Below, one piece after another: positions 1 to 64,000 of a stretch of 64,000 bases of DNA. The notes below the pieces were generated by a model. The model worked only from the letters and a program-made list of their open reading frames with translations, searched no databases and was not told where the DNA came from. Each line of letters begins with the position of its first letter. Positions within the stretch are counted from its first letter, which is position 1. The DNA is from Sipunculus nudus. Lineage: Eukaryota; Annelida; Sipuncula; Golfingiida; Sipunculidae. The DNA lies in the NCBI GenBank assembly GCA_026874595.1, contig CM049308.1, forward strand, positions 17,358,001-17,422,000, given 5' to 3'. A program made the translations under genes and the position numbers.

Positions 1-362
1 CTGTCTGGGTGCTAAAAATCACGCTTTTGAATTACCGTCAGGACCCTCTAGGATACGTAACTCCTGGTCACTTCCGGTTCGCACGCGTCTCTTTCTTAGG
101 TGCTGAACCAAGAACTTAATAACTCAAGGGAAGACGTGTTTTAGATCATTAACCTGCAGAACGAAATAGGTAAAAATTTTTATTACTTAGCTATGGGTGC
201 AGCTTCACCCGTAACTACAAAAAAAGGACGGCTTTTACAACGTAGAAGTGCAGTGCGAGCTTTAGGTTTGATATTCTTATTATTTGTCTAATAATCCTAT
301 GTAAAACATTTTTTTTTAATGTGACGTCGCCAATTTACATCTCATCTGAGAAAACTGGGACT

Positions 363-1765
363 GCCTAAAACGCGTGCACGCATGCGTGCTCACATACAGT
401 CACGTTGTTTCGCCTACCTAAACAAGCGCCTAAAAGGCGTGCGACCAGTTTTTGCGGACCACAACGTCTGGCCAAAAAAATTATATTGTTATGTGTTTTG
501 TGGATTTGATTGATGGAACTTAATACAATTTATGCGGTGAATAACATTAACAATATATTTTTTTATTGTTCATAGGAATACTACATCTGTACATCACCAA
601 CATGGCGGAAATATCGGCAAACATGTTAAAAAATGTGTCTGAATATGACTAAATGATAATAAATGATATAATATTGCCTAAACCTGGAATAATGATAAGT
701 TTCTTCACTTATAAACATTTTTGTTTCCATTTATGTACAACTAACTGAAGCTCCTTTGTATAATTAAGGAATATCCGCTACCCCAGCCTCAACTAATAAA
801 TAAGATATTCCATATAGATTATGAAAAGATTAAATAAAAATTTAATTTATCAATGTTGTACCATAGTTACATTTGTTTTCTTTCTTAAGGCAAAAATATA
901 AAATTGAATAAGTTTTCCTAATAATATGATGATTATTTTCGAGTAGGCTCTATTTACATTATTATATGAAAATATTTTGTAACCTGTATTCCAGCCTTCA
1001 TCAATTTATCTTTCATTACAATTCAGGAGCAGATAGTTATATTACCATCACAATGTTTCAACCTTGGAATTTGGTCATGGGCAATGTTTTGCAAGTTTGG
1101 CATGGTCAATTTCTGCAAATATTTTATATCATTATTCTTTGCTGTTACATTGTGTAGTATGTGTACACAATTTGCTTTGGAATAATGATGTTTGCAAGTT
1201 GAATTTTATGTTCAAGACCATATTCAAATATTATTTGTTAGCTAGTTTTTAGTGGGATCAGTATATATATATGTGTATACAGGTCTCAATAAATTTATAT
1301 TTTGTGCTTATTTTGTTTGTTACAATAATAATTATATTCGGTTTATATTTATTGTATTACCGGTTTTTGTATATATTGTGTTTTGTTGCATTAATAAATT
1401 TGTTGCCACCGATTTGTGCCTTAAGTTTACTTCCTCTGAATAAAAACACTCAAGAAAAATTATTAGTGATAAAGTGTATTCTTAATATGAATAAAAAAAT
1501 CAGGCTAGATTTTATGATGATTTAAATTAAATGACTAATATTTTCCCGCATAGTGCCTTCTTTTTCGTATATTGAATGTTATGAATTGGATTTAGCTAAG
1601 TTTCTTATGTTTTTTTTTCTAAATGCGCTGAAAAGATGACCTAGCATATCTAAGTAATCTGAAAGAAATTGGAATACATGACGAAAACCAAACGCAAAAA
1701 CCTGGCATCATGTTCTTTGGGTACTTTTTTAGATGCGTTCACGCATGCATATACGCGTTTTAGGC
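363..1765. mobile_element. Possible 1.4-kb DNA transposon with terminal inverted repeats
   Basis: GCCTAAAACGCG at 363-374 is exactly inverted at 1754-1765. The inversion continues imperfectly inward for about 20 bases on each side, around a shared GCATGCGTG core. The flanking trinucleotides are both ACT (360-362 and 1766-1768), as expected for a 3-bp target duplication. The interior is AT-rich and shows no transposase, so any element is non-autonomous or fully decayed. A 3-bp duplication fits PIF/Harbinger or CMC types, but the terminal sequence does not settle the superfamily. The inverted repeats are seen directly; that this is one element is inference. Confidence 0.42.
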
Positions 1766-1768
1766 ACT

Positions 1769-3640
1769 CCCGAGAAATTATTAAATGGATACAAATCAAA
1801 TTTCAGTTCTGTTTTACAGAGACAGATAAAATGTTGGATAAGCGGAAATAGCCAACAGTGGAGAAACAACGAGAGTTAAAGTTCTGCCACTTTTTTTTAT
1901 CCGCTATTATTGAATCTTTATTAATTTGGATTACGTAAATGTTACATCACCATTAAAACCTATGAAAACTCTTGAAGATAACAATCTTGCTTTGACTCTG
2001 TTTTACAGCACTTCAGTCTTCATCATACAACACTTGGGTCTATACGGCCATTGGTTAAATTCTTAGTATAGGTCAATGTTCAAATTGTGTGTGGCCATTG
2101 CTTAAATTCTGTTTAAGATATCAAGATTATACAATGGTTGTCAATTAAAAAGGAGACTTGGCTTTATTTACATTTATCCTAAACTGCTGGACCCGGCACA
2201 TGATAACTCAACGTGCGGTAGGAGCTTTGGTTATGACCAGTGCTATAGGGGAGTCCACACCATCCGAGTCCGAATGCAAGGACGAGTCCAGGCCACTCCA
2301 GTCCAAGGAGAAGTCTTTAAGATTGTGCCAGCTTTCTTTCATCATATAGAGCTACATACGATAAAACATAACAGAATAATAGAGCGTACAGGAGCAACAT
2401 AAACATAAATATGTTCATATCAAATTAACATTTAACATTCTTAAATCTTAAACATATTTTTATAAGAATAACACTCAGATCCACACTGACCCATTATCTA
2501 AACATGGACAAAGTTAAAAGACCATGAATCGAATCTCGAGTACTGAGACTTGGAATCATATTCGATCAGGTTTTACTTCAAATATCGGATTCTATTTGCA
2601 AAAAATATTTACGGTAACATTTACAACGACAACATTCTTAATTGTTGTGAAGGACAAAATTGAAAAGTAGTTTTTCTCAGATGAAATGGGGTGGACACAT
2701 TGGATTGTTAAATCGGTTGGAATCGGTCATATCACCAATATAATGCAAATTAGTGATATGTTTACCCTAAACCTAAAGGAACATGAACAGTATCATATTT
2801 CAAAATATTTGTTATAGATCGATTTTCACAAAGGCTGACCGTGGATATCTATTTATTGGTTTAGGTGACAAATTTAAGTCTGCAGGTGTCCATATCCCTT
2901 TGTGCCCGGAATTTTATAATTTCATTTTTTTTAATATTCCTACTGCAAGGAGTTGACGAGAATACGTGTACTTCGTTAAAATAAAATAATAAAACCACTT
3001 GATTTAAACAATCCTTTCTTTTCATGTTGAGTAAAGATAGTTATATTCATAGAAGGTTGAGAAACAATGATAAGTAATATGAAGTGGACTTTTTCCAGCT
3101 TTATGTGCATCTATGGAGATACAAATATAAAATTAAAATTTAAAACATATCTGAAGAAACGTGTTAATGCACATATTTGTCTCAATTTCCCATAATAAAT
3201 TTTTTTCAAATTATTTTTACAAGAAGCGGAGTTTCTGTCTCAGTTTCTGTTTTCATATTAGGTTTCAAAACACTGGGAATGATAGTTATTCGACTTGAAC
3301 TAGAATAAACTAGCCTGCAGGTCTCCAGCTAACACAGTGGAGTGCAAATACTTCACCATGGCCTACACTTTTCTTATTGATAGTTATAAACTATAGCTTG
3401 CCAATACATTGAAAAAAAATCAAAATGGTGGACGGGGGTCGTTTAGATTTGGGGCTCTGACGGATTATGTCCACAATATCACGAGGGAAACCTCTGGTAA
3501 ATTTTTATTTAACTAGCATTGGAGAAAATCCAATGAGAAACCAAACATTATCACAGAAGACTTTCAGATGCCACGGCTTAGCTCTTATATGAGTGTGTAC
3601 ATCGGATAAGTAAACCGGATAGGCGCGTTATCGCCGTATC
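1769..3640. other. AT-rich stretch, mostly unexplained
   Basis: No exon, RNA gene or intact mobile element is supported here. The part at about 2245-2325 has GAGTCC-rich sequence resembling the minisatellite-like part of the inverted-repeat family at 32.35-33.19 and 37.84-39.77 kb, in the same orientation as the 39.4-kb copy. It is probably an old fragment of that family. Confidence 0.4.
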
Positions 3641-3667
3641 CCAAGGCTAAGTTTACCTTTGCCATGC

Positions 3668-4987
3668 AGGTTATCAAAAACAAGTGACCCGTGGGTCATG
3701 ACGCTCAGCCGACTGACATGTTGATAATATTTCCTTGCACAGATAAGTTATTAAGATAGGTGACATCATTGTTCATTCATATTAGCATAAGTTCATCAAG
3801 ACCCATAAGCACAACAAATCTGATGACAATCCAACCAGCCTTTCATGAGGAATCTGGCAATTTGTGTGTATTTCGCATTATTTCTGGGGTGCTCAAACAT
3901 ATCCCAAAACTCTGAGAATATTGGTCACTGTGACCCAATTTCAGGTTAAGACAGAGACTTAGTTTCAGGTTTTCAAGAGAACTTGTCAAGAAAGAAGATT
4001 CTAGGTTTAGTCATTACGATTTAAGCCCTATTAACAGATGACGTCATCTTTTAAGGTCTAAAAAATAGAGAAAATAATCGTAAAAAATACAGGTGGCGCC
4101 ACCAGTCGGCAAAAACTGATGTAACATCCCATGATCAATATCCATGCAAAAAATCAGGGTGATCAATGCATTAGTTGTTCAGATACTCGAGCTTTTGTAT
4201 CAAATTTTTCATTAATCTTGGGGGTACTTCGGAGCCCCATAGCTTAAAGAATATGGGTAACAGAGACCTAATTCCAGGTTTTCAAGGAGACTTTTCATGG
4301 ACCTATCTGGATATCAAGTTAGAAGATTCCAGGTCCAGCGGTTACAATTTTGCCCTGTAAACAGATGACAGCATCTTTTTAGGTCTCAAAATATAGGAAA
4401 AAAATCGTAAAAAAATCGATAAAATTTTTCATTATTCTAGGGGGTACTTCGGAGCCCCATAGCTGGAAGAATATGGGTAACAGAGACCTAATACCAAGTT
4501 TCCAAGAAGACTTTCATTGACCTCTCTGGATGTAAAGTGAGAAGATTCCAGATCCAGGTGTTAAAATTTGTGCCCTGTTAACAGAAGACGGCATCTTTTG
4601 AGGTCTCAAAAATAGAGAAAAAAAATCGTAAAAAATCGAAAAAATACAGGTGGCGCCACCAGTCTGCAGAAACTGATGAAACACTCCATGATCAATATCC
4701 ATGCAAAGGTTCATGGTGATCAATGCATTAGTTGTTTAGATATTTGAGCTTTCGTATCAAATTTTTCTTTATTCTGGGGGGTACTTCGGAGCTTGAAGAA
4801 TATGGGTAACAGGGACCTAATTCCAATTTCCAAGGAGATTTTTCATGGACCTCTCTGGATTTAAAGTTAGAAGATTCCAGGTCCAGTGATTACGATTTTT
4901 GCCTTGTTAACGGACAGACGGCCGGACGGCCGATGGACAAAGAGTGATCGCTATAGCTCAGATGACTTACAGTCAGCTGAGCTAAAA
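3668..4987 (+). repeat. Pearl-like tandem-core repeat element, copy 1
   Basis: The left flank contains the near-palindrome TGACCCGTGGGTCA. About three degenerate core units follow, of up to about 330 bases. Each carries a line like 'tacttcggagcccca', then 'atatgggtaacagagacct', then 'aggtggcgccacc'. After the cores come a short GACGG-type microsatellite (about 4905-4940) and the terminal sequence TAGCTCAG...CTGAGCTA, which can form a stem, followed by AAAA. The same layout recurs at 22.93-24.48 kb and inverted at 41.31-43.45 kb. Tandem cores plus a tetranucleotide tract between fixed flanks is the published layout of bivalve pearl elements; membership is inference. No coding sequence is present. 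Confidence 0.65.
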
Positions 4988-5359
4988 AGGGGAGATTCCG
5001 CATGCGCGAAAAGAGCAGACATGTAAAACATCGGCTCTGAATAAAACTGACAAAACACGATAAGAGCTACAGAATACAAGAATATTTTGGTGGAACAGAA
5101 AGTAAAGAATCTTATCTAACATTTGAAAGACTACATATGATGGCAGTTGATTTAACATGCAGGTTATCACCCATTAGTTATTTTAAAAGTGATTGCCTAT
5201 GGATGTTCTAACAGTCATGGCACGAAGGCACATCTTCCTGTGCTAACATTTTTGGGATACGCAGGCAGACCCTAACTGTTGCATGTAAGCATTTAACATG
5301 TAAGTCTGTTTCATAAACTGAATTCAAAACAAACTGAATTGAAAACACATACTTACAAT

Positions 5360-6488
5360 AGGTGGGTGGGGGGGGGGGGGGGGGTACTAATATATGTATG
5401 TATGGGTACTATGAAAACTGTTATATATACGTGTATATGTATGTATATATTATTATTATTATTGTATCCGCCAAAACAGAGTTTTGCGGATACTATGTTT
5501 TCAGCTGCACGCCGCCGCCGCCGCCGCCGCCGCCGCCGCGTAGGTTTCCGGAGAACTCCTCCGTAACCGCTGGGTGGAATTTTACGAAACCCGGGATTAT
5601 GTTCGGGTCACATGTGAACTGCTGCGCCCCGATTTTGTTTTGACCTCTGACCTTTCCTCTGCGCTCTGCGTCCGTTTGTGCGTCTGTTTCCACACATAAA
5701 CCCACATATCTCGGGAACCGTTTGACGGATCAGGAAAATTTTTTTGCACAAATGTAGCCCTTGGAGAGCTTTATAACATACGCAAAACTGGTGGCGCCAC
5801 CTGCAACCATGTTTGCACAGTGTCCATCTGTTTGTCTACCTTGGGATAAAATCACTCATATCTCGGCAGTGGTTTGACATATCTGGCTCAAAATTTGCAG
5901 GTTTATACATCCACGACAGCTCTCTTGATTTTAGGACAGGTGGAGCCACCTGCATTCTAGTTTATGCAGCAGACATCCAAGCTCATATCCTGGGAACCGT
6001 TTGACCGATTGGGCCAAAGTTTTGCATGTGTATAGTTCTCACATAGCTCTTTATCATACGCAAAACTGGTGCCGTCACCTGCAACCATTTTTGCTCAGCG
6101 TCCATCTGATTGTCTGCCACGGGCTAAAATCACTCATAAACATGTAGTGGTTTGACTTATCTGCCTTAAATTTTGCATATGTATACAACTGGGACGGCTT
6201 TCTGGATTTTGTGGTGTTGGGGGGGGGGGCAACCTTCATACACAATTTGGCTGCAGACATCCATGCTAATATGCAACACTTCACTCTATTTCCCCTTGCC
6301 ACTTAATCCATGCCTCACTTCACCCGTTCCACTCTGATTTAGGCGGATACACGTAGTCGCTTGTCGACTACCCGTATTCTAGTTACTATTGTTATTACTA
6401 TACGTTTTATAATTTAGTGTATAAAAACATTTTTTTGTTTTTTAAATTTTCATTAATGAACCATGGTTTCATTAAGGTAAGTTGCAAG
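5360..6488 (+). repeat. Segment copy interrupted by a Helitron (filled site)
   Basis: The sequence at 5385-5466 (tactatgaaaactg, atatacgtgtat, then a TTA-rich run) and at 6383-6488 (tattactatacg, then gaaccatggttt, cattaa) together match the continuous segment at 6500-6690. This copy is therefore split by the element at 5467-6382. A G tract precedes the left part. It is a direct duplication with an insertion in the upstream copy. Confidence 0.7.
5467..6382 (+). mobile_element. Non-autonomous Helitron-like element
   Basis: The element begins TCCGCCAAAACAGAG, directly after an A. It ends with a 7-bp stem GTAGTCG/CGACTAC (6353-6371), a 7-base spacer, then CTAG (6379-6382) followed by T. A 5' TC, a 3' hairpin plus CTRR, A|T insertion and no target duplication are the defining marks of Helitrons. 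The uninterrupted copy at 6500-6690 supports the same ends. A hairpin (TCCGC..AAAAC / GTTTTGCGGA) lies at the 5' end, and GGCGGATAC recurs near the 3' end. The interior has a GCC/GCCGCC tract, GGTGGCGCCACC at 5790-5801 and two or three diverged internal repeats with 'gggaaccgtttgac'. No Rep/helicase is encoded. Confidence 0.72.
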
Positions 6489-6690
6489 TACATGGGGAGG
6501 GTATAGGAAGGGGTGCTAATATGCATGTATGGGACTATGAAAACTGTTATATATACGTGTATATATGTGTATCTAATTATTTTTATTATTATTACTATTA
6601 TTATTATGACTATACGTTATATATTTTTGTTGTATCAAAACATGTTTTTGTTTTTTTAATTTTCAATTATGAACCATGGTTTGATTAAAG
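6489..6690 (+). repeat. Uninterrupted copy of the duplicated segment (empty site)
   Basis: This matches the two halves flanking the Helitron at 5467-6382: tgctaatatgcatgtatggg, then gactatgaaaactg, then TTA repeats, then gactatacg, then gaaccatggtttgattaa. It is the empty-site reference that fixes the Helitron ends. Confidence 0.7.
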
Positions 6691-7802
6691 TCACTCCTTT
6701 ATTCCGTATTACGGCCAGGTTTCTCGGTCGCGCAGGCCGGGAAACGCCTCAATTACGGTCAGGGGCAGTGACTCCGTGACATGGGCTAACAAATCGAGTG
6801 GCCACTTCTGACCTCAATATCATTACACAATTATCCGCTCTCACATATTCCTGTCTGTTAATGAGTGCCTGGATAAAGGTTACCACTCGACCATGACTGA
6901 TGGTTGGATACGTCGTGCTACCCCCTCATTAGTATGCACAATAGTAAGGCATGTGTTCCCACTTGCGTTTATGTTTGTGAATCAGTCGTGCGAGCCGGAT
7001 CTTAAACTGGGTGTTTGTCATTTAATTTTTACGAATGACAACCAGCGGGTCCCGATGATTATGTCATCAAAAAAACGTTAGGCAAACTATGGATCTTTAA
7101 ACTTAAACTAACACGTTCGTCAAACGAAAACAATGCGGCATACATCGCACAATTTACTCATACATGAATAAATATATGAAGGAAAAATAAACATTGTTAC
7201 ATGTATAAAATGTTACGTATATTCCGTCCTTATTACTTTGAACATTATGGCGACCAAGAAAAGATATGAACTTGCTCTCAAAGAAAAGGTAGATCTGATC
7301 AGGAAGAGTGACGGGAAAAGCAGCCGACAGCTAGCAGATATCTATGGTGTCGGCCGAACTAAGTTTAAAACATACTTAAGAGGAAGCGAAAGATCATGGA
7401 ACAGTATGAAGGAAACGCAAATGCCAGTGTGAGACAGTGTGTATCTGCAGGGAATGATAAACTGAACGATGTCATGTGGCAGTGGTTCAACAAATTTGTA
7501 TAATATTATGGATATACAATCTGTTCGTAATTTAATAACAAACACTGTATTTGTATATATTGTTGGTAATTGTTATAAATATGGTAGACGTGATTGTAAA
7601 TATTTTATTTTTTATTGATAACAATTATTATATTAATACTCTGTATATACGTTTATTTTGTCGATTGTAATATAGATTTGAACTTGGTTTCGTGTTACAT
7701 TTTTACCCCCTTTTCCTGGTCAAGTCCTGTATAACGGCCACTCCTGTATTTAGGCCACTTTCACCCAGTCCCAATGGTGACCGTAATACAGGCGTTCTAC
7801 TG
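6688..7802 (+). mobile_element. Tigger/pogo-like DNA transposon remnant
   Basis: The inner segment encodes only a psq/CENP-B-type DNA-binding domain (7247-7503). The flanks carry loosely inverted ends: CGTATTACGGCCA near 6705 against TGGTGACCGTAATACAGG near 7775-7792. A TA dinucleotide lies at each edge. Pogo-group elements insert at TA and encode this DNA-binding domain ahead of a DDE domain, which is absent here. The terminal repeats align only with gaps, so the left boundary is approximate. Confidence 0.5.
7247..7503 (+). pseudogene. Truncated, frameshifted Tigger/pogo-type transposase N terminus (HTH_psq / CENP-B N)
   Basis: The ATG at 7247 opens MATKKRYELALKEKVDLIRK, followed by SSRQLADIYGVGRTKFKTYL, which is a classic psq-type helix-turn-helix used by Tigger/pogo transposases to bind their terminal repeats. 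The frame breaks near 7380. In the shifted frame the domain continues with RKIMEQYEGNASVRQ and ends MWQWFNKFV before TAA at 7501-7503, resembling the start of the second CENP-B-like helix. The DDE catalytic domain is missing entirely. It is probably a defective copy rather than a host gene, since it lies inside transposon-like ends and has a frameshift. Confidence 0.6.
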
Positions 7803-7950
7803 TATATAAAATTTTAATCTTTTACAACATGTTAAAGTCAATGGCGCAATGGCACATTTACGTTTATAACTTGCATAATATTATCTTTTAAATGTAATGC
7901 TCGGAGTGAAAAAACTGATATAATGAAGTCTTATGTTAGGCCAAAAATTA

Positions 7951-8225
7951 GGGTTTGGTTCTTGGGCACTTTTTTCCAGAAATCAGCACGGCCGGGCCAT
8001 ATTTTATTTATACCTTTTGTTTTGTATGTTTTGATAAAAATGTCATATGATAAGGCAAAAGCATGAAAATAACAGAAATTTTTGCTGAACAGGCAAAAGC
8101 ACTACATAACAGAGGAAATCTTATCAAAACTGTATTATTTTATCTTCTTGAAAGATTAAAATCAAAATTAAACATTTTGATTCGGGGAGTAAAAATTGTC
8201 GCGGGCGGTGCCTGAGAACCATACC
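7951..8225. mobile_element. MITE copy A with about 20-bp inverted ends
   Basis: The left end (ggtttggttcttgggcac) and right end (gtgcctgagaaccatacc) are imperfect inverses. A second copy at 61066-62180 has the cleaner left end ggtatggttctcaggcac and shares the interior (for example tgtcatatgat, aaaagcac, gaaatc.tatcaaaa). Copy A is uninterrupted and serves as the empty site for the solo LTR in copy B. There is no coding capacity. Confidence 0.62.
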
Positions 8226-8630
8226 TTTTATTATTTATTTTTTGGCCTTAAACTTTGCATTTTACCAGTGTCCGTGGTCTCGACAGTACACAAGATTCCT
8301 AAGAGCACAGATCGCGAGTTCGAGTACCGGTATCACCAGAGGAGCCGTGAGATTGTTCGCGGTCGACCCCAACCAGGGTCTTGTGCTCTACAGTTGGTCT
8401 GCAGCTGTTCATTAATATCTTCATTCTCAACTAATGAATTTGAAAGTAATAAACTGCAGATAACTCAAATTAAATCTAATTGCAAATTAATAGAAAGAAA
8501 TATAAAAAAAACGAAAATTAATCACGAAAATTGGGAAATTAGATAAAAGGAGAGACATAGCAGCTCAGCGGGGGCCGCGAGCCGAAGGCGCCCCTTCGTA
8601 TCCGCCACTGATAGCAAAGGCCATTTAATG

Positions 8631-8676
<46 letters not shown>

Positions 8677-10310
8677 TATTAGCTTAAGTGAAATTCAGAA
8701 AGGGCGAGGACTGGATGCGACCGGGGGGGGGGGGGGGGGCATGGCCCCCAGCGGCCCCCCTGGCTACGCCCCTGGACAGGAAGGGGCAATGCTAGGGCAG
8801 GGAAGGTATTGGGGCACTGTAAGGGTAGTGTCGACCAGACATCAAGTTGTTGTTGGGATACGAAGAGAGGGAAGGATCGAGTAGTAAAGTCTTGTCTAAG
8901 CGGAAGTACGGGATCGACTGAGAGCCATTCCGAGGGCAATTCCAGCCCGACATGTTTCACCAAACAAAGTACAGGTTTTCACTCCTGTAAAACGTAGCTA
9001 AAGTTACGGAAAATCACCAACTAGATGCATAGAGGATGCCTGCAATTACAAGACAGAGGGATGACGGTAGTATTCTTTAGTGATAGGTGCTAATTAATTT
9101 ACCTCTGAGTCGGATTAAAACTATGAGGAACTGATGATGAACCTGGACCAGTAAGCTTGTTTTTAACATTGCCATGTACAACTTCAACCGTTTATAACAT
9201 GTGTAGTCTAATTAATCAATATATTTTCTGAGAGGAACCCATCAACAAGTTTGAGTTTTCTTTGAACTGAATAACTTCTGGTAAAAGTTTCTAGATTTTA
9301 TTAAATAAATTGTATATACTTTAAAAGTACGGAAAAGGGATAGTGCTAACGTCGTAAACAAAATCGCTGCATTTTAATATTTAGTATATTCAGTTAATAA
9401 GGTTAAGAAAAGGGATGTAGAAAATGTTTCTAAAGTGATTTATCAAACGATTATTTTTACTCATTCTATGAAAGAGAATAGTGGAGCTTACTGACAATTT
9501 GGCTTCGTTCTTTAAAAGAAACAAATGCATATGCCACCTTGAATTTATAAAATATAGATTTTTAATCATTTGTTTTTATTAACCAGTCTTTTTGTATTTG
9601 ATATCCAGTATAAACGCAGACGACTATTAAAAAATTATGTATATTTGAAAAAGTAAGAAACATTTTATCATGAGAGCTTTATCCTTAGAAAATGATACAC
9701 AAAGAAGAATTGGGCGTATCGTCAATATATTTTTGGTATCGAATTGAGTGTATCGTAAATATACCTGACTATGCAGATCGATACACAGCCCTAATACACA
9801 CACCAACAAACACACACACACCACACACACAAGGCGTCTCCGTACACCAGTAAACCTGGTCTGACCCTGCTAATAATTTTATGCAAATACCTATCTATTA
9901 AATTGCTATATGTAATATATGAATTAACATGTAACTATTAAGTCTCCAGTATGCAGGCCTCGTAATCGGTAGGCAGTACCTGGTCATTTGTTTATTTTGT
10001 CGTGATAGTTTTTAGTCGCATGATATGTGAAACCTAATTGGCTTCGATCAGGGTAATAGCTAGACAAATTAGAGTGCTAAATTTATGGACTTTGGCGAAG
10101 CAAGGGGAGGTGGTCACAACGGGAGGTTCAGGGGTCACTCTGTTTCGGAATACGTAATCTTTATCTTTGTTTTGATGTATGTGCCTTAACTATTTTAATG
10201 ATTATTCTGGCTGTCGTTTGATTCATATTTGTAAACATACTTATAAGGTACAAATAAAATACCGTTTGGGGTCATCAACAACCAACGTTTTATTGCTGGG
10301 TGTTGTTTTT
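8226..10310. other. No gene seen; (AT)n, poly-G and CA tracts
   Basis: This stretch contains an (AT)n array at 8633-8672 and a poly-G run near 8721-8739. The latter is followed by 'cccctggctacgcccctgg', a phrase common at the ends of invertebrate interspersed repeats. A CA-rich run lies near 9798-9832. The remainder is AT-rich with no supportable exon. Confidence 0.4.
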
Positions 10311-10313
10311 TTT

Positions 10314-11140
10314 TATGCCCCCGCCACATATAGTGGCCTGGGCATATAGTTTTACCCATGTCCGTCATTCCGTCTTACCGTCCTTTCGTCCTTCCCTCCT
10401 ACCGAAATGAAACAGTTGTACGGGCTTTTTTTTCGCAATGCCTGCAGATATTGGCTTAATTTTTGGTGTGTGAGTGCATAATGACCACTAACAGATCGAG
10501 TTTGCGTTTTGTCCCGGTTGACCTATTTTTGATCGTATGACCGCTCCTAAACATAGAAAAGTTCATGAAATATTGACATTTTCATGATAAATGCACATAT
10601 ACGGTTTTTTGCAATGCCTGCAGATATTAGGCTGGATTTTGGTGTGTGGATTGAACATGACGAGTTACAGATCCAGTTTGCGTTTTGTCCCGTATGATGG
10701 CCTAAGAACAGAAAATTTCATGCAAATAGAAATTTTCATCATAAATTTATATGTACAGACTTTTTTTCACAGTGCTTGCAGACATTGACCTGATTTATTG
10801 TACCCGCCAGATCATGACCAGTTACAGATGGAGTTTGCGTTTAGTCGCAGTTGTCTTACTTTTGACCGTATGACAGTTCCTGAACATTAAATTTCATAAA
10901 AATTGAAATTTTCATGAGAAATGCACATGTACGGCCTTTTGTCACAATGCTTGCAGATATTGGCCTAAATTTTGGTGTGTGGATGCATTATGACCACATA
11001 CAGATCGAGTTTGCATTTTGTCCTGGTTCACCTACTTTTGACGGTATGACAGCTCCTGAACATAGAAAATTTTACAAACTTTAACAAATATTTCTTATTT
11101 GCTCCAAGCGGGGACATTTGTGTCGTTCCGACACATCTAG
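10314..11140 (+). mobile_element. Helitron-like element with about four internal tandem units
   Basis: The 5' side forms a hairpin (TATGCCCCCGCCAC...GTGGCCTGGGCATA). The 3' side has the perfect stem GTGTCG-ttc-CGACAC (11120-11134), then AT, then CTAG (11137-11140) followed by T, which is the Helitron 3' signature. Inside, a unit of about 150-180 bases with 'gcaatgcctgcagatattgg' and 'gagtttgcgttttgtcc' is repeated four times (near 10435, 10605, 10765 and 10945). No protein is encoded. The 3' end is persuasive; the 5' boundary is approximate. Confidence 0.58.
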
Positions 11141-12075
11141 TTGTGCTGCTAGGGGCTTGCAAATGTGAGCTTTGTGCCGGCCGGCAGAAGCCCGTCCCGG
11201 TTACCCCGGACCGGCGCCGACCGGCGTGGCAATAACCCTGTCTCCAATATACCGGCCTGTCACCGACATACAAACGAATCCGTTATCATATAATATCTAC
11301 CTATCAATCTCTCCCTCCCGCTCTCTCTTAAAAATGTATTTATCTGTATCTTTAGCAAAGTAACTTGTTTCACGATCTAAGGGATAAAAGAAAGCACAAT
11401 TATATATTAAGATTCCTCCGTTTGTTTATTTGCATATCAGGAAATAATTGTCATACAGCCATCAGCAAAGCTCAGTCACACAATAGTATATATGTATATA
11501 ACATTAAATCTCTGTTAGTACATAATTAAAAATTTGTATATTTTAACAATTGAATATATATAAATTTCCTTAAAAAAATTTTTAAATTAAAAAAAAAAAT
11601 CACCAAGCATATTCCTTTAATCCTATATATAAAAGCAATTGGAAGCGTGATTTGATAATTTTTGTTCTTATATTTTCTGTGCTGATACATTAAGGAATGT
11701 AATACCCGAAGTAGGTCTGGCAAGGAAATTAAAAAAATGAACTGATACATGGAAAAAAAATAAATGCCTGAAACTGCGATGCCCTTAGAAGTATTCCGAA
11801 ATGTGAATAAAATACAAAACTAACTGTCATTTAAAAGGTAAGCAACGGTGCCAGTCCATTGATCGCATGAATATACATTAATATTAAAAAATTATGAATG
11901 GTTTGTGGTTTGTGACCTTGCCGCACGATGGAGTCCAAATGTTTCACGGTTTATATCTACGATCTGCCAGGATGAACAATGTGTTAATTATGTATTGAAT
12001 GTTGAGAAAAGAAAATCTGGCTTTACAAGATAACAGAGAAAGAACCGATTTTTCCATTGCTGGTGATTCACCTGT
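11141..12075. other. Downstream flank of the protease-homologue gene
   Basis: This is AT-rich sequence 3' of the minus-strand stop codon. The gene's 3' UTR must lie here, but I could not fix a polyadenylation signal with confidence. No other gene is visible. Confidence 0.35.
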
Positions 12076-12330
12076 TCACGGGCTATAACATGGTTTGTAA
12101 CATCTGTACAAAATACTTCCTTTTGTACAACATCTACACCCGGTTGCTTCTTCCAGTTTGTTAGCATTACAACGTAATGTCGTGCCTCTGAGAATCAGCC
12201 CTGGCCTCTGAGCTTTCGGTTTGTTGCAAGCTATAGCCGGAACAAAATATTTCGTCGTCATTCCACTACATGTGGTGTCTGATGAATCTGGTTTAAATTT
12301 CACATCGATCGGTATACAGCCTTTTGATTT
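12076..12330 (-). CDS. Exon 5: C-terminal cysteine-rich module and stop
   Basis: The acceptor is cgattgcag|AAATC, and the stop TGA is at 12078-12076. The 84 residues have cysteines at protein positions 279, 295, 309, 328, 339, 341, 342, 351 and 355. These include GCRCC and a closing CYKPC. The spacing resembles small secreted cystine-rich folds, but I do not recognise the family. An odd count (nine) leaves one Cys free for an intermolecular bond or for pairing with the protease-like domain. Confidence 0.75.
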   Translation of the reverse strand, partial: KSKGCIPIDVKFKPDSSDTTCSGMTTKYFVPAIACNKPKAQRPGLILRGTTLRCNANKLEEATGCRCCTKGSILYRCYKPCYSP

Positions 12331-12403
12331 CTGCAATCGTAAACAAACAACTGTTAGGAAATCAATGGAAATATATGTCAAATCCACAGTTTAAAATTTT
12401 TAT

Positions 12404-12473
<70 letters not shown>

Positions 12474-12632
12474 CTCTGAAGAAAAACAACTCTGATGATC
12501 GGGTCTCATCCCGTGAAACAGACTGTTGTGAATGTGCAGTGTTGTTTTTCTTCAGTGATTTTCTTCAGAGTTATGCATCTCTGGCCTAGTCTGTAGGCCA
12601 CAGAGCAATTTACATCGGAGGGTAACACTACC

Positions 12633-12686
<54 letters not shown>

Positions 12687-12828
12687 CGAAGGTAAGATAA
12701 ACAGTGACGCCTTTTAGATAGACTTACTATTTTTTTAACACACAACTAGTTAGTCTATCTAAAAGGCGTCACTGTTTATCTTAACTTTCGCTTCAACTAC
12801 AGACTAACACGGCTATACCACTTATATA

Positions 12829-12908
<80 letters not shown>

Positions 12909-13334
12909 GAATGAATAGCCATGCTGGTTCGTTGTACGAAGAAATGAAACATGAATACACCGAAAAGTCGGTTCACTGCCGATGGGAAACGAACCCATGA
13001 CCTAACGATTGCCGGTTGCTTGCTCCATCCACTGAGCTACAGCAGGTCCCCGACCCCTCTGGGTATTTGCACACTTTTATAAGAACCAGCCAAGTGACGT
13101 CACGGTAGTGACGTCAGAGTACTACCCACTACATGTGTTGGCACAGCAACTTTGCATGCAGCAGGGAGAACTTGTGGCCTTATATGGTGTGCGGCATATA
13201 TTATATAGACAGATGAATGATTAGCCTTGCTGGTTCGTTGTACGAAGAAATGAAACATGAATTCACAGAAAAGTCGGTTCACTGCCGATGGGAAGTGGGA
13301 AGTGAACCGACTTTTCTTTGTATTCATGTTCATG

Positions 13335-13411
<77 letters not shown>

Positions 13412-16400
13412 GGAGAGAGAGAGAGAGAGAGAGAGATAATTTATTCACATAAAGATTTAAGACAAAATCAAACGCATTGCGAGTACTCCATGGAGTTTAA
13501 ATCCTCTGACCAGAGTGGCAATGGAAGTTGTTTTGAAGACTTTGGTTCGATTATCTTTTCTACATATTTAAAAAAAAAACTTTTTAGGGATATAGCAAGT
13601 TATTCATAACAAACAATCCACATAGGATTAGTTTCTGATGGCTCCAGCCAGTTTTTCCTTAAACGGTTATAAATGTCTTTACTACATTAACTAGGTTCAA
13701 TATGTCGGATATAAATGCCTATATTGAGTAATGAATTCAGGGTCAGGAATATTTGTGAGACGTTATATGTCTTTTGACAAGCTCCCCCAGTCTGTGGAAT
13801 TATGAATAAAAGCAGGCTGATGTACATTAATTTCATTATACAAAGTTTAATTTTATGAATTCCAATGATAAAAACTTACACCAATTTTATAAGGCAACTC
13901 CGCCGTTACTGTGGTAGCAGCTGTACCTACTGCTGGAGCTGAAAAAGAAATAAATGTTTACTTAAGGTTGCTGCATCAATGCGGCATGTAACAAAAATTA
14001 AAGTATAAAGGACATCCCAGATAGATGAGAAGCATTTCCCTGACGAATGAGTTAAACATAAAACAGGGCTTGGGCTTTCTGAAATCAAAAGCCCGGTCAG
14101 AAATCAAAGAAACAATACAGTATTCATCTTGTCCTGGCTTATCAATTAAAAAAATACTTTATCATGGATCCTTGTCAGCGGCACGTGCAGAAATTTGCAG
14201 TTAATTTTCTACTAAGCCAAACACGTACGGTCCATCTTCCATCCTCTGTTATGAAATATTTCCTAGATGACAGAAGCTATCATCACCACATTTTGTAGTT
14301 ATAAATATGCAAAAGTTTTGGTAGTGTTTCCATTGTGGCCTACTTTCAAGGAACCGTCATTATATTTTCAAGGATATCAATTTCTCCAAAAATTTGTTGA
14401 ATTTCAATGACTTCTTGAGATAATTAAGATGAGACATTTCTATACATGATATCCCATATACCTCAGTAACAGTTACAACAATAGCCACCAAAGTTTACAT
14501 GCAGATGAGGTCATATGTTTGCCAGCATTTAATTATCTACCAGGGGATGGAGTGGATGAGAAGCAGTAGAGAATATATTTGAATAACTTACTGAACATTC
14601 ACGGCTGGCAATAATATTTAAAATAATAAAAACATCGTTAGTTTTTAGTTCAAGTGACGGAAGGTTAACTGAGGTATAGCATTGGCGTTTTTTCCGTCGT
14701 TTCGTGACAAATCTAGAATTTTCTAGACCTAGAATTTTCTAACTTAACATCCATGGAGTTCATTAAAAATCATTGGTTAAAAGTCATGGTTTGTGCACCC
14801 CAGAAGAGCCTATGTATTTTATAATGTGGGTACCCTTGGGACTGGGCCCAACTGCCCACTTTATAGAGGTGCCAATTATATGGAGGTATAAGCTGGCACA
14901 TTCAGTGCTGCCACCTAAGGCCTGGTAAAGCTCTATGTATTTTAATGAAAATTTGTCCACATAAAGGCACATGTGATGACCCAAGGATTGCAGTCTGGTG
15001 CAGAAAGATTTTTATTTAGACCAGCCTAGAGAAGAAAGTTATCTTTCATGGGCCTATTTATTTTTTTCATGAATGAAAATAATACAACTTTAAATAGCCT
15101 TATATTTCAAAGTCATAAATCGTCGCCGGATCCTTTACTTTATCAATGTTTTTAATAGAAAAATTCCTTTTGAATTAAGATGGAACTTGGTTATGCTTTT
15201 TATTAATAATTTATCAATTATTATTTCTTATTCATTATTTTACCTTATTTAATCATCACATTCATTGTATGTTTCTAATAATTATATCTACTTAGTCTTT
15301 TATTTCGTTCTAAACTTGTTACAGTCCTTATTTTATTTATTTATCCTGTATCAGATTTACTTAAATAAGCTGGATAGGTTTATCAGTGTATAAACATGCT
15401 GTTATCAGTAAAATTTCTGAAGAAACCAGGAATATCCGGCGAAACATTAATTTCTTGGAGTCGAATTTAAAGGATCTCTAGGTTCCAAATTCAGGAGGAT
15501 CAGCGTACTTTTTATATTTTGAAAACAATTAAAAATTTAATAACTGCAAGAGTTTGGCAGCAAATCATTACTACCAATTAAAAACCAAGCATGTGAATTT
15601 GGATATAATTGTACAGGAAGAAAATTATTTTGAGCTGAAATACTCTCATTAATTTAGTAAAAGTCTTTAATATTTCACATGTATTTACGATCCATCTCCG
15701 ATCGATTACATAATATGTCGATTGTCTGTTTCACACAAGTCAGTTTGTTTACTTGTAATTATAGTCTATTTCGTCCATCTTGGACTATTTATGGTAGTCT
15801 CTTTTCGTCTATATGCAACATATAAAAACTTGATTTTGTCTCTTATTTTTACTGCACTGAAATGAAATAAATTGTGCAAACAAAGTGAAATAGTCCATGA
15901 AAATAGTGCCCTCTTTGGGACATTTTGTTCAACATAAATATCAACAGAAATGCTAAAACAATTTCACCTGGAACAGATAAGTTGGGAATCAGGAGACGAA
16001 ATTGTTAAAGACATTGAAAATATATAATACGAGGGGAACTTTAGTCAACTGTTGCCATTTCATGCATAAACCTACCATTGACTAATATTTTGAGAGGGAT
16101 ATCAAAGTAACAAGAGATAAAACATTTTCCATGGTTTTCTCGCCGCACTTTTGTTTTTTCCCATTTTTACCATCATGCCTAAGGTTTATCATCTTGCATC
16201 CATCGCAGTCGGAATGAGGAGGCCATCTCTGTTTTAAAAAACGCAAAAATGGTCCCATGCCTTTTTTTAAGTCGGACTATATCCGCCCGATTTTCCGGAC
16301 AATAACGGCTAAAATTATAATATTTGCATGAAAAATGTAAAAAATATTCGCCTGTCAACAACCAAGGCATGGCTGAAAAATACAAATTTTTCAATTTATT

Positions 16401-18150
16401 TGATACAATTATTTTGATCTTACATGGTCCTCTAGATTTAATTAATTCTTTTTTACAGGCGACGGTAAAGTCTCTTGTATTCGAAAAAAGAGACCACACA
16501 GACAACCCCTACGGATTCTGAGACAAAATAAATACGAGGGATAAATTTGGATAAATCCAATAATATATGATAGATTATTTTTTACCCGTATTTTCTAACA
16601 GTATTACCTTGTTAGTACAGAACAGGTGGATTTAGTATTTGAGAAACAAAGAGGGCAACAAATGCAACTGGGCAAAAGGCCAAGATCTGCACTCATTTTG
16701 ATCCAAAATAAACAACCGTCGTTCCCCTGTCCATATTTTTTAAAATTTAAATTTTCATTGAAATATTTGGAGACCAACTGACATACTAGAAAATTTGCCA
16801 CACTGGTTACATCAATTTCAGTCAGCCATCTTTTTTACGTAACGTGATTAACTGTTATAGAGAATTCGAAAGGGTTACGATGTCGTGTCATACACAAAAG
16901 CAACAACTCACAAAACTGATCCTCCATGACAGCACTCGCGCCCTGCGGTCCCAACAATTCATCAAGTAGAGGAAAAATGTTGGCGGCCACGCTGCACTTG
17001 TTCAATTCACAATTGGGATAATTGCGTATAATGATTCCAACCACGCGATTCCACTTGAACACTGGGGCCCCGCAGTCTCCATAACACGTGGCTTGCGTAG
17101 GCATAGTCGTCAGCATACAGATGTTCTTTGTTCCATCAGTTGTTATAGAAGTAATGCCAGCACAGCACGCGTTAGCCCCACTCCATTTCATTTGAACCGC
17201 TTGTATATTTGTTGCATCAGTTTCAGGTGTCATCGATGTCATCCCCCATCCACTCAGCATAACCGGTTCTTCCGGCGTAGGTACATGTGTTTTTGAACAT
17301 GGTAGTTCTGCCGGTTTACAGGTTGTCAATTCATAATCTCTTTCGATGATTATTATGGCCACCTCTTTATCCTTTGTATATCTTACTTCTTTTATTTTTC
17401 CTTCATTGGTTTTTGAGGGACCGCTATACAGTCTGAAATAACAGATGGATCGGTAAAACGCAGGGAAAAGATGCTTTGCATGGTGCGTCATTTATGACAC
17501 AAACACATGATATCTGTTACCAAATATTCCAACCATTTTGTCGGCTACATGTGGTTCATTTAATTTCTGCGTGCAAAAAAATTCTATATACCTATATGTT
17601 TGAATTATCTTCACGAGGCATAATATTTGTGGAAGTTTTACATCCCATATTCATTTCCAAATACTTTGTAATACCTCATTTTACGTTATTTTACGTAATT
17701 TGTCAAAACGGGGCAATAACTATATATATATGTTTTGATTTCGACTTAGGAATTTGCGTTATCGTTCTCTAACTTTTGCCAAATTTAGAACTTCTACAGG
17801 AGTTTATTGTCTTTTTCTGTGTCTGCCTTTGACCGAACAAAATAGCCGCGTCACATACGGGGGCGAGTAGCTCCACAGTAATAAATTGAAAACACTCAAC
17901 CCAGTCAACCGTGACACTGGTTGGTTACTTTCCACACTACAGCGTTTAGTTACAGTATTTTCATTGCTTTTGGCATATGAACATATATATGCATGTCCAA
18001 GAGAGCATTTGGAGCCACAATTACGTGATCTGGTCCGATTACAGGTACTGAGTTACTTAATCACACGTAATAGGATAGGTGAATAGTCACTACCAATATT
18101 AATTGTGTATTCATCATAATAAATTAGTCTTCCTGTTATTTCTCTGTTAT

Positions 18151-18210
<60 letters not shown>

Positions 18211-18322
18211 TATTTACATTCTGTGTAACTGAACTTTGCGTAAATAATCACTATGTACCAGCCCTTAGCATCCTGCTAGTAGAGCACTATTTGATTCGTT
18301 CTGCAAACATGTATACTATCGG

Positions 18323-18400
<78 letters not shown>

Positions 18401-19181
18401 AAAACCTCGTTGTGTCGAAGTCGAAGGGACTTGTGAATTTACTTCGTTCAACAGGAGTTCGAGACATCCGATATTCATTTTATTCAATCTCATTCGGCCT
18501 TTATTATTATTGATAAATACTACACATGTATAAGTCCTATATTACGTTGTTCTAATGAGTGTGTGCGTGAAAGAACAACATAATGTTATAAAAAAAATTT
18601 TTGTTAATAAAGAAGCACATACGTAACACCAAAATAGGATTAAGTAAATAAAAAAAGTGAAGCAGTATAGTGAGCTCTTTGGTAAATAAGAGTCAATCTG
18701 AAAGGTGTTATCTTCCTCCCTATACATAGAGTCCTGTCTGTTTATCCTAGACCCGTCGAATATGAGGATTCCATTATGTTTGGTTTATTAATAACTTTTC
18801 ATTTCGAATCAAGGCATGATTATGAGTGATTAATTGGTCAAACACGTAAAAAACGGACCAGGTGTGTAAACCATCGCGCCTGATGGGTAAGATCCTTTGC
18901 CGGAAATTATTATATAACTGGTCATCACGGCCGTAGGTATGATTGATGGACCGTTCACAACTTTTTTCGAAACATTCAAGCGACATGACTTCGAGTTAAG
19001 CAATAGAAATACTAGCTGGGGACCAACAAAACACTTCGACTATTCAGGTGTTTCGTCACATCCGAGTTCGACAAAAAAGGAGTTGAATTATTAAAGTTTT
19101 AACTGTTTTTGCAGGGACTTCATATTCAACTTCGAAACATGCGGGAATTCGAATTAAACGACTTCCACAAAACGATGTTAC

Positions 19182-19263
<82 letters not shown>

Positions 19264-22200
19264 TCCGGCTGGCCTAAAGAAATTATGGAATGGGAGTGCG
19301 AGGGATCCATGAGAATTATCAAGTCTCCCTGGGGATCATGATGCTCAACTGACCTCTGACACAGAGATATTCTATAAACTTAGATTGCTGTCATATTAGT
19401 ATTGTTGTAACTCTGTTTGCAACAGAAGTGAAGAATATATCAAATATGGTTACTGGGAGTTTTCGGAGCGTGGTACCGCGAGATTTCGAAATCACCTGCA
19501 TTTCTGTTTACATTGCAAACATCGACAAATTACACCAGTGAGCTTACGGATACGTTCGTCCATGAGAAGTAGTGCGGCCAAAAAGATCATAGAGAAAGCG
19601 CAAAACCTGCTTATGAATGCCCGTATAGGTGAGATAAATTTCAGGATTACATGCAAAAAGTGCAGACTGCAACGAGAGATTGTTTGATACAGTTACCAAC
19701 GATCGTTTTGCGGAGTTACACGCTTACATAGAGAAAGGTAAACGCCTAGAATGGGACAAATGTCGAGACCGCCATCGCAACAAGTTTTCACTCTAAGTTG
19801 CCAAACAGCCATCTCCAGATACCACTGAAAGTGGAGTAAGTCAAGCAGAAACGGATAACATCAAAAACAGGTGGGTGAAAACATTTCTTCTCGAGAACCT
19901 TCTACACATATGGTATCTGTGTTGCGTAGAGGGCTCAACTTTGCCGTCACGCCTGACCGGCTCCCTGTCAATGACATAATCCTAGCTGTAGAAACGGCAT
20001 GTAAACACATTGGGGCCACCTCCGATGAAGCGGCCTCCCTTCATGTTGATTGTGTCAAATTGATCCAGAATGCTAGACCCCCGAAAAAAGTAACATCTCT
20101 CGAGAGGAAAGACAAGCTCTAGATGATTTGAAAAATGATGACTCCATTTACACCATGCCGGCTGACAAAAGCCGCGCTGTAGTCGTAATTGACAAATCTG
20201 AATATGAGGCAAAAATGGAGGCCTTGTTGAGTGACACAAACATCTACGAAAAACTAAAAAAAAACCCACAACCATGTATTCTAGACAGGTCATCTCGGCT
20301 TTGAAGGACATTAAGGCATCTGGTGCTCTGACTCATAAACAATATCTTGAGCTATACCCCACTTCCTCCGTTCCCCCTAAATTGTACGGCCTCTCTAAGA
20401 TCCACAAGGCTGGCGAACCCCTGCGCCCTATAGTAGCCTCTCGTGGATCGGTCACGTACAATATCGCTAGATTTTTGGCTAAAATACTTGCCCCTCTTGT
20501 GGGTTAATCTCCACGTCACATCATGAACAGTAAAGGCCTGGTAGATAAATTATCCTGCATCAGATTGGCATAGAATGAGAGTTTGGTGTCTTATGACGTC
20601 ACTGCCCTCTTCACTAGTGTACCTGTGGATAAGGCCCTTAAGATTATCTTGGAACTGCTGGAGAATGACGAGACCCTCAACGATAGGACCGACTTAAATT
20701 CAGCCCAGGTCACGGCCCTTCTCAGGTTATGCCTCAAGACGACTTATTTCGTTTACAAAGGGGAGTACAATAAGCAGAAGGAAGGTGCCGCCATGGGCTC
20801 CCCAGTAAGCCCTATTGTGGCTAATCTCTACATGGAGAATTTTGAGGAGAAAGCCATCGCTTCATTCCCCCATCCGCTCAAATTTTCGCTATGTCGACGA
20901 CACCATCTCCTCGCTCAAAACCGCACTCATTGACCTCTTCACTGTCCACCTGAACAGCATCGACTCTAAGATACAGTTCACAGTGGAACATGTTGAGGAC
21001 AAGACGATTGCTATGCTTGACGCTAAGATTAAGATTCAAGACGACGGATCCCTTGAGTTCTCGGTGTATAGAAAAATCACACACACCGACCAATATCTGC
21101 AATTCGACAGCCACCAGCCCCTGCAACACAAACTCGGTGTGGTACGCACCCTCAAGCACCGTGCGCATGCAATCTGCAGCTCTCGGGAAACCCTAGATAC
21201 TGAACTCGACCATCTAGACAAAGTTCTTAGGGTATCGGGCTAACCCGAGAGAGGCTGCCCCTCACACGGACAAAATTGTGCCCCATCCTGGTACTGAGTG
21301 CTCTTTTCCTGTTAAAGGTCATGTCACGATCCCCAACGTGGCAGGCATTTCTGACATTCTAACCAGGAAATTCCGCAAATTGGGTGTTGCAACTCATGCG
21401 GTCCCTGCCAACTCCATCCGCAGACATCTTGGTACCCCCAAAGATAAGGACCCCATGTCGGATATGGGTGGTATTGTGTACCATCTCCAATGTGCAGACT
21501 GCGACCACCACTATGTCGGTGAAACGGGTAGAGCCTTTAAAATACGACACTCTGAACATCTAAAGGACGCTAATTCCCCCGTCTTCCAACATCTCAATAG
21601 TACGGGACACCATCTAGAAAAAGGCAAAATGGTTGACAAAGATTCACGCTGGTTCAAACGCGGCATACGCGAAGCTATGCAGATACGAAAACTCCAGCCC
21701 ACTCTCAACCAGGACCAAGGGCGCCACCCTCTCCCGAGAACCTACAACTCCTTGTTGTTGACACGTGACCGTTCGTGCCTCACGGCCTATGGCAACGGCT
21801 CAACAACAAACTAAGGATTTCCCCTGGCCTTGTTCACGTCATTCAGTGAACAAGTCTGGTAGAGACCAGACTAAAACTCTGCTTTCAAATACTTTGCATG
21901 TGGGTACTGTTAAATTGTTTCATATTTATTATGGTTACTTCAATTTGTCCATTTGGATAGATACAATAGTTAATCATGATGCATGTTGCTGGTCTCCTAT
22001 TGTGACATGTTGAACCTGATTTCTGAGTCTTAAAAAATTGCCTCCCAAAGGAAACAAAATAATGGAACTCCTGATTGCGGGTGTGAATATTATGTAGAGA
22101 GAAAATTGAATGATTTGAAAGACACTTTGTTGGGTGCAATATACACTCTCAGAAATACTTTCACAAATGAAACAGAAAAGTAATATTTAAGCTGTTAAGA

Positions 22201-25200
22201 GAAGAAACTAAAACGAATGCGACACAAACTGCAAAAATGGTACAAAGCGTGGAATAAGCTTGAAAGATATAAAATGAAAAAGGAGAAATTGACCGAGGAA
22301 AATAGAAAACTGAAAAAGTAGCAACATTTTTTCAAGCCAAGTTGTGACTTCTGTGATTAATATGCCCAAACAAAGAAGGTAACTTCAAAAAGGTAAAAAT
22401 AGGCCCACAGGATTTTGAGTGGATGAAGATAAACCTTTCATGATTCGTGGTGATTGTAGCATTTTTTAAAATAAAAATCATCAGGAACGAAGAAGAGTGC
22501 AAATTAAAGTAAAAGTAAAAGATATTGTTGAATATTTCAAGCTGCCTTGATTTAATTGATATACGAAATAACTTGAAATCAATGGCAGACTAGACCTGCT
22601 TTTATTTTTGCGTTGTTTACAAGATTTTTTAAGTAATGGCATTTCCCTCGGGTCTAGTTTGAAAATTTGAGGCAAACAGCAAGAAGAAAGGATACTGGAA
22701 GTTTAACAATGATTTATTAAAGATGAATCCTGCAAGGAATTGTCTATCACGAATTGTGGGATAAAATGGAAATTATCAAAGTATTCGACCAGAGAGTAAA
22801 CCATTGTTTACGCAAAGAACATTAGGAATATACTGAATGATCATAACGAGACAGTATCCTCTAGACTAAAATGTTTCGACAGAGGGAGAGAATTGACTGA
22901 CCTATGAGAATATTTCTAGCAAAGAGATACAAGTCACCAAGGGTTCATGACGCTTAGCTGACTAGAAAAACGTTCACAAAGGGAATTTTATCAATACCAA
23001 ATTTTTTAGGTGGTATCCCATTTCAACTGAGGCTCAGCTGGAGGATATGAGTAACGAAGATCTAATTTCAGGTTTCCAAGGAGATTTTTCAAGGAACTGC
23101 CTGGATGTCAAGTTAGAAGATTCTAGGTCCAATATTTACATTTGTACTCTGTTAACAGGCAACCGCTCAAGAAAAGGCGTTAACATTTGATAAAATCCAG
23201 GTGGTACCACCAGTCTGCAGGAACTGATAAAACACTCAATAATGCATGTGCATGCAAAGAATCATGGTGATGGATTTCATTAGGTGTTCAGGAACTGGAG
23301 GTTTCATATAATCTGTTTAATTATACTGAAGGGTATTTACAAGCCCTTTAGCTCAAAGGATAGGGTAACAGAAACCTAATGTCAGATTTAAAAGGATATT
23401 TTTCATGGACATCTCTGCATTTTAAATAAGAAGATTCTAGGTTGATAGGTTACGATTTGTACCCTGTTAACAGATGACTGCATCTTTGAAGGTATAAAAA
23501 AAAGAAAAAATGCATAAAAATAAGTGAAAAAAACAGGTGGTGCCACTAGTCTGCAGGAACTGATAAAACACTCAATAATGAATATGCATGTAAAGTATCA
23601 TGGAAATCAATGCATCAGTTGTTCAGATACTGGAGCTTTTTTAACACAGTTTTAATTATTCTAGGGGGAACTCCGAATCCCATAGCTAAGAGGATATGGG
23701 TAACAGAGACCTAATTTCAGGTCTGCAAGGAGACTTATCATGGGCCCTCCTGCATGTCAAGAAAAACGATTCTAGGTCCAGTCGTTACGATTTGTGCTCT
23801 GTTAAAAGATGACCGCATCGTAAGAGGTCTAAAGAATAAAGAAAAAATTGGTAAAAATATAAAAATACAGGTGGCGCCACCAGACTGCAGAAACGGATAA
23901 ACCATTCTATGATCAATATCGATGCAAAGAATCATGGTGATCAATGCAACAGTTGGCCAGATACTTGAGCTTTTGTATCAAATCTTCCGTTTTTATTCTG
24001 GGTGATTATTTGGAGCCCCATAGCTCAGAGGTTATGGATAACAAAGACCAAGGAGACTTTAATGGGGCTCCCTGCAAGTCAAAAAAGAAGATTCTAGGTC
24101 CCGTCAATACGATTTGAGTCTTGTTAACAGATGACTGCAACTTTTTCAGTCTCAAAATAGAGTTGTTCATTAGTTGTTCAGATACCTGCGCTTTTGTTTC
24201 AAATTAACCATTATTCTGGGGGGGGGGGGCGGGTATTTCGAAGCCCCATAGCTCAAAGAATAAGGGGAAAACATAATTTCAGGTTTCAAAGGAGATTTTT
24301 TATGGACCTCCAAGGATGTTAAGTAAGAAGATTCCAGGTCCAGTGGTTACAATATGTGCCTGGTAAACGGTCGGACAGACGGACGGGCAGACAAACGGAC
24401 AGACAGACGGACAGGCGGACAGACGGACGCCGGACAAATGGTGATTGCTATAGCTCAGATGACTTTCAGTCAGCAGATCTAAAATGGTCTAGTCCTTAAA
24501 AGGCTGAAAGGACAACTGTAAGACCAAACGTTTGATGAAGAAAATGAGGATTACCAGGTACTTTTGATCAGCTAGAAATGAGGTGGAGATATTATATTAG
24601 AAAACCTAAATCACGAACAACGCCTGAGGATGCATTATCTTATTAAAAAAGAAACTACTGCCAGTAAAATCATTTTAAGAATGTCTGTATAAAAGTAAAT
24701 ATAAGAAATAACGAACTATAGGTCACCGTTTCAGATGAAACATGTTCGACCATACTCAAATATGTTCAATAAGAACATTGAAAGGTATGCTAAAGAAAAT
24801 ATATAAATAACTTTTATAAAAAAAAATCTATAAGTGGTGTCATTATTTTAATTAAATAAAGTACAACTGCGATTTGAAAGAGGTTTTGCAGAGAAGTTAT
24901 TTTTTAACTCAACTTTTCCTACAGAAAATATAGGCATGCCTTAATATAAAGAGAATATGTTAATCTTGTAAAAGTTTCTTCAATTTATTCTTCAATTAAC
25001 TCTGTTATTTGAACGACTGAAATTTTTACTGCAGCGAAGCAACGTTTTGCGATTGATCTGAATTACCCTTTCACAAACTTCTAACTCCACTTTCACCTCG
25101 GGAAATTCAAATCAACGTTAGTATTAACGAACGTGTATGACTTACTTGATGCTAGTAGGTGAGGCCGCAGCACGTGCGCATGCCCCACACGTAAGCACCA

Positions 25201-26052
25201 CCCGATTAGAGATACACACACCAGAGCATTTTGTGATTCCCGAATCAATATAGACCATGGATTGTGAAGTCGTTGTATCTGTATTTGTAGCCCCTGTTGG
25301 TATAAAATATCAAATGTTTAGGTTTAGAACTAAATCGACCTGATAATATAAAGAGAGAACAATGATGACGCAGGATGTTTTGTTTGTTCAAAAGGTCTCG
25401 TCCGATGAAATTTATCATTTTTTAAAATTATATACATATACAACCTTCGATGATGGCATAAGTTCGACAAATTGTTAAAAAATGGTCTCTCTCTTTCTTA
25501 AATGCGACGGTTTTCTTGGGTTGTAGGGTCATTATCGAACAAATCACCAATGAGACTTAAAAATATCGCTGTATTTTATATCGAAAAAATCGCAGAATCA
25601 ATATGACTAAACTTCACCTGGCATCTTGGATTATAGGAGTATAATTGGTCAAGATATCAATTTTGAGGTTTAGAATAGAGATAGCCTGGTAAAAAAGTGA
25701 GATTTAAGCTGAAACCGGATGTTTTGTTTTTCACTTGTTTGCGTCCAATGAAATTTGGCAATTTTTTTAAAAATAATTTTAAATCAATTTAAATTTATAA
25801 TTAAAAGTACGCAACTGATCACAAATAACATGATAAATCACTGAAAGGTGTAAATAATAGTATAGTATCACTCGCCATTTGTCCTACAAGTAATGAAATA
25901 TGTAGTAGTCTTTTGTTACTTTCATACAACCCTAACACCCAGATGAGAGATAACCTACCTCCAATAATGTAGGAATCCCTCTTCAATCTTTTCAAAACAT
26001 TTAAGCCGCACACCGCGTTGATGTACAGCAAGATAACGACCAAGAGCTTCAT
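12076..26052 (-). CDS. Secreted serine-protease homologue (inactive chymotrypsin-fold protein) with C-terminal cysteine-rich module, five exons
   Basis: Exons are joined 26052-25959, 25293-25146, 17432-16912, 13938-13880 and 12330-12076. Every junction is GT-AG and the phases (1, 2, 1, 0) keep one frame, giving 358 residues. Residues 1-16 form a signal peptide ([16 protein letters not shown]). A short basic propeptide with KRLKR precedes IIGG (29-32), the usual mature start of S1 proteases. The His loop reads LTCGAC (A69 at the His position), the Asp segment reads KEVAII (E104), and the Ser loop reads CYGDCGAP (C201). The S1 pocket position before it is Ala, not Asp. SGWG and WNRVVGI are conserved. 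Residues 243-274 are a linker and 275-358 carry nine Cys. The protein is predicted to be secreted and catalytically dead. Such homologues act as cofactors or decoys in immune cascades of other invertebrates; that role here is inference. Confidence 0.82.
12406..12471. repeat. (AT)n array
   Basis: Pure AT dinucleotide run in intron-flanking sequence just upstream (gene sense) of exon 5. It directly abuts the hammerhead-like fragment at 12471. Confidence 0.95.
12471..12577 (+). ncRNA. Hammerhead-ribozyme-like motif in a Penelope-tail fragment
   Basis: CTGATGA at 12492-12498 is followed by a CGGG/CCCG hairpin (12500-12513) and GAAA at 12515-12518, the three-part hammerhead core. CTGAAGAAAAACAAC (12476-12490) pairs with GTTGTTTTTCTTCAG (12541-12555), enclosing the core. 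An outer TAACTCTGAAGAAAA / TTTTCTTCAGAGTTA pairing encloses that again. Penelope-like elements are known to carry hammerhead motifs in their terminal repeats, and another Penelope-tail sequence lies about 200 bases away. A T/T mismatch flanks stem II and no clean cleavage site is evident, so activity is doubtful. Confidence 0.45.
12636..12685. repeat. (AT)n array
   Basis: Pure AT run between the hammerhead-like fragment and the 40-base palindrome at 12686. Confidence 0.95.
12686..12822. mobile_element. Penelope-like tail fragment with a 40-bp hairpin
   Basis: The arm GCGAAGGTAAGATAAACAGT... (12686-12725) is inverted almost perfectly at 12752-12791, around a loop of about 26 bases. It is followed by 'ctacagactaacacggctat', a phrase I recognise from the ends of Penelope-like elements in other animals. 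Both sides are bounded by (AT)n arrays. The hairpin is seen directly; its Penelope origin is inference. Confidence 0.5.
12823..12904. repeat. Compound (AT)n(GA)n microsatellite
   Basis: AT repeats to about 12863, then GA repeats to 12904. This is the boundary of the SINE that follows. Confidence 0.95.
12907..13225 (-). mobile_element. tRNA-derived SINE, full unit
   Basis: On the minus strand TGTAGCTCAGTGGATGG (box A, about 13026-13041) and GGTCATGGGTTCG (box B, about 12988-13002) form a tRNA-like head about 75 bases long. The body carries two TGACGTCA palindromes (13095-13102 and 13109-13116). The same body lies next to a different tRNA-like head at 43.67-43.98 kb. The sequence ccatgctggttcgttgtacg begins the unit and recurs at 13226. 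It sits in intron 4 of the protease-homologue gene. Confidence 0.6.
13226..13338. repeat. Truncated second SINE unit with an inverted stub
   Basis: The first 60 or so bases repeat the start of the preceding SINE. The copy then turns back on itself: gttcactgccgatggg at about 13277-13292 is followed by gtgaaccgacttttctttgt, which inverts 13262-13285. This fold-back probably arose by template switching. An (AT)n array (13339-13368) and a GA array (13369-13435) follow. Confidence 0.55.
13339..13435. repeat. Compound (AT)n(GA)n microsatellite
   Basis: AT repeats to 13368, then GA repeats with one GGAGG interruption. Long open frames across it are repeat artefacts. Confidence 0.95.
13880..13938 (-). 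CDS. Exon 4: short linker exon
   Basis: The acceptor is tctttttcag|CTCC and the donor is ATTGGT|GTAAGT. The 59 bases complete a split Ser codon and then give 19 residues ([19 protein letters not shown]). This Ala/Thr-rich stretch is likely to be flexible and possibly O-glycosylated. It enters in phase 1 and leaves in phase 0, exactly as exons 3 and 5 require, which is the main reason to believe so small an exon. Confidence 0.72.
13939..16911 (-). other. Intron 3 of the protease-homologue gene
   Basis: About 3 kb of AT-rich intron between exons 3 and 4. I see no nested gene or intact mobile element in it. Confidence 0.6.
16912..17432 (-). CDS. Exon 3: bulk of the protease-homologue domain
   Basis: The acceptor is ttatttcag|ACTG and the donor is CAGTTTT|GTGAGT (phase 1). 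The 521 bases encode residues 82-254. [10 protein letters not shown] aligns with the DIAL segment (Glu for Asp), LSGWG is intact, and [11 protein letters not shown] aligns with CxGDSGGP, with Cys for the nucleophilic Ser and Ala for the second Gly. The domain closes with a helix-like stretch, [12 protein letters not shown], where trypsins end in a WI helix. An extra [11 protein letters not shown] tail leads into the linker. Confidence 0.82.
18155..18253. repeat. (AT)n array followed by a 14-bp hairpin
   Basis: The array at 18155-18205 runs directly into TAGTGATTATTTAC (18204-18217), which is inverted as GTAAATAATCACTA at 18240-18253 around a 22-base loop. The arrangement parallels the (AT)n-plus-hairpin module at 12636-12791. 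Confidence 0.8.
18327..18396. repeat. (TA)n array
   Basis: Pure TA run that forms the left border of the MITE at 18397. Confidence 0.95.
18397..19185. mobile_element. Tigger-like non-autonomous element (MITE) between TA arrays
   Basis: The left end AAGTAAAACCTCGTTGTGTC resembles the inverse of the right end, whose minus strand reads CAGAGTAACATCGTTTTGTG. Both continue with 'gAAGTCG'. The element sits between two (TA)n arrays, in keeping with TA-targeting Tc1/mariner/pogo elements. No transposase is present. It lies in intron 2 of the protease-homologue gene. Confidence 0.5.
19186..19259. repeat. (TA)n array
   Basis: Pure TA run between the MITE and the region of the Penelope-like element. 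Confidence 0.95.
19700..21243 (+). pseudogene. Penelope-type reverse transcriptase, broken
   Basis: In successive frames I read [19 protein letters not shown] (about 19710), [16 protein letters not shown] (about 20158), [20 protein letters not shown] (about 20380), [18 protein letters not shown] (about 20585, RT motif A), [18 protein letters not shown] (about 20788) and [11 protein letters not shown] (about 20883, the YVDD active site). Stops fall near 20505 and 20571, and the frame changes at about 20120-20270 and 20880. The catalytic Asp residues are still readable, but the gene cannot produce one protein. Confidence 0.82.
21278..21817 (+). pseudogene. Penelope GIY-YIG endonuclease domain
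   Basis: About 178 residues in one frame. GGIVYHLQC (residues 64-72) and YVGETGR (79-85) are the paired GIY and YIG motifs. Arg90 and the following EHL supply the expected catalytic-side residues. The CxxC next to the first motif (QCADCDHHY) matches the zinc-finger-like linker of Penelope endonucleases. The domain is intact by itself but out of frame with the reverse transcriptase, so it is a relic of target-site nicking activity. Confidence 0.8.
22240..22910 (+). repeat. Short coding-like relics, probably LINE-derived
   Basis: Near 22208-22322 a lysine-rich helix is readable ([19 protein letters not shown] and continuing to a stop). Near 22690 there is [15 protein letters not shown], which resembles the linker between endonuclease and reverse transcriptase in LINEs (G-x-WK-x-N-x-x-LL). 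Stops interrupt both. Origin in a degraded LINE is plausible but not proven. Confidence 0.35.
22930..24485 (+). repeat. Pearl-like tandem-core repeat element, copy 2
   Basis: The left flank (aagggttcatgacgcttagctgact) corresponds to that of copy 1. Five diverged core units follow, marked by 'gggtaacagagacctaa'-type lines near 23045, 23355, 23697, 24030 and 24260. They carry variants of the palindrome: ggtggtaccacc, ggtggtgccac and an exact GGTGGCGCCACC at 23870-23881. A (GACG/GACA)n tract spans about 24364-24432. The terminal tatagctcagatgac...cagcagatctaaaa closes it at 24485. It lies in intron 2 of the protease-homologue gene. Confidence 0.65.
25146..25293 (-). CDS. Exon 2: region of the catalytic-His loop
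   Basis: The acceptor is ccaacag|GG and the donor is ATCAA|GTAAGT. The 148 bases leave phase 2. The exon encodes [18 protein letters not shown], then a [13 protein letters not shown] segment that matches the C-G-x-LIS-x-x-x-VLT strand of trypsins, then CGAC where trypsins have AAHC. The flanking cysteines of the His-loop disulfide are kept while the catalytic His itself is Ala. Confidence 0.82.
25959..26052 (-). CDS. Exon 1: signal peptide, propeptide and IIGG
   Basis: The ATG at 26052-26050 opens [16 protein letters not shown], a textbook signal peptide with a likely cut after G16. Next comes [12 protein letters not shown], then IIG. The exon ends in phase 1 at the donor GAG|GTAGGT, splitting the second Gly codon of IIGG, a position often seen in S1 genes. 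The residue before IIGG is Tyr rather than the Arg or Lys cleaved by activating proteases. Any cleavage may instead be at the KR pair four residues earlier. Confidence 0.82.
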
Positions 26053-26102
26053 TCTTTGTTCGCGTGTCTGCTGCTCACTACGAGTATACTTCGTGATCCT
26101 CG

Positions 26103-26109
26103 CTTTATA
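26103..26109 (-). promoter_or_regulatory. TATA box of the protease-homologue gene
   Basis: On the minus strand TATAAAG lies about 50 bases upstream of the ATG. That places the expected transcription start near 26075 with a 5' UTR of only about 25 bases. The spacing is normal for a TATA promoter of a secreted effector gene. There is no experimental start, so the UTR length is inference. Confidence 0.6.
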
Positions 26110-26394
26110 AGTATTGAATGAAATGGATCCTCTTTTTTGATTGGTAATTAATTTTTCTCAATGAATATGTATCGCTTCCAGTTGTCCAATAGCTATGTTG
26201 TTTTGTGTAAGCGACCTCAGTCACTGAACCTACGTCACTTGCGGCATAATAGAATAACATGAGTACTGCGCATTACATAAACCTCTAAGGATGTACACTG
26301 GTGGAGAGCTTTTGCATTTTGTTTCTGTCTAGAAGCTCTGAATAAACAGTGTCAGAATGGGTTTTATTCAGATCGGTTAGTGGTTAAGGAACCA

Positions 26395-27780
26395 ACATTT
26401 AACTCTATGATAATTCTGTATCAGTGTGTCGTGCCGAGTTAAAATCAAAAGTACCTTATTTTTATGAATTGTTATGATTACTCAGATCAGGTTATCATCT
26501 GGCACGTCTCTGAACCTTGCCGTCGGACTTAGTCTTGTTATTATCAGATTATTAATATTGATATAATTAACATTGATTGTAATTAGTTTGGTGGCCGTCC
26601 ATGGCCGTGGCATATTATTTTTGTAATGGTAGAATTAAAATATAATGAGAGGGATCGTGTACACGGATGGACTGTAAAGTGCATCTGTATCTCGGTTAAT
26701 TCAAAATGGAAAAATAGTACCATAGCCGGTAGGTGCTTAGGTCCTTTGTGTTCCAGGGGTATCACTGACACTGGTGTTTTCTGAATAAATATATGTCCAT
26801 GCTCTCATGATATTAGTAACTATATTATGTAAAAGGTAACCAAGGCAGGAAACAGTGAAAATACATATCTAGTATTTATAGTTATTATAGAAAATAACAA
26901 ATTGTATTGTCAGGGTAACATCAGCCATGAACAGTGAGTGTAAACTCTTGACACTAACTTGGACAGCTATCATAGTCAGAAAATTACATTTTGACCATTT
27001 GACAGGTCATCATGTACATTTGTTGCAGTATTCATAATAATTCACTATTCACCAATAATGAATAAATTTTTCAAACTAATGCATAGAATAAATATGAAAA
27101 TCTAATTAATCATGTATTTATTTATGGAGTAGATGTTTTTTTTTAATTTAACGTCTAGATTCCATGGGATTATAAGATTGAATATTTAATGCTTTTCACT
27201 TGGAATGTAACTTTCAGGAATATTTTTACCATATTCTTTAGTGTATGGGCTCTCACTAATTATATCTGACATGTACTACATAAATTGAAATATTAAATGT
27301 AGTACTGCTATCCGAACCACAATGAAATTGGCTAATTTTGTCGTGAATGTGTAACATTCACCAGATTAGCTGTGAAATGATGAGAAACAATGTCAGGTTG
27401 TGTTTATCATATTTTTCATTATAACTGTTGATTAGAATGGAGTCAAATCATCATGCAGGCTTTGTAAAGAGCTATACGACTTGTTTTTGATTGCCATTGT
27501 ATGGGAATTTTCCATATACGCGTGGTTGATGGAGGCTCCAAGTAAGTTCAGTGAGTGTATATGAATGACTTATTTAGACTAACTTATTTAGAGACAATGA
27601 TTAATAGGACTAGGAGAAATTATCAGCTATTGAGCAGTATCACTAAATGACAGCGTTTTAAGAGGTCTATTATAGCTCAACTATTATACTTTTCTTTTAA
27701 TTGTCAATTATTTTGGATGTATCATGGACTACAAGTTACGTTGTAATGGTTCAGTATTGACTTACAAATGTATATTTTAT
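26395..27780. repeat. Tandem duplication, unit A
   Basis: A 1.4-kb non-coding segment starts caacatttaactctatgata and ends acaaatgtatattttat. It is repeated with divergence from 27795. No protein is encoded in either copy. Identity is high but with many scattered differences, so the duplication is not recent. Confidence 0.75.
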
Positions 27781-27794
27781 TACAACATAATGGG

Positions 27795-29304
27795 CAACAT
27801 TTAATTCTATGATAATTCTGTATCAGTTTGTCGTCGCCGAGGTAAAACCAAAAGCTCCTTAATTTGTGTATGGTTATGATCAGGTTATCATCTAGTACAT
27901 CTCTGGTGTTTGCCTTCGGGCTCAGTCATGTTATTATCAGATTATTAATATTAATATCATTGTCATTGATTGTAATTAGTTTGGTGACCATCCAAGGCCG
28001 TGGCATTCTGTTATTATTATTATTTTTTTAATGGAAGAATTAAGGTATAATCTGAGGGATTGTGTACATGGATGGACTACCGTTAAGTGCACCTGTATCT
28101 TGGTTAATTCAAATGGGAAAAAATGTACCATAGTAGGTAGGTGTTCAGGTCCTTTTGTGTTCCAGGGGTATCACTGACACTGGAGTCTTCTGAATAAATA
28201 TATGTCCATGCTCTTATGATATAAGAGGAACTATAATAAGTAAAAGGTAACCAAAGCAGGAAACAATGAAAATATCTATCTGGGATTTACAGTTATTATA
28301 GAAAATAAAAAATACTATTGTCAAGGTAACATCAGCCATGAACAGTGTGTGTGTTAACTCTTGGTACTAACTTGGAAAGCTATCAATTTTTAGTATCATA
28401 GTCAGAAAATTATAATTTGACCATTTGAAAAGAAAAGGTCATCAGGTACATTTGTACCAGTCTTCATACCAATTATGAATTAATTTTTCAAATGAATGCA
28501 TAGAATAAAGATGAAAATCTAATTAATCATGTATTTATCTATGATGTAGTTTTTTTTGTAAATTTAACGAGTAGATTCCATGAGATTATAAGATTGAATA
28601 TTTAATGCTGACCACTTGGAACGTTACTTTCAGGAATATGTTAACCGCATTCTTTAGTGTATGGGTTCTCACTAATCATATCAGACTTATTACACAAATT
28701 GAAATATTAAATGTAGTAATGCCATCTAGACTGATCTCCTGACGGTTAAAATAGAGTATTTTAGGTTGTAAATAGGAAAACATTTTTAAACTTGATTTGG
28801 TTTAAATTCAGTAGAGAGCAATGGCTCATAAAGCTATAGAATTTATGGATTACTTGGTGATTCTTTACTTCATTTGTAAAAGAAAAAGCACCCCTGTCCA
28901 GTGGTCACTGACAGTATTTTCATTTAAAAGACCATCATAGGTATAATCAGATGGGCAAGTCAACTTTCTTTATCCATATACAGTGTTTCATACCAAATGT
29001 GTAATATCAAATGTATAAAGCGCTTTCAAGTTGTGCCCCAATTTTGCTATAAAAACCAAGTCAAATAACGAGTATTTATTAATAATATATTAAATACTTA
29101 CTTAATTTGTCAGAATTAAAATACCGAGTCTAAAAGTGAATCAGTCAAGATCATGATATAAGAATTATTAAGATCAAATTGGAGCAAGCACTGGCATCAG
29201 ATAATTATTTGTTGGACAATACTCAGAATATTTGACTTTTTTCTTGTATGTTAGAAATATAAACATGCACATTTTCCTTTAACTCTGTATTGATCTTGCT
29301 TGAC

Positions 29305-29359
<55 letters not shown>

Positions 29360-30143
29360 GGGAGGGACTTATTGGCACTGTTTCCTTTGAGTAGTTAGTT
29401 TAATTTTACTTGAAATGCTATGTTTGGCATTATCCTATAAATGTATTCTTGTATATTGGTATTGTATTATGGATGGACAACAATACATTCTGAAATTGAG
29501 TCAAGTTTGAATAATAATAATGTGTTAATAATTCAGAATGACTGATCTTGGTTGTGTCAGATTCATATTGGCAAACTTAAGTAAAGGAATACTTTTGTAT
29601 TTATGAACAAAAGATTGACTGCATTGATGTTTTAGTCAGGTAAAAAGACACCCATAAATTGTTCCTATATATGGGAATCACAGTGAAATATGCTAATTTT
29701 GTCACAAATAGGTAACATTCACCAGATTATCTGTGAAATCATAAGAAACAATGTCAGATTGTGTTTATCATATTTATTTTCTTTATGACTGTTGATTAGA
29801 ATGGAGTCAAATCATCATGTAGTCTTTGTAAAGAGCTATACCACTTTTTCTTGATTGCCATTATATGGGAATTTTTTCATATACGTGTGGTTGATGGAGG
29901 CTTCATGTAAGTTCGGTGAGTGTATATGAATGACTTATTTAGGCTAACTTATTTAGAGACAATGATTAATAGGACTAGGAGAAATTATCAGCTATTGAGC
30001 AGTATTACTATATGACAGCTGTTCTAAGAGGTCCATTATAGCTCAATTATTATACTTTTCTTATAATTGTCAAATGTTTTGGATGTATCATCATACAAGT
30101 TACGTTGTAATGGTTCATTATTGACTTACAAATGTATATTTCA
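27795..30143. repeat. Tandem duplication, unit B with a 0.95-kb extra segment
   Basis: This follows unit A from caacatttaattctatgata to about 28726. It departs for about 950 bases, then resumes at about 29675 (cacagtgaaatatgctaat) and ends near 30143. The extra segment (28727-29675) includes an (AT)n array at 29307-29355. Whether it was inserted in B or lost from A cannot be decided here. No terminal repeats were recognised at its edges. Confidence 0.68.
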
Positions 30144-30589
30144 TTCCAGATTGACAAGTTGTTTTTTTTTTTCAATGTACAAACAAACATTATCGCACTA
30201 AAAATAAAACAACCTTTCATCAATTCACTCTAGAAAGCAAAGCCTACCAAAAGATTTCCTAATGTCGAGTCTGAGAGACACCATTCACTTGGTAAACTAA
30301 TGCTGAGATGTATGTATATACCTTTCAATTCTCATTTATATTATAGTTACAGATATTTGTCTTTAATTTGGACTATAAAAAGTAATAAGCTATTTTGTAC
30401 TGTGTTTTAGGCAAGCAGGAGTTATTGCCATCACTTAGTATTAGTGAAGTCTAGCAGTCTGTAGATCTTTTATGTCTTTTTGTCTGTATACTTGTATTTG
30501 TGTTAATGCAAAATACAAAAACACATATATACTACTTCTTCACTCAAAGATATATAGATAAATATTATCTCATTGTATTTTATGATAGA

Positions 30590-32348
30590 AATAATTTCTT
30601 AAAATGTTAGGGGATTAGGAGACTATAAGAAACGGAAACAAACTTTCCATTGGCTTCATAAACATAAGGCACAAGTAATATTACTACAAGAAACACACAG
30701 TACACCCAAACAGGAACATAGCTGGAAATCGGAATGGGGTGGCAGAATATATTTTGCACATTGGACAAACAAAGCTAAGGGTGTATGTATTATGGTTAAA
30801 AATAATATAAATATTGAAATTCATGATATAATATGTAACAAAAAGGCCAATACATGGTCTTAGACACTACAATAGAAGATACTAGATTAACCCTGGTTTA
30901 CATTTATGGTCCAAATCACGACGACCCAGATTTTTTTTATTAAAATTATGGATATTGTAGAAACATTACCAATTGATAATAGATTACTTGGTGGGGACTT
31001 TAATTTAGTTCTTAATACTTTAAATGATAAAAAAGGAGGTCGGGCACAGAGTCATAGAAGAGCATAAGGAGTAATCAATACATGGTTAAATAATATAGAT
31101 CTTGTAGACATCTGGAGAGAACAACACTCTCACCAAAACCAATACACCTGGAAAAGACTCAATCCAAGAGCAGTCTTTTGTAGATCAGACTTTTTTCTTA
31201 TTTCAAGAGGTCTTATCTCTGTCGTTCAAAAATCAGATATTCTGCCAGGTTTTAAAACTGACTATTCTGCCATTGAAATTATGCTTGAGTTAAAACTAAA
31301 TAAGAGAGGGCCTGGTTTTTGGAAATTAAATTGTAAGCTATTAAATGATGCAGAATATATTAATTTAGTAAAAGAAGTCATAAAAGAAACCGAAGAAGAT
31401 AATAAAAGCGCCAATCCAGCACTATTGTAGGATACTATTAAATGTAAAATAAGAGAAGCCACAATAGCATATTCTATTAAATTAAGTAAAAAGAAAAAAA
31501 CAAAACTTCAGGAATTGGAAAGTTCATTGAAAATATTAGAAGAACAGTATACCAAATTTCAAGATGATGAGATAATAGAAGAGATTAAAGAAAAGAAATT
31601 GAGGATTGAAAAAATAATACAAGAAAAAAACAGAAGGAATTTTTTTATTAATGAACACAAGTCCTTGCCTGAAGAAGACAGAACCTACTGCGATAAAGAT
31701 ATATCTAAAACAGAAATTTTAAAATGCTTAAATTCTTTTAAATTGGGGAAAACACCAGGTTCAGATGGTCTACCAGTAGAATTTTATAAAACATTTTGAG
31801 AAGACATAAAAACTTATTTGACTGAGAGTTATAAATATTCATATTCAACTGGAAAATTAAACATTACTCAGAGACAGGGAGTAATAACCCTAATTCCTAA
31901 AAACAGCTAAAGATCCCACCTTACTTAAAAACTGGAGACCAATATCACTATTAAACGTCGATTATAAAATAATTACTAAATGTATGGCCCTTAGATTACA
32001 GAAAGTTCTTCAGGAGTTAATACATCCGGACCAAACTGTTTTTTTTAAATAGATATATAGGGGAGAGTCTTATTAGAATATATAGCCTTATCAATTATTG
32101 TAAAAAAAAAATCAAAGGTAATATTATGACAATCGATTTTGAAAAGGCGTTTGATTTATTAGAATGGCCATTTATCCAGAAAGCATTAAAGTATTATAAT
32201 TTTGGACCCTCATTTTGTAAATGGCTTGAGATCTTTTATAAAGACATCTCATCTTGTGCCATTAATAATGGATTGGCCACTAGATTTTTCCAAGTGGGTA
32301 GAGGAGTACGTCAATGATGCCCACTCTCACCATACCTTTATATAACTT
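30590..32348 (+). mobile_element. Decayed L1/Tx1-type LINE, 3' truncated
   Basis: An apurinic endonuclease-like domain is followed by a reverse transcriptase in the order typical of L1/Tx1-clade ORF2. The frame is broken several times. The element stops abruptly at about 32348, exactly where the left arm of the long inverted repeat begins. It lacks the YxDD motif, the C-terminal region and a tail. Confidence 0.8.
30603..32343 (+). pseudogene. LINE ORF2 relic: endonuclease plus N-terminal half of reverse transcriptase
   Basis: Readable pieces are NVRGLGDYKKRKQTFHWL and LLQETHS (endonuclease N terminus, from 30603), LLGGDFNLVLNTL (about 30984, the GDFN motif) and GFWKLNCKLL (about 31316). These are followed by a lysine/glutamate-rich linker (31440-31650), LGKTPGSDGLPVEFYK (about 31743), NWRPISLLN (about 31930), TIDFEKAFDLLEW (about 32127, motif A Asp) and CPLSPYLY (about 32319). 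Premature stops include TAA or TAG codons near 31066, 31428 and 31799 and a TGA at about 32317. Frame changes occur near 30930 and 31905. No function remains. Confidence 0.8.
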
Positions 32349-33189
32349 TGTACTCAGACAAGGGGACTCGAGAAATCAGGCGAGTCCATCTCGAGTCAAC
32401 TAGAAAAGATAAACTCTGTCACGTATTATATAAACTGTGCACATGGGTGAACTACATACAGAGTATTACTAAGAAAATTAGATTATACTTATCAAGCTCT
32501 GCATCAAAAGCTAAACGTAATTAACCGTTCAAGTAAAGGGCACTTGTAAACTTACAAAAATTTGCATGATCATCTAAAATATCCCTTTTACATATTTTTA
32601 AATTAGAATATTTGTTTTAGACTCGGACTCGAGTTACAAATGACTCGGACTGGAAGAAGGTGACTTCAAGGACTCGGGCTCGGACTCGAGCGGCCTGGAT
32701 TAGGACTTACATTCGGATTCGGATTGTGTGGACTACATCACTACAACCACATGGAAACAAAAAATAAGCTTTACAAGCAACCACAAGTATTTTGATAGAA
32801 GTAGGTCCTGTAGCCATGACCTTGAACTTAAGGCCTCATATTGTTTAATAGATTGGCTTCCAATGCGTCCACACACCAATGATTATATTACGGGCGGGTT
32901 GACAGGCGCGAGTACTGAAGGACGCACGGTCGGACTTAGGCACGGACGAAGCCTTCCTATATCCCCTCGTGCAACTTTATTTCCAGTGGATAATACATTA
33001 GTAATTTAAATTATTAATTAAGTTTATTATTCTGCTATATGGTGTGTACTTAGGATCTTTATAATTGTTTATATAGATAATAAGCTTTAATAATATCGGT
33101 TGGATACCTGCTTTAAATCATAAGACACATGATTTATAAAAACAACATGTATTCAAAGCATAATAGAGAAAATAAGGATACTGTATGAG
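32349..33189 (+). repeat. Long inverted repeat, left arm (841 bp)
   Basis: This arm is inverted at 37841-39766 with very few differences once the 1,084-base insertion in the right arm is removed; the arm lengths are then 841 and 842. It contains a GACTCGG/GACTCGAG-rich stretch (32620-32720) and the intact site aagctttacaagcaac, where the right arm has its insertion. Related, more diverged sequence occurs at about 2245-2325 and 51365-51640, so this is a dispersed family. No open frame is convincing. Confidence 0.8.
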
Positions 33190-34897
33190 AAATGATGTTT
33201 GGTACTACTCACAAACAAACCATCCACTCACTGACTGAATTCCCACCCGTTCTGTTTAACACCATTCACACATTCAGCATACCGGATCCGCGCATAAGGG
33301 ATCTCACCATATTTATTTAGTCAATAGCGATTTTGTTCGCATCCTGCATTTCGTACATAAGGGATCTTAGCTTTAAGGTTTTTGTACTCCTTACATTTAT
33401 ACTGCTCAAATTTAGTAAAAGAAGAGTTTGTTCAGATCAGATTGTAGGTGTGAAATTCAGTTTGTAACTCCAGTAACCGTTTAGGTATAAAACATGCACA
33501 TATACCCAAAATGTCATAAAGTTCCATCATGGAAGTCTAAAAGTCAATATGCTTGACATTTTTTTCGGGATCAAAAGGTGAAAATTAAATTTTATCATAC
33601 ATTTTTTGAAAGCTTGTTATCTCCCTCTTGGTATTTCTATATGATAACAGTATCAAATAAGTAGCTTCATGCCAATAACGACCCTTTAAACTTCTAAATC
33701 TGACATACGCTAACTCACCCTTGCTCAAGCTGCCTTCACAAGTGTTAGCTGCTTGTTGTACTTCTTAGCTGACAGAGTTTTGTTATTCCTCCTTCTGTCG
33801 TCTTGCAATGAAAGCCATCAATTCAAGATATGCTGTGAATTTAGTCCAGATGGACAATTTTGGAATCAGAAATTTTGCAAATACAATGTAGTTAAATTAA
33901 GTCGAATCTTTATATCTCTCAGGCATGAATTTAAAAGTGCCTTTATCTATACTAAATAAGCTTGAAATCATGGGGAAAATAAGTAATAGGAGAGATTTAA
34001 CTGCAATTTAGTTTTTCTACTGCTGTTATACCGAAATATATATGGCAAAGTACTGAAAGGCAAATTTATAAATTTTATTTTTTCCGGCCCCTTGATATAA
34101 AAAGTGTAGGTTATGTGCTGATATCTTTTATTTCAAGTTTCTAGTTTGTTTCATATTATAAAAAATAAATTTTGATTGCTATTGCATATAATACTTGTAG
34201 CCATTGTATTTCATATTTGTTGCTTTAAAAGGAGAAAAAGAAAAATGACAACCCTTAAGGTTAAACTGATTTTCAACAAGTTAGAAATATAGCTAACTCT
34301 ACACGAAATATAAACTGCAAGGAAAAATGTTTAACTTATCTTAGATAGCGTTTATTTCTTTATTTCTTTTCTTTTGCCCAAGGGTGGTATTCCCCAAATC
34401 TTCAGCACATCACATTCTTATAAACAAAGAAAATGACGGCATTAGCTATGGCCTTGGTATCTTTTAGCTGTTTAAAAGATTGCAGACAAGGGGTAGGGAA
34501 ACAGAAATAGCTATGACTAATTACAAAGCTTTGACATGCACCGATCACTAAACAATAAATTGCCCCTTTAAATGTATCTATTTAGATCCTCTATTCATTA
34601 TAATTACCAATATGTCCATTGAGATGTTAGTAAGTCATCAAAGGCTAATAGGTCATGAAACTCGGGCAAAATAAGTGAACATGTTACAACTCTCAGGGAG
34701 TATTCTTCTGAGAATATAGAATGCATGCCTGTGTTTCCGAGCCAAAGGAATATATAAAAATGTAACATATTGCAATATTTATTGATATACTATGAACCAT
34801 CCTTCAAGACATTTATTAATAAACCCATTTAAGGGTGTTCAAGTAGTTTAAAAACACAAGGATTACAGGCCTTATGCAAACCTGTGCATTGGGATAT
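33190..34897. other. Spacer of the inverted repeat, first part
   Basis: AT-rich sequence with no supportable exon, RNA gene or recognisable transposase. Confidence 0.4.
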
Positions 34898-34901
34898 ATA
34901 T

Positions 34902-35054
34902 TGTTACGGGGTGCACATAAAAGCGGACCGAACTGTATCGCTAGTGAAGCTTTTCTAGCGAAGCGGTTGGGACGCCAGACTTGTGCGCCACCAACCTGGG
35001 TTCGACTCCTGGATCGGCCCAGGATTTTCCCCTCCTTTATTTGTCTTCGTAACA
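34902..35054 (+). mobile_element. Short LTR-like element carrying a tRNA-like segment
   Basis: The 153-base unit begins TGTTACGGGG and ends CTTCGTAACA, and is flanked by ATAT on both sides (34898-34901 and 35055-35058). Inside are an ATAAAA box (about 34917) and a tRNA-like stretch, with 'tctagcgaagcggttgggac' as a box-A-like part and 'acctgggttcgactcc' as a box-B match. The TG...CA ends and 4-bp duplication are shared with the elements at 38258 and 61214. It could be a tiny solo LTR (TRIM-like) or a SINE with LTR-like ends. Confidence 0.5.
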
Positions 35055-35149
35055 ATATGAGGTATTATGCTTTCATGCTGGACCGTTTCTTTTCACGTTC
35101 AATTGAAATGTGATATGTATATATATACAATGAAAGAACTGAAAAATTT

Positions 35150-35890
35150 GAACCCGAGAACATGCACCAATTACAAAAAAAGTCACTACTGAAATATTAG
35201 CATGGGTGCACACAACACAAAAATGATTTTAGGTGGCGCTATCAGTCTTGAGTACGAGCAAGCCATCAAATATGTATGGACTTGAACAATTTCAGGCAGA
35301 TACTTCAAACCCCTTTTCGGCTATGTGCACCGATTAGAAAAAATAATTGTAGGTGGCGCCACAAATCTTCTATACAACTATTCCAGATGTATCGACATAT
35401 CGAATAACTTCAGGCTGATATGTCAAATCACTTCTGAGGAATAAGCAGGAGCATACAATGCAAAATTACTGTAGGTGGCGCTGCCTTCTTGCATACGATA
35501 TATACATATGGCCAATTTCAGGCTGATATATCAAATACCTTAAATATTGATTGATGCAGTGGGCACCACTAATACCCGAAAAAAACTGGAGAGAATTGTT
35601 GGAGAGAAGAGTTTCAGAGATTATTTTTGTGAAGTATTGAGCAATTTGGCAATACAGTTTCGATGAAGATTTTTAAATATTTTAGCTTTTTCTTTATAAA
35701 ATATAATTAAATGCAGATAGCAAAAAATAAGGAAAATCCGATAGAGCTGTTTAGATGACTAATTTTTGGGATAAAATTGTTGATGCTAGCTTCAACCGTT
35801 TTTGAGATAGCATGGGTAAACGTACGGAAGACGGCGGACGGACGACGCTGCGCCATCGCATAAGCTCACAGGTTTGCTAAAAAAATTCTG
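35150..35890 (+). repeat. Second pearl-like family with about 120-bp core units
   Basis: Three units spaced about 120 bases apart contain 'taggtggcgc' (near 35231, 35350 and 35472) and 'caatttcaggc(a/t)gata'. They are followed by a GACGG-type stretch (about 35830-35850) and the terminal sequence 'cgcataagctcacaggtttgctaaaa'. The layout (cores, tetranucleotide tract, terminal stem) parallels the family at 3.67, 22.9 and 41.3 kb but the core sequence is different. Confidence 0.5.
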
Positions 35891-37840
35891 AGGTGTTTAT
35901 TTTTCTCATACTAGTAATATTCATCTTGAAGAAATGTTATAAGATTAAACATTAGTTTTTATATCAACTTTAAGATGTGACTTTGACACTGTTTTGTAAA
36001 CTTAAACCTATGTTAAGGACTTTTAAATGAAAGATAAAGTGAAGTTTATACAAGGGATATCATTTTGGTTTTGTAAGAAATACATAATCGATGTTTTGCC
36101 CCTGACTTGATTAGTTGTTTGGCTTAGGGTGTAGTGACAAAAACGAACGCTTAGATATATATTGCTTTATGCCAGCATCATTGGCCTAGCCATCTGAATC
36201 CGGAATAATTGAAAACTTTTATCCCACCGCATCAGTGATGTAGGACTCGAGCCAGGGCTTGCCCGGACGTATAGGCTTAATCACCAATAAATCATGTTGA
36301 ATTTACATGAAATGAACTTCTTCCCTTTCAAATTAATTGGTACCTGCCAAACTATCACCTGAATCCGTAGGCTTACTCCTGTACCCGAGTGTTAAAACAA
36401 GTGAACCGGGCGTGATCACAGGCGTCAACATAAACTCAGTGCGTCTATCGCCCTGGCCATAACACATGTCAATCACGAGATGCGCTGACTAGCACGGATA
36501 CCTGTACTGAGCCCGTGTTGATCTAAAAAATTATCATTGGTAGTGTCAACAATTGTAACTACTAATTTTGAACTCGAGTGGGTTAGCAGAAAGGTGTGTG
36601 CACAAACTGTTACATAAAGAAGAAATCCCAGACTTCTTCTGCGAAAAGCCGTAGCTAAAAGTTTCATAGCATTTCCACTTGGTTTGGCCAAGTCTGCTAT
36701 TCCAGCTATTAATTCATATTAATTTTATTTTAATATACATGTATAAATCTAATTCTCTGAATAGCACGGGGATGATAACATTGGCCATTTCATGTTGCAA
36801 AACAGCTTAAATGACGTTCCTTGTCGCGTATAGTGTATGGTTAGGACAATTACCTGTGAAAGGTCATGGGACATGTGGAAAGTAGATATCGGATATCCAA
36901 ATAAACCACGAGGCAGACAGATTAACCATTTTTAGCCTGACCCCCTAAGCCCCGACCTGGATCCGTTTCTGAATAATAACATACGGTAAATGGTTGTTAT
37001 TCTATTTGTTTTCGTCTCATATTTGTTTACCATAATTCTTCTTTGTATCTATTGAAGTATTTCATGTTTCAGATTTAAAAAAAAATACAAATCTTAAACG
37101 GCCGCCGACTTATAATTAATCGTTTACCTGTCAACAACACTTTGTCCATATATAAAAAGGTCACTATCAAAGATCAATAATATCAACGGTCTTCATTTGA
37201 AGGGCTGTTTTTCAGTTATGTTTATTTTCAAGGCTACCCTTGTCACCAGACCATTTACAGCTAAAACTGATTAACGGACTAAAAGAAAAGACATCAACGT
37301 GTCAAATAAAAAAATAAATTTTGAATATGTATACCCTAACCGCATCTTGCAGTGTGGCAAAATTGTTTGCCAACCCCTCAATTTGGCCTTGTCAAACAGA
37401 ATAGAAAAACGATCTCACATTTCTTGCATTTATCCATCATCCACTGTGAAACGATTAGACTTAGACAAACTTCAACTTTTCAAAGGCTTTATCATACACC
37501 ATAGATCAAATCAGTAGACACAAGGATCTTGGACAAGGGTTAGGATTTCATGATATTGGACAAGCCTGCTGACGTTTAATCGGTGACTCAGCCACCCATT
37601 AGTATATCGCTTTTTTTCTGAGATAAGCTTAATTATTCTTTATTCTTCGATAGTCTTAATTAATGATGTTCTTAGTAATATATAAATATATATATCAATA
37701 ATGAAGTTTGGATAAAGGTTCACTAACACTAGGAGAAGAAGTTCATTTTTATTGAAATAATAAATAAAAACCTAGAGAAGTAATGAAAAAAGCAATGCCC
37801 TTAGCCTTCTCGTTACATCTAACTGCACATAAATACAATT
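35891..37840. other. Spacer of the inverted repeat, last part
   Basis: AT-rich sequence with only short unsupported open frames. Nothing explains the long inverted arms on either side. Confidence 0.4.
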
Positions 37841-39766
37841 CTCATACAGTATCCTTATTTTCTCTATTATGCTTTGAATACATGTTGTTTTTTTATAAAT
37901 CATGTGTCTTTTGGTTTAAAGCAGGTATCCAACCGATATTATTAAAGCTATATAAACAATTATCAAGATCCAAAGTACACACCATATAGCAGAATAATAA
38001 ACTTAATTAATAATTTAAATTACTAATGTATTATCCACTGGAAATAAAGTTGCACGAGGGGATATAGGAAGGCTTCGTCCGTGCCTACGTTCGACCGTGC
38101 GTCCTTCAGTACTCGCGCCTGTCAACCCGCCCGTAATATAATCATTGGTGTGTGGACGCATTGAAAGCCAATCTATAAAACAATATGAGGCCTTAAGTTC
38201 AAGGTCATGGCTACAGGACCTACTTCTATCAAAATACTTGTGGTTGCTTGTAAAGCATGTTACGCCATCAAATGATATCACATCCATACGTGGAATATTT
38301 TGCGTCTTCATTTGGTATATGGTGATCCCCTCCGTTTTTCTCAGTTGTCCCCTGTGTTTTCACACTGTCCGGTAGCTCATTGTCTGCGCAGGTCACGGTC
38401 TCTGCATTTGTCCTGCCTGGCGACACCAGGGATTTTGACCGTGGCCTTGCGCAGAACACCTCATGCACGTGCCCGGAGTGGACGTGTGCACTGTGTATTA
38501 CCGGCAGTCCTTTGTCTTTGCAGGTACGTTTAATTATATCTAAATATGTATTGAAATATCGGTGTGAATAAGCAGTATTCCTTTATATAACATTATAGGG
38601 TTTATCCTAAATATTCCTGTTTTCCGTACATGTATGGTGTCTCACGTGATAATATATCTGGAATAACTATAATATAAAGTGTGTCCTAGCTAGGCATCCA
38701 CGTACTATCCTATAATTGTGTAATGTAAGAATATTAACTGCTCTTACCGTATTACGTAAAATATATTAGTGTTTATTAAGATATATATGGCAGAACACCT
38801 CATGCACGTGCCCGGAGTGGACATGTGCACTGTGTATTACCGGCAGTCCTTTGTCTTTGCAGGTACGTTTAATTATATCTAAATATGTATTGAAATATCG
38901 GTGTGAATAAGCAGTATTCCTTAATATAACATTATAGGGTTTATCCTGAATATTCCTGTTTTCCGTACATGTATGGTGTCTCACGTGATAATATCTCTGG
39001 AATAACTATAATATAAAGTGTGTCCTAGGCATCCACGTACTATCCTATAATTGTGTACCGTAAGAATATTAACTGCTCTTACCGTATTACTTAAAATGTA
39101 TTAGTGTTTATTATGATATATATGGCAGAACACCTCATGCACGTGCCCGGAGTGGACGTGTGCACTGTGTATTACCGGCAGTCCTTTGTCTTTGCAGGTC
39201 AGACCTGCACCGCACTGTGTACATATATACACCGAGGAAATGAAAGAATTGGTGTGTTGTCCGCTTTCGTTATGTTCTTCTAACAAGAACTCCGTCGCTT
39301 GGCAATGACAGTCCATAATGATAAGCCCGGCGTAACAAGCTTATTTTTTGTTTCCATGTGGTTGTAGTGATGTAGTCCACACAATCCGAATCCGAATGTA
39401 AGTCCTAATCCAGGCCGCTCGAGTCCGAGTCCGAGTCCTTGAAGTCACCTTCTTCCAGTCCGAGTCATTTGTAACTCGAGTCCGAGTCTAAAACAAATAT
39501 TCTAATTTAAAAATATGTAAAAGGGATATTTTAGATGATCATGCAAATTTTTGTAAGTTTACAAGTGCCCTTTACTTGAACGGTTAATTACGTTTAGCTT
39601 TTGATGCAGAGCTTGATAGGTATAATCTAATTTTCTTAGTAATACTCTGTATTAAGTTCACCCATGTGCACAGTTTATGCCTATATAATACGTGACAGAG
39701 TTTATCTTTTCTAGTTGACTTGAGATGGACTCGCCTGATTTCTCGAGTCCTCTTGTCTGAGTACAA
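37841..39766 (-). repeat. Long inverted repeat, right arm, interrupted
   Basis: This is the inverse of 32349-33189. The arm is continuous from 37841 to 38257 and from 39338 to 39766. Between them lies the LTR-like element at 38258-39337. Beyond 39766 the GAGTCC-rich family sequence continues to about 39840, whereas the left arm is cut at the LINE junction, so the right arm is the more complete one. Confidence 0.8.
38258..39337. mobile_element. LTR-like insertion with 2.2 tandem copies of a 337-bp unit
   Basis: The element begins TGTTACGCC and ends GGCGTAACA. It interrupts the right arm at a site that is intact in the left arm. The flanks are AGCA (38254-38257) and AGCT (39338-39341); the empty site reads AGCT, so one duplicate has changed by a base. 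The interior has a unit starting gcagaacacctcatgcacgt at 38451, 38790 and 39125 (periods 339 and 335), the last copy partial. It is probably a solo LTR enlarged by tandem duplication. There is no retrotransposon coding sequence. Confidence 0.6.
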
Positions 39767-39839
39767 GCCCGAGTCCATGAAGTCAGTATCCTTAAAGCCT
39801 GGCCCCAAGTCCAGACTCGAGTTCAAGATGTCGGAGACA

Positions 39840-40860
39840 TTACACTTCCACCAGGATGACCCACAGCCTGCCGATCGATAACTCTATTGCAATAATTGTT
39901 TATGGTAATTCCGATTACCTCTAAAATTTAATGGAATATTCCTTGGGTAATTTCCTTATCCTCCACAACATTTCTACGAAATCAGTTCAGAAATCTTTAC
40001 GAAAATTTTCTGACAGACAAACAGAGGGTAGAGAATTACACAATTTGCCAAATGGCGGAGGTTTAATAAATGACAAAGTCCCCATGCCCCGGTGATCTTA
40101 TGGAAATTTTTTCTGGAAGGACAAAAGCTTTTTAAAGTTGAATGCATGTATTGCAGGACTGTGTGCATTTATATGTTTGAAGTAAGAATATTTAGTAGAA
40201 CTGGTAAAATAATCCTTGTTTATGTTGATCCATTTGTAAATAATGCACAATAACCCTATGACCCAAAGATGCAGCATTCAGATGCATCAAGACAACATGG
40301 CCAGCATTTTTTTTCAAGAAACATTCCCAACTAAAAATCTGCATTCTGATGAATGCAAGCCTCCTCCATTCACTTATTTGGTACATATTTTGAGGTTTAT
40401 TCCTGCATTAATGGCCTGTAGATTTGTGAATATTCCTTACTGATGACTTTTCAGAGCCGGATCCACATCAAAATCTTAATGATTCTTGTTCCATGCCCGA
40501 AAGCCCTGGAAATTTCATTAGATTGTGCTCATGATTGCGTGATCTATATAATAAACAAACACGCGCACACACTCTAAACACACATACGAGAATGAACGCA
40601 TACTCTCATAGGAGAGGCAAGTATAATTACAATGGTGGGTGGATATAGTCATGAATGTGTTACAGACGTCGCCATGAATAATGCAGTGCGTGGTGCGTTA
40701 TGATGAACCATCATTTAATTAGAAAAGTTCCCCCCCCCCCCAAAAAAAAGAAAAGGGTAACGTTGTTATCCTATATCACGAAACTGTCAAAATGCCCTAG
40801 CAATTAATTATGCTTCGTGCCAAGAGCCTGTAAACAGGATAATTAGTTCTGTCACTAACC
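39840..40860. other. No gene seen; a decayed repeat tail at about 40430-40610
   Basis: The stretch at about 40487-40600 (cccgaaagccctggaaatttcatta... then aacaaacacgcgcacac) resembles that at about 54082-54165 (cccgaaatgctctgaaaatttcatgag... aacaaacacacacac). These look like the 3' tails of the same retroelement family. A poly-C run lies at about 40730-40741. Confidence 0.4.
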
Positions 40861-40884
40861 TCAATCTAACAATGCTGACAATGA

Positions 40885-41000
40885 CAATATGCAGTTTGAA
40901 TTTTTGACAACAATTTACAATTTATTAATGAAAACCATAGAAAAGCTAGAAGAACCTACCAATCTTATTTTGGGTGGGAATTTTAATACACATGTAGTGC
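40885..41000 (+). pseudogene. Fragment of a LINE endonuclease
   Basis: About 37 residues including NLILGGNFNTHV, which matches the GDFN-centred strand of LINE apurinic endonucleases with Asn in place of the catalytic Asp. There are no neighbouring endonuclease motifs, so this is a short relic. Confidence 0.35.
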
Positions 41001-41309
41001 ACAGAAGACGAGACGCAAATAGTGCACAGGTGGCTGGGATTTGGTGCGCCTGTACCGCGGTCACTCGGGTCAATGTTGAACAAACAATTTAGCTCCGCCC
41101 GACCCGAGCCTAACAAAGTCTTTGTCAAAGAATTAATCAGCCGTGACTGCCACGTACCGGCCGATACATCGGCTGATATAGTTGTAACGTCAGATGCATC
41201 GGCTATTAGTTATAACACCCGATCACACCACGTTCACAGAAAACGTAAACCATCACTTGATCGGAGGAAAAATGAAACTGACCATCCACTTGAAGGTTTT
41301 TAACTTTTT

Positions 41310-43450
41310 TTTTTAATCTAGGCGGTAGTCATATGTGGCGCCTGTAAAACCCATATTCTTCCAGCTATTGGGCCCCGACGTACCCCCCCCCCCCCCAGAA
41401 TAATGGCAATTTCATACAAAAGCTCAAGTATCTGAACAACTTATGCATTGATCACCATGATTTTTTTTTGCATGGATATTGAACATGGAGTGTTTCATCA
41501 GTTTCTGCAGACTGGTAGCGCAACCTGTATTTTTTCGATTTTTAACTTTTCTTTTCTCTATTTTTGAGATATTTAAAGATTGGTCATCTGTTAACAGGGC
41601 ACAAATTGTAACCGCTAGACCAAGAATCTTCTTACTTGACATCCGAAGAGGTCCATGAAAAATCTCCTGGAAACCCTGAAATTAGCTCTCTGTTACCCAT
41701 ATTCTTCGAGGTATGGGGCTCCAAAGTACCCCCCAGAATAATGGCAATTTCATACAAAAGCTCAAGTATCTGAACAACTTATGCATTGATCACCATGATT
41801 TTATTTTGCATGGATATTGAACATGGAGTGTTTCCTCAGTTTCTGCAGACTGGTGGCGCTACCTGTATTTTTTTATTTTTTTTTTTTTTATGATTTTTTT
41901 TCTATTTTTTAGACCTTTAAAGATGCAGTCATCTGTTAACAGGGCATAAATTGTAACCGCTTGACCTAGAATCTTCTTACTTAAAAACCTGAGAGGTCAA
42001 TGTAAAACCTCTTTGGAAACCTTAAATAAAGTCTCTGTTACATATATTCTTCCAGCTATGGGGCTATGAAATACCCCCCCGAACAGCTGAAAATTTCATA
42101 GAAAAGCTCAAGTATCTGAACACTAATGGATTGATCACCATGATTTTTTGCATGGATATGATCATGGAGTGTTTCATCAGTTTCTGCAGACTGGTGGCGC
42201 CACCTGTATTTTTTTCAATTTTTAACGATTTTTTTCTCTATTTTTGAGACCTTTATAGATGCGGTCATCTGTAAACAGGTCACAAATCGTAACCGCTAGA
42301 TCTAGAATCTTCTTACTTGATATCCGGAGAGGTCCATGAAAAATCTTCTTGGAAATCTGAAATAAGGTCTCTGTTACCAATATTCTTCCAGCAATGGGGC
42401 TCCAAATTACCCCCCAGAATAATGAAAAATTTAATACAAAAACTCAAGTAGCTGATCAACTAATACATTGATCACCATGATTCTTTGCATGGATATTGAT
42501 CGTGGAGTGTTTAATCAGTTTCTACAGACTGGTGGCGCAACCTGCAATTTTTCGATTTTTTACATTTCTTTCTCTCTATTTTTGAGACCTTTAAAGATGC
42601 AGTCATCTGTTAACAGGGCCCAAATCGTAACCATTGGACCTGGAATTTTTTTTTTGACATTCAGGGAGGTCTCCTTGGAAACCTTTGATTAGGTCTCTGT
42701 TACCCATATTCTCTGAACTATGGGGCTCAGAAGTACACCCCAGATTAATGAAAATTTGAACAAAAGCTCAAGTATCTGAACAACTAATGCATTGATCACC
42801 ATGATTCTTTGCATGGATATGTTTCATCAGTCTGCAGGTTGGTTGCGATACCTGTATATTTTTTTAAAGATTTTTTTCTCTATTTTTGAGACCTTTAAAG
42901 ATGTGGTCATCTGTTAACAGGACATTTATCGTAATGACTTGACCTAGAATCTTGTATATTTTGACAAGAAAAATCTCCTAGAATCTTTCAATTTGACATA
43001 ATAGAAGATTCATGAACTTCTCCAAGGTAACCTGAAATTACGTCATTCTTACCCATACCATTTGAGCTATGGCGCTAAAAAGTGTCCTCAAAACAATTAA
43101 AAGTTTTAAACAAAAGCAGGGCACACATAATAAAAATTGGACCTAGAATCTTCCAATTTGACACCCAGGGGGGTCCATAAAAAGTCTCCTTGCAAAATTG
43201 AAATTATAGGTATCTATAACTGATATTTTCCAACTTAGGCGGCAAGTTTGAGCACCCCATAAATAATGCAAAATACATAAAAATGTGAGATTCCTCAGGA
43301 GTGGGTAAAAGGAATGTCCTAAATTTGGTGTGCTTATGCATTTTAATGAACTTAAGTTAACTTGCATGAATGATGGTGCCACCTACATTATCTTAATTAG
43401 TTCCCTATGCAAGGACATATTGTCAACATGTCAGTCGGCTGAGCGTCATG
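41310..43450 (-). repeat. Pearl-like tandem-core repeat element, copy 3 (inverted)
   Basis: Five or so core units of about 330 bases run on the minus strand, each marked by 'ggtctctgttac(c)catattctt' on the plus strand (near 41685, 42025, 42368 and 42695). They carry GGTGGCGCCACC at 42193-42204 and variants elsewhere. The flank at 43420-43455 (catgtcagtcggctgagcgtcatgacccatgggtcac) is the inverse of the copy-1 left flank at about 3690-3725. The microsatellite and terminal stem are missing at the 41.3-kb side, so the copy is truncated there. Confidence 0.65.
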
Positions 43451-43553
43451 ACCCATGGGTCACTTGTTACAAATGTATTCGAATACGAATGCGAATACTG
43501 AAAATACCTGTATTCGAATACAATGAAAACTACTGAATACGAATACCCAGTGT

Positions 43554-43555
<2 letters not shown>

Positions 43556-43606
<51 letters not shown>
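43556..43606. repeat. (AT)n array
   Basis: Pure AT run. It is preceded by a TATTCGAATAC-rich stretch (43465-43545). Confidence 0.95.
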
Positions 43607-43608
<2 letters not shown>

Positions 43609-44000
43609 CAATATCCGGTCGGTGGCCTTACCACTTGGCTAAACCCGACTCCCTCCCCCTCTGTGTAATTGCACACTTTTATAGGAACCAGCGAAGTGAC
43701 GTCATGATAATGACGTCATTGTCTGACCCACTACATGTGTCGGCACGGCGACATTGCATGCAGCAGGGAAAACTAATGGCCTAATATGGTGTGCTGCATA
43801 TATCATATTTAGATGTATGAAAAGCCATGCTGGTTCATTGTTTACAGATGGAAATGGTATACATAAAAAAGTCGATTAACTGACGGTGGGAATCGAACCC
43901 ACGATCTTCCGATTTCCGGTCGGTGGGTTTACCACTTGGCTACGCCAGATTCCCTTCCCCTCTGTGTATTTGCACACTTATAGGAACCAGCGAAGTGAAG
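43607..44000 (-). mobile_element. tRNA-derived SINE, tandem units
   Basis: On the minus strand the segment at about 43875-43950 reads as a near-complete tRNA. It has GGCGTAGCCAAGTGGTAAAC (box A, D arm), a CCGACCGGAAATCGG anticodon-side stem and GATCGTGGGTTCGATTCCC (box B, T arm). The body carries TGACGTCA at 43697-43704 and 43711-43718, as in the SINE at 12.9 kb. The line tctgtgta.ttgcacactt...aggaaccagcgaagtga appears at both about 43660 and 43960, so a second unit is partly present at each side. Confidence 0.62.
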
Positions 44001-44126
44001 GCAAGGCGACTATATGAATATATCTATATGTATTTAAACAGATATATATTTGTACATTCGTATGAACATAAAGGTATATGTACAGTTGTATATAGTCATC
44101 ATTGTTAGCAAAAACTGTATATGACA

Positions 44127-44130
<4 letters not shown>

Positions 44131-44193
<63 letters not shown>
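44131..44193. repeat. (AT)n array
   Basis: Pure AT run, probably the tail-side boundary of the SINE cluster. Confidence 0.95.
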
Positions 44194-44197
<4 letters not shown>

Positions 44198-44199
44198 AA

Positions 44200-45423
44200 T
44201 TTATATGTATTTTTGTGTGGGGGAACAATACACTTAGTAAATGAAGAATATGCAAGTTTGGAAAAGTGTTTGATATAAAGATATATATCGCCTGTCGCCT
44301 GCATCACCATATTGCCCCCCCCCCCCAACACACACACAGAGACAGAGTTCTGTCATTAAGTCAAATAAACATTAAGAGCGCCATCTAAGATCAAGTTTAA
44401 TGACATAACTAGTAATCCTGTAAGCTTTTGACACTAACTCAGTTAATTGCTAGCGCGTTTTGACTATCTAGTGATTTGTGATAACAGTTGCGTCACCTCT
44501 TTCAACGTTTTTTTGGACCTCTTTAATTTTATGAAACATTCCGCAGAGCGCATCAAGCACTGCAATTCTTTGAACGTATGTAACACTTCGATGTATAAAT
44601 CCTTCAACACAGTTTTTAATTTATTTATGCGTTCATTCTCGTGTGTCTGTGTATGTGTACGTGCGAGCATGGGTTTGTTCACAACATTACACACCCAGTC
44701 ATGAGCGCAAACTATCAGGGCAAAATATCATAATATCGGGTGATCGGGAATGGACTATCGGGAATGGACCAATTAAGAAGAATCGATGAGATTTAAGTGT
44801 GGATCCGGCACATGTTTCGGCTCGAGGAATATTCACAAATCTAGACTCAGTTATGCAGAAATGAATCTGAAGGTATGAGCAGAAGTAGTGAATGGCGGAG
44901 CCTTGCATTCATTAGATTTATAGTCGGAAATGACTTTTGTACACCAGCAATAGCCATGTTGTCTTGAGGCGCCAGCAGCTGCATCTTCGGGTCGGAGAGT
45001 TATTATGAACTTTACAAAAAATTGAGAACCTTGTCACATATCTATAAAAGGATACAAGTAAACGCAGATAATTAAAATATTAATTTACTGGCTCTGCCTA
45101 ATATTAAAATCATATTTCATACTTATAAACGCATATTGTTCAGCCATACATGTATTCAAATGTTTAAAAAACTTTTTTTTTCTTCTAGATAAATGTTCCA
45201 GGTTTCCACCACCCTAAACTTTCCTGATAACGACGGTGGAAACATTTTAAAATGACTTTCTCATTTCTCCACGACGTACATAAAATCTTTCCGACCTTTC
45301 AAGATGTATTTAACTCTATCAGTATAGGATGGACCTGTGCCTACACCTTTGTCATTGTAACCAAATGCATATTCCATCGAAATCTTTACTCTGTTGGTAG
45401 GGGACCGAAATTTGAAAGATAGA
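44200..45423. other. No gene seen
   Basis: This is left-flank sequence of the DIRS element. It contains a short poly-C tract near 44317 and otherwise nothing I can support. Confidence 0.4.
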
Positions 45424-45602
45424 GGTTTTATTACGTAAACATAATTGTGAACTGTTTCTGTATTAATGAGAATTTTCTCTGTTAAAGTTTATACGCCAGA
45501 GTAAGCCAACCGAAAATTTTCCCTTATTGGGCCTATTATCGCCAATCCCGCCTCGTTCCCGTGTATCTAGGTCACACTTCCGTTACCCATAATCACATTT
45601 TC
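45424..45602 (+). repeat. DIRS left end and inverted terminal repeat
   Basis: From about 45448 to 45602 the sequence is the near-perfect inverse of 50883-51041 (for example gaattttctctgttaaag and ccaaccgaaaattttccc). The outer 24 or so bases (ggttttattacgtaaacata) are unique to this end and are matched only by the internal complementary region. Confidence 0.88.
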
Positions 45603-45721
45603 TTCTGGCGTTCGCCATGATGGACGTGTGATCCCGCACTGCGAGATTCGTCCACTGTTGGGTTTGTACAAATGATTTTGCCAACTGAACTGTAAGTTGT
45701 GTTTCTTTTCCCTTGCCCGCC

Positions 45722-47785
45722 ATGGAGAACCCCACTTATTGTGGCTCTTGTGGTTCTTTAATCCCGCTTTTGGACTCCCACCCCACTTGTTTTCGTTGCC
45801 GCACCAACAATGACCCCTGCCGTGGTCCGGCTGATCCTCGTTTTCACTGCCAGACTTGGATGTCTGACATGTGGGCCTTGTTCCAGGATTGGGCCCATTC
45901 CCCGGTACTTGGGGGTTCACCCTCCCATATTCCATTGTCTGGCCCCGTGGTTGTCTCAGGGGGGGAGGGGGGGGGGAGCCTACCCTGGTTGACCGCACCA
46001 CGGCTGTGCTGCGTTCACCGTCCGTTCCCGCCGGTCCTGTCACCTCTCCAGTGGTTTCGACAGTTAAATCGTTGCTTTCTCATTCACGGAAACGGAAATC
46101 TTCCCCCGTTCCCGCGGCCTCCCGTTCTGACTGCACATCTGCCTATTCCATATTACATAAATTGTCCCGGTTTTGCTCATCACTTATGTCGGATCTCGAC
46201 GATTCGTCTAGACCCGAATCAGTCCGCCCGGCGCCCTCGCCGGCGCCCCCGGTACTTCTCCCCGGCCGTTCTCGTCGCCCCCGGCTCCTCGCCGGATTCC
46301 TTCATTATCCCCGGGGCGGGTTGGAGCCGTCCCGCTGGATCGCCCGGACCTTCCTGGTGTGCAGGTAAGTTCGTCGGTCCCTCCTGCCTCCATTCGGGGC
46401 AGCCGGCCTCGCCTCTGGTTCCTCCGTCTGCCGTCGTTACTAACCGGCCGGCCGACTCTTTATTTCAGTTACCATCTGCTGTCCGGCCTGCGGCTCCGGT
46501 TCCTGTGCCTTCCCGGATGGTTCCTGCTGCTGCTCGTTCCCCGGCTTCCTGTTTCCAGCCTCCGGTTGTTCCGGCTCAGCGGGTCTCTCTGGCTCCCCCT
46601 ACACGGGGTTCTCCAGGGTCCCCGGCTTCTCAGTCAGCCGATCCCGCCCTGGCACCAGACCAGTGGTCGGAGATCGCGCTGCAACGCCAGGCTTGGCGTA
46701 CGCGCAAATCTGCGCTTCTGGACCTAGTGGCTACCTCCACACAGGAGGCTAACCCTAGTGGTCCAAAGTTCCGTAGGTTACAACCTCGGACTCTCTCGGC
46801 GTCGGCAGCCGGTTCTTATTTGAATCCGGCCACCCTTCAATCGCCCTCAGCAGCGCCCGCCGTGTGTCTGGGATTTACAGACCACACGGGGGATCTCTTA
46901 CGTGAGCACCCCGCGGTGGTCTCGGGGTCTCGCTCTACTCCTCCTGGGGCCCCGCTTCCGCCGGGTTCGGATATACTTTGGTCCCCCGGTCCCTCTGGAA
47001 TTCCCGTGGGTACCGGGCTACCTGTTTCGATCGCTTGCCCCATTATCCTGATCACCCGGATGTTCTGTCTGCTCCGCTGCGACTCGAGTCCGGCCTGGAA
47101 CAGCTGTTTGCGGACGGTAAGTCTTTATTTCCATCCTCTGTCCAGTTTTCCGATCGTCACCTGTCGGATCTGGAGGGGCTCGGCCGGCAAGCGGCTGGTA
47201 TGGTTACCGACTTGCAGGCTGTCACTAGCTTGCTCGCCGTTTCTCCGGACACGCTCACTCTCAACGACATATGGCAGGCTTCTGCCCATCCTGGCGCTGA
47301 GTTAAATCAGGTCGTTGGCACCTGGTTGAAAATTGCATCTTGTTACGCCGCACGGCTTGCATTCAGTCATTTAAGCACTTAAAGCCGGAGTTTCTCAGGC
47401 GGAGTTACCCGAGCTTTATTCTCCGCCTTTTACCGGTTCCCTGCTGTTTGGCGGCCAATTACGGCCTCTATTTGACCGTGCCTTGGAGCGATCGGATCAT
47501 CAGGCCCGCCTCCGCTCGACCTCTCTTGCGCCTCGGCCATCCTTCCGCGTTCCCCGCTCTTGGCTTCCGGTTGCGGCTTCCGCTCAGCCGCGTCGCGCAT
47601 CTGCTACCTCTTCACGTCCTTCAGGCCGTTCCAGCCGTTCTCAGCCTTTTCGTGGTCGATCCTCCAAACGAGGTTTGACCAAGAAATCACTCTCTCGCTC
47701 CGGTCAGCGCCCATTTTCCCGCGTGGGCGGGTATCCCCTCACAGCGGTTAATTCTCAGCACCCTAAAGTTCGGGTTCCGTCTTAA
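45722..47785 (+). pseudogene. DIRS gag-like ORF1, frameshifted
   Basis: The ATG at 45722 opens MENPTYCGSCGSLIPLLDSH, then CFRCR and a further C..C pair. This is the N-terminal cysteine motif of DIRS gag proteins, presumed to bind nucleic acid. The frame breaks at the G-rich tract near 45960-45976. It then runs through a Ser-rich stretch with SHSRKRKSSPVP and MSDLDDSSRPESV, and shifts again near 46360 to give DQWSEIALQRQAWRTRKSAL. Further shifts come near 46975 (LESGLEQLFADGKSLF) and 47380 (LPELYSPPFTGSLLFGGQL), before an Arg/Ser-rich tail with RGRSSKRGLTKKS ending at 47785. The protein should coat element RNA. It lacks the aspartic protease of LTR elements. Confidence 0.75.
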
Positions 47786-47800
47786 GTTTTTGCACACACC

Positions 47801-48646
47801 ATGCACCCATTCTTCACTCCGCCTCCGTCCGATCCGGCAAACCGCCTCGCTTTGGAGGAGGCCATTCAATCTATGTTAGCCAAACGGGCAATTTTCGAGG
47901 TTTCCCCATCCACCTTGGGGTTTTACTCTCGCCTTTTTCTTGTTCCCAAACCGCACGGCCGTTGGCGCCCGATCATAGACCTGAAGCGCCTCGATTCGTT
48001 CATCCCTCGGCCCCGTTTCGGATGTTCAATATCCATGCTGTGCTCCGCATTGTTCGGCGGATGGATTGGGCGTTCAAAAAGAGGCCTTACGGATGCCTAT
48101 TTTCACATTCCCATCCATCCCGCGTCTCAACCGTTTCTTCGCTTCGCGTATCAGAACCGCGTTTTTCAATTCCGGGCCCTTATGTTCGGGATCACCGTGG
48201 CCCCCTGGGTTTTTGACCATGCTTGTTCACCCGGTCACGAGTTATCTCGTTCACAGGGCATTTCTGTGCTCCCTTATCTGGACGATTGGCTGGTCCATGC
48301 GGCCGATCGCTCCCTCTTACTGTCGCATCGCTCCCGGGTTCTCAACTTACTTCGGAACCTTGGCTTCCTGGTCAATACGGAGAAATCTCTTCCCACTCCC
48401 ACCCAGTCCATCCAATTTCTGGGTGTCCCGCTCGATTTTGCGTCCGGCACGGCGTCGCTCCCGCGAGATTTTGCTCTCACGCTCCGCTGCCTAATTCGTT
48501 CCTTTCTCACGCGGCGCTGTGTAGACTCGCGCACAGCAGCTTCTCTCCACGGTGCTCTCCACTGGGCCGCGTCCTTATCCCGTTCGGCCGACTGTACCTC
48601 CGTCCGATTCAGTCTATCTTGCGCCGTCACGGCCTTCTCCGTTTAA
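47801..48646 (+). pseudogene. DIRS reverse transcriptase domain
   Basis: A continuous 281-codon frame holds the polymerase motifs. KPHGRWRPIIDLKRL lies near 47949, LTDAYFHIPIH near 48086 (motif A Asp), GITVAPWVF near 48188 and YLDDWLVHA at about 48273 (catalytic DD). VNTEKS and QFLGVPLDF follow. PYLDDWL is the DIRS form of the YxDD box. The domain itself has no internal stop, but the protein leaves its frame at about 48560-48600 before RNase H. It copies element RNA in active relatives. Confidence 0.85.
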
Positions 48647-49140
48647 CCTCGGTTCGTCCTACGATCCTCCCGTTTTGGCTCACCTGGCGGTCCCTTCGTC
48701 CCTGGATTGACCTTTCCTTTCTCCTGCGCGGCGTTCCTTTTTCCATGGATGTCACTTGCACCATCTATACCGATGCGTCTCTCCTCGGTTGAGGGGCCCA
48801 TCTTGCCGATCTTCGCGCTTCGGGGATATGGTCCCCGTCGGACCGTCTGCTCCATATCAATATCCTCGAACTGCGTGCCGTCCGTCGTGCGATCTCCCAC
48901 TGGTCTCCCCGCTTGATCGGAAGTCACATTCTCGTCCGGACCGACCATACCACGGGGGTGGCATATATCAACAGGCAGGGCGGTACTAGGTCTCCATCGC
49001 TCATGCTGGAGACTTACCTTTTGTTCGATCTATGCATCTCTCTCCGGGCGTCGATTCGTGCATCCCATCTTCCGGGCGTGTCGAACATCCTTGCGGACGC
49101 ACTTTCCCGTCATCCGGAGTCTCCTCCTTCCCCGCCGCTC
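48600..49140 (+). pseudogene. DIRS RNase H domain with one in-frame TGA
   Basis: In the +1 frame YTDASLLG is followed by TGA (48790-48792) and then GAHL; related proteins have a Trp at this place. ILELRAV, TDHTTGVAYINRQGG and HLPGVSNILADALSRH follow, giving the D-E-D-D type residues and the usual closing block. The TGA, probably a Trp codon changed by one transition, and the upstream frameshift block expression. It would remove RNA from the RNA/DNA hybrid in a live element. Confidence 0.8.
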
Positions 49141-49499
49141 CTTCCGCTCCCGGTTGTTCGGAGTGTTTTCGCTCGCCTGGGGCGGCCGGAATTCGATCTG
49201 TTCGATTTTCCGTCCCCCCCCCCCCCCGTGCTCATGCCTTCCGAGACGCGTCTACGTCACCCTCGCGACCGTCTCCCCGACACCCTGCCGTCCGGGTGGT
49301 CTCACCGGTATCTCTTTGCGTTTCCGGCGCCTCATCTCATCCGCCGTGTCCTTCTCCGCTTGTCCCGCGCGGACCAGCCTACCCTTCTTCTCATACTCCT
49401 GGTTCAACCGGCTCCCTGGTTTCCTCTGTGGCGCTCGTTCTCTCTCGCCCCCGCTTCTACTACCGCTCCGCCTCGCGCTCCCGTCATTCCCTCGAGCGC

Positions 49500-50700
49500 G
49501 TCGCCCATTTCGGTCGTGCCCTCTATGCGCATGCGTGCTCTCCTCGGACACCTCACGGATCAGGGCATTTCAAGTCCGGCTGCTCTCCTTGCCTCGGCTC
49601 CCCGGCGCCGTTCTTCGGACCGCATCTATGACTCCCGGTGGCGTCTCTTCACCGAGTGGACGTCTTCCCGGGGAATCTCCCCTTAGATCCGTCGCTTGCG
49701 GCTGTTTTGGGATTTTTCGTGTTCTTACTGCAGGATAAACATTTATCCTATCCCTCTCTGCGTGGCTATCGTGCCGCCCTGCTGTCGGTGCTCCGTCCGC
49801 TGGGTCACGATCGTGACCTTCATCACCCGTTGGTGTCGGGCTTTCTCATGGGGGTTCCTGCCCGTGCGTCTCGTCCTCGGTATGTTGCGCCTTCCTGACG
49901 CCTGGACGTCGTCTTACGTCACCTCCGGGAACCCCCTTATGAGCCGTTGCGTTCGGCTCATCTTCTACATTTATCTCGGAAAACGGTTTTCCTCCTCGCT
50001 CTTGCATTGGCCGGTCGCCGTTCTGAGCTTCATGCCCTCGTGGCTGCTTCGAAATTCACGCAAATTGCGGCCGACGGTTCGTCGGCCACCCTACATTTTC
50101 CTCCGGATTTTTATCGAAAGAACCAAAATTTCGATGATCCTCCGTCTGCTTGGCACGTTCCGGCCCTCCCGAACGGTCCGTACCGTTATGCAGCTCCCAA
50201 TTGCCCGGTTCGTGCGTTAAGTTCTTCTCTTAAAGCTACTCCGTCTTTAAGGGGGGGGGGGGGGGGGCGCAAGAAGTTGTTTATTTCCACAAAAGTCACA
50301 ACTTCCAATAAGGAGATTAGCCCTATCACCATTAGTGCGTGGCTCAAGCTACTATCGTCGCCGCATATGATTCAGCTTCTCCATCCACCTTAGACCAACT
50401 TCACCTCCAGGCTCATGCCATTCGTGCTCTTTCGACTTCCTTACTCCATTTCTCCGGGATCTCACCCAATCAATTGGTCAAGAAAGGGATACTAGAAATC
50501 CCCATCTACTTTCACCAGCTTTTATCTAAAGGCTGTTCAGCTCCAGGCATCGGGCCTTTACTCCCTAGGCCCTGTGATCGCGTCGGGAGAGGTCCTCCAA
50601 TTTTCCAGGCCATCTTCTTCCTCTCCGTCTGTTCCACCGCCGAAGTCGTCTGCTGCTCCATCCCAGCTCTGAGATTCTCCTCGTTCCAGCGTTACAGGTA
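49500..50700 (+). pseudogene. DIRS tyrosine recombinase, broken
   Basis: The N-terminal SAM-like part reads LGHLTDQGISSPAALLAS and IYDSRWRLFTEW. It continues after a frameshift near 49680 with FFVFLLQDKHLSYPSLRGY. TGA at 49896-49898 precedes RLDVVLRHLREPPYEPL, where relatives have Trp. The catalytic core is readable: GRRSELHAL (about 50013, first Arg), AHAIRALSTS (about 50411, H-x-x-R) and STFTSFYLK (about 50504, catalytic Tyr codon 50523-50525). TAG at 50493-50495 stands where a Trp is expected. A poly-G tract near 50251-50267 and a shift near 50345 further break it. In live elements this enzyme inserts the circular DNA. Confidence 0.8.
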
Positions 50701-50733
50701 GGTGCTCCCTCCCCAAGGCATGTCTGTTCTTTT

Positions 50734-50842
50734 CTCATTAATACAGAAACAGCTCACAATTATGTTTACGTAATAAAACCCCCCCATTCCCTCCCTGTGA
50801 ATGGTGGTTTTGTTAGTAAACTGTTTTGAGCTTTTCTGTATT
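50734..50842 (+). repeat. DIRS internal complementary region
   Basis: 50734-50780 is the inverse of the left extremity 45424-45470 with one mismatch. 50793-50842 is the inverse of the right extremity (about 51020-51070) with a few differences. The two halves are joined by a C-rich spacer (50781-50792). This is what a head-to-tail junction of the two ends would look like, and it is the template proposed for completing DIRS ends during replication. Confidence 0.88.
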
Positions 50843-50882
50843 ACAAACATCGCTCCCTCCCAGTCCTCTTCCTTACGCCTTC

Positions 50883-51070
50883 GAAAATGTGATTATGGGT
50901 AACGGAAGTGTGACCTAGATACACGGGAACGAGGCGGGATGGGCGATAATAGGCCCAATAAGGGAAAATTTTCGGTTGGCTTACTCTGGCGTATAAACTT
51001 TAACAGAGAAAATTCTCATTAATACAGAAAAGCTCACAACAGTTTACTAACAAAACCACCATTCACAGGG
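50883..51070 (-). repeat. DIRS right inverted terminal repeat and end
   Basis: 50883-51041 is the inverse of 45448-45602. The outermost part (agtttactaacaaaaccacc, then attcacaggg) is specific to this end and is matched by the second half of the internal complementary region. A poly-G run starts just outside the element at 51072. Confidence 0.88.
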
Positions 51071-51109
51071 TGGGGGGGGGGGGTTTGTTAGCTTAAAATG
51101 CATCAACAT

Positions 51110-51640
51110 GCTTTTAAAAGGAGAGTCCTATGAGGCTGTCTTTTGATCAAGTGACATAAAAATCAGAAGGGTTCTTCCTCTGTTGGTAGGTGGGCCATAT
51201 ATGAAAGATGGGGGCTATTGGTGAAAATATTGTTTCAGATTTGTCCATTTTTAAAAAATGTTTTTTAAGAAATGCGTCATGTGACCCTGGCCATTGAATT
51301 AATTTCCGCAAAATCATTAGGGTTCTGTCCATAATCATAAATGATCCATATGTGATAAATGGGAGTTTTTTAAATGGAAACAAAAATTAGTTACACAAGC
51401 TTTTATGGAAGTAGGTCCTTTAGCCATGACCTTGAGATATTAAAATTGTTAAATAGATTATTTTTAACGTGACCTCCAATTTAGGGGATAATATGTTACT
51501 TAGTTTGATTATTTATTTAATTTATGAATCTGCTATTTGATGTGTACTTTGGATTTTGATGATTATTTAATGTTCAGCTTTAATAATTTTGTTGAGCTAC
51601 CCGTTAAAACATTTGACACATGATTTATGATAATATAGTC
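51110..51640. repeat. Diverged copy of the inverted-repeat family
   Basis: Between about 51370 and 51640 the order gaaacaaaaatta, gaagtaggtcct, tagccatgaccttga, ctgctatt.gatgtgtact and acacatgatttat follows the left arm at 32750-33135, with deletions. It shows that the inverted-repeat arms belong to a dispersed family. Confidence 0.5.
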
Positions 51641-53560
51641 ATATAGTTTTATACATGTATAATTATTTTCAATTTCCCCTGATTTAGTAAAAAATTGTCT
51701 TTACTTATCGTTTATCCGTCCTTTTATTTATCCTATCTCCATACATAACTTATTTCAATAAAAATTTGTTTGATTGGTTTCATCGGAAATTTATCCAAAC
51801 TTAATTATTGATGTTATCGATTAAACGAAATCAAACTTGTCGAAATGAGGAAATCCTAGCCCTTTTAGAAGATCATCGTGTTTATTGATTTCATTAATGG
51901 TATATCCTTATGCCTTTTCAAACATACAGTCCGTCTTATCGTCCAAATACCAATGGATGATGAATTTCTTTTTCTCTAGAGGCAATAGATGAGATTGGCA
52001 AATAATTTTGAAAGACTGCAAGATGTGGTTTAGGGTTGGCAAGACCTTTCGTAATATTGATTCCAACCAATGCATCTATAACATTCTTAAACTGTGCAAT
52101 TTATAAACAGAGGCATATGTTAGCTTCAGGAAATATATACTACCAACCAACTCTAAAAGCACTTAATCGCCTTACATCTAAACCTTTGTATCCTGACAAC
52201 AATATATAGTAAAAAAAATATTTATACAAAATTTACATATTATTAATCAAATTACCTATCATAATCGATTGGTGAAACATATAACAGACATTGATATGTG
52301 TGATAGCAAAAATAGGACATCATAAAGTATTTGTATCGCAGTGCCCGATTTACGGTATGTGGTAAAGGTCAGTAACCACGGGCGTTCAGTTTCATCCATA
52401 TAATCAGTAGAGAAATTGTCATTTGATTGAAAATCTGACCTTTTTCAATGAATTCAGATTTTCACAAGTATTTTTTTTTTGGTTTCATTATGTATGTGCC
52501 TTATTGGTTCATTATAACATACTTTTTTAATTGAACATCTAGATGTTAAAACATCACAGGAGTTGAAGTTGATGGAAAGGACTTGACTTGTGCATTAATT
52601 TTCCGTTTAATATTTTCTATATATCATCAAAATATGTTTTTAATGGATGGAAAGTACATAAATACATAACCCACTGGAAAAAATGCCGCATCCTTTTTCT
52701 TCAAAATAACATATACTTTAAAGGTTAAACTATGACTCTGAAACCGTTTTTAGTTTTTCTAATAAATGGGTTATTGCACGGATTTTACTTTAAACAGATA
52801 AAATCCGCTATCTTGTACCAATAGACTTAATTCTGCTGTCTTAGGTTTTTTAACAACTCATCCACTGTATTATATAGTATATACGTATCCATGTATACCA
52901 AACGATATCAAAGAGATATGTTTACAAAAAAAAAATTTCCTTCGGTCCCGGTAAGTCGGAATTATTCATGCTTCTTCTCGGCAATGTATCGGGGCTCATG
53001 ACTCCGACACGGCCAACATGGCGAATTTATAATTACCAAATAATAAACACCAACTGTTCAAATAAATGGAGGTAACATACAGGCCGAATTGTGGAAACAT
53101 CAAATGTGATCTATGACCTTAAATTTTTACCCCTAAATCATTTGATATTTTTAGTATTTGGTGATACAAATATGCATTTTGAACAAATTAATCATTTGGA
53201 CCCATAAATATGAATACTGCAGCACATGAATTATCACTAAGGGTTCCTCATCTGAAATTGTAGCTGACATTAACATGTTACCTCGAACTTTAGTAAAAAA
53301 AAAATCGATAAGGCCGTTCCTGTTCTGGCAACATACACACCAAAATCGAAAGGTATTGTCTTTAGAGATGAGGGACATACATGTATATGTAAAGTTTGAT
53401 TCCTATTAATAAAACCCGTAGCCGTTCAACCTACATGTGCAGGTTGTCCAAGAGAGAAATACTCAGCTGACAAGCATGACCTGGGACATTAGGGTCTAAT
53501 ATTCATTGTTCACACTTTTTTTCAGACATTGTATATTGAGAGAAATGTAAATCTCTACAT
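51641..53560. other. No gene seen
   Basis: AT-rich sequence with no supportable exon, RNA gene or repeat boundary. Confidence 0.4.
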
Positions 53561-53571
53561 AAACTACATTA

Positions 53572-53961
53572 TTACATAACTTGGTGATCAGTTGCAAAAT
53601 AAATAATTGGTGAGCTTACTGGACTGGGACATGACTGATATATATTTATCATTCTAATCATAACCAATAAAGAGCCTAGAAAAGAAAAGAAGTTTGATGG
53701 TACCATCGGTATCACACAATTGATAAAGCTATCCAAGATCAACTCGCACATCAATTTCCTTATCGGCTCATCCAAGAAGCAGGAATCTGCATCACAAAAG
53801 ATACATGCCACCGCCATTACAGGACAAGTTTTAAAACCTCTCTGCGAACACATAGGACATCGCCACTTCGAGGTGCTAGGCGCTCGACCGTGAACTAAAC
53901 AGGTTTGCGTGGACACTGATGAGGCTGAACCTTCTGTGTATCGACTTATTTTTTGGCCCAT
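53572..53961 (-). CDS. Unrecognised open frame or first exon with a cysteine cluster
   Basis: The ATG at 53961 opens MGQKISRYTEGSASS, which has a possible N-myristoylation glycine. It is followed by WRCPMCSQRGFKTC and IFCDADSC, giving a CxxC plus later CxxC pattern that could bind zinc. Then come PIRKLMCELILDSFINC and a hydrophobic run (FFSFLGSLLVMIRMI) that could be a membrane helix. A donor-like GTAAGC at about 53617-53612 would end a coding exon after the residues SCPS. I do not recognise a family. It may be chance, since no downstream exon was found. Confidence 0.25.
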   Translation of the reverse strand: MGQKISRYTEGSASSVSTQTCLVHGRAPSTSKWRCPMCSQRGFKTCPVMAVACIFCDADSCFLDEPIRKLMCELILDSFINCVIPMVPSNFFSFLGSLLVMIRMINIYQSCPSPVSSPIIYFATDHQVM

Positions 53962-54189
53962 ATTCCCAGGTCCATTCGTGCATAAGTGCCCGTGTGTTTG
54001 TGAATATTTCTTGATGACGCTTCAGAATCCGCAGCAGATGCTGGATGAACACCAAAATTTTATCTATTCTTTCTTGGCCTATTCCCGAAATGCTCTGAAA
54101 ATTTCATGAGATTGCGTGAGTTATGTCGTGAACAAACACACACACACTCGCACACACATATAAAACACGAATGGAAATGATTGTTTACT

Positions 54190-57100
54190 CTCCTGACGGA
54201 AGCAATTATTGGACATTTTATGCTTTTATTTGAAATGGTATTCAAAATGAACCACATGTGTTGAAATTTCATACGTGTTAGTCTTACACTTGCGGATCTC
54301 TATGGTATATTCTTGTTACAATTTGGTGGATTTTAGTAACTGATGTCTGATTACTGCACATAATTTCAGTTTTATGGTCAGTCGCAAAATGCATAATTAC
54401 TTTGCTAATAATCTGGTTATTGCCATTTGCAACTCAAAGGGATGTTGTTGTCTATGTGCTTGTCAAAAGAAAGAGATGTTACATTAAATGAAAAACCAGA
54501 AATGATGTAAACGAACTGTAAAGACGGCTGCCTGGGAGCCACATACAAATACTTTCTGTTGCAACTTGTGGTGGTTTAATCTATATTATGACTGAACGAT
54601 ATTAATAATATTAAAACATCTTCATTATCTTAGCGCTATGCTAACAACACACGATGACTTGTAAAGATGCAGACAATAAATGCTACAACATAAGCCAGGA
54701 GCAAGAAACATATTGGAGTTTATTTTAATAATTAATTGATTTGCACTTCTAGCACGACACCGTGCATTTAAACCTGACATATCTTCAATGGGTGCAAAAA
54801 CAGAACAAAACACTGATGCGACATGAAGTGTGTGACTCAGTTGATTACATACTTTTGGTGATTCCAAGCTGCTTCAGTCTAAGGTGTAATAAGTATGTCG
54901 TTACACTTTTGATTTAAGTTGCATTTATTGACTCGAAATGTCACTGTCGATGCATCAGAAAAAAGGAAATTTGCTACATTTGTTCTCGATCACAAGTGGG
55001 ATAACCGTCTGACCTTCCAGGTTCTATGTATGATGTTTTCTCACTTCTCTGGAACAAAATCATATATATATTATACAAAATCGTGGATAAGTGACAGTGG
55101 GAAGCACACACACACATACACATACACATAGATAGACAGACAGACAGACAGATAGATACATTTTTTTATTTGATTGGCAGGTTTGATTTCGGCCCGAACG
55201 CATGCGAGTTTCTTTACTTATGTTATGTTATGCCTAATGAAAAAATTGTCTCAGTGTCTTTAAGTCGGAGAAACATAATATACCTGTAAGAAAATAAATA
55301 TTGGTCTAATTATTTGATAGGGCTGACGGCACTACCCCAGACAGCCTCTGTCAGGACTGAGATTGGTGATCTTAATTTTAGTGTCCAAACTGTTGTTTTG
55401 TTAATCATGTGTTTATAGGTATTTATTTATAAATAAATAAATGTTTATCATTTCTACACTTGTCACCACTGGCTAGTGATATCACTCAACCATTACATGC
55501 ACAGATTATTCTCAGTAACTGATAAGAAGCCTCCCAACTCAGATAAAACTTAATAACATTTAAATCAAGGGAAGTGGAGTAACATCTCCGTTAAAATTCT
55601 GCATGTCCTGAGGTTTTAGCCGATAAGTAACTGTCTCCATTCTTATGCAAGCCCCATTCACATGCACACGTTTACTCCAGTGAGTATATATACACATTTA
55701 AGGAAATTTACTTATATAAGTATATTGTGTCACGTGAACAGATTTGCATATGTGAATATAGATACTGTTTGTGTAAACTGACATGATATGAGTTATAGTA
55801 TATTTGCATGAGTTCAGGATGGATGCAAAAGTATATTTGCATGCACGTAATTTTGCTTGTAAAGAAAATTGTGTTATGTGAACAGATTTCTAGTTGCATA
55901 TACTGTATATAAGGAAACAGACTTTTTATGTTACAAATCGGCATATGATTACATATTCATGTCCGAAACCTCCTTGTCTGAATTGTCTATGTCCAGAATT
56001 TTCTAATCCAAAAACGTCCGTCCAACATAAAATATATTTATTTTGTTTCTTTAGCTAAAGTGTGTTCAAAGAGGAAATATACACACGTGGGCTTTGGTCC
56101 ACCGGCCCATGTTTAATAATTATGGTGTGTTTAAATGTCAATTTTTGCATAAATGGAAATTAATTACATGTTTACACAATGTAAATATACTCCAAGTCGA
56201 ATTTTACTCAAAGGTGTAAATTTACTCCATATACAAAAATAATTACATGAGTTAATGTCTGCATGTGAATGCCGCAAGACGCAATAAACCCATCAGCCGT
56301 ATAGTGTGAGAGCCGTGTGGAGTTGTTACTGTGTGGAGGTTTCAGGAGGCACTTCCTTGGATCAAGTTCGAGAGTCGAATGTTACTGACTGTAGACACAT
56401 CAGGCCTAGCCATTAAAACATGACTCGCAGGTTTTTTTTTAATATACCCATGTGGCTTGGGAGTCATGACACAAGTCATTATTGAACAGCAGCAAATAGG
56501 GTCTTTGTTAGTTGTCGCAATTCGTGACATCACGATCGGAAATCGTAACTCTCGTTGTTCTACACGGTCGATCCGGATCTTTCGGATCCTGCTGTTCATT
56601 CCCGTACATTGACCCAGGGTAGTATTTCAGAATACGTAGCGTCGAACAACCCGAGCCGCGCATAATTCCTGCTGGTTGATTCTTCACTAACCGCTCGCAC
56701 GTGGGTAAATTATTTCACAATCCGAAATCGAATTCCTTCTCTTGGTGGATTATTCTTTGGACTACTTAATAACAGCTTGTATTTATTGGCTTGATTAATC
56801 TTAGGTTAGCTCAACGATGGTCAGCCGCAGAGTTTAAGACTTGCGGACTAGAGACTAGAGGCCTTGTCTTGCTACAAGCCTGTTTACATACCTGAGCCAT
56901 GTTACAGTGGCATCATATAAACATTGAATGCACTTACATCGATATCGTGATTCACGGTCCGTTTTGTGTCAATCTCTAACCTGAAATAACGGTGGTCCGC
57001 ATGTCAAAGCAGTGCCCTTAGAACTGGCTGTAAAGCTATTTAGGCCTTGAGCCGGTGTGCAATGTTCTCCTCTCTCCGACATTCCGTCTATGTTCTCACA

Positions 57101-57800
57101 CTGTCAACTCAATTATAAAAACAGACAGGTCCTTTCTGAAATAAATTAGAAACTGCCAATGTGTCAGCGAGTCATATAACCAATTAGAATTATCCTTTAT
57201 CCCTGTCATTTCGATTAATCGATCCATGTTTCGGCTTAACCGAACCGAAGCTGTCTAGGAGTTTTTCCACGTTCCGGTCTACATGAACGAACCTTGTTTC
57301 TTTATCCCTCCTCAGGCACGATGACTATCACCGCCTGAAAAGCTCTAGTTCCCATTTGCCGCAATCTGTGGAAGCATTGGTAATTAATAGCGCGCACGCA
57401 TCCAACGCTTCGCAACGGTCAAGCTTCCCCCACTTTTCAGTGTCTTCCTTGCGTTTTAGGCTTTTTATATGTGAAATCGCTTTAAACGTCACACCATATC
57501 GCATTCCGACGCATAAAATCACACACAAATGCATCAGACGCGTGAGAACGAGAACAGGGTCGTGATATGTTGAAATATTTTGGACATGGATCGTAAGTTA
57601 CGGTAAGGGTAGAGTATGAAATACTCGCATTTTAAACGAACTTTGAAGTTTTCTTTATCATATTACAAACTAATATTATCAAGTTTTTAAGAACATGCAT
57701 TTTCTATCTAGCTTGAATGTAACCAAAACTGTGCAACTGTTAATGATATCCTGTCTCGGCAGTCGCCGGCGTCATCGCTTCCAACTGAACGATAATAGGG
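54190..57800. other. No gene seen; simple repeats
   Basis: CA-rich and GACA/GATA tracts occur at about 55107-55160. Otherwise this is AT-rich sequence with several short open frames that have no recognisable motif or splice support. Confidence 0.4.
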
Positions 57801-57807
57801 AATCGGC

Positions 57808-58012
57808 TTTATAGCTGGAAGAATATGGGTAACAGAGACCTAATTTCAGGTTTCCAAGGAGATTTTTCATGGACCTCTCTGGATTTAGGTGAGAAGATTC
57901 TTGGTCCAGGGGTTACGATTTGTGCCATGTTAACAGATGACACCATCTTTGAGGTCCCAAAAAATAGAGAAAAATAAATCGTAACAAAATAAAAAATTTA
58001 CACATGAATAAA
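57808..58012 (+). repeat. Single pearl-like core fragment
   Basis: The line from 'atagctggaagaatatgggtaac' through 'gacctaatttcaggtttcc' to 'ttaacagatgacaccatcttt' matches one core unit of the family at 3.67, 22.9 and 41.3 kb. No flanks or microsatellite are present. Confidence 0.65.
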
Positions 58013-60600
58013 TATTAAAGTTTAAATCATGGAAAATCAAAAGAACAACGGTGACAGATCCCTTGGAATGTAATAACTGTTATAAGTTGATGAGAGGTAG
58101 AACATTTCGAAGATAATACAGAGTAAAGGCGGAAATATAACCCTGGATGTAGGTGGGCTTGATATGTATCACTACTTTTGACTGCCAGGGAAATGATTCA
58201 TTAATGTAATCGGGTAATTGTGATGTCTTCATTTAATGTATGCAGGTTAATGCCACACAATGATATATATACAAGAGCTCAGTGTTAGCCAACAAGCTGT
58301 CGGTATTTGCGGTCATTGTAAGGCAGAGCTGTACATATCAACGTGTCGCTGTATTGTGCTTGAAAATTCGGCTTCTGCGAGTATCGGGTTTACTTCGATG
58401 TTGAATCATCCTCCACCAATCTCAGGCTGTAATTAACAAATTAACCGCCAGTCAATATTATGAAGCAGAGTTATGCGAATCTCTTAGTACAGAGAAATAA
58501 GGCAATTTGGTAAGCTTGTCAGAATAATGTGCGTATTCTTTGTTTCATTAAACTATGTTTTGAACAGATAAATGTTCGTTTCGTGAACATTAACAGGTAT
58601 GGGTCTTTTTTAGCACACTCATTAAAGCCTTAGCTTATAATGCCTCATAAAATATAACAACTTCCGAAATACCAGTCGTCTAGTTGAGATATAATTACAG
58701 GTTTTGGAACCAGTTAAGGAATATGTTTTGTAAAACTATTATGCTATTTAAGGAAAAGTTTGTTGTAAATGCTTCACCTATACTCACAAGTCACTTGCAG
58801 ATAAACCAATGTATACTTCCGACAATGTGGAAATCCTTCAACCTATGCAAAAGAGCTGCGTGCAGATACACAGCCAGGTAACGAACAGCACTTCGTCCTG
58901 TGTTTGGGATGTCTTTTGCTCAACTATGCATGGATCTTTGTGATATGTGCTTTTTAGTCCATAATAAAACTACAACACGTCTTGTAACTGCGTATTTACA
59001 TGTCCTAATGAATGAATTTCTTTTGTCATTTTTTTATCTTGAGCCACCGAGCAAACAAGAATGCACCGGTCTATCAACAGAAATGACATCAAAGCATGGT
59101 ACTCTAATTATGATTATGTACAGTGTAATAAATTAAAAAAAGAGACAAGAAAAACAAAAATGAATCAGCCAGCCGTAGAAAGTCTTCACTTGCAAGGAGC
59201 TCGGATCACAGGCAAAATATGACGTCACAGTTCAGACAGGATAAAAAATCCGATTGCCTCCTGCCATACAGACAGTGGCATCAATTCACCTTCCAGGGTT
59301 CAGGGGTGTTTCATGGGGCAGGTTGAAGCAACTTTTTTGTAAAAAAAATACGATTGAAATAACTCTGGGCAGATCCAGGATTTAGGAATAGGATCTAGGA
59401 GGGTTCCAACCCAGGAAGACTAATGACAAAACCTTAAAAAAAACTAAAAAATTGTTTGACACCCTTTGAAAAGGTTGCCTCGAATGAAAAAGAAGGGGGT
59501 CCAGATGACAAATGAAGTAACCATATAAATACTGGTAGACATTAACATAATATATATATATATTATGCTTGCGAGAAGCAGACGTATTGCTATGTGTACA
59601 CCCGGCTCTAGTCGCGTCGACGTTGTCGTAAAATGCGCATGTGTTCACCAATGCATTTTCATTCAACAGTTTTTTTTTGTCGCTGCTTTAGCTAGGTACA
59701 TATTCATCCGTTTATTTCACAACGGCCGTCCAGCAAGGGCAATCGTAAACTTCACAATAAAATTTTGTCTCATTCCAAGAAAGCGTCTGCTCTTACAATA
59801 AACATACACATACTTACCAGAATTTGCTTCGCATCACTATGTATAAGTAATATGGCATGAAGTAACTATAATCCAAATTATTTCAATGGCCTATATCTGA
59901 TCCCCATCAACACATTTATACCTACGCCATTGGTGTATTTTTAAGTTCCGGTACATTATAGCGAGAGGATTTCTTTTCCCATAATCCTTGAATAACCAGA
60001 ACAGTCGTTTTGGTCTGCACTGTGTGCTTTTCTTCCTCTACCTTGTGGCCCTGGTTACCCTATAAGAGGCAATATAGCAATACAAGGGCAACATGAAGAT
60101 ACTAGATATAAGTCCTACTTTTATATAAATTGAATGTGTACCTATACAGGTGAAGAATATAAAAGAAACCACAGGTATTTTAATACGAAAAAGTGACGAA
60201 AATTTAAAAAAAATCGAAAGGTATTCTCTTGTAGTCATCAAAATTAGTTTAAAGAAAGATGATTTGACCAAGATTATAAATATCTCGAAATATGACCACA
60301 GAAAGGGGGGGGGTCTATGCGTAATTTATGTTATAATAATATTTTTGCAAAATGCGCATATTTTTTTGTGTATTATCGTGACATACCAGTAATTATAGGC
60401 CTACTTGTAATCTATTAACTTTATTTTGACCTTTCTGTGTTATCTTTATTTATAATATACGTTCATGGATATGTTTATAAAAAGAGAACTCTATTTATAA
60501 GTTGACAGTAAAGATATATCATATATATAAGATAAAGATATTTCATTTGATGCTTGTATTATATAGGATTCGTATGCACAATAATGTTAACAGCACGTTG
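58013..60600. other. No gene seen
   Basis: AT-rich with a short (TA)n at about 59553-59565 and scattered short frames. Nothing is supportable. Confidence 0.4.
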
Positions 60601-60601
60601 C

Positions 60602-60775
60602 CAGTGGCGGATCCAGAGTTGAGGTCCAGACCGCTCCTTTGGAGCAGCAACAACCATTTCTTTAGGGATTAAACCAAATCTTTCGGCCTTGACCCCTCAG
60701 GTTCTTGATCAGAGAACCTTTGTTAATCTTCCTAGATTGGAACTTCCAAATTCTAAAGTACTGGATCCGCCCCTG
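60602..60775. mobile_element. 174-bp MITE with 15-bp inverted ends
   Basis: The left end CAGTGGCGGATCCAG is inverted at the right end as CTGGATCCGCCCCTG, with two mismatches. ACGTT occurs just outside both ends. The CAG...CTG ends are typical of small DNA transposon derivatives. There is no coding sequence. Confidence 0.62.
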
Positions 60776-61065
60776 ACGTTATGGTCGAGATATACCACTA
60801 CTTACGATGTGCACATTCTGTTTGCGAACATGGGCATATGTACCGTCGGTACTAACATACCACCGTCACGGGGACGTTATCAGAGCCTTTCTTAGCATGA
60901 ATTTCCTACAGTTACTGATAGTGTATATAAAAATAAGCTAGATATCACACATATTCTAAAGATTAGGCAGCTGAATAACTGTATATTTGTTAGCATGTTA
61001 AAGAAATGCATGGTATGCAGAATAAAAATGTTTATAAGCAAAAGTGATGGGTAAGGCCAAATTAA

Positions 61066-62180
61066 GGTATGGTTCTCAGGCACTTTTTTTCAGAAATCGG
61101 TGCGAGCGGGCGATTTTTTTAACCATTTTTTTTTGTATGTTTCGATAAAATGTCATATGATTAGGAAAAAAAATGATAATTACAGAATAGTTATGCTTAA
61201 CAGGTAAAAGCACTGTTACTGTAAAAGCACTGTCTCTTTTATTGTATGCGGCAGTCTTACATGTGTATGTGCAGCGCTAGGATTGTCCGTTGCCATGGGA
61301 GACACGCGAGCTTGCCCAGCCCACGTGTGTGAACCCTGACGTGAAGAAACACAGCGTTCTTTGTTCTAGTTTGTTCTTTTGGCGTGTGTATTATGGGTTC
61401 TTTAGATTGTTCGGGAAATGGAAAGTCCTCGGCTTGAGGTGAAAAGTTATAATTAGGGGCTGTGTTTAGAGCCGAGAGGGAGAGGAGAGGGAAATATTCC
61501 AGCGTACACGGAAGAGTGCGAGTCAGTTTGTGGACCTTTCCGATATTGCAGTAGTTATAGATCTTCTTCGGACTTTGTAACGGATATTAATTATTCTCCA
61601 GTTTCCCTTTGGGATCACTATCAGAACTTCAATTTTGGATTAAAACAAATTGATTTTGTGATTGAACTGGACTGTTATTCTCTGAGAAGATGTATGTGAA
61701 CTGTTTATCTGAATTATATGCTTTAGAGGACTTGTTGTCATGTGACAGTGGTAGTATCCAGGTACTGTACACTTTATTTTTTTTTATGCAGTGAAATTGT
61801 ATTTATTTGCTGTTGTACTGTTGTTATACTATGTAATTGTATTGATTTAGTGTATTGTAATGTGAGGTTTTTTTAAAGAATAAATTATAATTATTTGTTA
61901 ATTAAAACCCCTGATAAAAAAACCCCTGACTTCTTTATTCATTCCCCTAGACATTTCACGCCGCCTCGTGTTACAGAATCTGATTTTTTAATCTCCATAA
62001 CAAAATTTGTGCTCTTCAAGACTACGTGATCTGTTGATATTAGTTTCCGTAACAGCACTTTATAACAAAGGAAATCATATCAAAATTATATTTTTTATTT
62101 TTCTTAAAAGACGAAAATCAAAATATTTGAAGGGAGGGGGTTAAAGTTGACGCGGGCGATGCCTGGCCTGAGAACCATAG
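61066..62180. mobile_element. MITE copy B, split by a solo LTR
   Basis: Ends ggtatggttctcaggcac and gcctgagaaccatag are inverse to each other. The two halves (61066-61213 and 62055-62180) align with the continuous copy A at 7951-8225, including the junction line aaaagcac|tttataac versus aaaagcac|tacataac. Confidence 0.68.
61214..62054 (+). mobile_element. Solo LTR, 841 bp
   Basis: The element begins TGTTACTG and ends CCGTAACA, with GCAC on both sides (61210-61213 and 62055-62058). It sits at a site that is intact in MITE copy A. An AATAAA at about 61879 and no coding sequence fit a solo LTR left after recombination between the two LTRs of a full element. The orientation is inferred from the AATAAA. 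The parent clade is not determinable from the LTR alone. Confidence 0.68.
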
Positions 62181-64000
62181 TTTCTTTTGCCTATTATAGT
62201 AAATTTAAAGAATGTGCCAAGAACATTTTAGAACATGCTCACCACGCAGACTAATGATATCAATTAATCCAAAATGTCAAAGGAAAGCACCAGTGCAAGA
62301 AAGCGTATACACTGACGGCTTTGTACATCACGATTCTGACCTTACAGGTCATTGGAAGATTGCCAGTAACACGACGTCATGAAGTTTGCTTTACCATTAA
62401 ATGCACATAAGTACGTGATAAAATTACCCATGCATTGGGATCTCAAAATTAGATTGTTATATTTATATATATAAATTTTATAAAATATTGATATATAAAA
62501 ATTATTATTTATTCAGCATTGCCAGTTCAGAATCATGTCTGTCTATCACAAGGCCGTGTTTATGTTAAAGCAGAAAATAGCTCCTAATTGAGTTATATGC
62601 AAGTACAAAGGAAGATTACACATAGTGTAGTCAAGGATGATAGCGGGGGGGGGGGGGGGGGGGGGGTGGCAGTGTCAGTATTTATTTGGAATGCCCCGCT
62701 CTAATTTACTTAGCAAACAGTTAATATCCATGCATCATAGAATTCTTAAGCAAATCCTGAAAGCTGAACCTGTCGTGAGGGGATACCTGCGGAATAAAGC
62801 CAAAGTGTCAATACATTTCAGGCGTCCCTTTCTGAAAGGAAGGGACAGTTGCGGACGGGGATGATTACTGCTAGGAGATACAGTCAACAATAAAAAATAA
62901 AAGAATACATGCAAGATGATATTTAAAATTAAAATCTTTAGCACGGTGATCGATAATTTTGCTTATCTTACCTCTGACTTAAAAAAGCCTTTGAAGAGCC
63001 TATTCATTTATGAATACAAAAAAAATAATTAACAGTTTATCAGGCATTTAATTTTACAAGAAGTGTAACAAAAATTACAAAATTTTTACATATATATAAA
63101 TCCCCAAAACCTTCTGTTGGTTTGCCAAACCTTCATGGAAAGAAGATTTTTTATTAAAGGATAGGGTGTCATATTAAAATATTGCATTCATGTAAGCCAT
63201 TGTAACTCACTTAAGCGTATCTTAAACAACTATTTAACTGTGGTTATCCTTTACAGTTCTTCATCATAATTTGCACAAATTATTACACATTTTAATGTTA
63301 CATTTAATTAAATTTGACTTGATTCGGGTTCTTAAATAGGATGTAGTCATTTCAGTTGTAAAATAGTATGTAAAGTTCATTATGTTATAATTATGGGCAT
63401 ATTTCAACTATATGATATTGGTTCCCTCTCGTGAGTCTGTGCATGTAATTATTATAATGAAATCAACAATTTTGTTATTGTTTTTATGGAATTAAAAAGG
63501 ACGATGGCTTATTATGGAAAGAAAAAGAAATGCAAAACTTTAATTACATTCAGGGCGTATGTTTTCTGTATAAGGCACATGTCAGTTTGTTAGCTTGTAT
63601 GCGAAATCAATATTGTTCTGGATCACGATGTAAAATTAGCGTTAGTTAAGCAGATATACAACACTAGAGTTTTTGTTTGCAGTTATTTGGTATAAAATTA
63701 TTAAAAAAACGTGGGCTCCAATTAAAGATGTACAATCGGCTGCAGCATCTTATGTATACCTTCCATTAAATGACTCTAGCAAGTCAAAATATATATTCGG
63801 GCAGCCATCTCATGACCAAAATGGTATCATAAAATATCAGAATAGCTCTATTCTTCATTCTTCCTTCAAGCTTGTATTATAAAGATAGTACACTTTGGCT
63901 GCTACTCATTGTCTATAGATGACTGTTTTCATGAAAAAAAATTGCTGTACCAGTGATCTTGCTTGGACGGATAAAAAAAGTCTAGATTTTGCCTTTGTGC
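62181..64000. other. No gene seen; long poly-G at about 62644
   Basis: A G tract of more than 20 bases lies at about 62644-62666. The rest is AT-rich with no supportable exon. Confidence 0.4.

Follow-up and report, generated by a model that had tools for sequence, protein, structure and literature searches.

In the chymotrypsin-fold cysteine proteases of viruses, a cysteine occupies the nucleophile position of the PA-clan fold and a catalytic histidine is needed. Inactive S1A homologues are well documented in insects: Tenebrio molitor has 125 of them, in which the commonest changes are His57 to Gln (55 sequences) and Ser195 to Gly (26) or Thr (21), Asp102 is substituted in 13, and Cys is absent from the Ser195 replacements given (PMC11172050). 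The scabies mite has the SMIPP-S, dead S1 proteins that are secreted, encoded by a family of many genes and altered in their triads, and that act by binding away from the old active site (PMC4031079, PMC3181238). The gene presented here lies in a 64,000-nucleotide stretch of Sipunculus nudus DNA (the window), and combines a dead S1 domain with two invariant cysteines and a Cys-rich tail. We found no description of such a family at the level of titles and abstracts, no GDCGGP or GDCGAP motif in the literature searched, and no mention of residue 55 in a term search of PMC6524800.

Gene model and catalytic positions

The five-exon gene with consistent phases and 358 residues, announced by the original prediction, was rebuilt as an open frame of 358 codons on the minus strand (26052-12076), with four GT-AG introns and a TGA stop. 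Its features, with chymotrypsin numbering set by alignment to solved trypsins and confirmed by a profile alignment, are as follows:

25959..26052, minus strand: exon 1, predicted signal peptide, short propeptide with RLKR, and start of the S1 domain (DSY-IIGG)
25146..25293, minus strand: exon 2, first half of the S1 domain, with C42, C46, C55, C58 and Ala at the His57 position
16912..17432, minus strand: exon 3, remainder of the S1 domain
13880..13938, minus strand: exon 4, linker rich in Ala/Thr
12076..12330, minus strand: exon 5, C-terminal domain (84 residues, 9 Cys), followed by TGA
25181..25183, minus strand: Ala codon at the His57 position (residue 69)
25187..25189, minus strand: Cys codon at position 55 (residue 67)
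17363..17365, minus strand: Glu codon at the Asp102 position (residue 104)
17090..17092, minus strand: Ala codon at the S1-pocket position 189 (residue 195)
17072..17074, minus strand: Cys codon TGC at the Ser195 position (residue 201)
25978..25989, minus strand: R-L-K-R upstream of D-S-Y-IIGG, which we take to be a furin-like site; in 5/5 array first exons examined (W, the window gene, and B-E)
26104..26109, minus strand: TATAAA box, about 55 bases upstream of the ATG
26140-26144, minus strand: CCAAT

A trypsin-domain profile search, proposed with the original prediction as a check, matched Pfam Trypsin (PF00089) to residues 30-236 (E 5.1e-15; 56.3 bits for a cut-off of 20.6). At E up to 10, the only other Pfam match of the window protein was Wza_C, below its cut-off, and there was no N-terminal clip domain; NCBIfam returned a single match, under its cut-off (E 0.14). 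The protein retains IIGG and SGWG as well as the CxGD loop and the cysteines of the His loop, and the alignments to solved trypsins bear out Ala, Glu and Cys at the triad and Ala at position 189, all as predicted; they also reveal an altered 214-216 strand. The remark that losing all three triad residues is less usual agrees with the rarity of a changed Asp102 in Tenebrio (PMC11172050). When the window was scanned for motifs in all six frames, no His loop of the TAAHC type appeared, and the gene's own GDCGAP was the sole Ser loop of the GDSGGP type; the scan ruled out an alternative window exon restoring His or Ser, in keeping with the prediction. Looser matches occur outside the gene, namely a GDSG followed by a stop at 49124 and His-like loops at 35573 and 6782, around which no further trypsin feature was seen.

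The window protein has the S1 fold with at least one triad residue replaced, which places it among the S1 pseudoproteases, or serine protease homologues. It has A/E/C instead of the His57, Asp102 and Ser195 of an active S1 serine protease, and its family lacks the Cys nucleophile plus catalytic His of an active PA-clan cysteine protease, as Cys195 is found in 15/15 members and His57 in 0/15. Together, these data support a predicted secreted pseudoprotease with an S1 fold, which should be neither a serine nor, as had been argued from the missing His, a cysteine protease.

The signal peptide was called by eye, with a likely end at Gly16, leaving about 12 residues before IIGG. The array copies B-E retain R[LF]KRDS[YF][IV]IGG, and the residue before IIGG is Tyr or Phe in all eight first exons examined (of 15 genes). 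The Tyr at this position, which had been taken to make normal trypsin-like activation unlikely, does argue against trypsin-like cleavage; the point is qualified by the conservation of the aromatic residue and by the upstream RLKR. Aromatic or Leu P1 residues were read as chymotrypsin-like sites in an insect survey (16 of 177 genes; PMC10036332). The TATAAA and CCAAT boxes, presumably promoter elements, are present in W, B, C, D and E, whereas the upstream regions of K, M and N carry CCTATAAATG.

Cysteines 55 and 195 in a genomic family

At least 15 members with intact frames, including W, occur in the animal's own 1.43 Gb genome, and the 15 form one clade, on a single side of a branch with support 100/98. 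The best copy of exon 3 besides itself has 97% identity (E 3e-113), and exon 2 has 16 matches, namely itself, 13 at family loci and two that are weak (E 0.7 and 2.5). Identity within the family extends down to about 27%, the exon structure of the window gene recurs in the copies, and Pfam Trypsin was matched by 10/10 of the members submitted (of 15; E up to 0.01). The exon 3 copies, the recurring exon order and S1 Ka/Ks values below 0.5 in 11/11 pairs place the locus beyond chance. The 15-member counts exclude Q (C3:21.13M) and R (C14:11.867M), both decayed with stops or frame breaks, the fragment L050, and the orphan or decayed tail copies at C3:17.280M, C3:17.2896M, C8:7.823M and C14:11.917M. 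The readable pieces of Q have Cys at 55 and 195, and R and L050, read without exon 2, each have Cys at 195. An 'LTSALC' considered as exon 2 of L044 was rejected as a weak chance match within a repeat, its true exon 2 lying further upstream. Scans of viral and prokaryote contigs found no relatives.

Both Cys55 and Cys195 are present in all 15 members, where LTC[G/A]xC replaces LTAAHC. Position 57 is A in six, R in three, N in three, K in two and T in one; Asp102 is retained in a single member and Ser195 in none; Gly193 is kept in 14 (Ser in G) and Asp194 in all. The nearest other lineage, L051, has S55 and G195, L001 has A55 and S195, and neither cysteine is found in L051 or in the conventional trypsins examined. 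As to whether the three substitutions are fixed, a question raised by the original prediction, comparison of the paralogues shows that Cys195 is, and that residues 57 and 102 vary. Because it is fixed in 15/15 together with Cys55, the change of Ser195 to Cys is not a random loss or decay, a correction to the original prediction, which counted it among three losses.

From the cysteine bookkeeping across the family, we propose that Cys55 and Cys195 most likely form a disulfide across the dead site. First, the S1/tail cysteine counts are 13/9, 11/9 or 10/10, with an even total in every case. Second, in K, M, N, O and P exactly two cysteines exceed the expected pairs, and these are Cys55 and Cys195. 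Third, C46 was ruled out as the partner of C195, as it is Phe in these five members while C195 persists. Other cysteine pairings, free thiols or metal binding may exist instead. AlphaFold, run on single exons without alignment, gave useless models (pLDDT 41.5 for exon 5 and 36.2 for exon 3).

A genome-wide scan for CxGDCG[AG] returned 29 matches, 15 of which are exons of this family; the other 14 compare with 12 in the backward control. We considered these 14 as possible S1 genes with Cys195 outside the family, and judged none to be a convincing S1 exon. They are covered by 13 stretches; one of the 14 matches has a stop inside the pattern, and three frames shorter than 30 residues went unscored. 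Against the family profile, no scored frame exceeds 10.0 bits, and the best (L087) matches over the motif alone. Their E-values (from 3e-4) count neither way, since the set is a dozen short sequences.

The Cys-rich domain and Ka/Ks ratios

Judged by its sequence, exon 5 encodes a separate, conserved and previously undescribed Cys-rich domain. A C-terminal domain with 9-10 Cys is found in 15/15 members, and such tails are located almost only beside genes of this family. No tail matched Pfam at E up to 1 (0 of the 13 members submitted, of 16 tails), and a profile search of the PDB at E up to 10 returned no match.

The S1 Ka/Ks ratio is 0.21-0.49 over eleven pairs, and 0.21-0.48 in the five array pairs, in which the ratio of the tail is 0.55-0.93. 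The tail is lower than the S1 part in K-M (0.30 vs 0.49) and in I-J (0.22 vs 0.31). In the W-B pair, Ka exceeds Ks over exon 3 codons 1-55 (0.040 vs 0.028; few changes), which indicates uneven constraint on the S1 part. The high ratios of the tail may reflect relaxed constraint.

Several of these features were absent from the original prediction: the family itself, the separate Cys-rich domain, C55, the furin-like site and the altered 214-216 strand.

Explanations and comparison with known systems

With moderate confidence, we propose that the genes encode a family of secreted, two-domain, non-catalytic binding proteins, with an S1 fold closed by the Cys55-Cys195 disulfide and a Cys-rich tail. 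The disulfide would link the two loops that once carried Ser and His, in the place of the catalytic machinery. Trimming would be constitutive, at the furin-like site in the array copies and perhaps by signal peptidase in K, M and N, giving a product that starts with [DE]x[YF]-[ILV][IV]GG, so that no switching on by zymogen cleavage would take place. The disulfide may then hold the 193-195 loop instead of the usual Ile16-Asp194 salt bridge. The conserved S1 part would serve as a scaffold or partner-binding surface, and the faster-changing tail could confer variable specificity, for instance in regulating extracellular proteases or in recognition.

That W is an ordinary dead serine protease homologue, a regulatory cofactor like many insect ones, whose three changes and Cys195 are chance leftovers after loss of constraint, appears unlikely to us. 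Such homologues are widespread, making up 125 of the 269 sequences in Tenebrio (PMC11172050), and family members do differ at positions 57 and 102. Against this, the two cysteines are invariant in all 15 members, whose identity falls to about 27%, although position 57 changes, and a conserved second domain goes with them. It is still less probable that Cys195 is a working thiol, engaged in covalent coupling, redox or, with Cys55, metal binding: a cysteine at the nucleophile position next to Gly193 and Asp194 could keep a reactive loop, but no member has His57, strand 214-216 and pocket position 189 are changed in the window gene, and the surplus cysteines of K, M, N, O and P are Cys55 and Cys195 alone. 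A decaying pseudogene, or an artefact of assembly or gene prediction, is highly improbable despite the decayed copies Q and R, given the intact five-exon frame, the copies with the same exon structure, the low S1 Ka/Ks of the array copies and their common promoter boxes.

Dead proteases are usually described by their losses; in the proposed family of binding proteins, the position of the lost nucleophile seems to have acquired a structural role that is kept in every intact copy found. Such a change would be a simple path, open to testing, by which an enzyme becomes a binding scaffold; it is also relevant to how a trypsin fold can stay in a single state when zymogen activation is absent. More tentatively, the family might represent a new class of S1 pseudoproteases, whose active site was replaced once by a Cys55-Cys195 disulfide fixing the activation loop without zymogen cleavage, and in which this locked scaffold, joined to a new fast-evolving domain of 9-10 Cys, gave rise through tandem arrays to a set of secreted proteins for recognition.

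As compared with known systems, the insect S1A homologues likewise have an S1 fold, mostly a signal peptide, replaced catalytic residues and often a lineage-specific expansion (PMC11172050); here, in contrast, Cys55 and Cys195 are both fixed, and the protein also has a C-terminal domain that matches no known one. SMIPP-S, one of which (3h7t) is one PDB S1 match among many for the window protein, differ as mite proteins acting on human complement (PMC4031079, PMC3181238). Among vertebrate proteins, PRSS23 is secreted, has a furin-type motif and lacks the Ile16-Asp194 switch, but keeps its own triad, and HGF, protein Z and haptoglobin are secreted pseudoproteases with non-catalytic roles as ligand, cofactor or scaffold; for these four, the accessible part of the source mentions neither a cysteine pair at the dead site nor such a Cys-rich tail (PMC13194640). 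Finally, the viral chymotrypsin-fold cysteine proteases share a cysteine at the nucleophile position with the present family, which differs from them by the absence of His57 from all 15 members.

Structure and surroundings of the window gene

The pseudoprotease gene of the window, hereafter W, was rebuilt from five minus-strand exons.

26052-25959, minus strand: exon 1
25293-25146, minus strand: exon 2
17432-16912, minus strand: exon 3
13938-13880, minus strand: exon 4
12330-12076, minus strand: exon 5, ending in TGA

The GT-AG introns, the agreeing splice phases and the 358-codon reading frame bear out the five-exon gene of the original prediction, and the profile search of its translation retrieved the Pfam Trypsin domain (residues 30-236, E 5.1e-15). 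The claimed replacement of the catalytic His, Asp and Ser by Ala, Glu and Cys was confirmed by alignments to solved trypsins, at positions 57, 102 and 195 (chymotrypsin numbering), as was the Ala at position 189 of the S1 pocket; strand 214-216 reads Ile, Arg and Asn. The motif scan of the window found no alternative exon giving W back a His or a Ser, in keeping with the prediction, and there is no second copy of the gene within the window. The 23 cysteines are distributed between the signal peptide (1), the S1 domain (13) and the Cys-rich C-terminal tail encoded by exon 5 (9).

Reverse transcriptase fragments lie inside W intron 2 and elsewhere in the window.

20574-20930, plus strand: RVT_1 match in W intron 2 (E 7e-4)
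32021-32314, plus strand: reverse transcriptase fragment (E 1.5e-3)
47786-49683, plus strand: reverse transcriptase fragment at 47786 (E 3e-14) and RNase H-like frame at 48793

Two tRNA family matches, on the minus strand at 12974-13046 and 43878-43949 (43.5 and 40.2 bits), are possibly SINEs.

A fifteen-member family in the same genome

We searched the same genome (1.43 Gb, 153 contigs), in which the window is C3:17358001-17422000. With an E limit of 0.1, W exon 3 retrieved 23 places (self counted); for exons 2 and 5 the limit was 10, and they retrieved 16 and 23. With the distant member P as the query, exon 3 gave 21 places and the tail 11. Fifteen members possess both S1 exons and the tail exon in open frame, those of exon 2 in O and P being taken from fetched flanking sequence.

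C3:17.16-17.46M: W and B to F, six intact S1-plus-tail genes arrayed in tandem
C14: G
C6: H, I and J
C8: K, M and N
C10: O
C3:54.59M: P

Decayed or orphan copies of S1 or tail exons were observed near intact family genes or elsewhere in the genome, at C14:11.867M (L042/L049), C3:21.13M (L047/L048/L052), C3:17.280M, C3:17.2896M, C8:7.823M and C14:11.917M. CCAAT and TATAAA boxes occur in all five array copies examined (C3:17.16-17.46M), W and B to E, the latter about 55 bases before the ATG; K, M and N carry CCTATAAATG.

In a tree of exon 3, built with the Cys195 column included from the 15 members and 12 other S1 sequences of this genome, all members fall on one side of a single branch (support 100/98). 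With midpoint rooting the closest non-family sequence is L051, on a long branch, which this topology suggests is likely the sister of the family.

The nine cysteine positions of the tail are common to the 15 members and to the open piece of Q, the decayed copy at C3:21.13M. Each adjoining its own S1 exons, the O and P tails resemble that of W weakly (E 0.7 and 1.3) and match one another at E 7e-16; the P tail connects both clades (E 8e-6 to K, 7e-4 to C). Within the genome, tail matches either adjoin S1 exons of the family, those of Q among them, or occur as decayed or orphan copies in those neighbourhoods; two weak matches, on C13 (E 0.23) and C4 (E 4.3), are the exceptions. None of the 13 tails searched (of 16) matched Pfam, nor did these 13 as a profile match the PDB.

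The S1 exons 2 and 3 show Ka/Ks below 0.5 in all 11 pairs, and the tail ratio exceeds the S1 ratio in 8 of 10, K-M and I-J being the exceptions; the pairs were chosen, no significance test was applied and the small exons make the ratios noisy. Exon 3 Ka was also higher in codons 1-55 than in codons 56-173 in 10/10 pairs of W and B to E.

Nei-Gojobori Ka/Ks of S1 exons 2+3 and of the tail
Pair: S1; tail
W-B: 0.21; 0.81
W-C: 0.27; 0.55
W-D: 0.37; 0.80
W-E: 0.48; 0.78
C-D: 0.37; 0.93
K-M: 0.49; 0.30
M-N: 0.35; 0.50
K-N: 0.38; 0.81
H-J: 0.27; 0.45
I-J: 0.31; 0.22
H-I: 0.37; saturated

Cysteines 55 and 195

Cys55 and Cys195 are unchanging across the 15 aligned members, with residue 57 being A (6), T (1), R (3), K (2) or N (3), and residue 102 E (9), G (5) or D (1). 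In L001, a conventional trypsin, these residues are A55 and S195. L051 (C8:69266170), which the tree places close to the family, represents a second lineage of pseudoproteases, with S55, Tyr57 and G195. A Pfam search of the genome gave 688 candidate places, of which 150 were scored; among the 13 non-DegP loci fetched, the readable Ser loops all read GDSG (12/12) and the readable His loops all have Ala at 55 (5/5). Two of these loci (L003 and L004), on a small contig, may be bacterial. Near-identical DegP/HtrA-like frames (GNSGGPL; L014-L030), repeated on many small contigs (C61-C90 and others), are probably bacterial sequence in the same assembly, perhaps from a symbiont.

A whole-genome DNA scan for C-x-G-D-C-G-[AG] gave 29 matches, versus 12 in the backward control. 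Fifteen are family exons (14 members and the fragment L050), G being absent from them through its SDCG. Since the other 14, read in 13 fetched stretches, revealed no convincing S1 exon, the Cys195 loop is met in an S1 setting of this genome only within the family, at the sensitivity of the scan.

From the following cysteine counts, we consider a Cys55-Cys195 disulfide fairly probable. First, every one of the 15 members retains the canonical pairs 42-58, 168-182 and 191-220. Second, K, M, N, O and P have exactly ten S1 cysteines (55, 195, the canonical six and two more, located near 122 and at the domain's C-terminal end) and ten in the tail. If the cysteine near 122 pairs with the end cysteine, as would be expected of trypsin-like disulfides, 55 and 195 are left as mutual partners. 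Third, the remaining ten members have 11 or 13 S1 and nine tail cysteines, an even total, the tails of D and I being assigned through proximity. L051 has cysteines at 42, 58, 168, 182, 191, 220 and the end, one that aligns within a few columns of 122, and two more, none of them at 55 or 195; on these alignments, both Cys55 and Cys195 probably arose on the family stem.

Maturation, function and known systems

In the eight first exons examined (of 15 genes), Tyr or Phe precedes the Ile16-type start; these exons read R[LF]KRDS[YF][IV]IGG in W and B to E, and [AV]A[RK][DE][NS]YLVGG in K, M and N. A furin-like cut would leave DSY ahead of IIGG, in parallel with PRSS23, described in the accessible part of PMC13194640 as having an RRKR motif and no Ile16-Asp194 switch. 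Alternatively, a chymotrypsin-like enzyme may cut after the Tyr.

The family product is almost certainly non-catalytic and, judging from its sequence, most likely a secreted binding protein, in which an S1 scaffold stapled at the dead site would carry a variable Cys-rich tail; that the tail serves in recognition is a tentative proposal. We found neither the Cys55/Cys195 pair nor this tail described in the available portions of the mainly open-access literature searched. Changes at Asp102 are infrequent in one large set of insect S1 homologues, whose listed Ser195 replacements do not include Cys, as far as the accessible part of PMC11172050 extends. Dead S1 homologues as such are an already known kind: according to the accessible parts of the sources, S1 pseudoproteases fill the role of receptor ligand, cofactor or scaffold (PMC13194640), and members of a multigene mite family bind complement proteins via a site apart from the old active site (PMC4031079).
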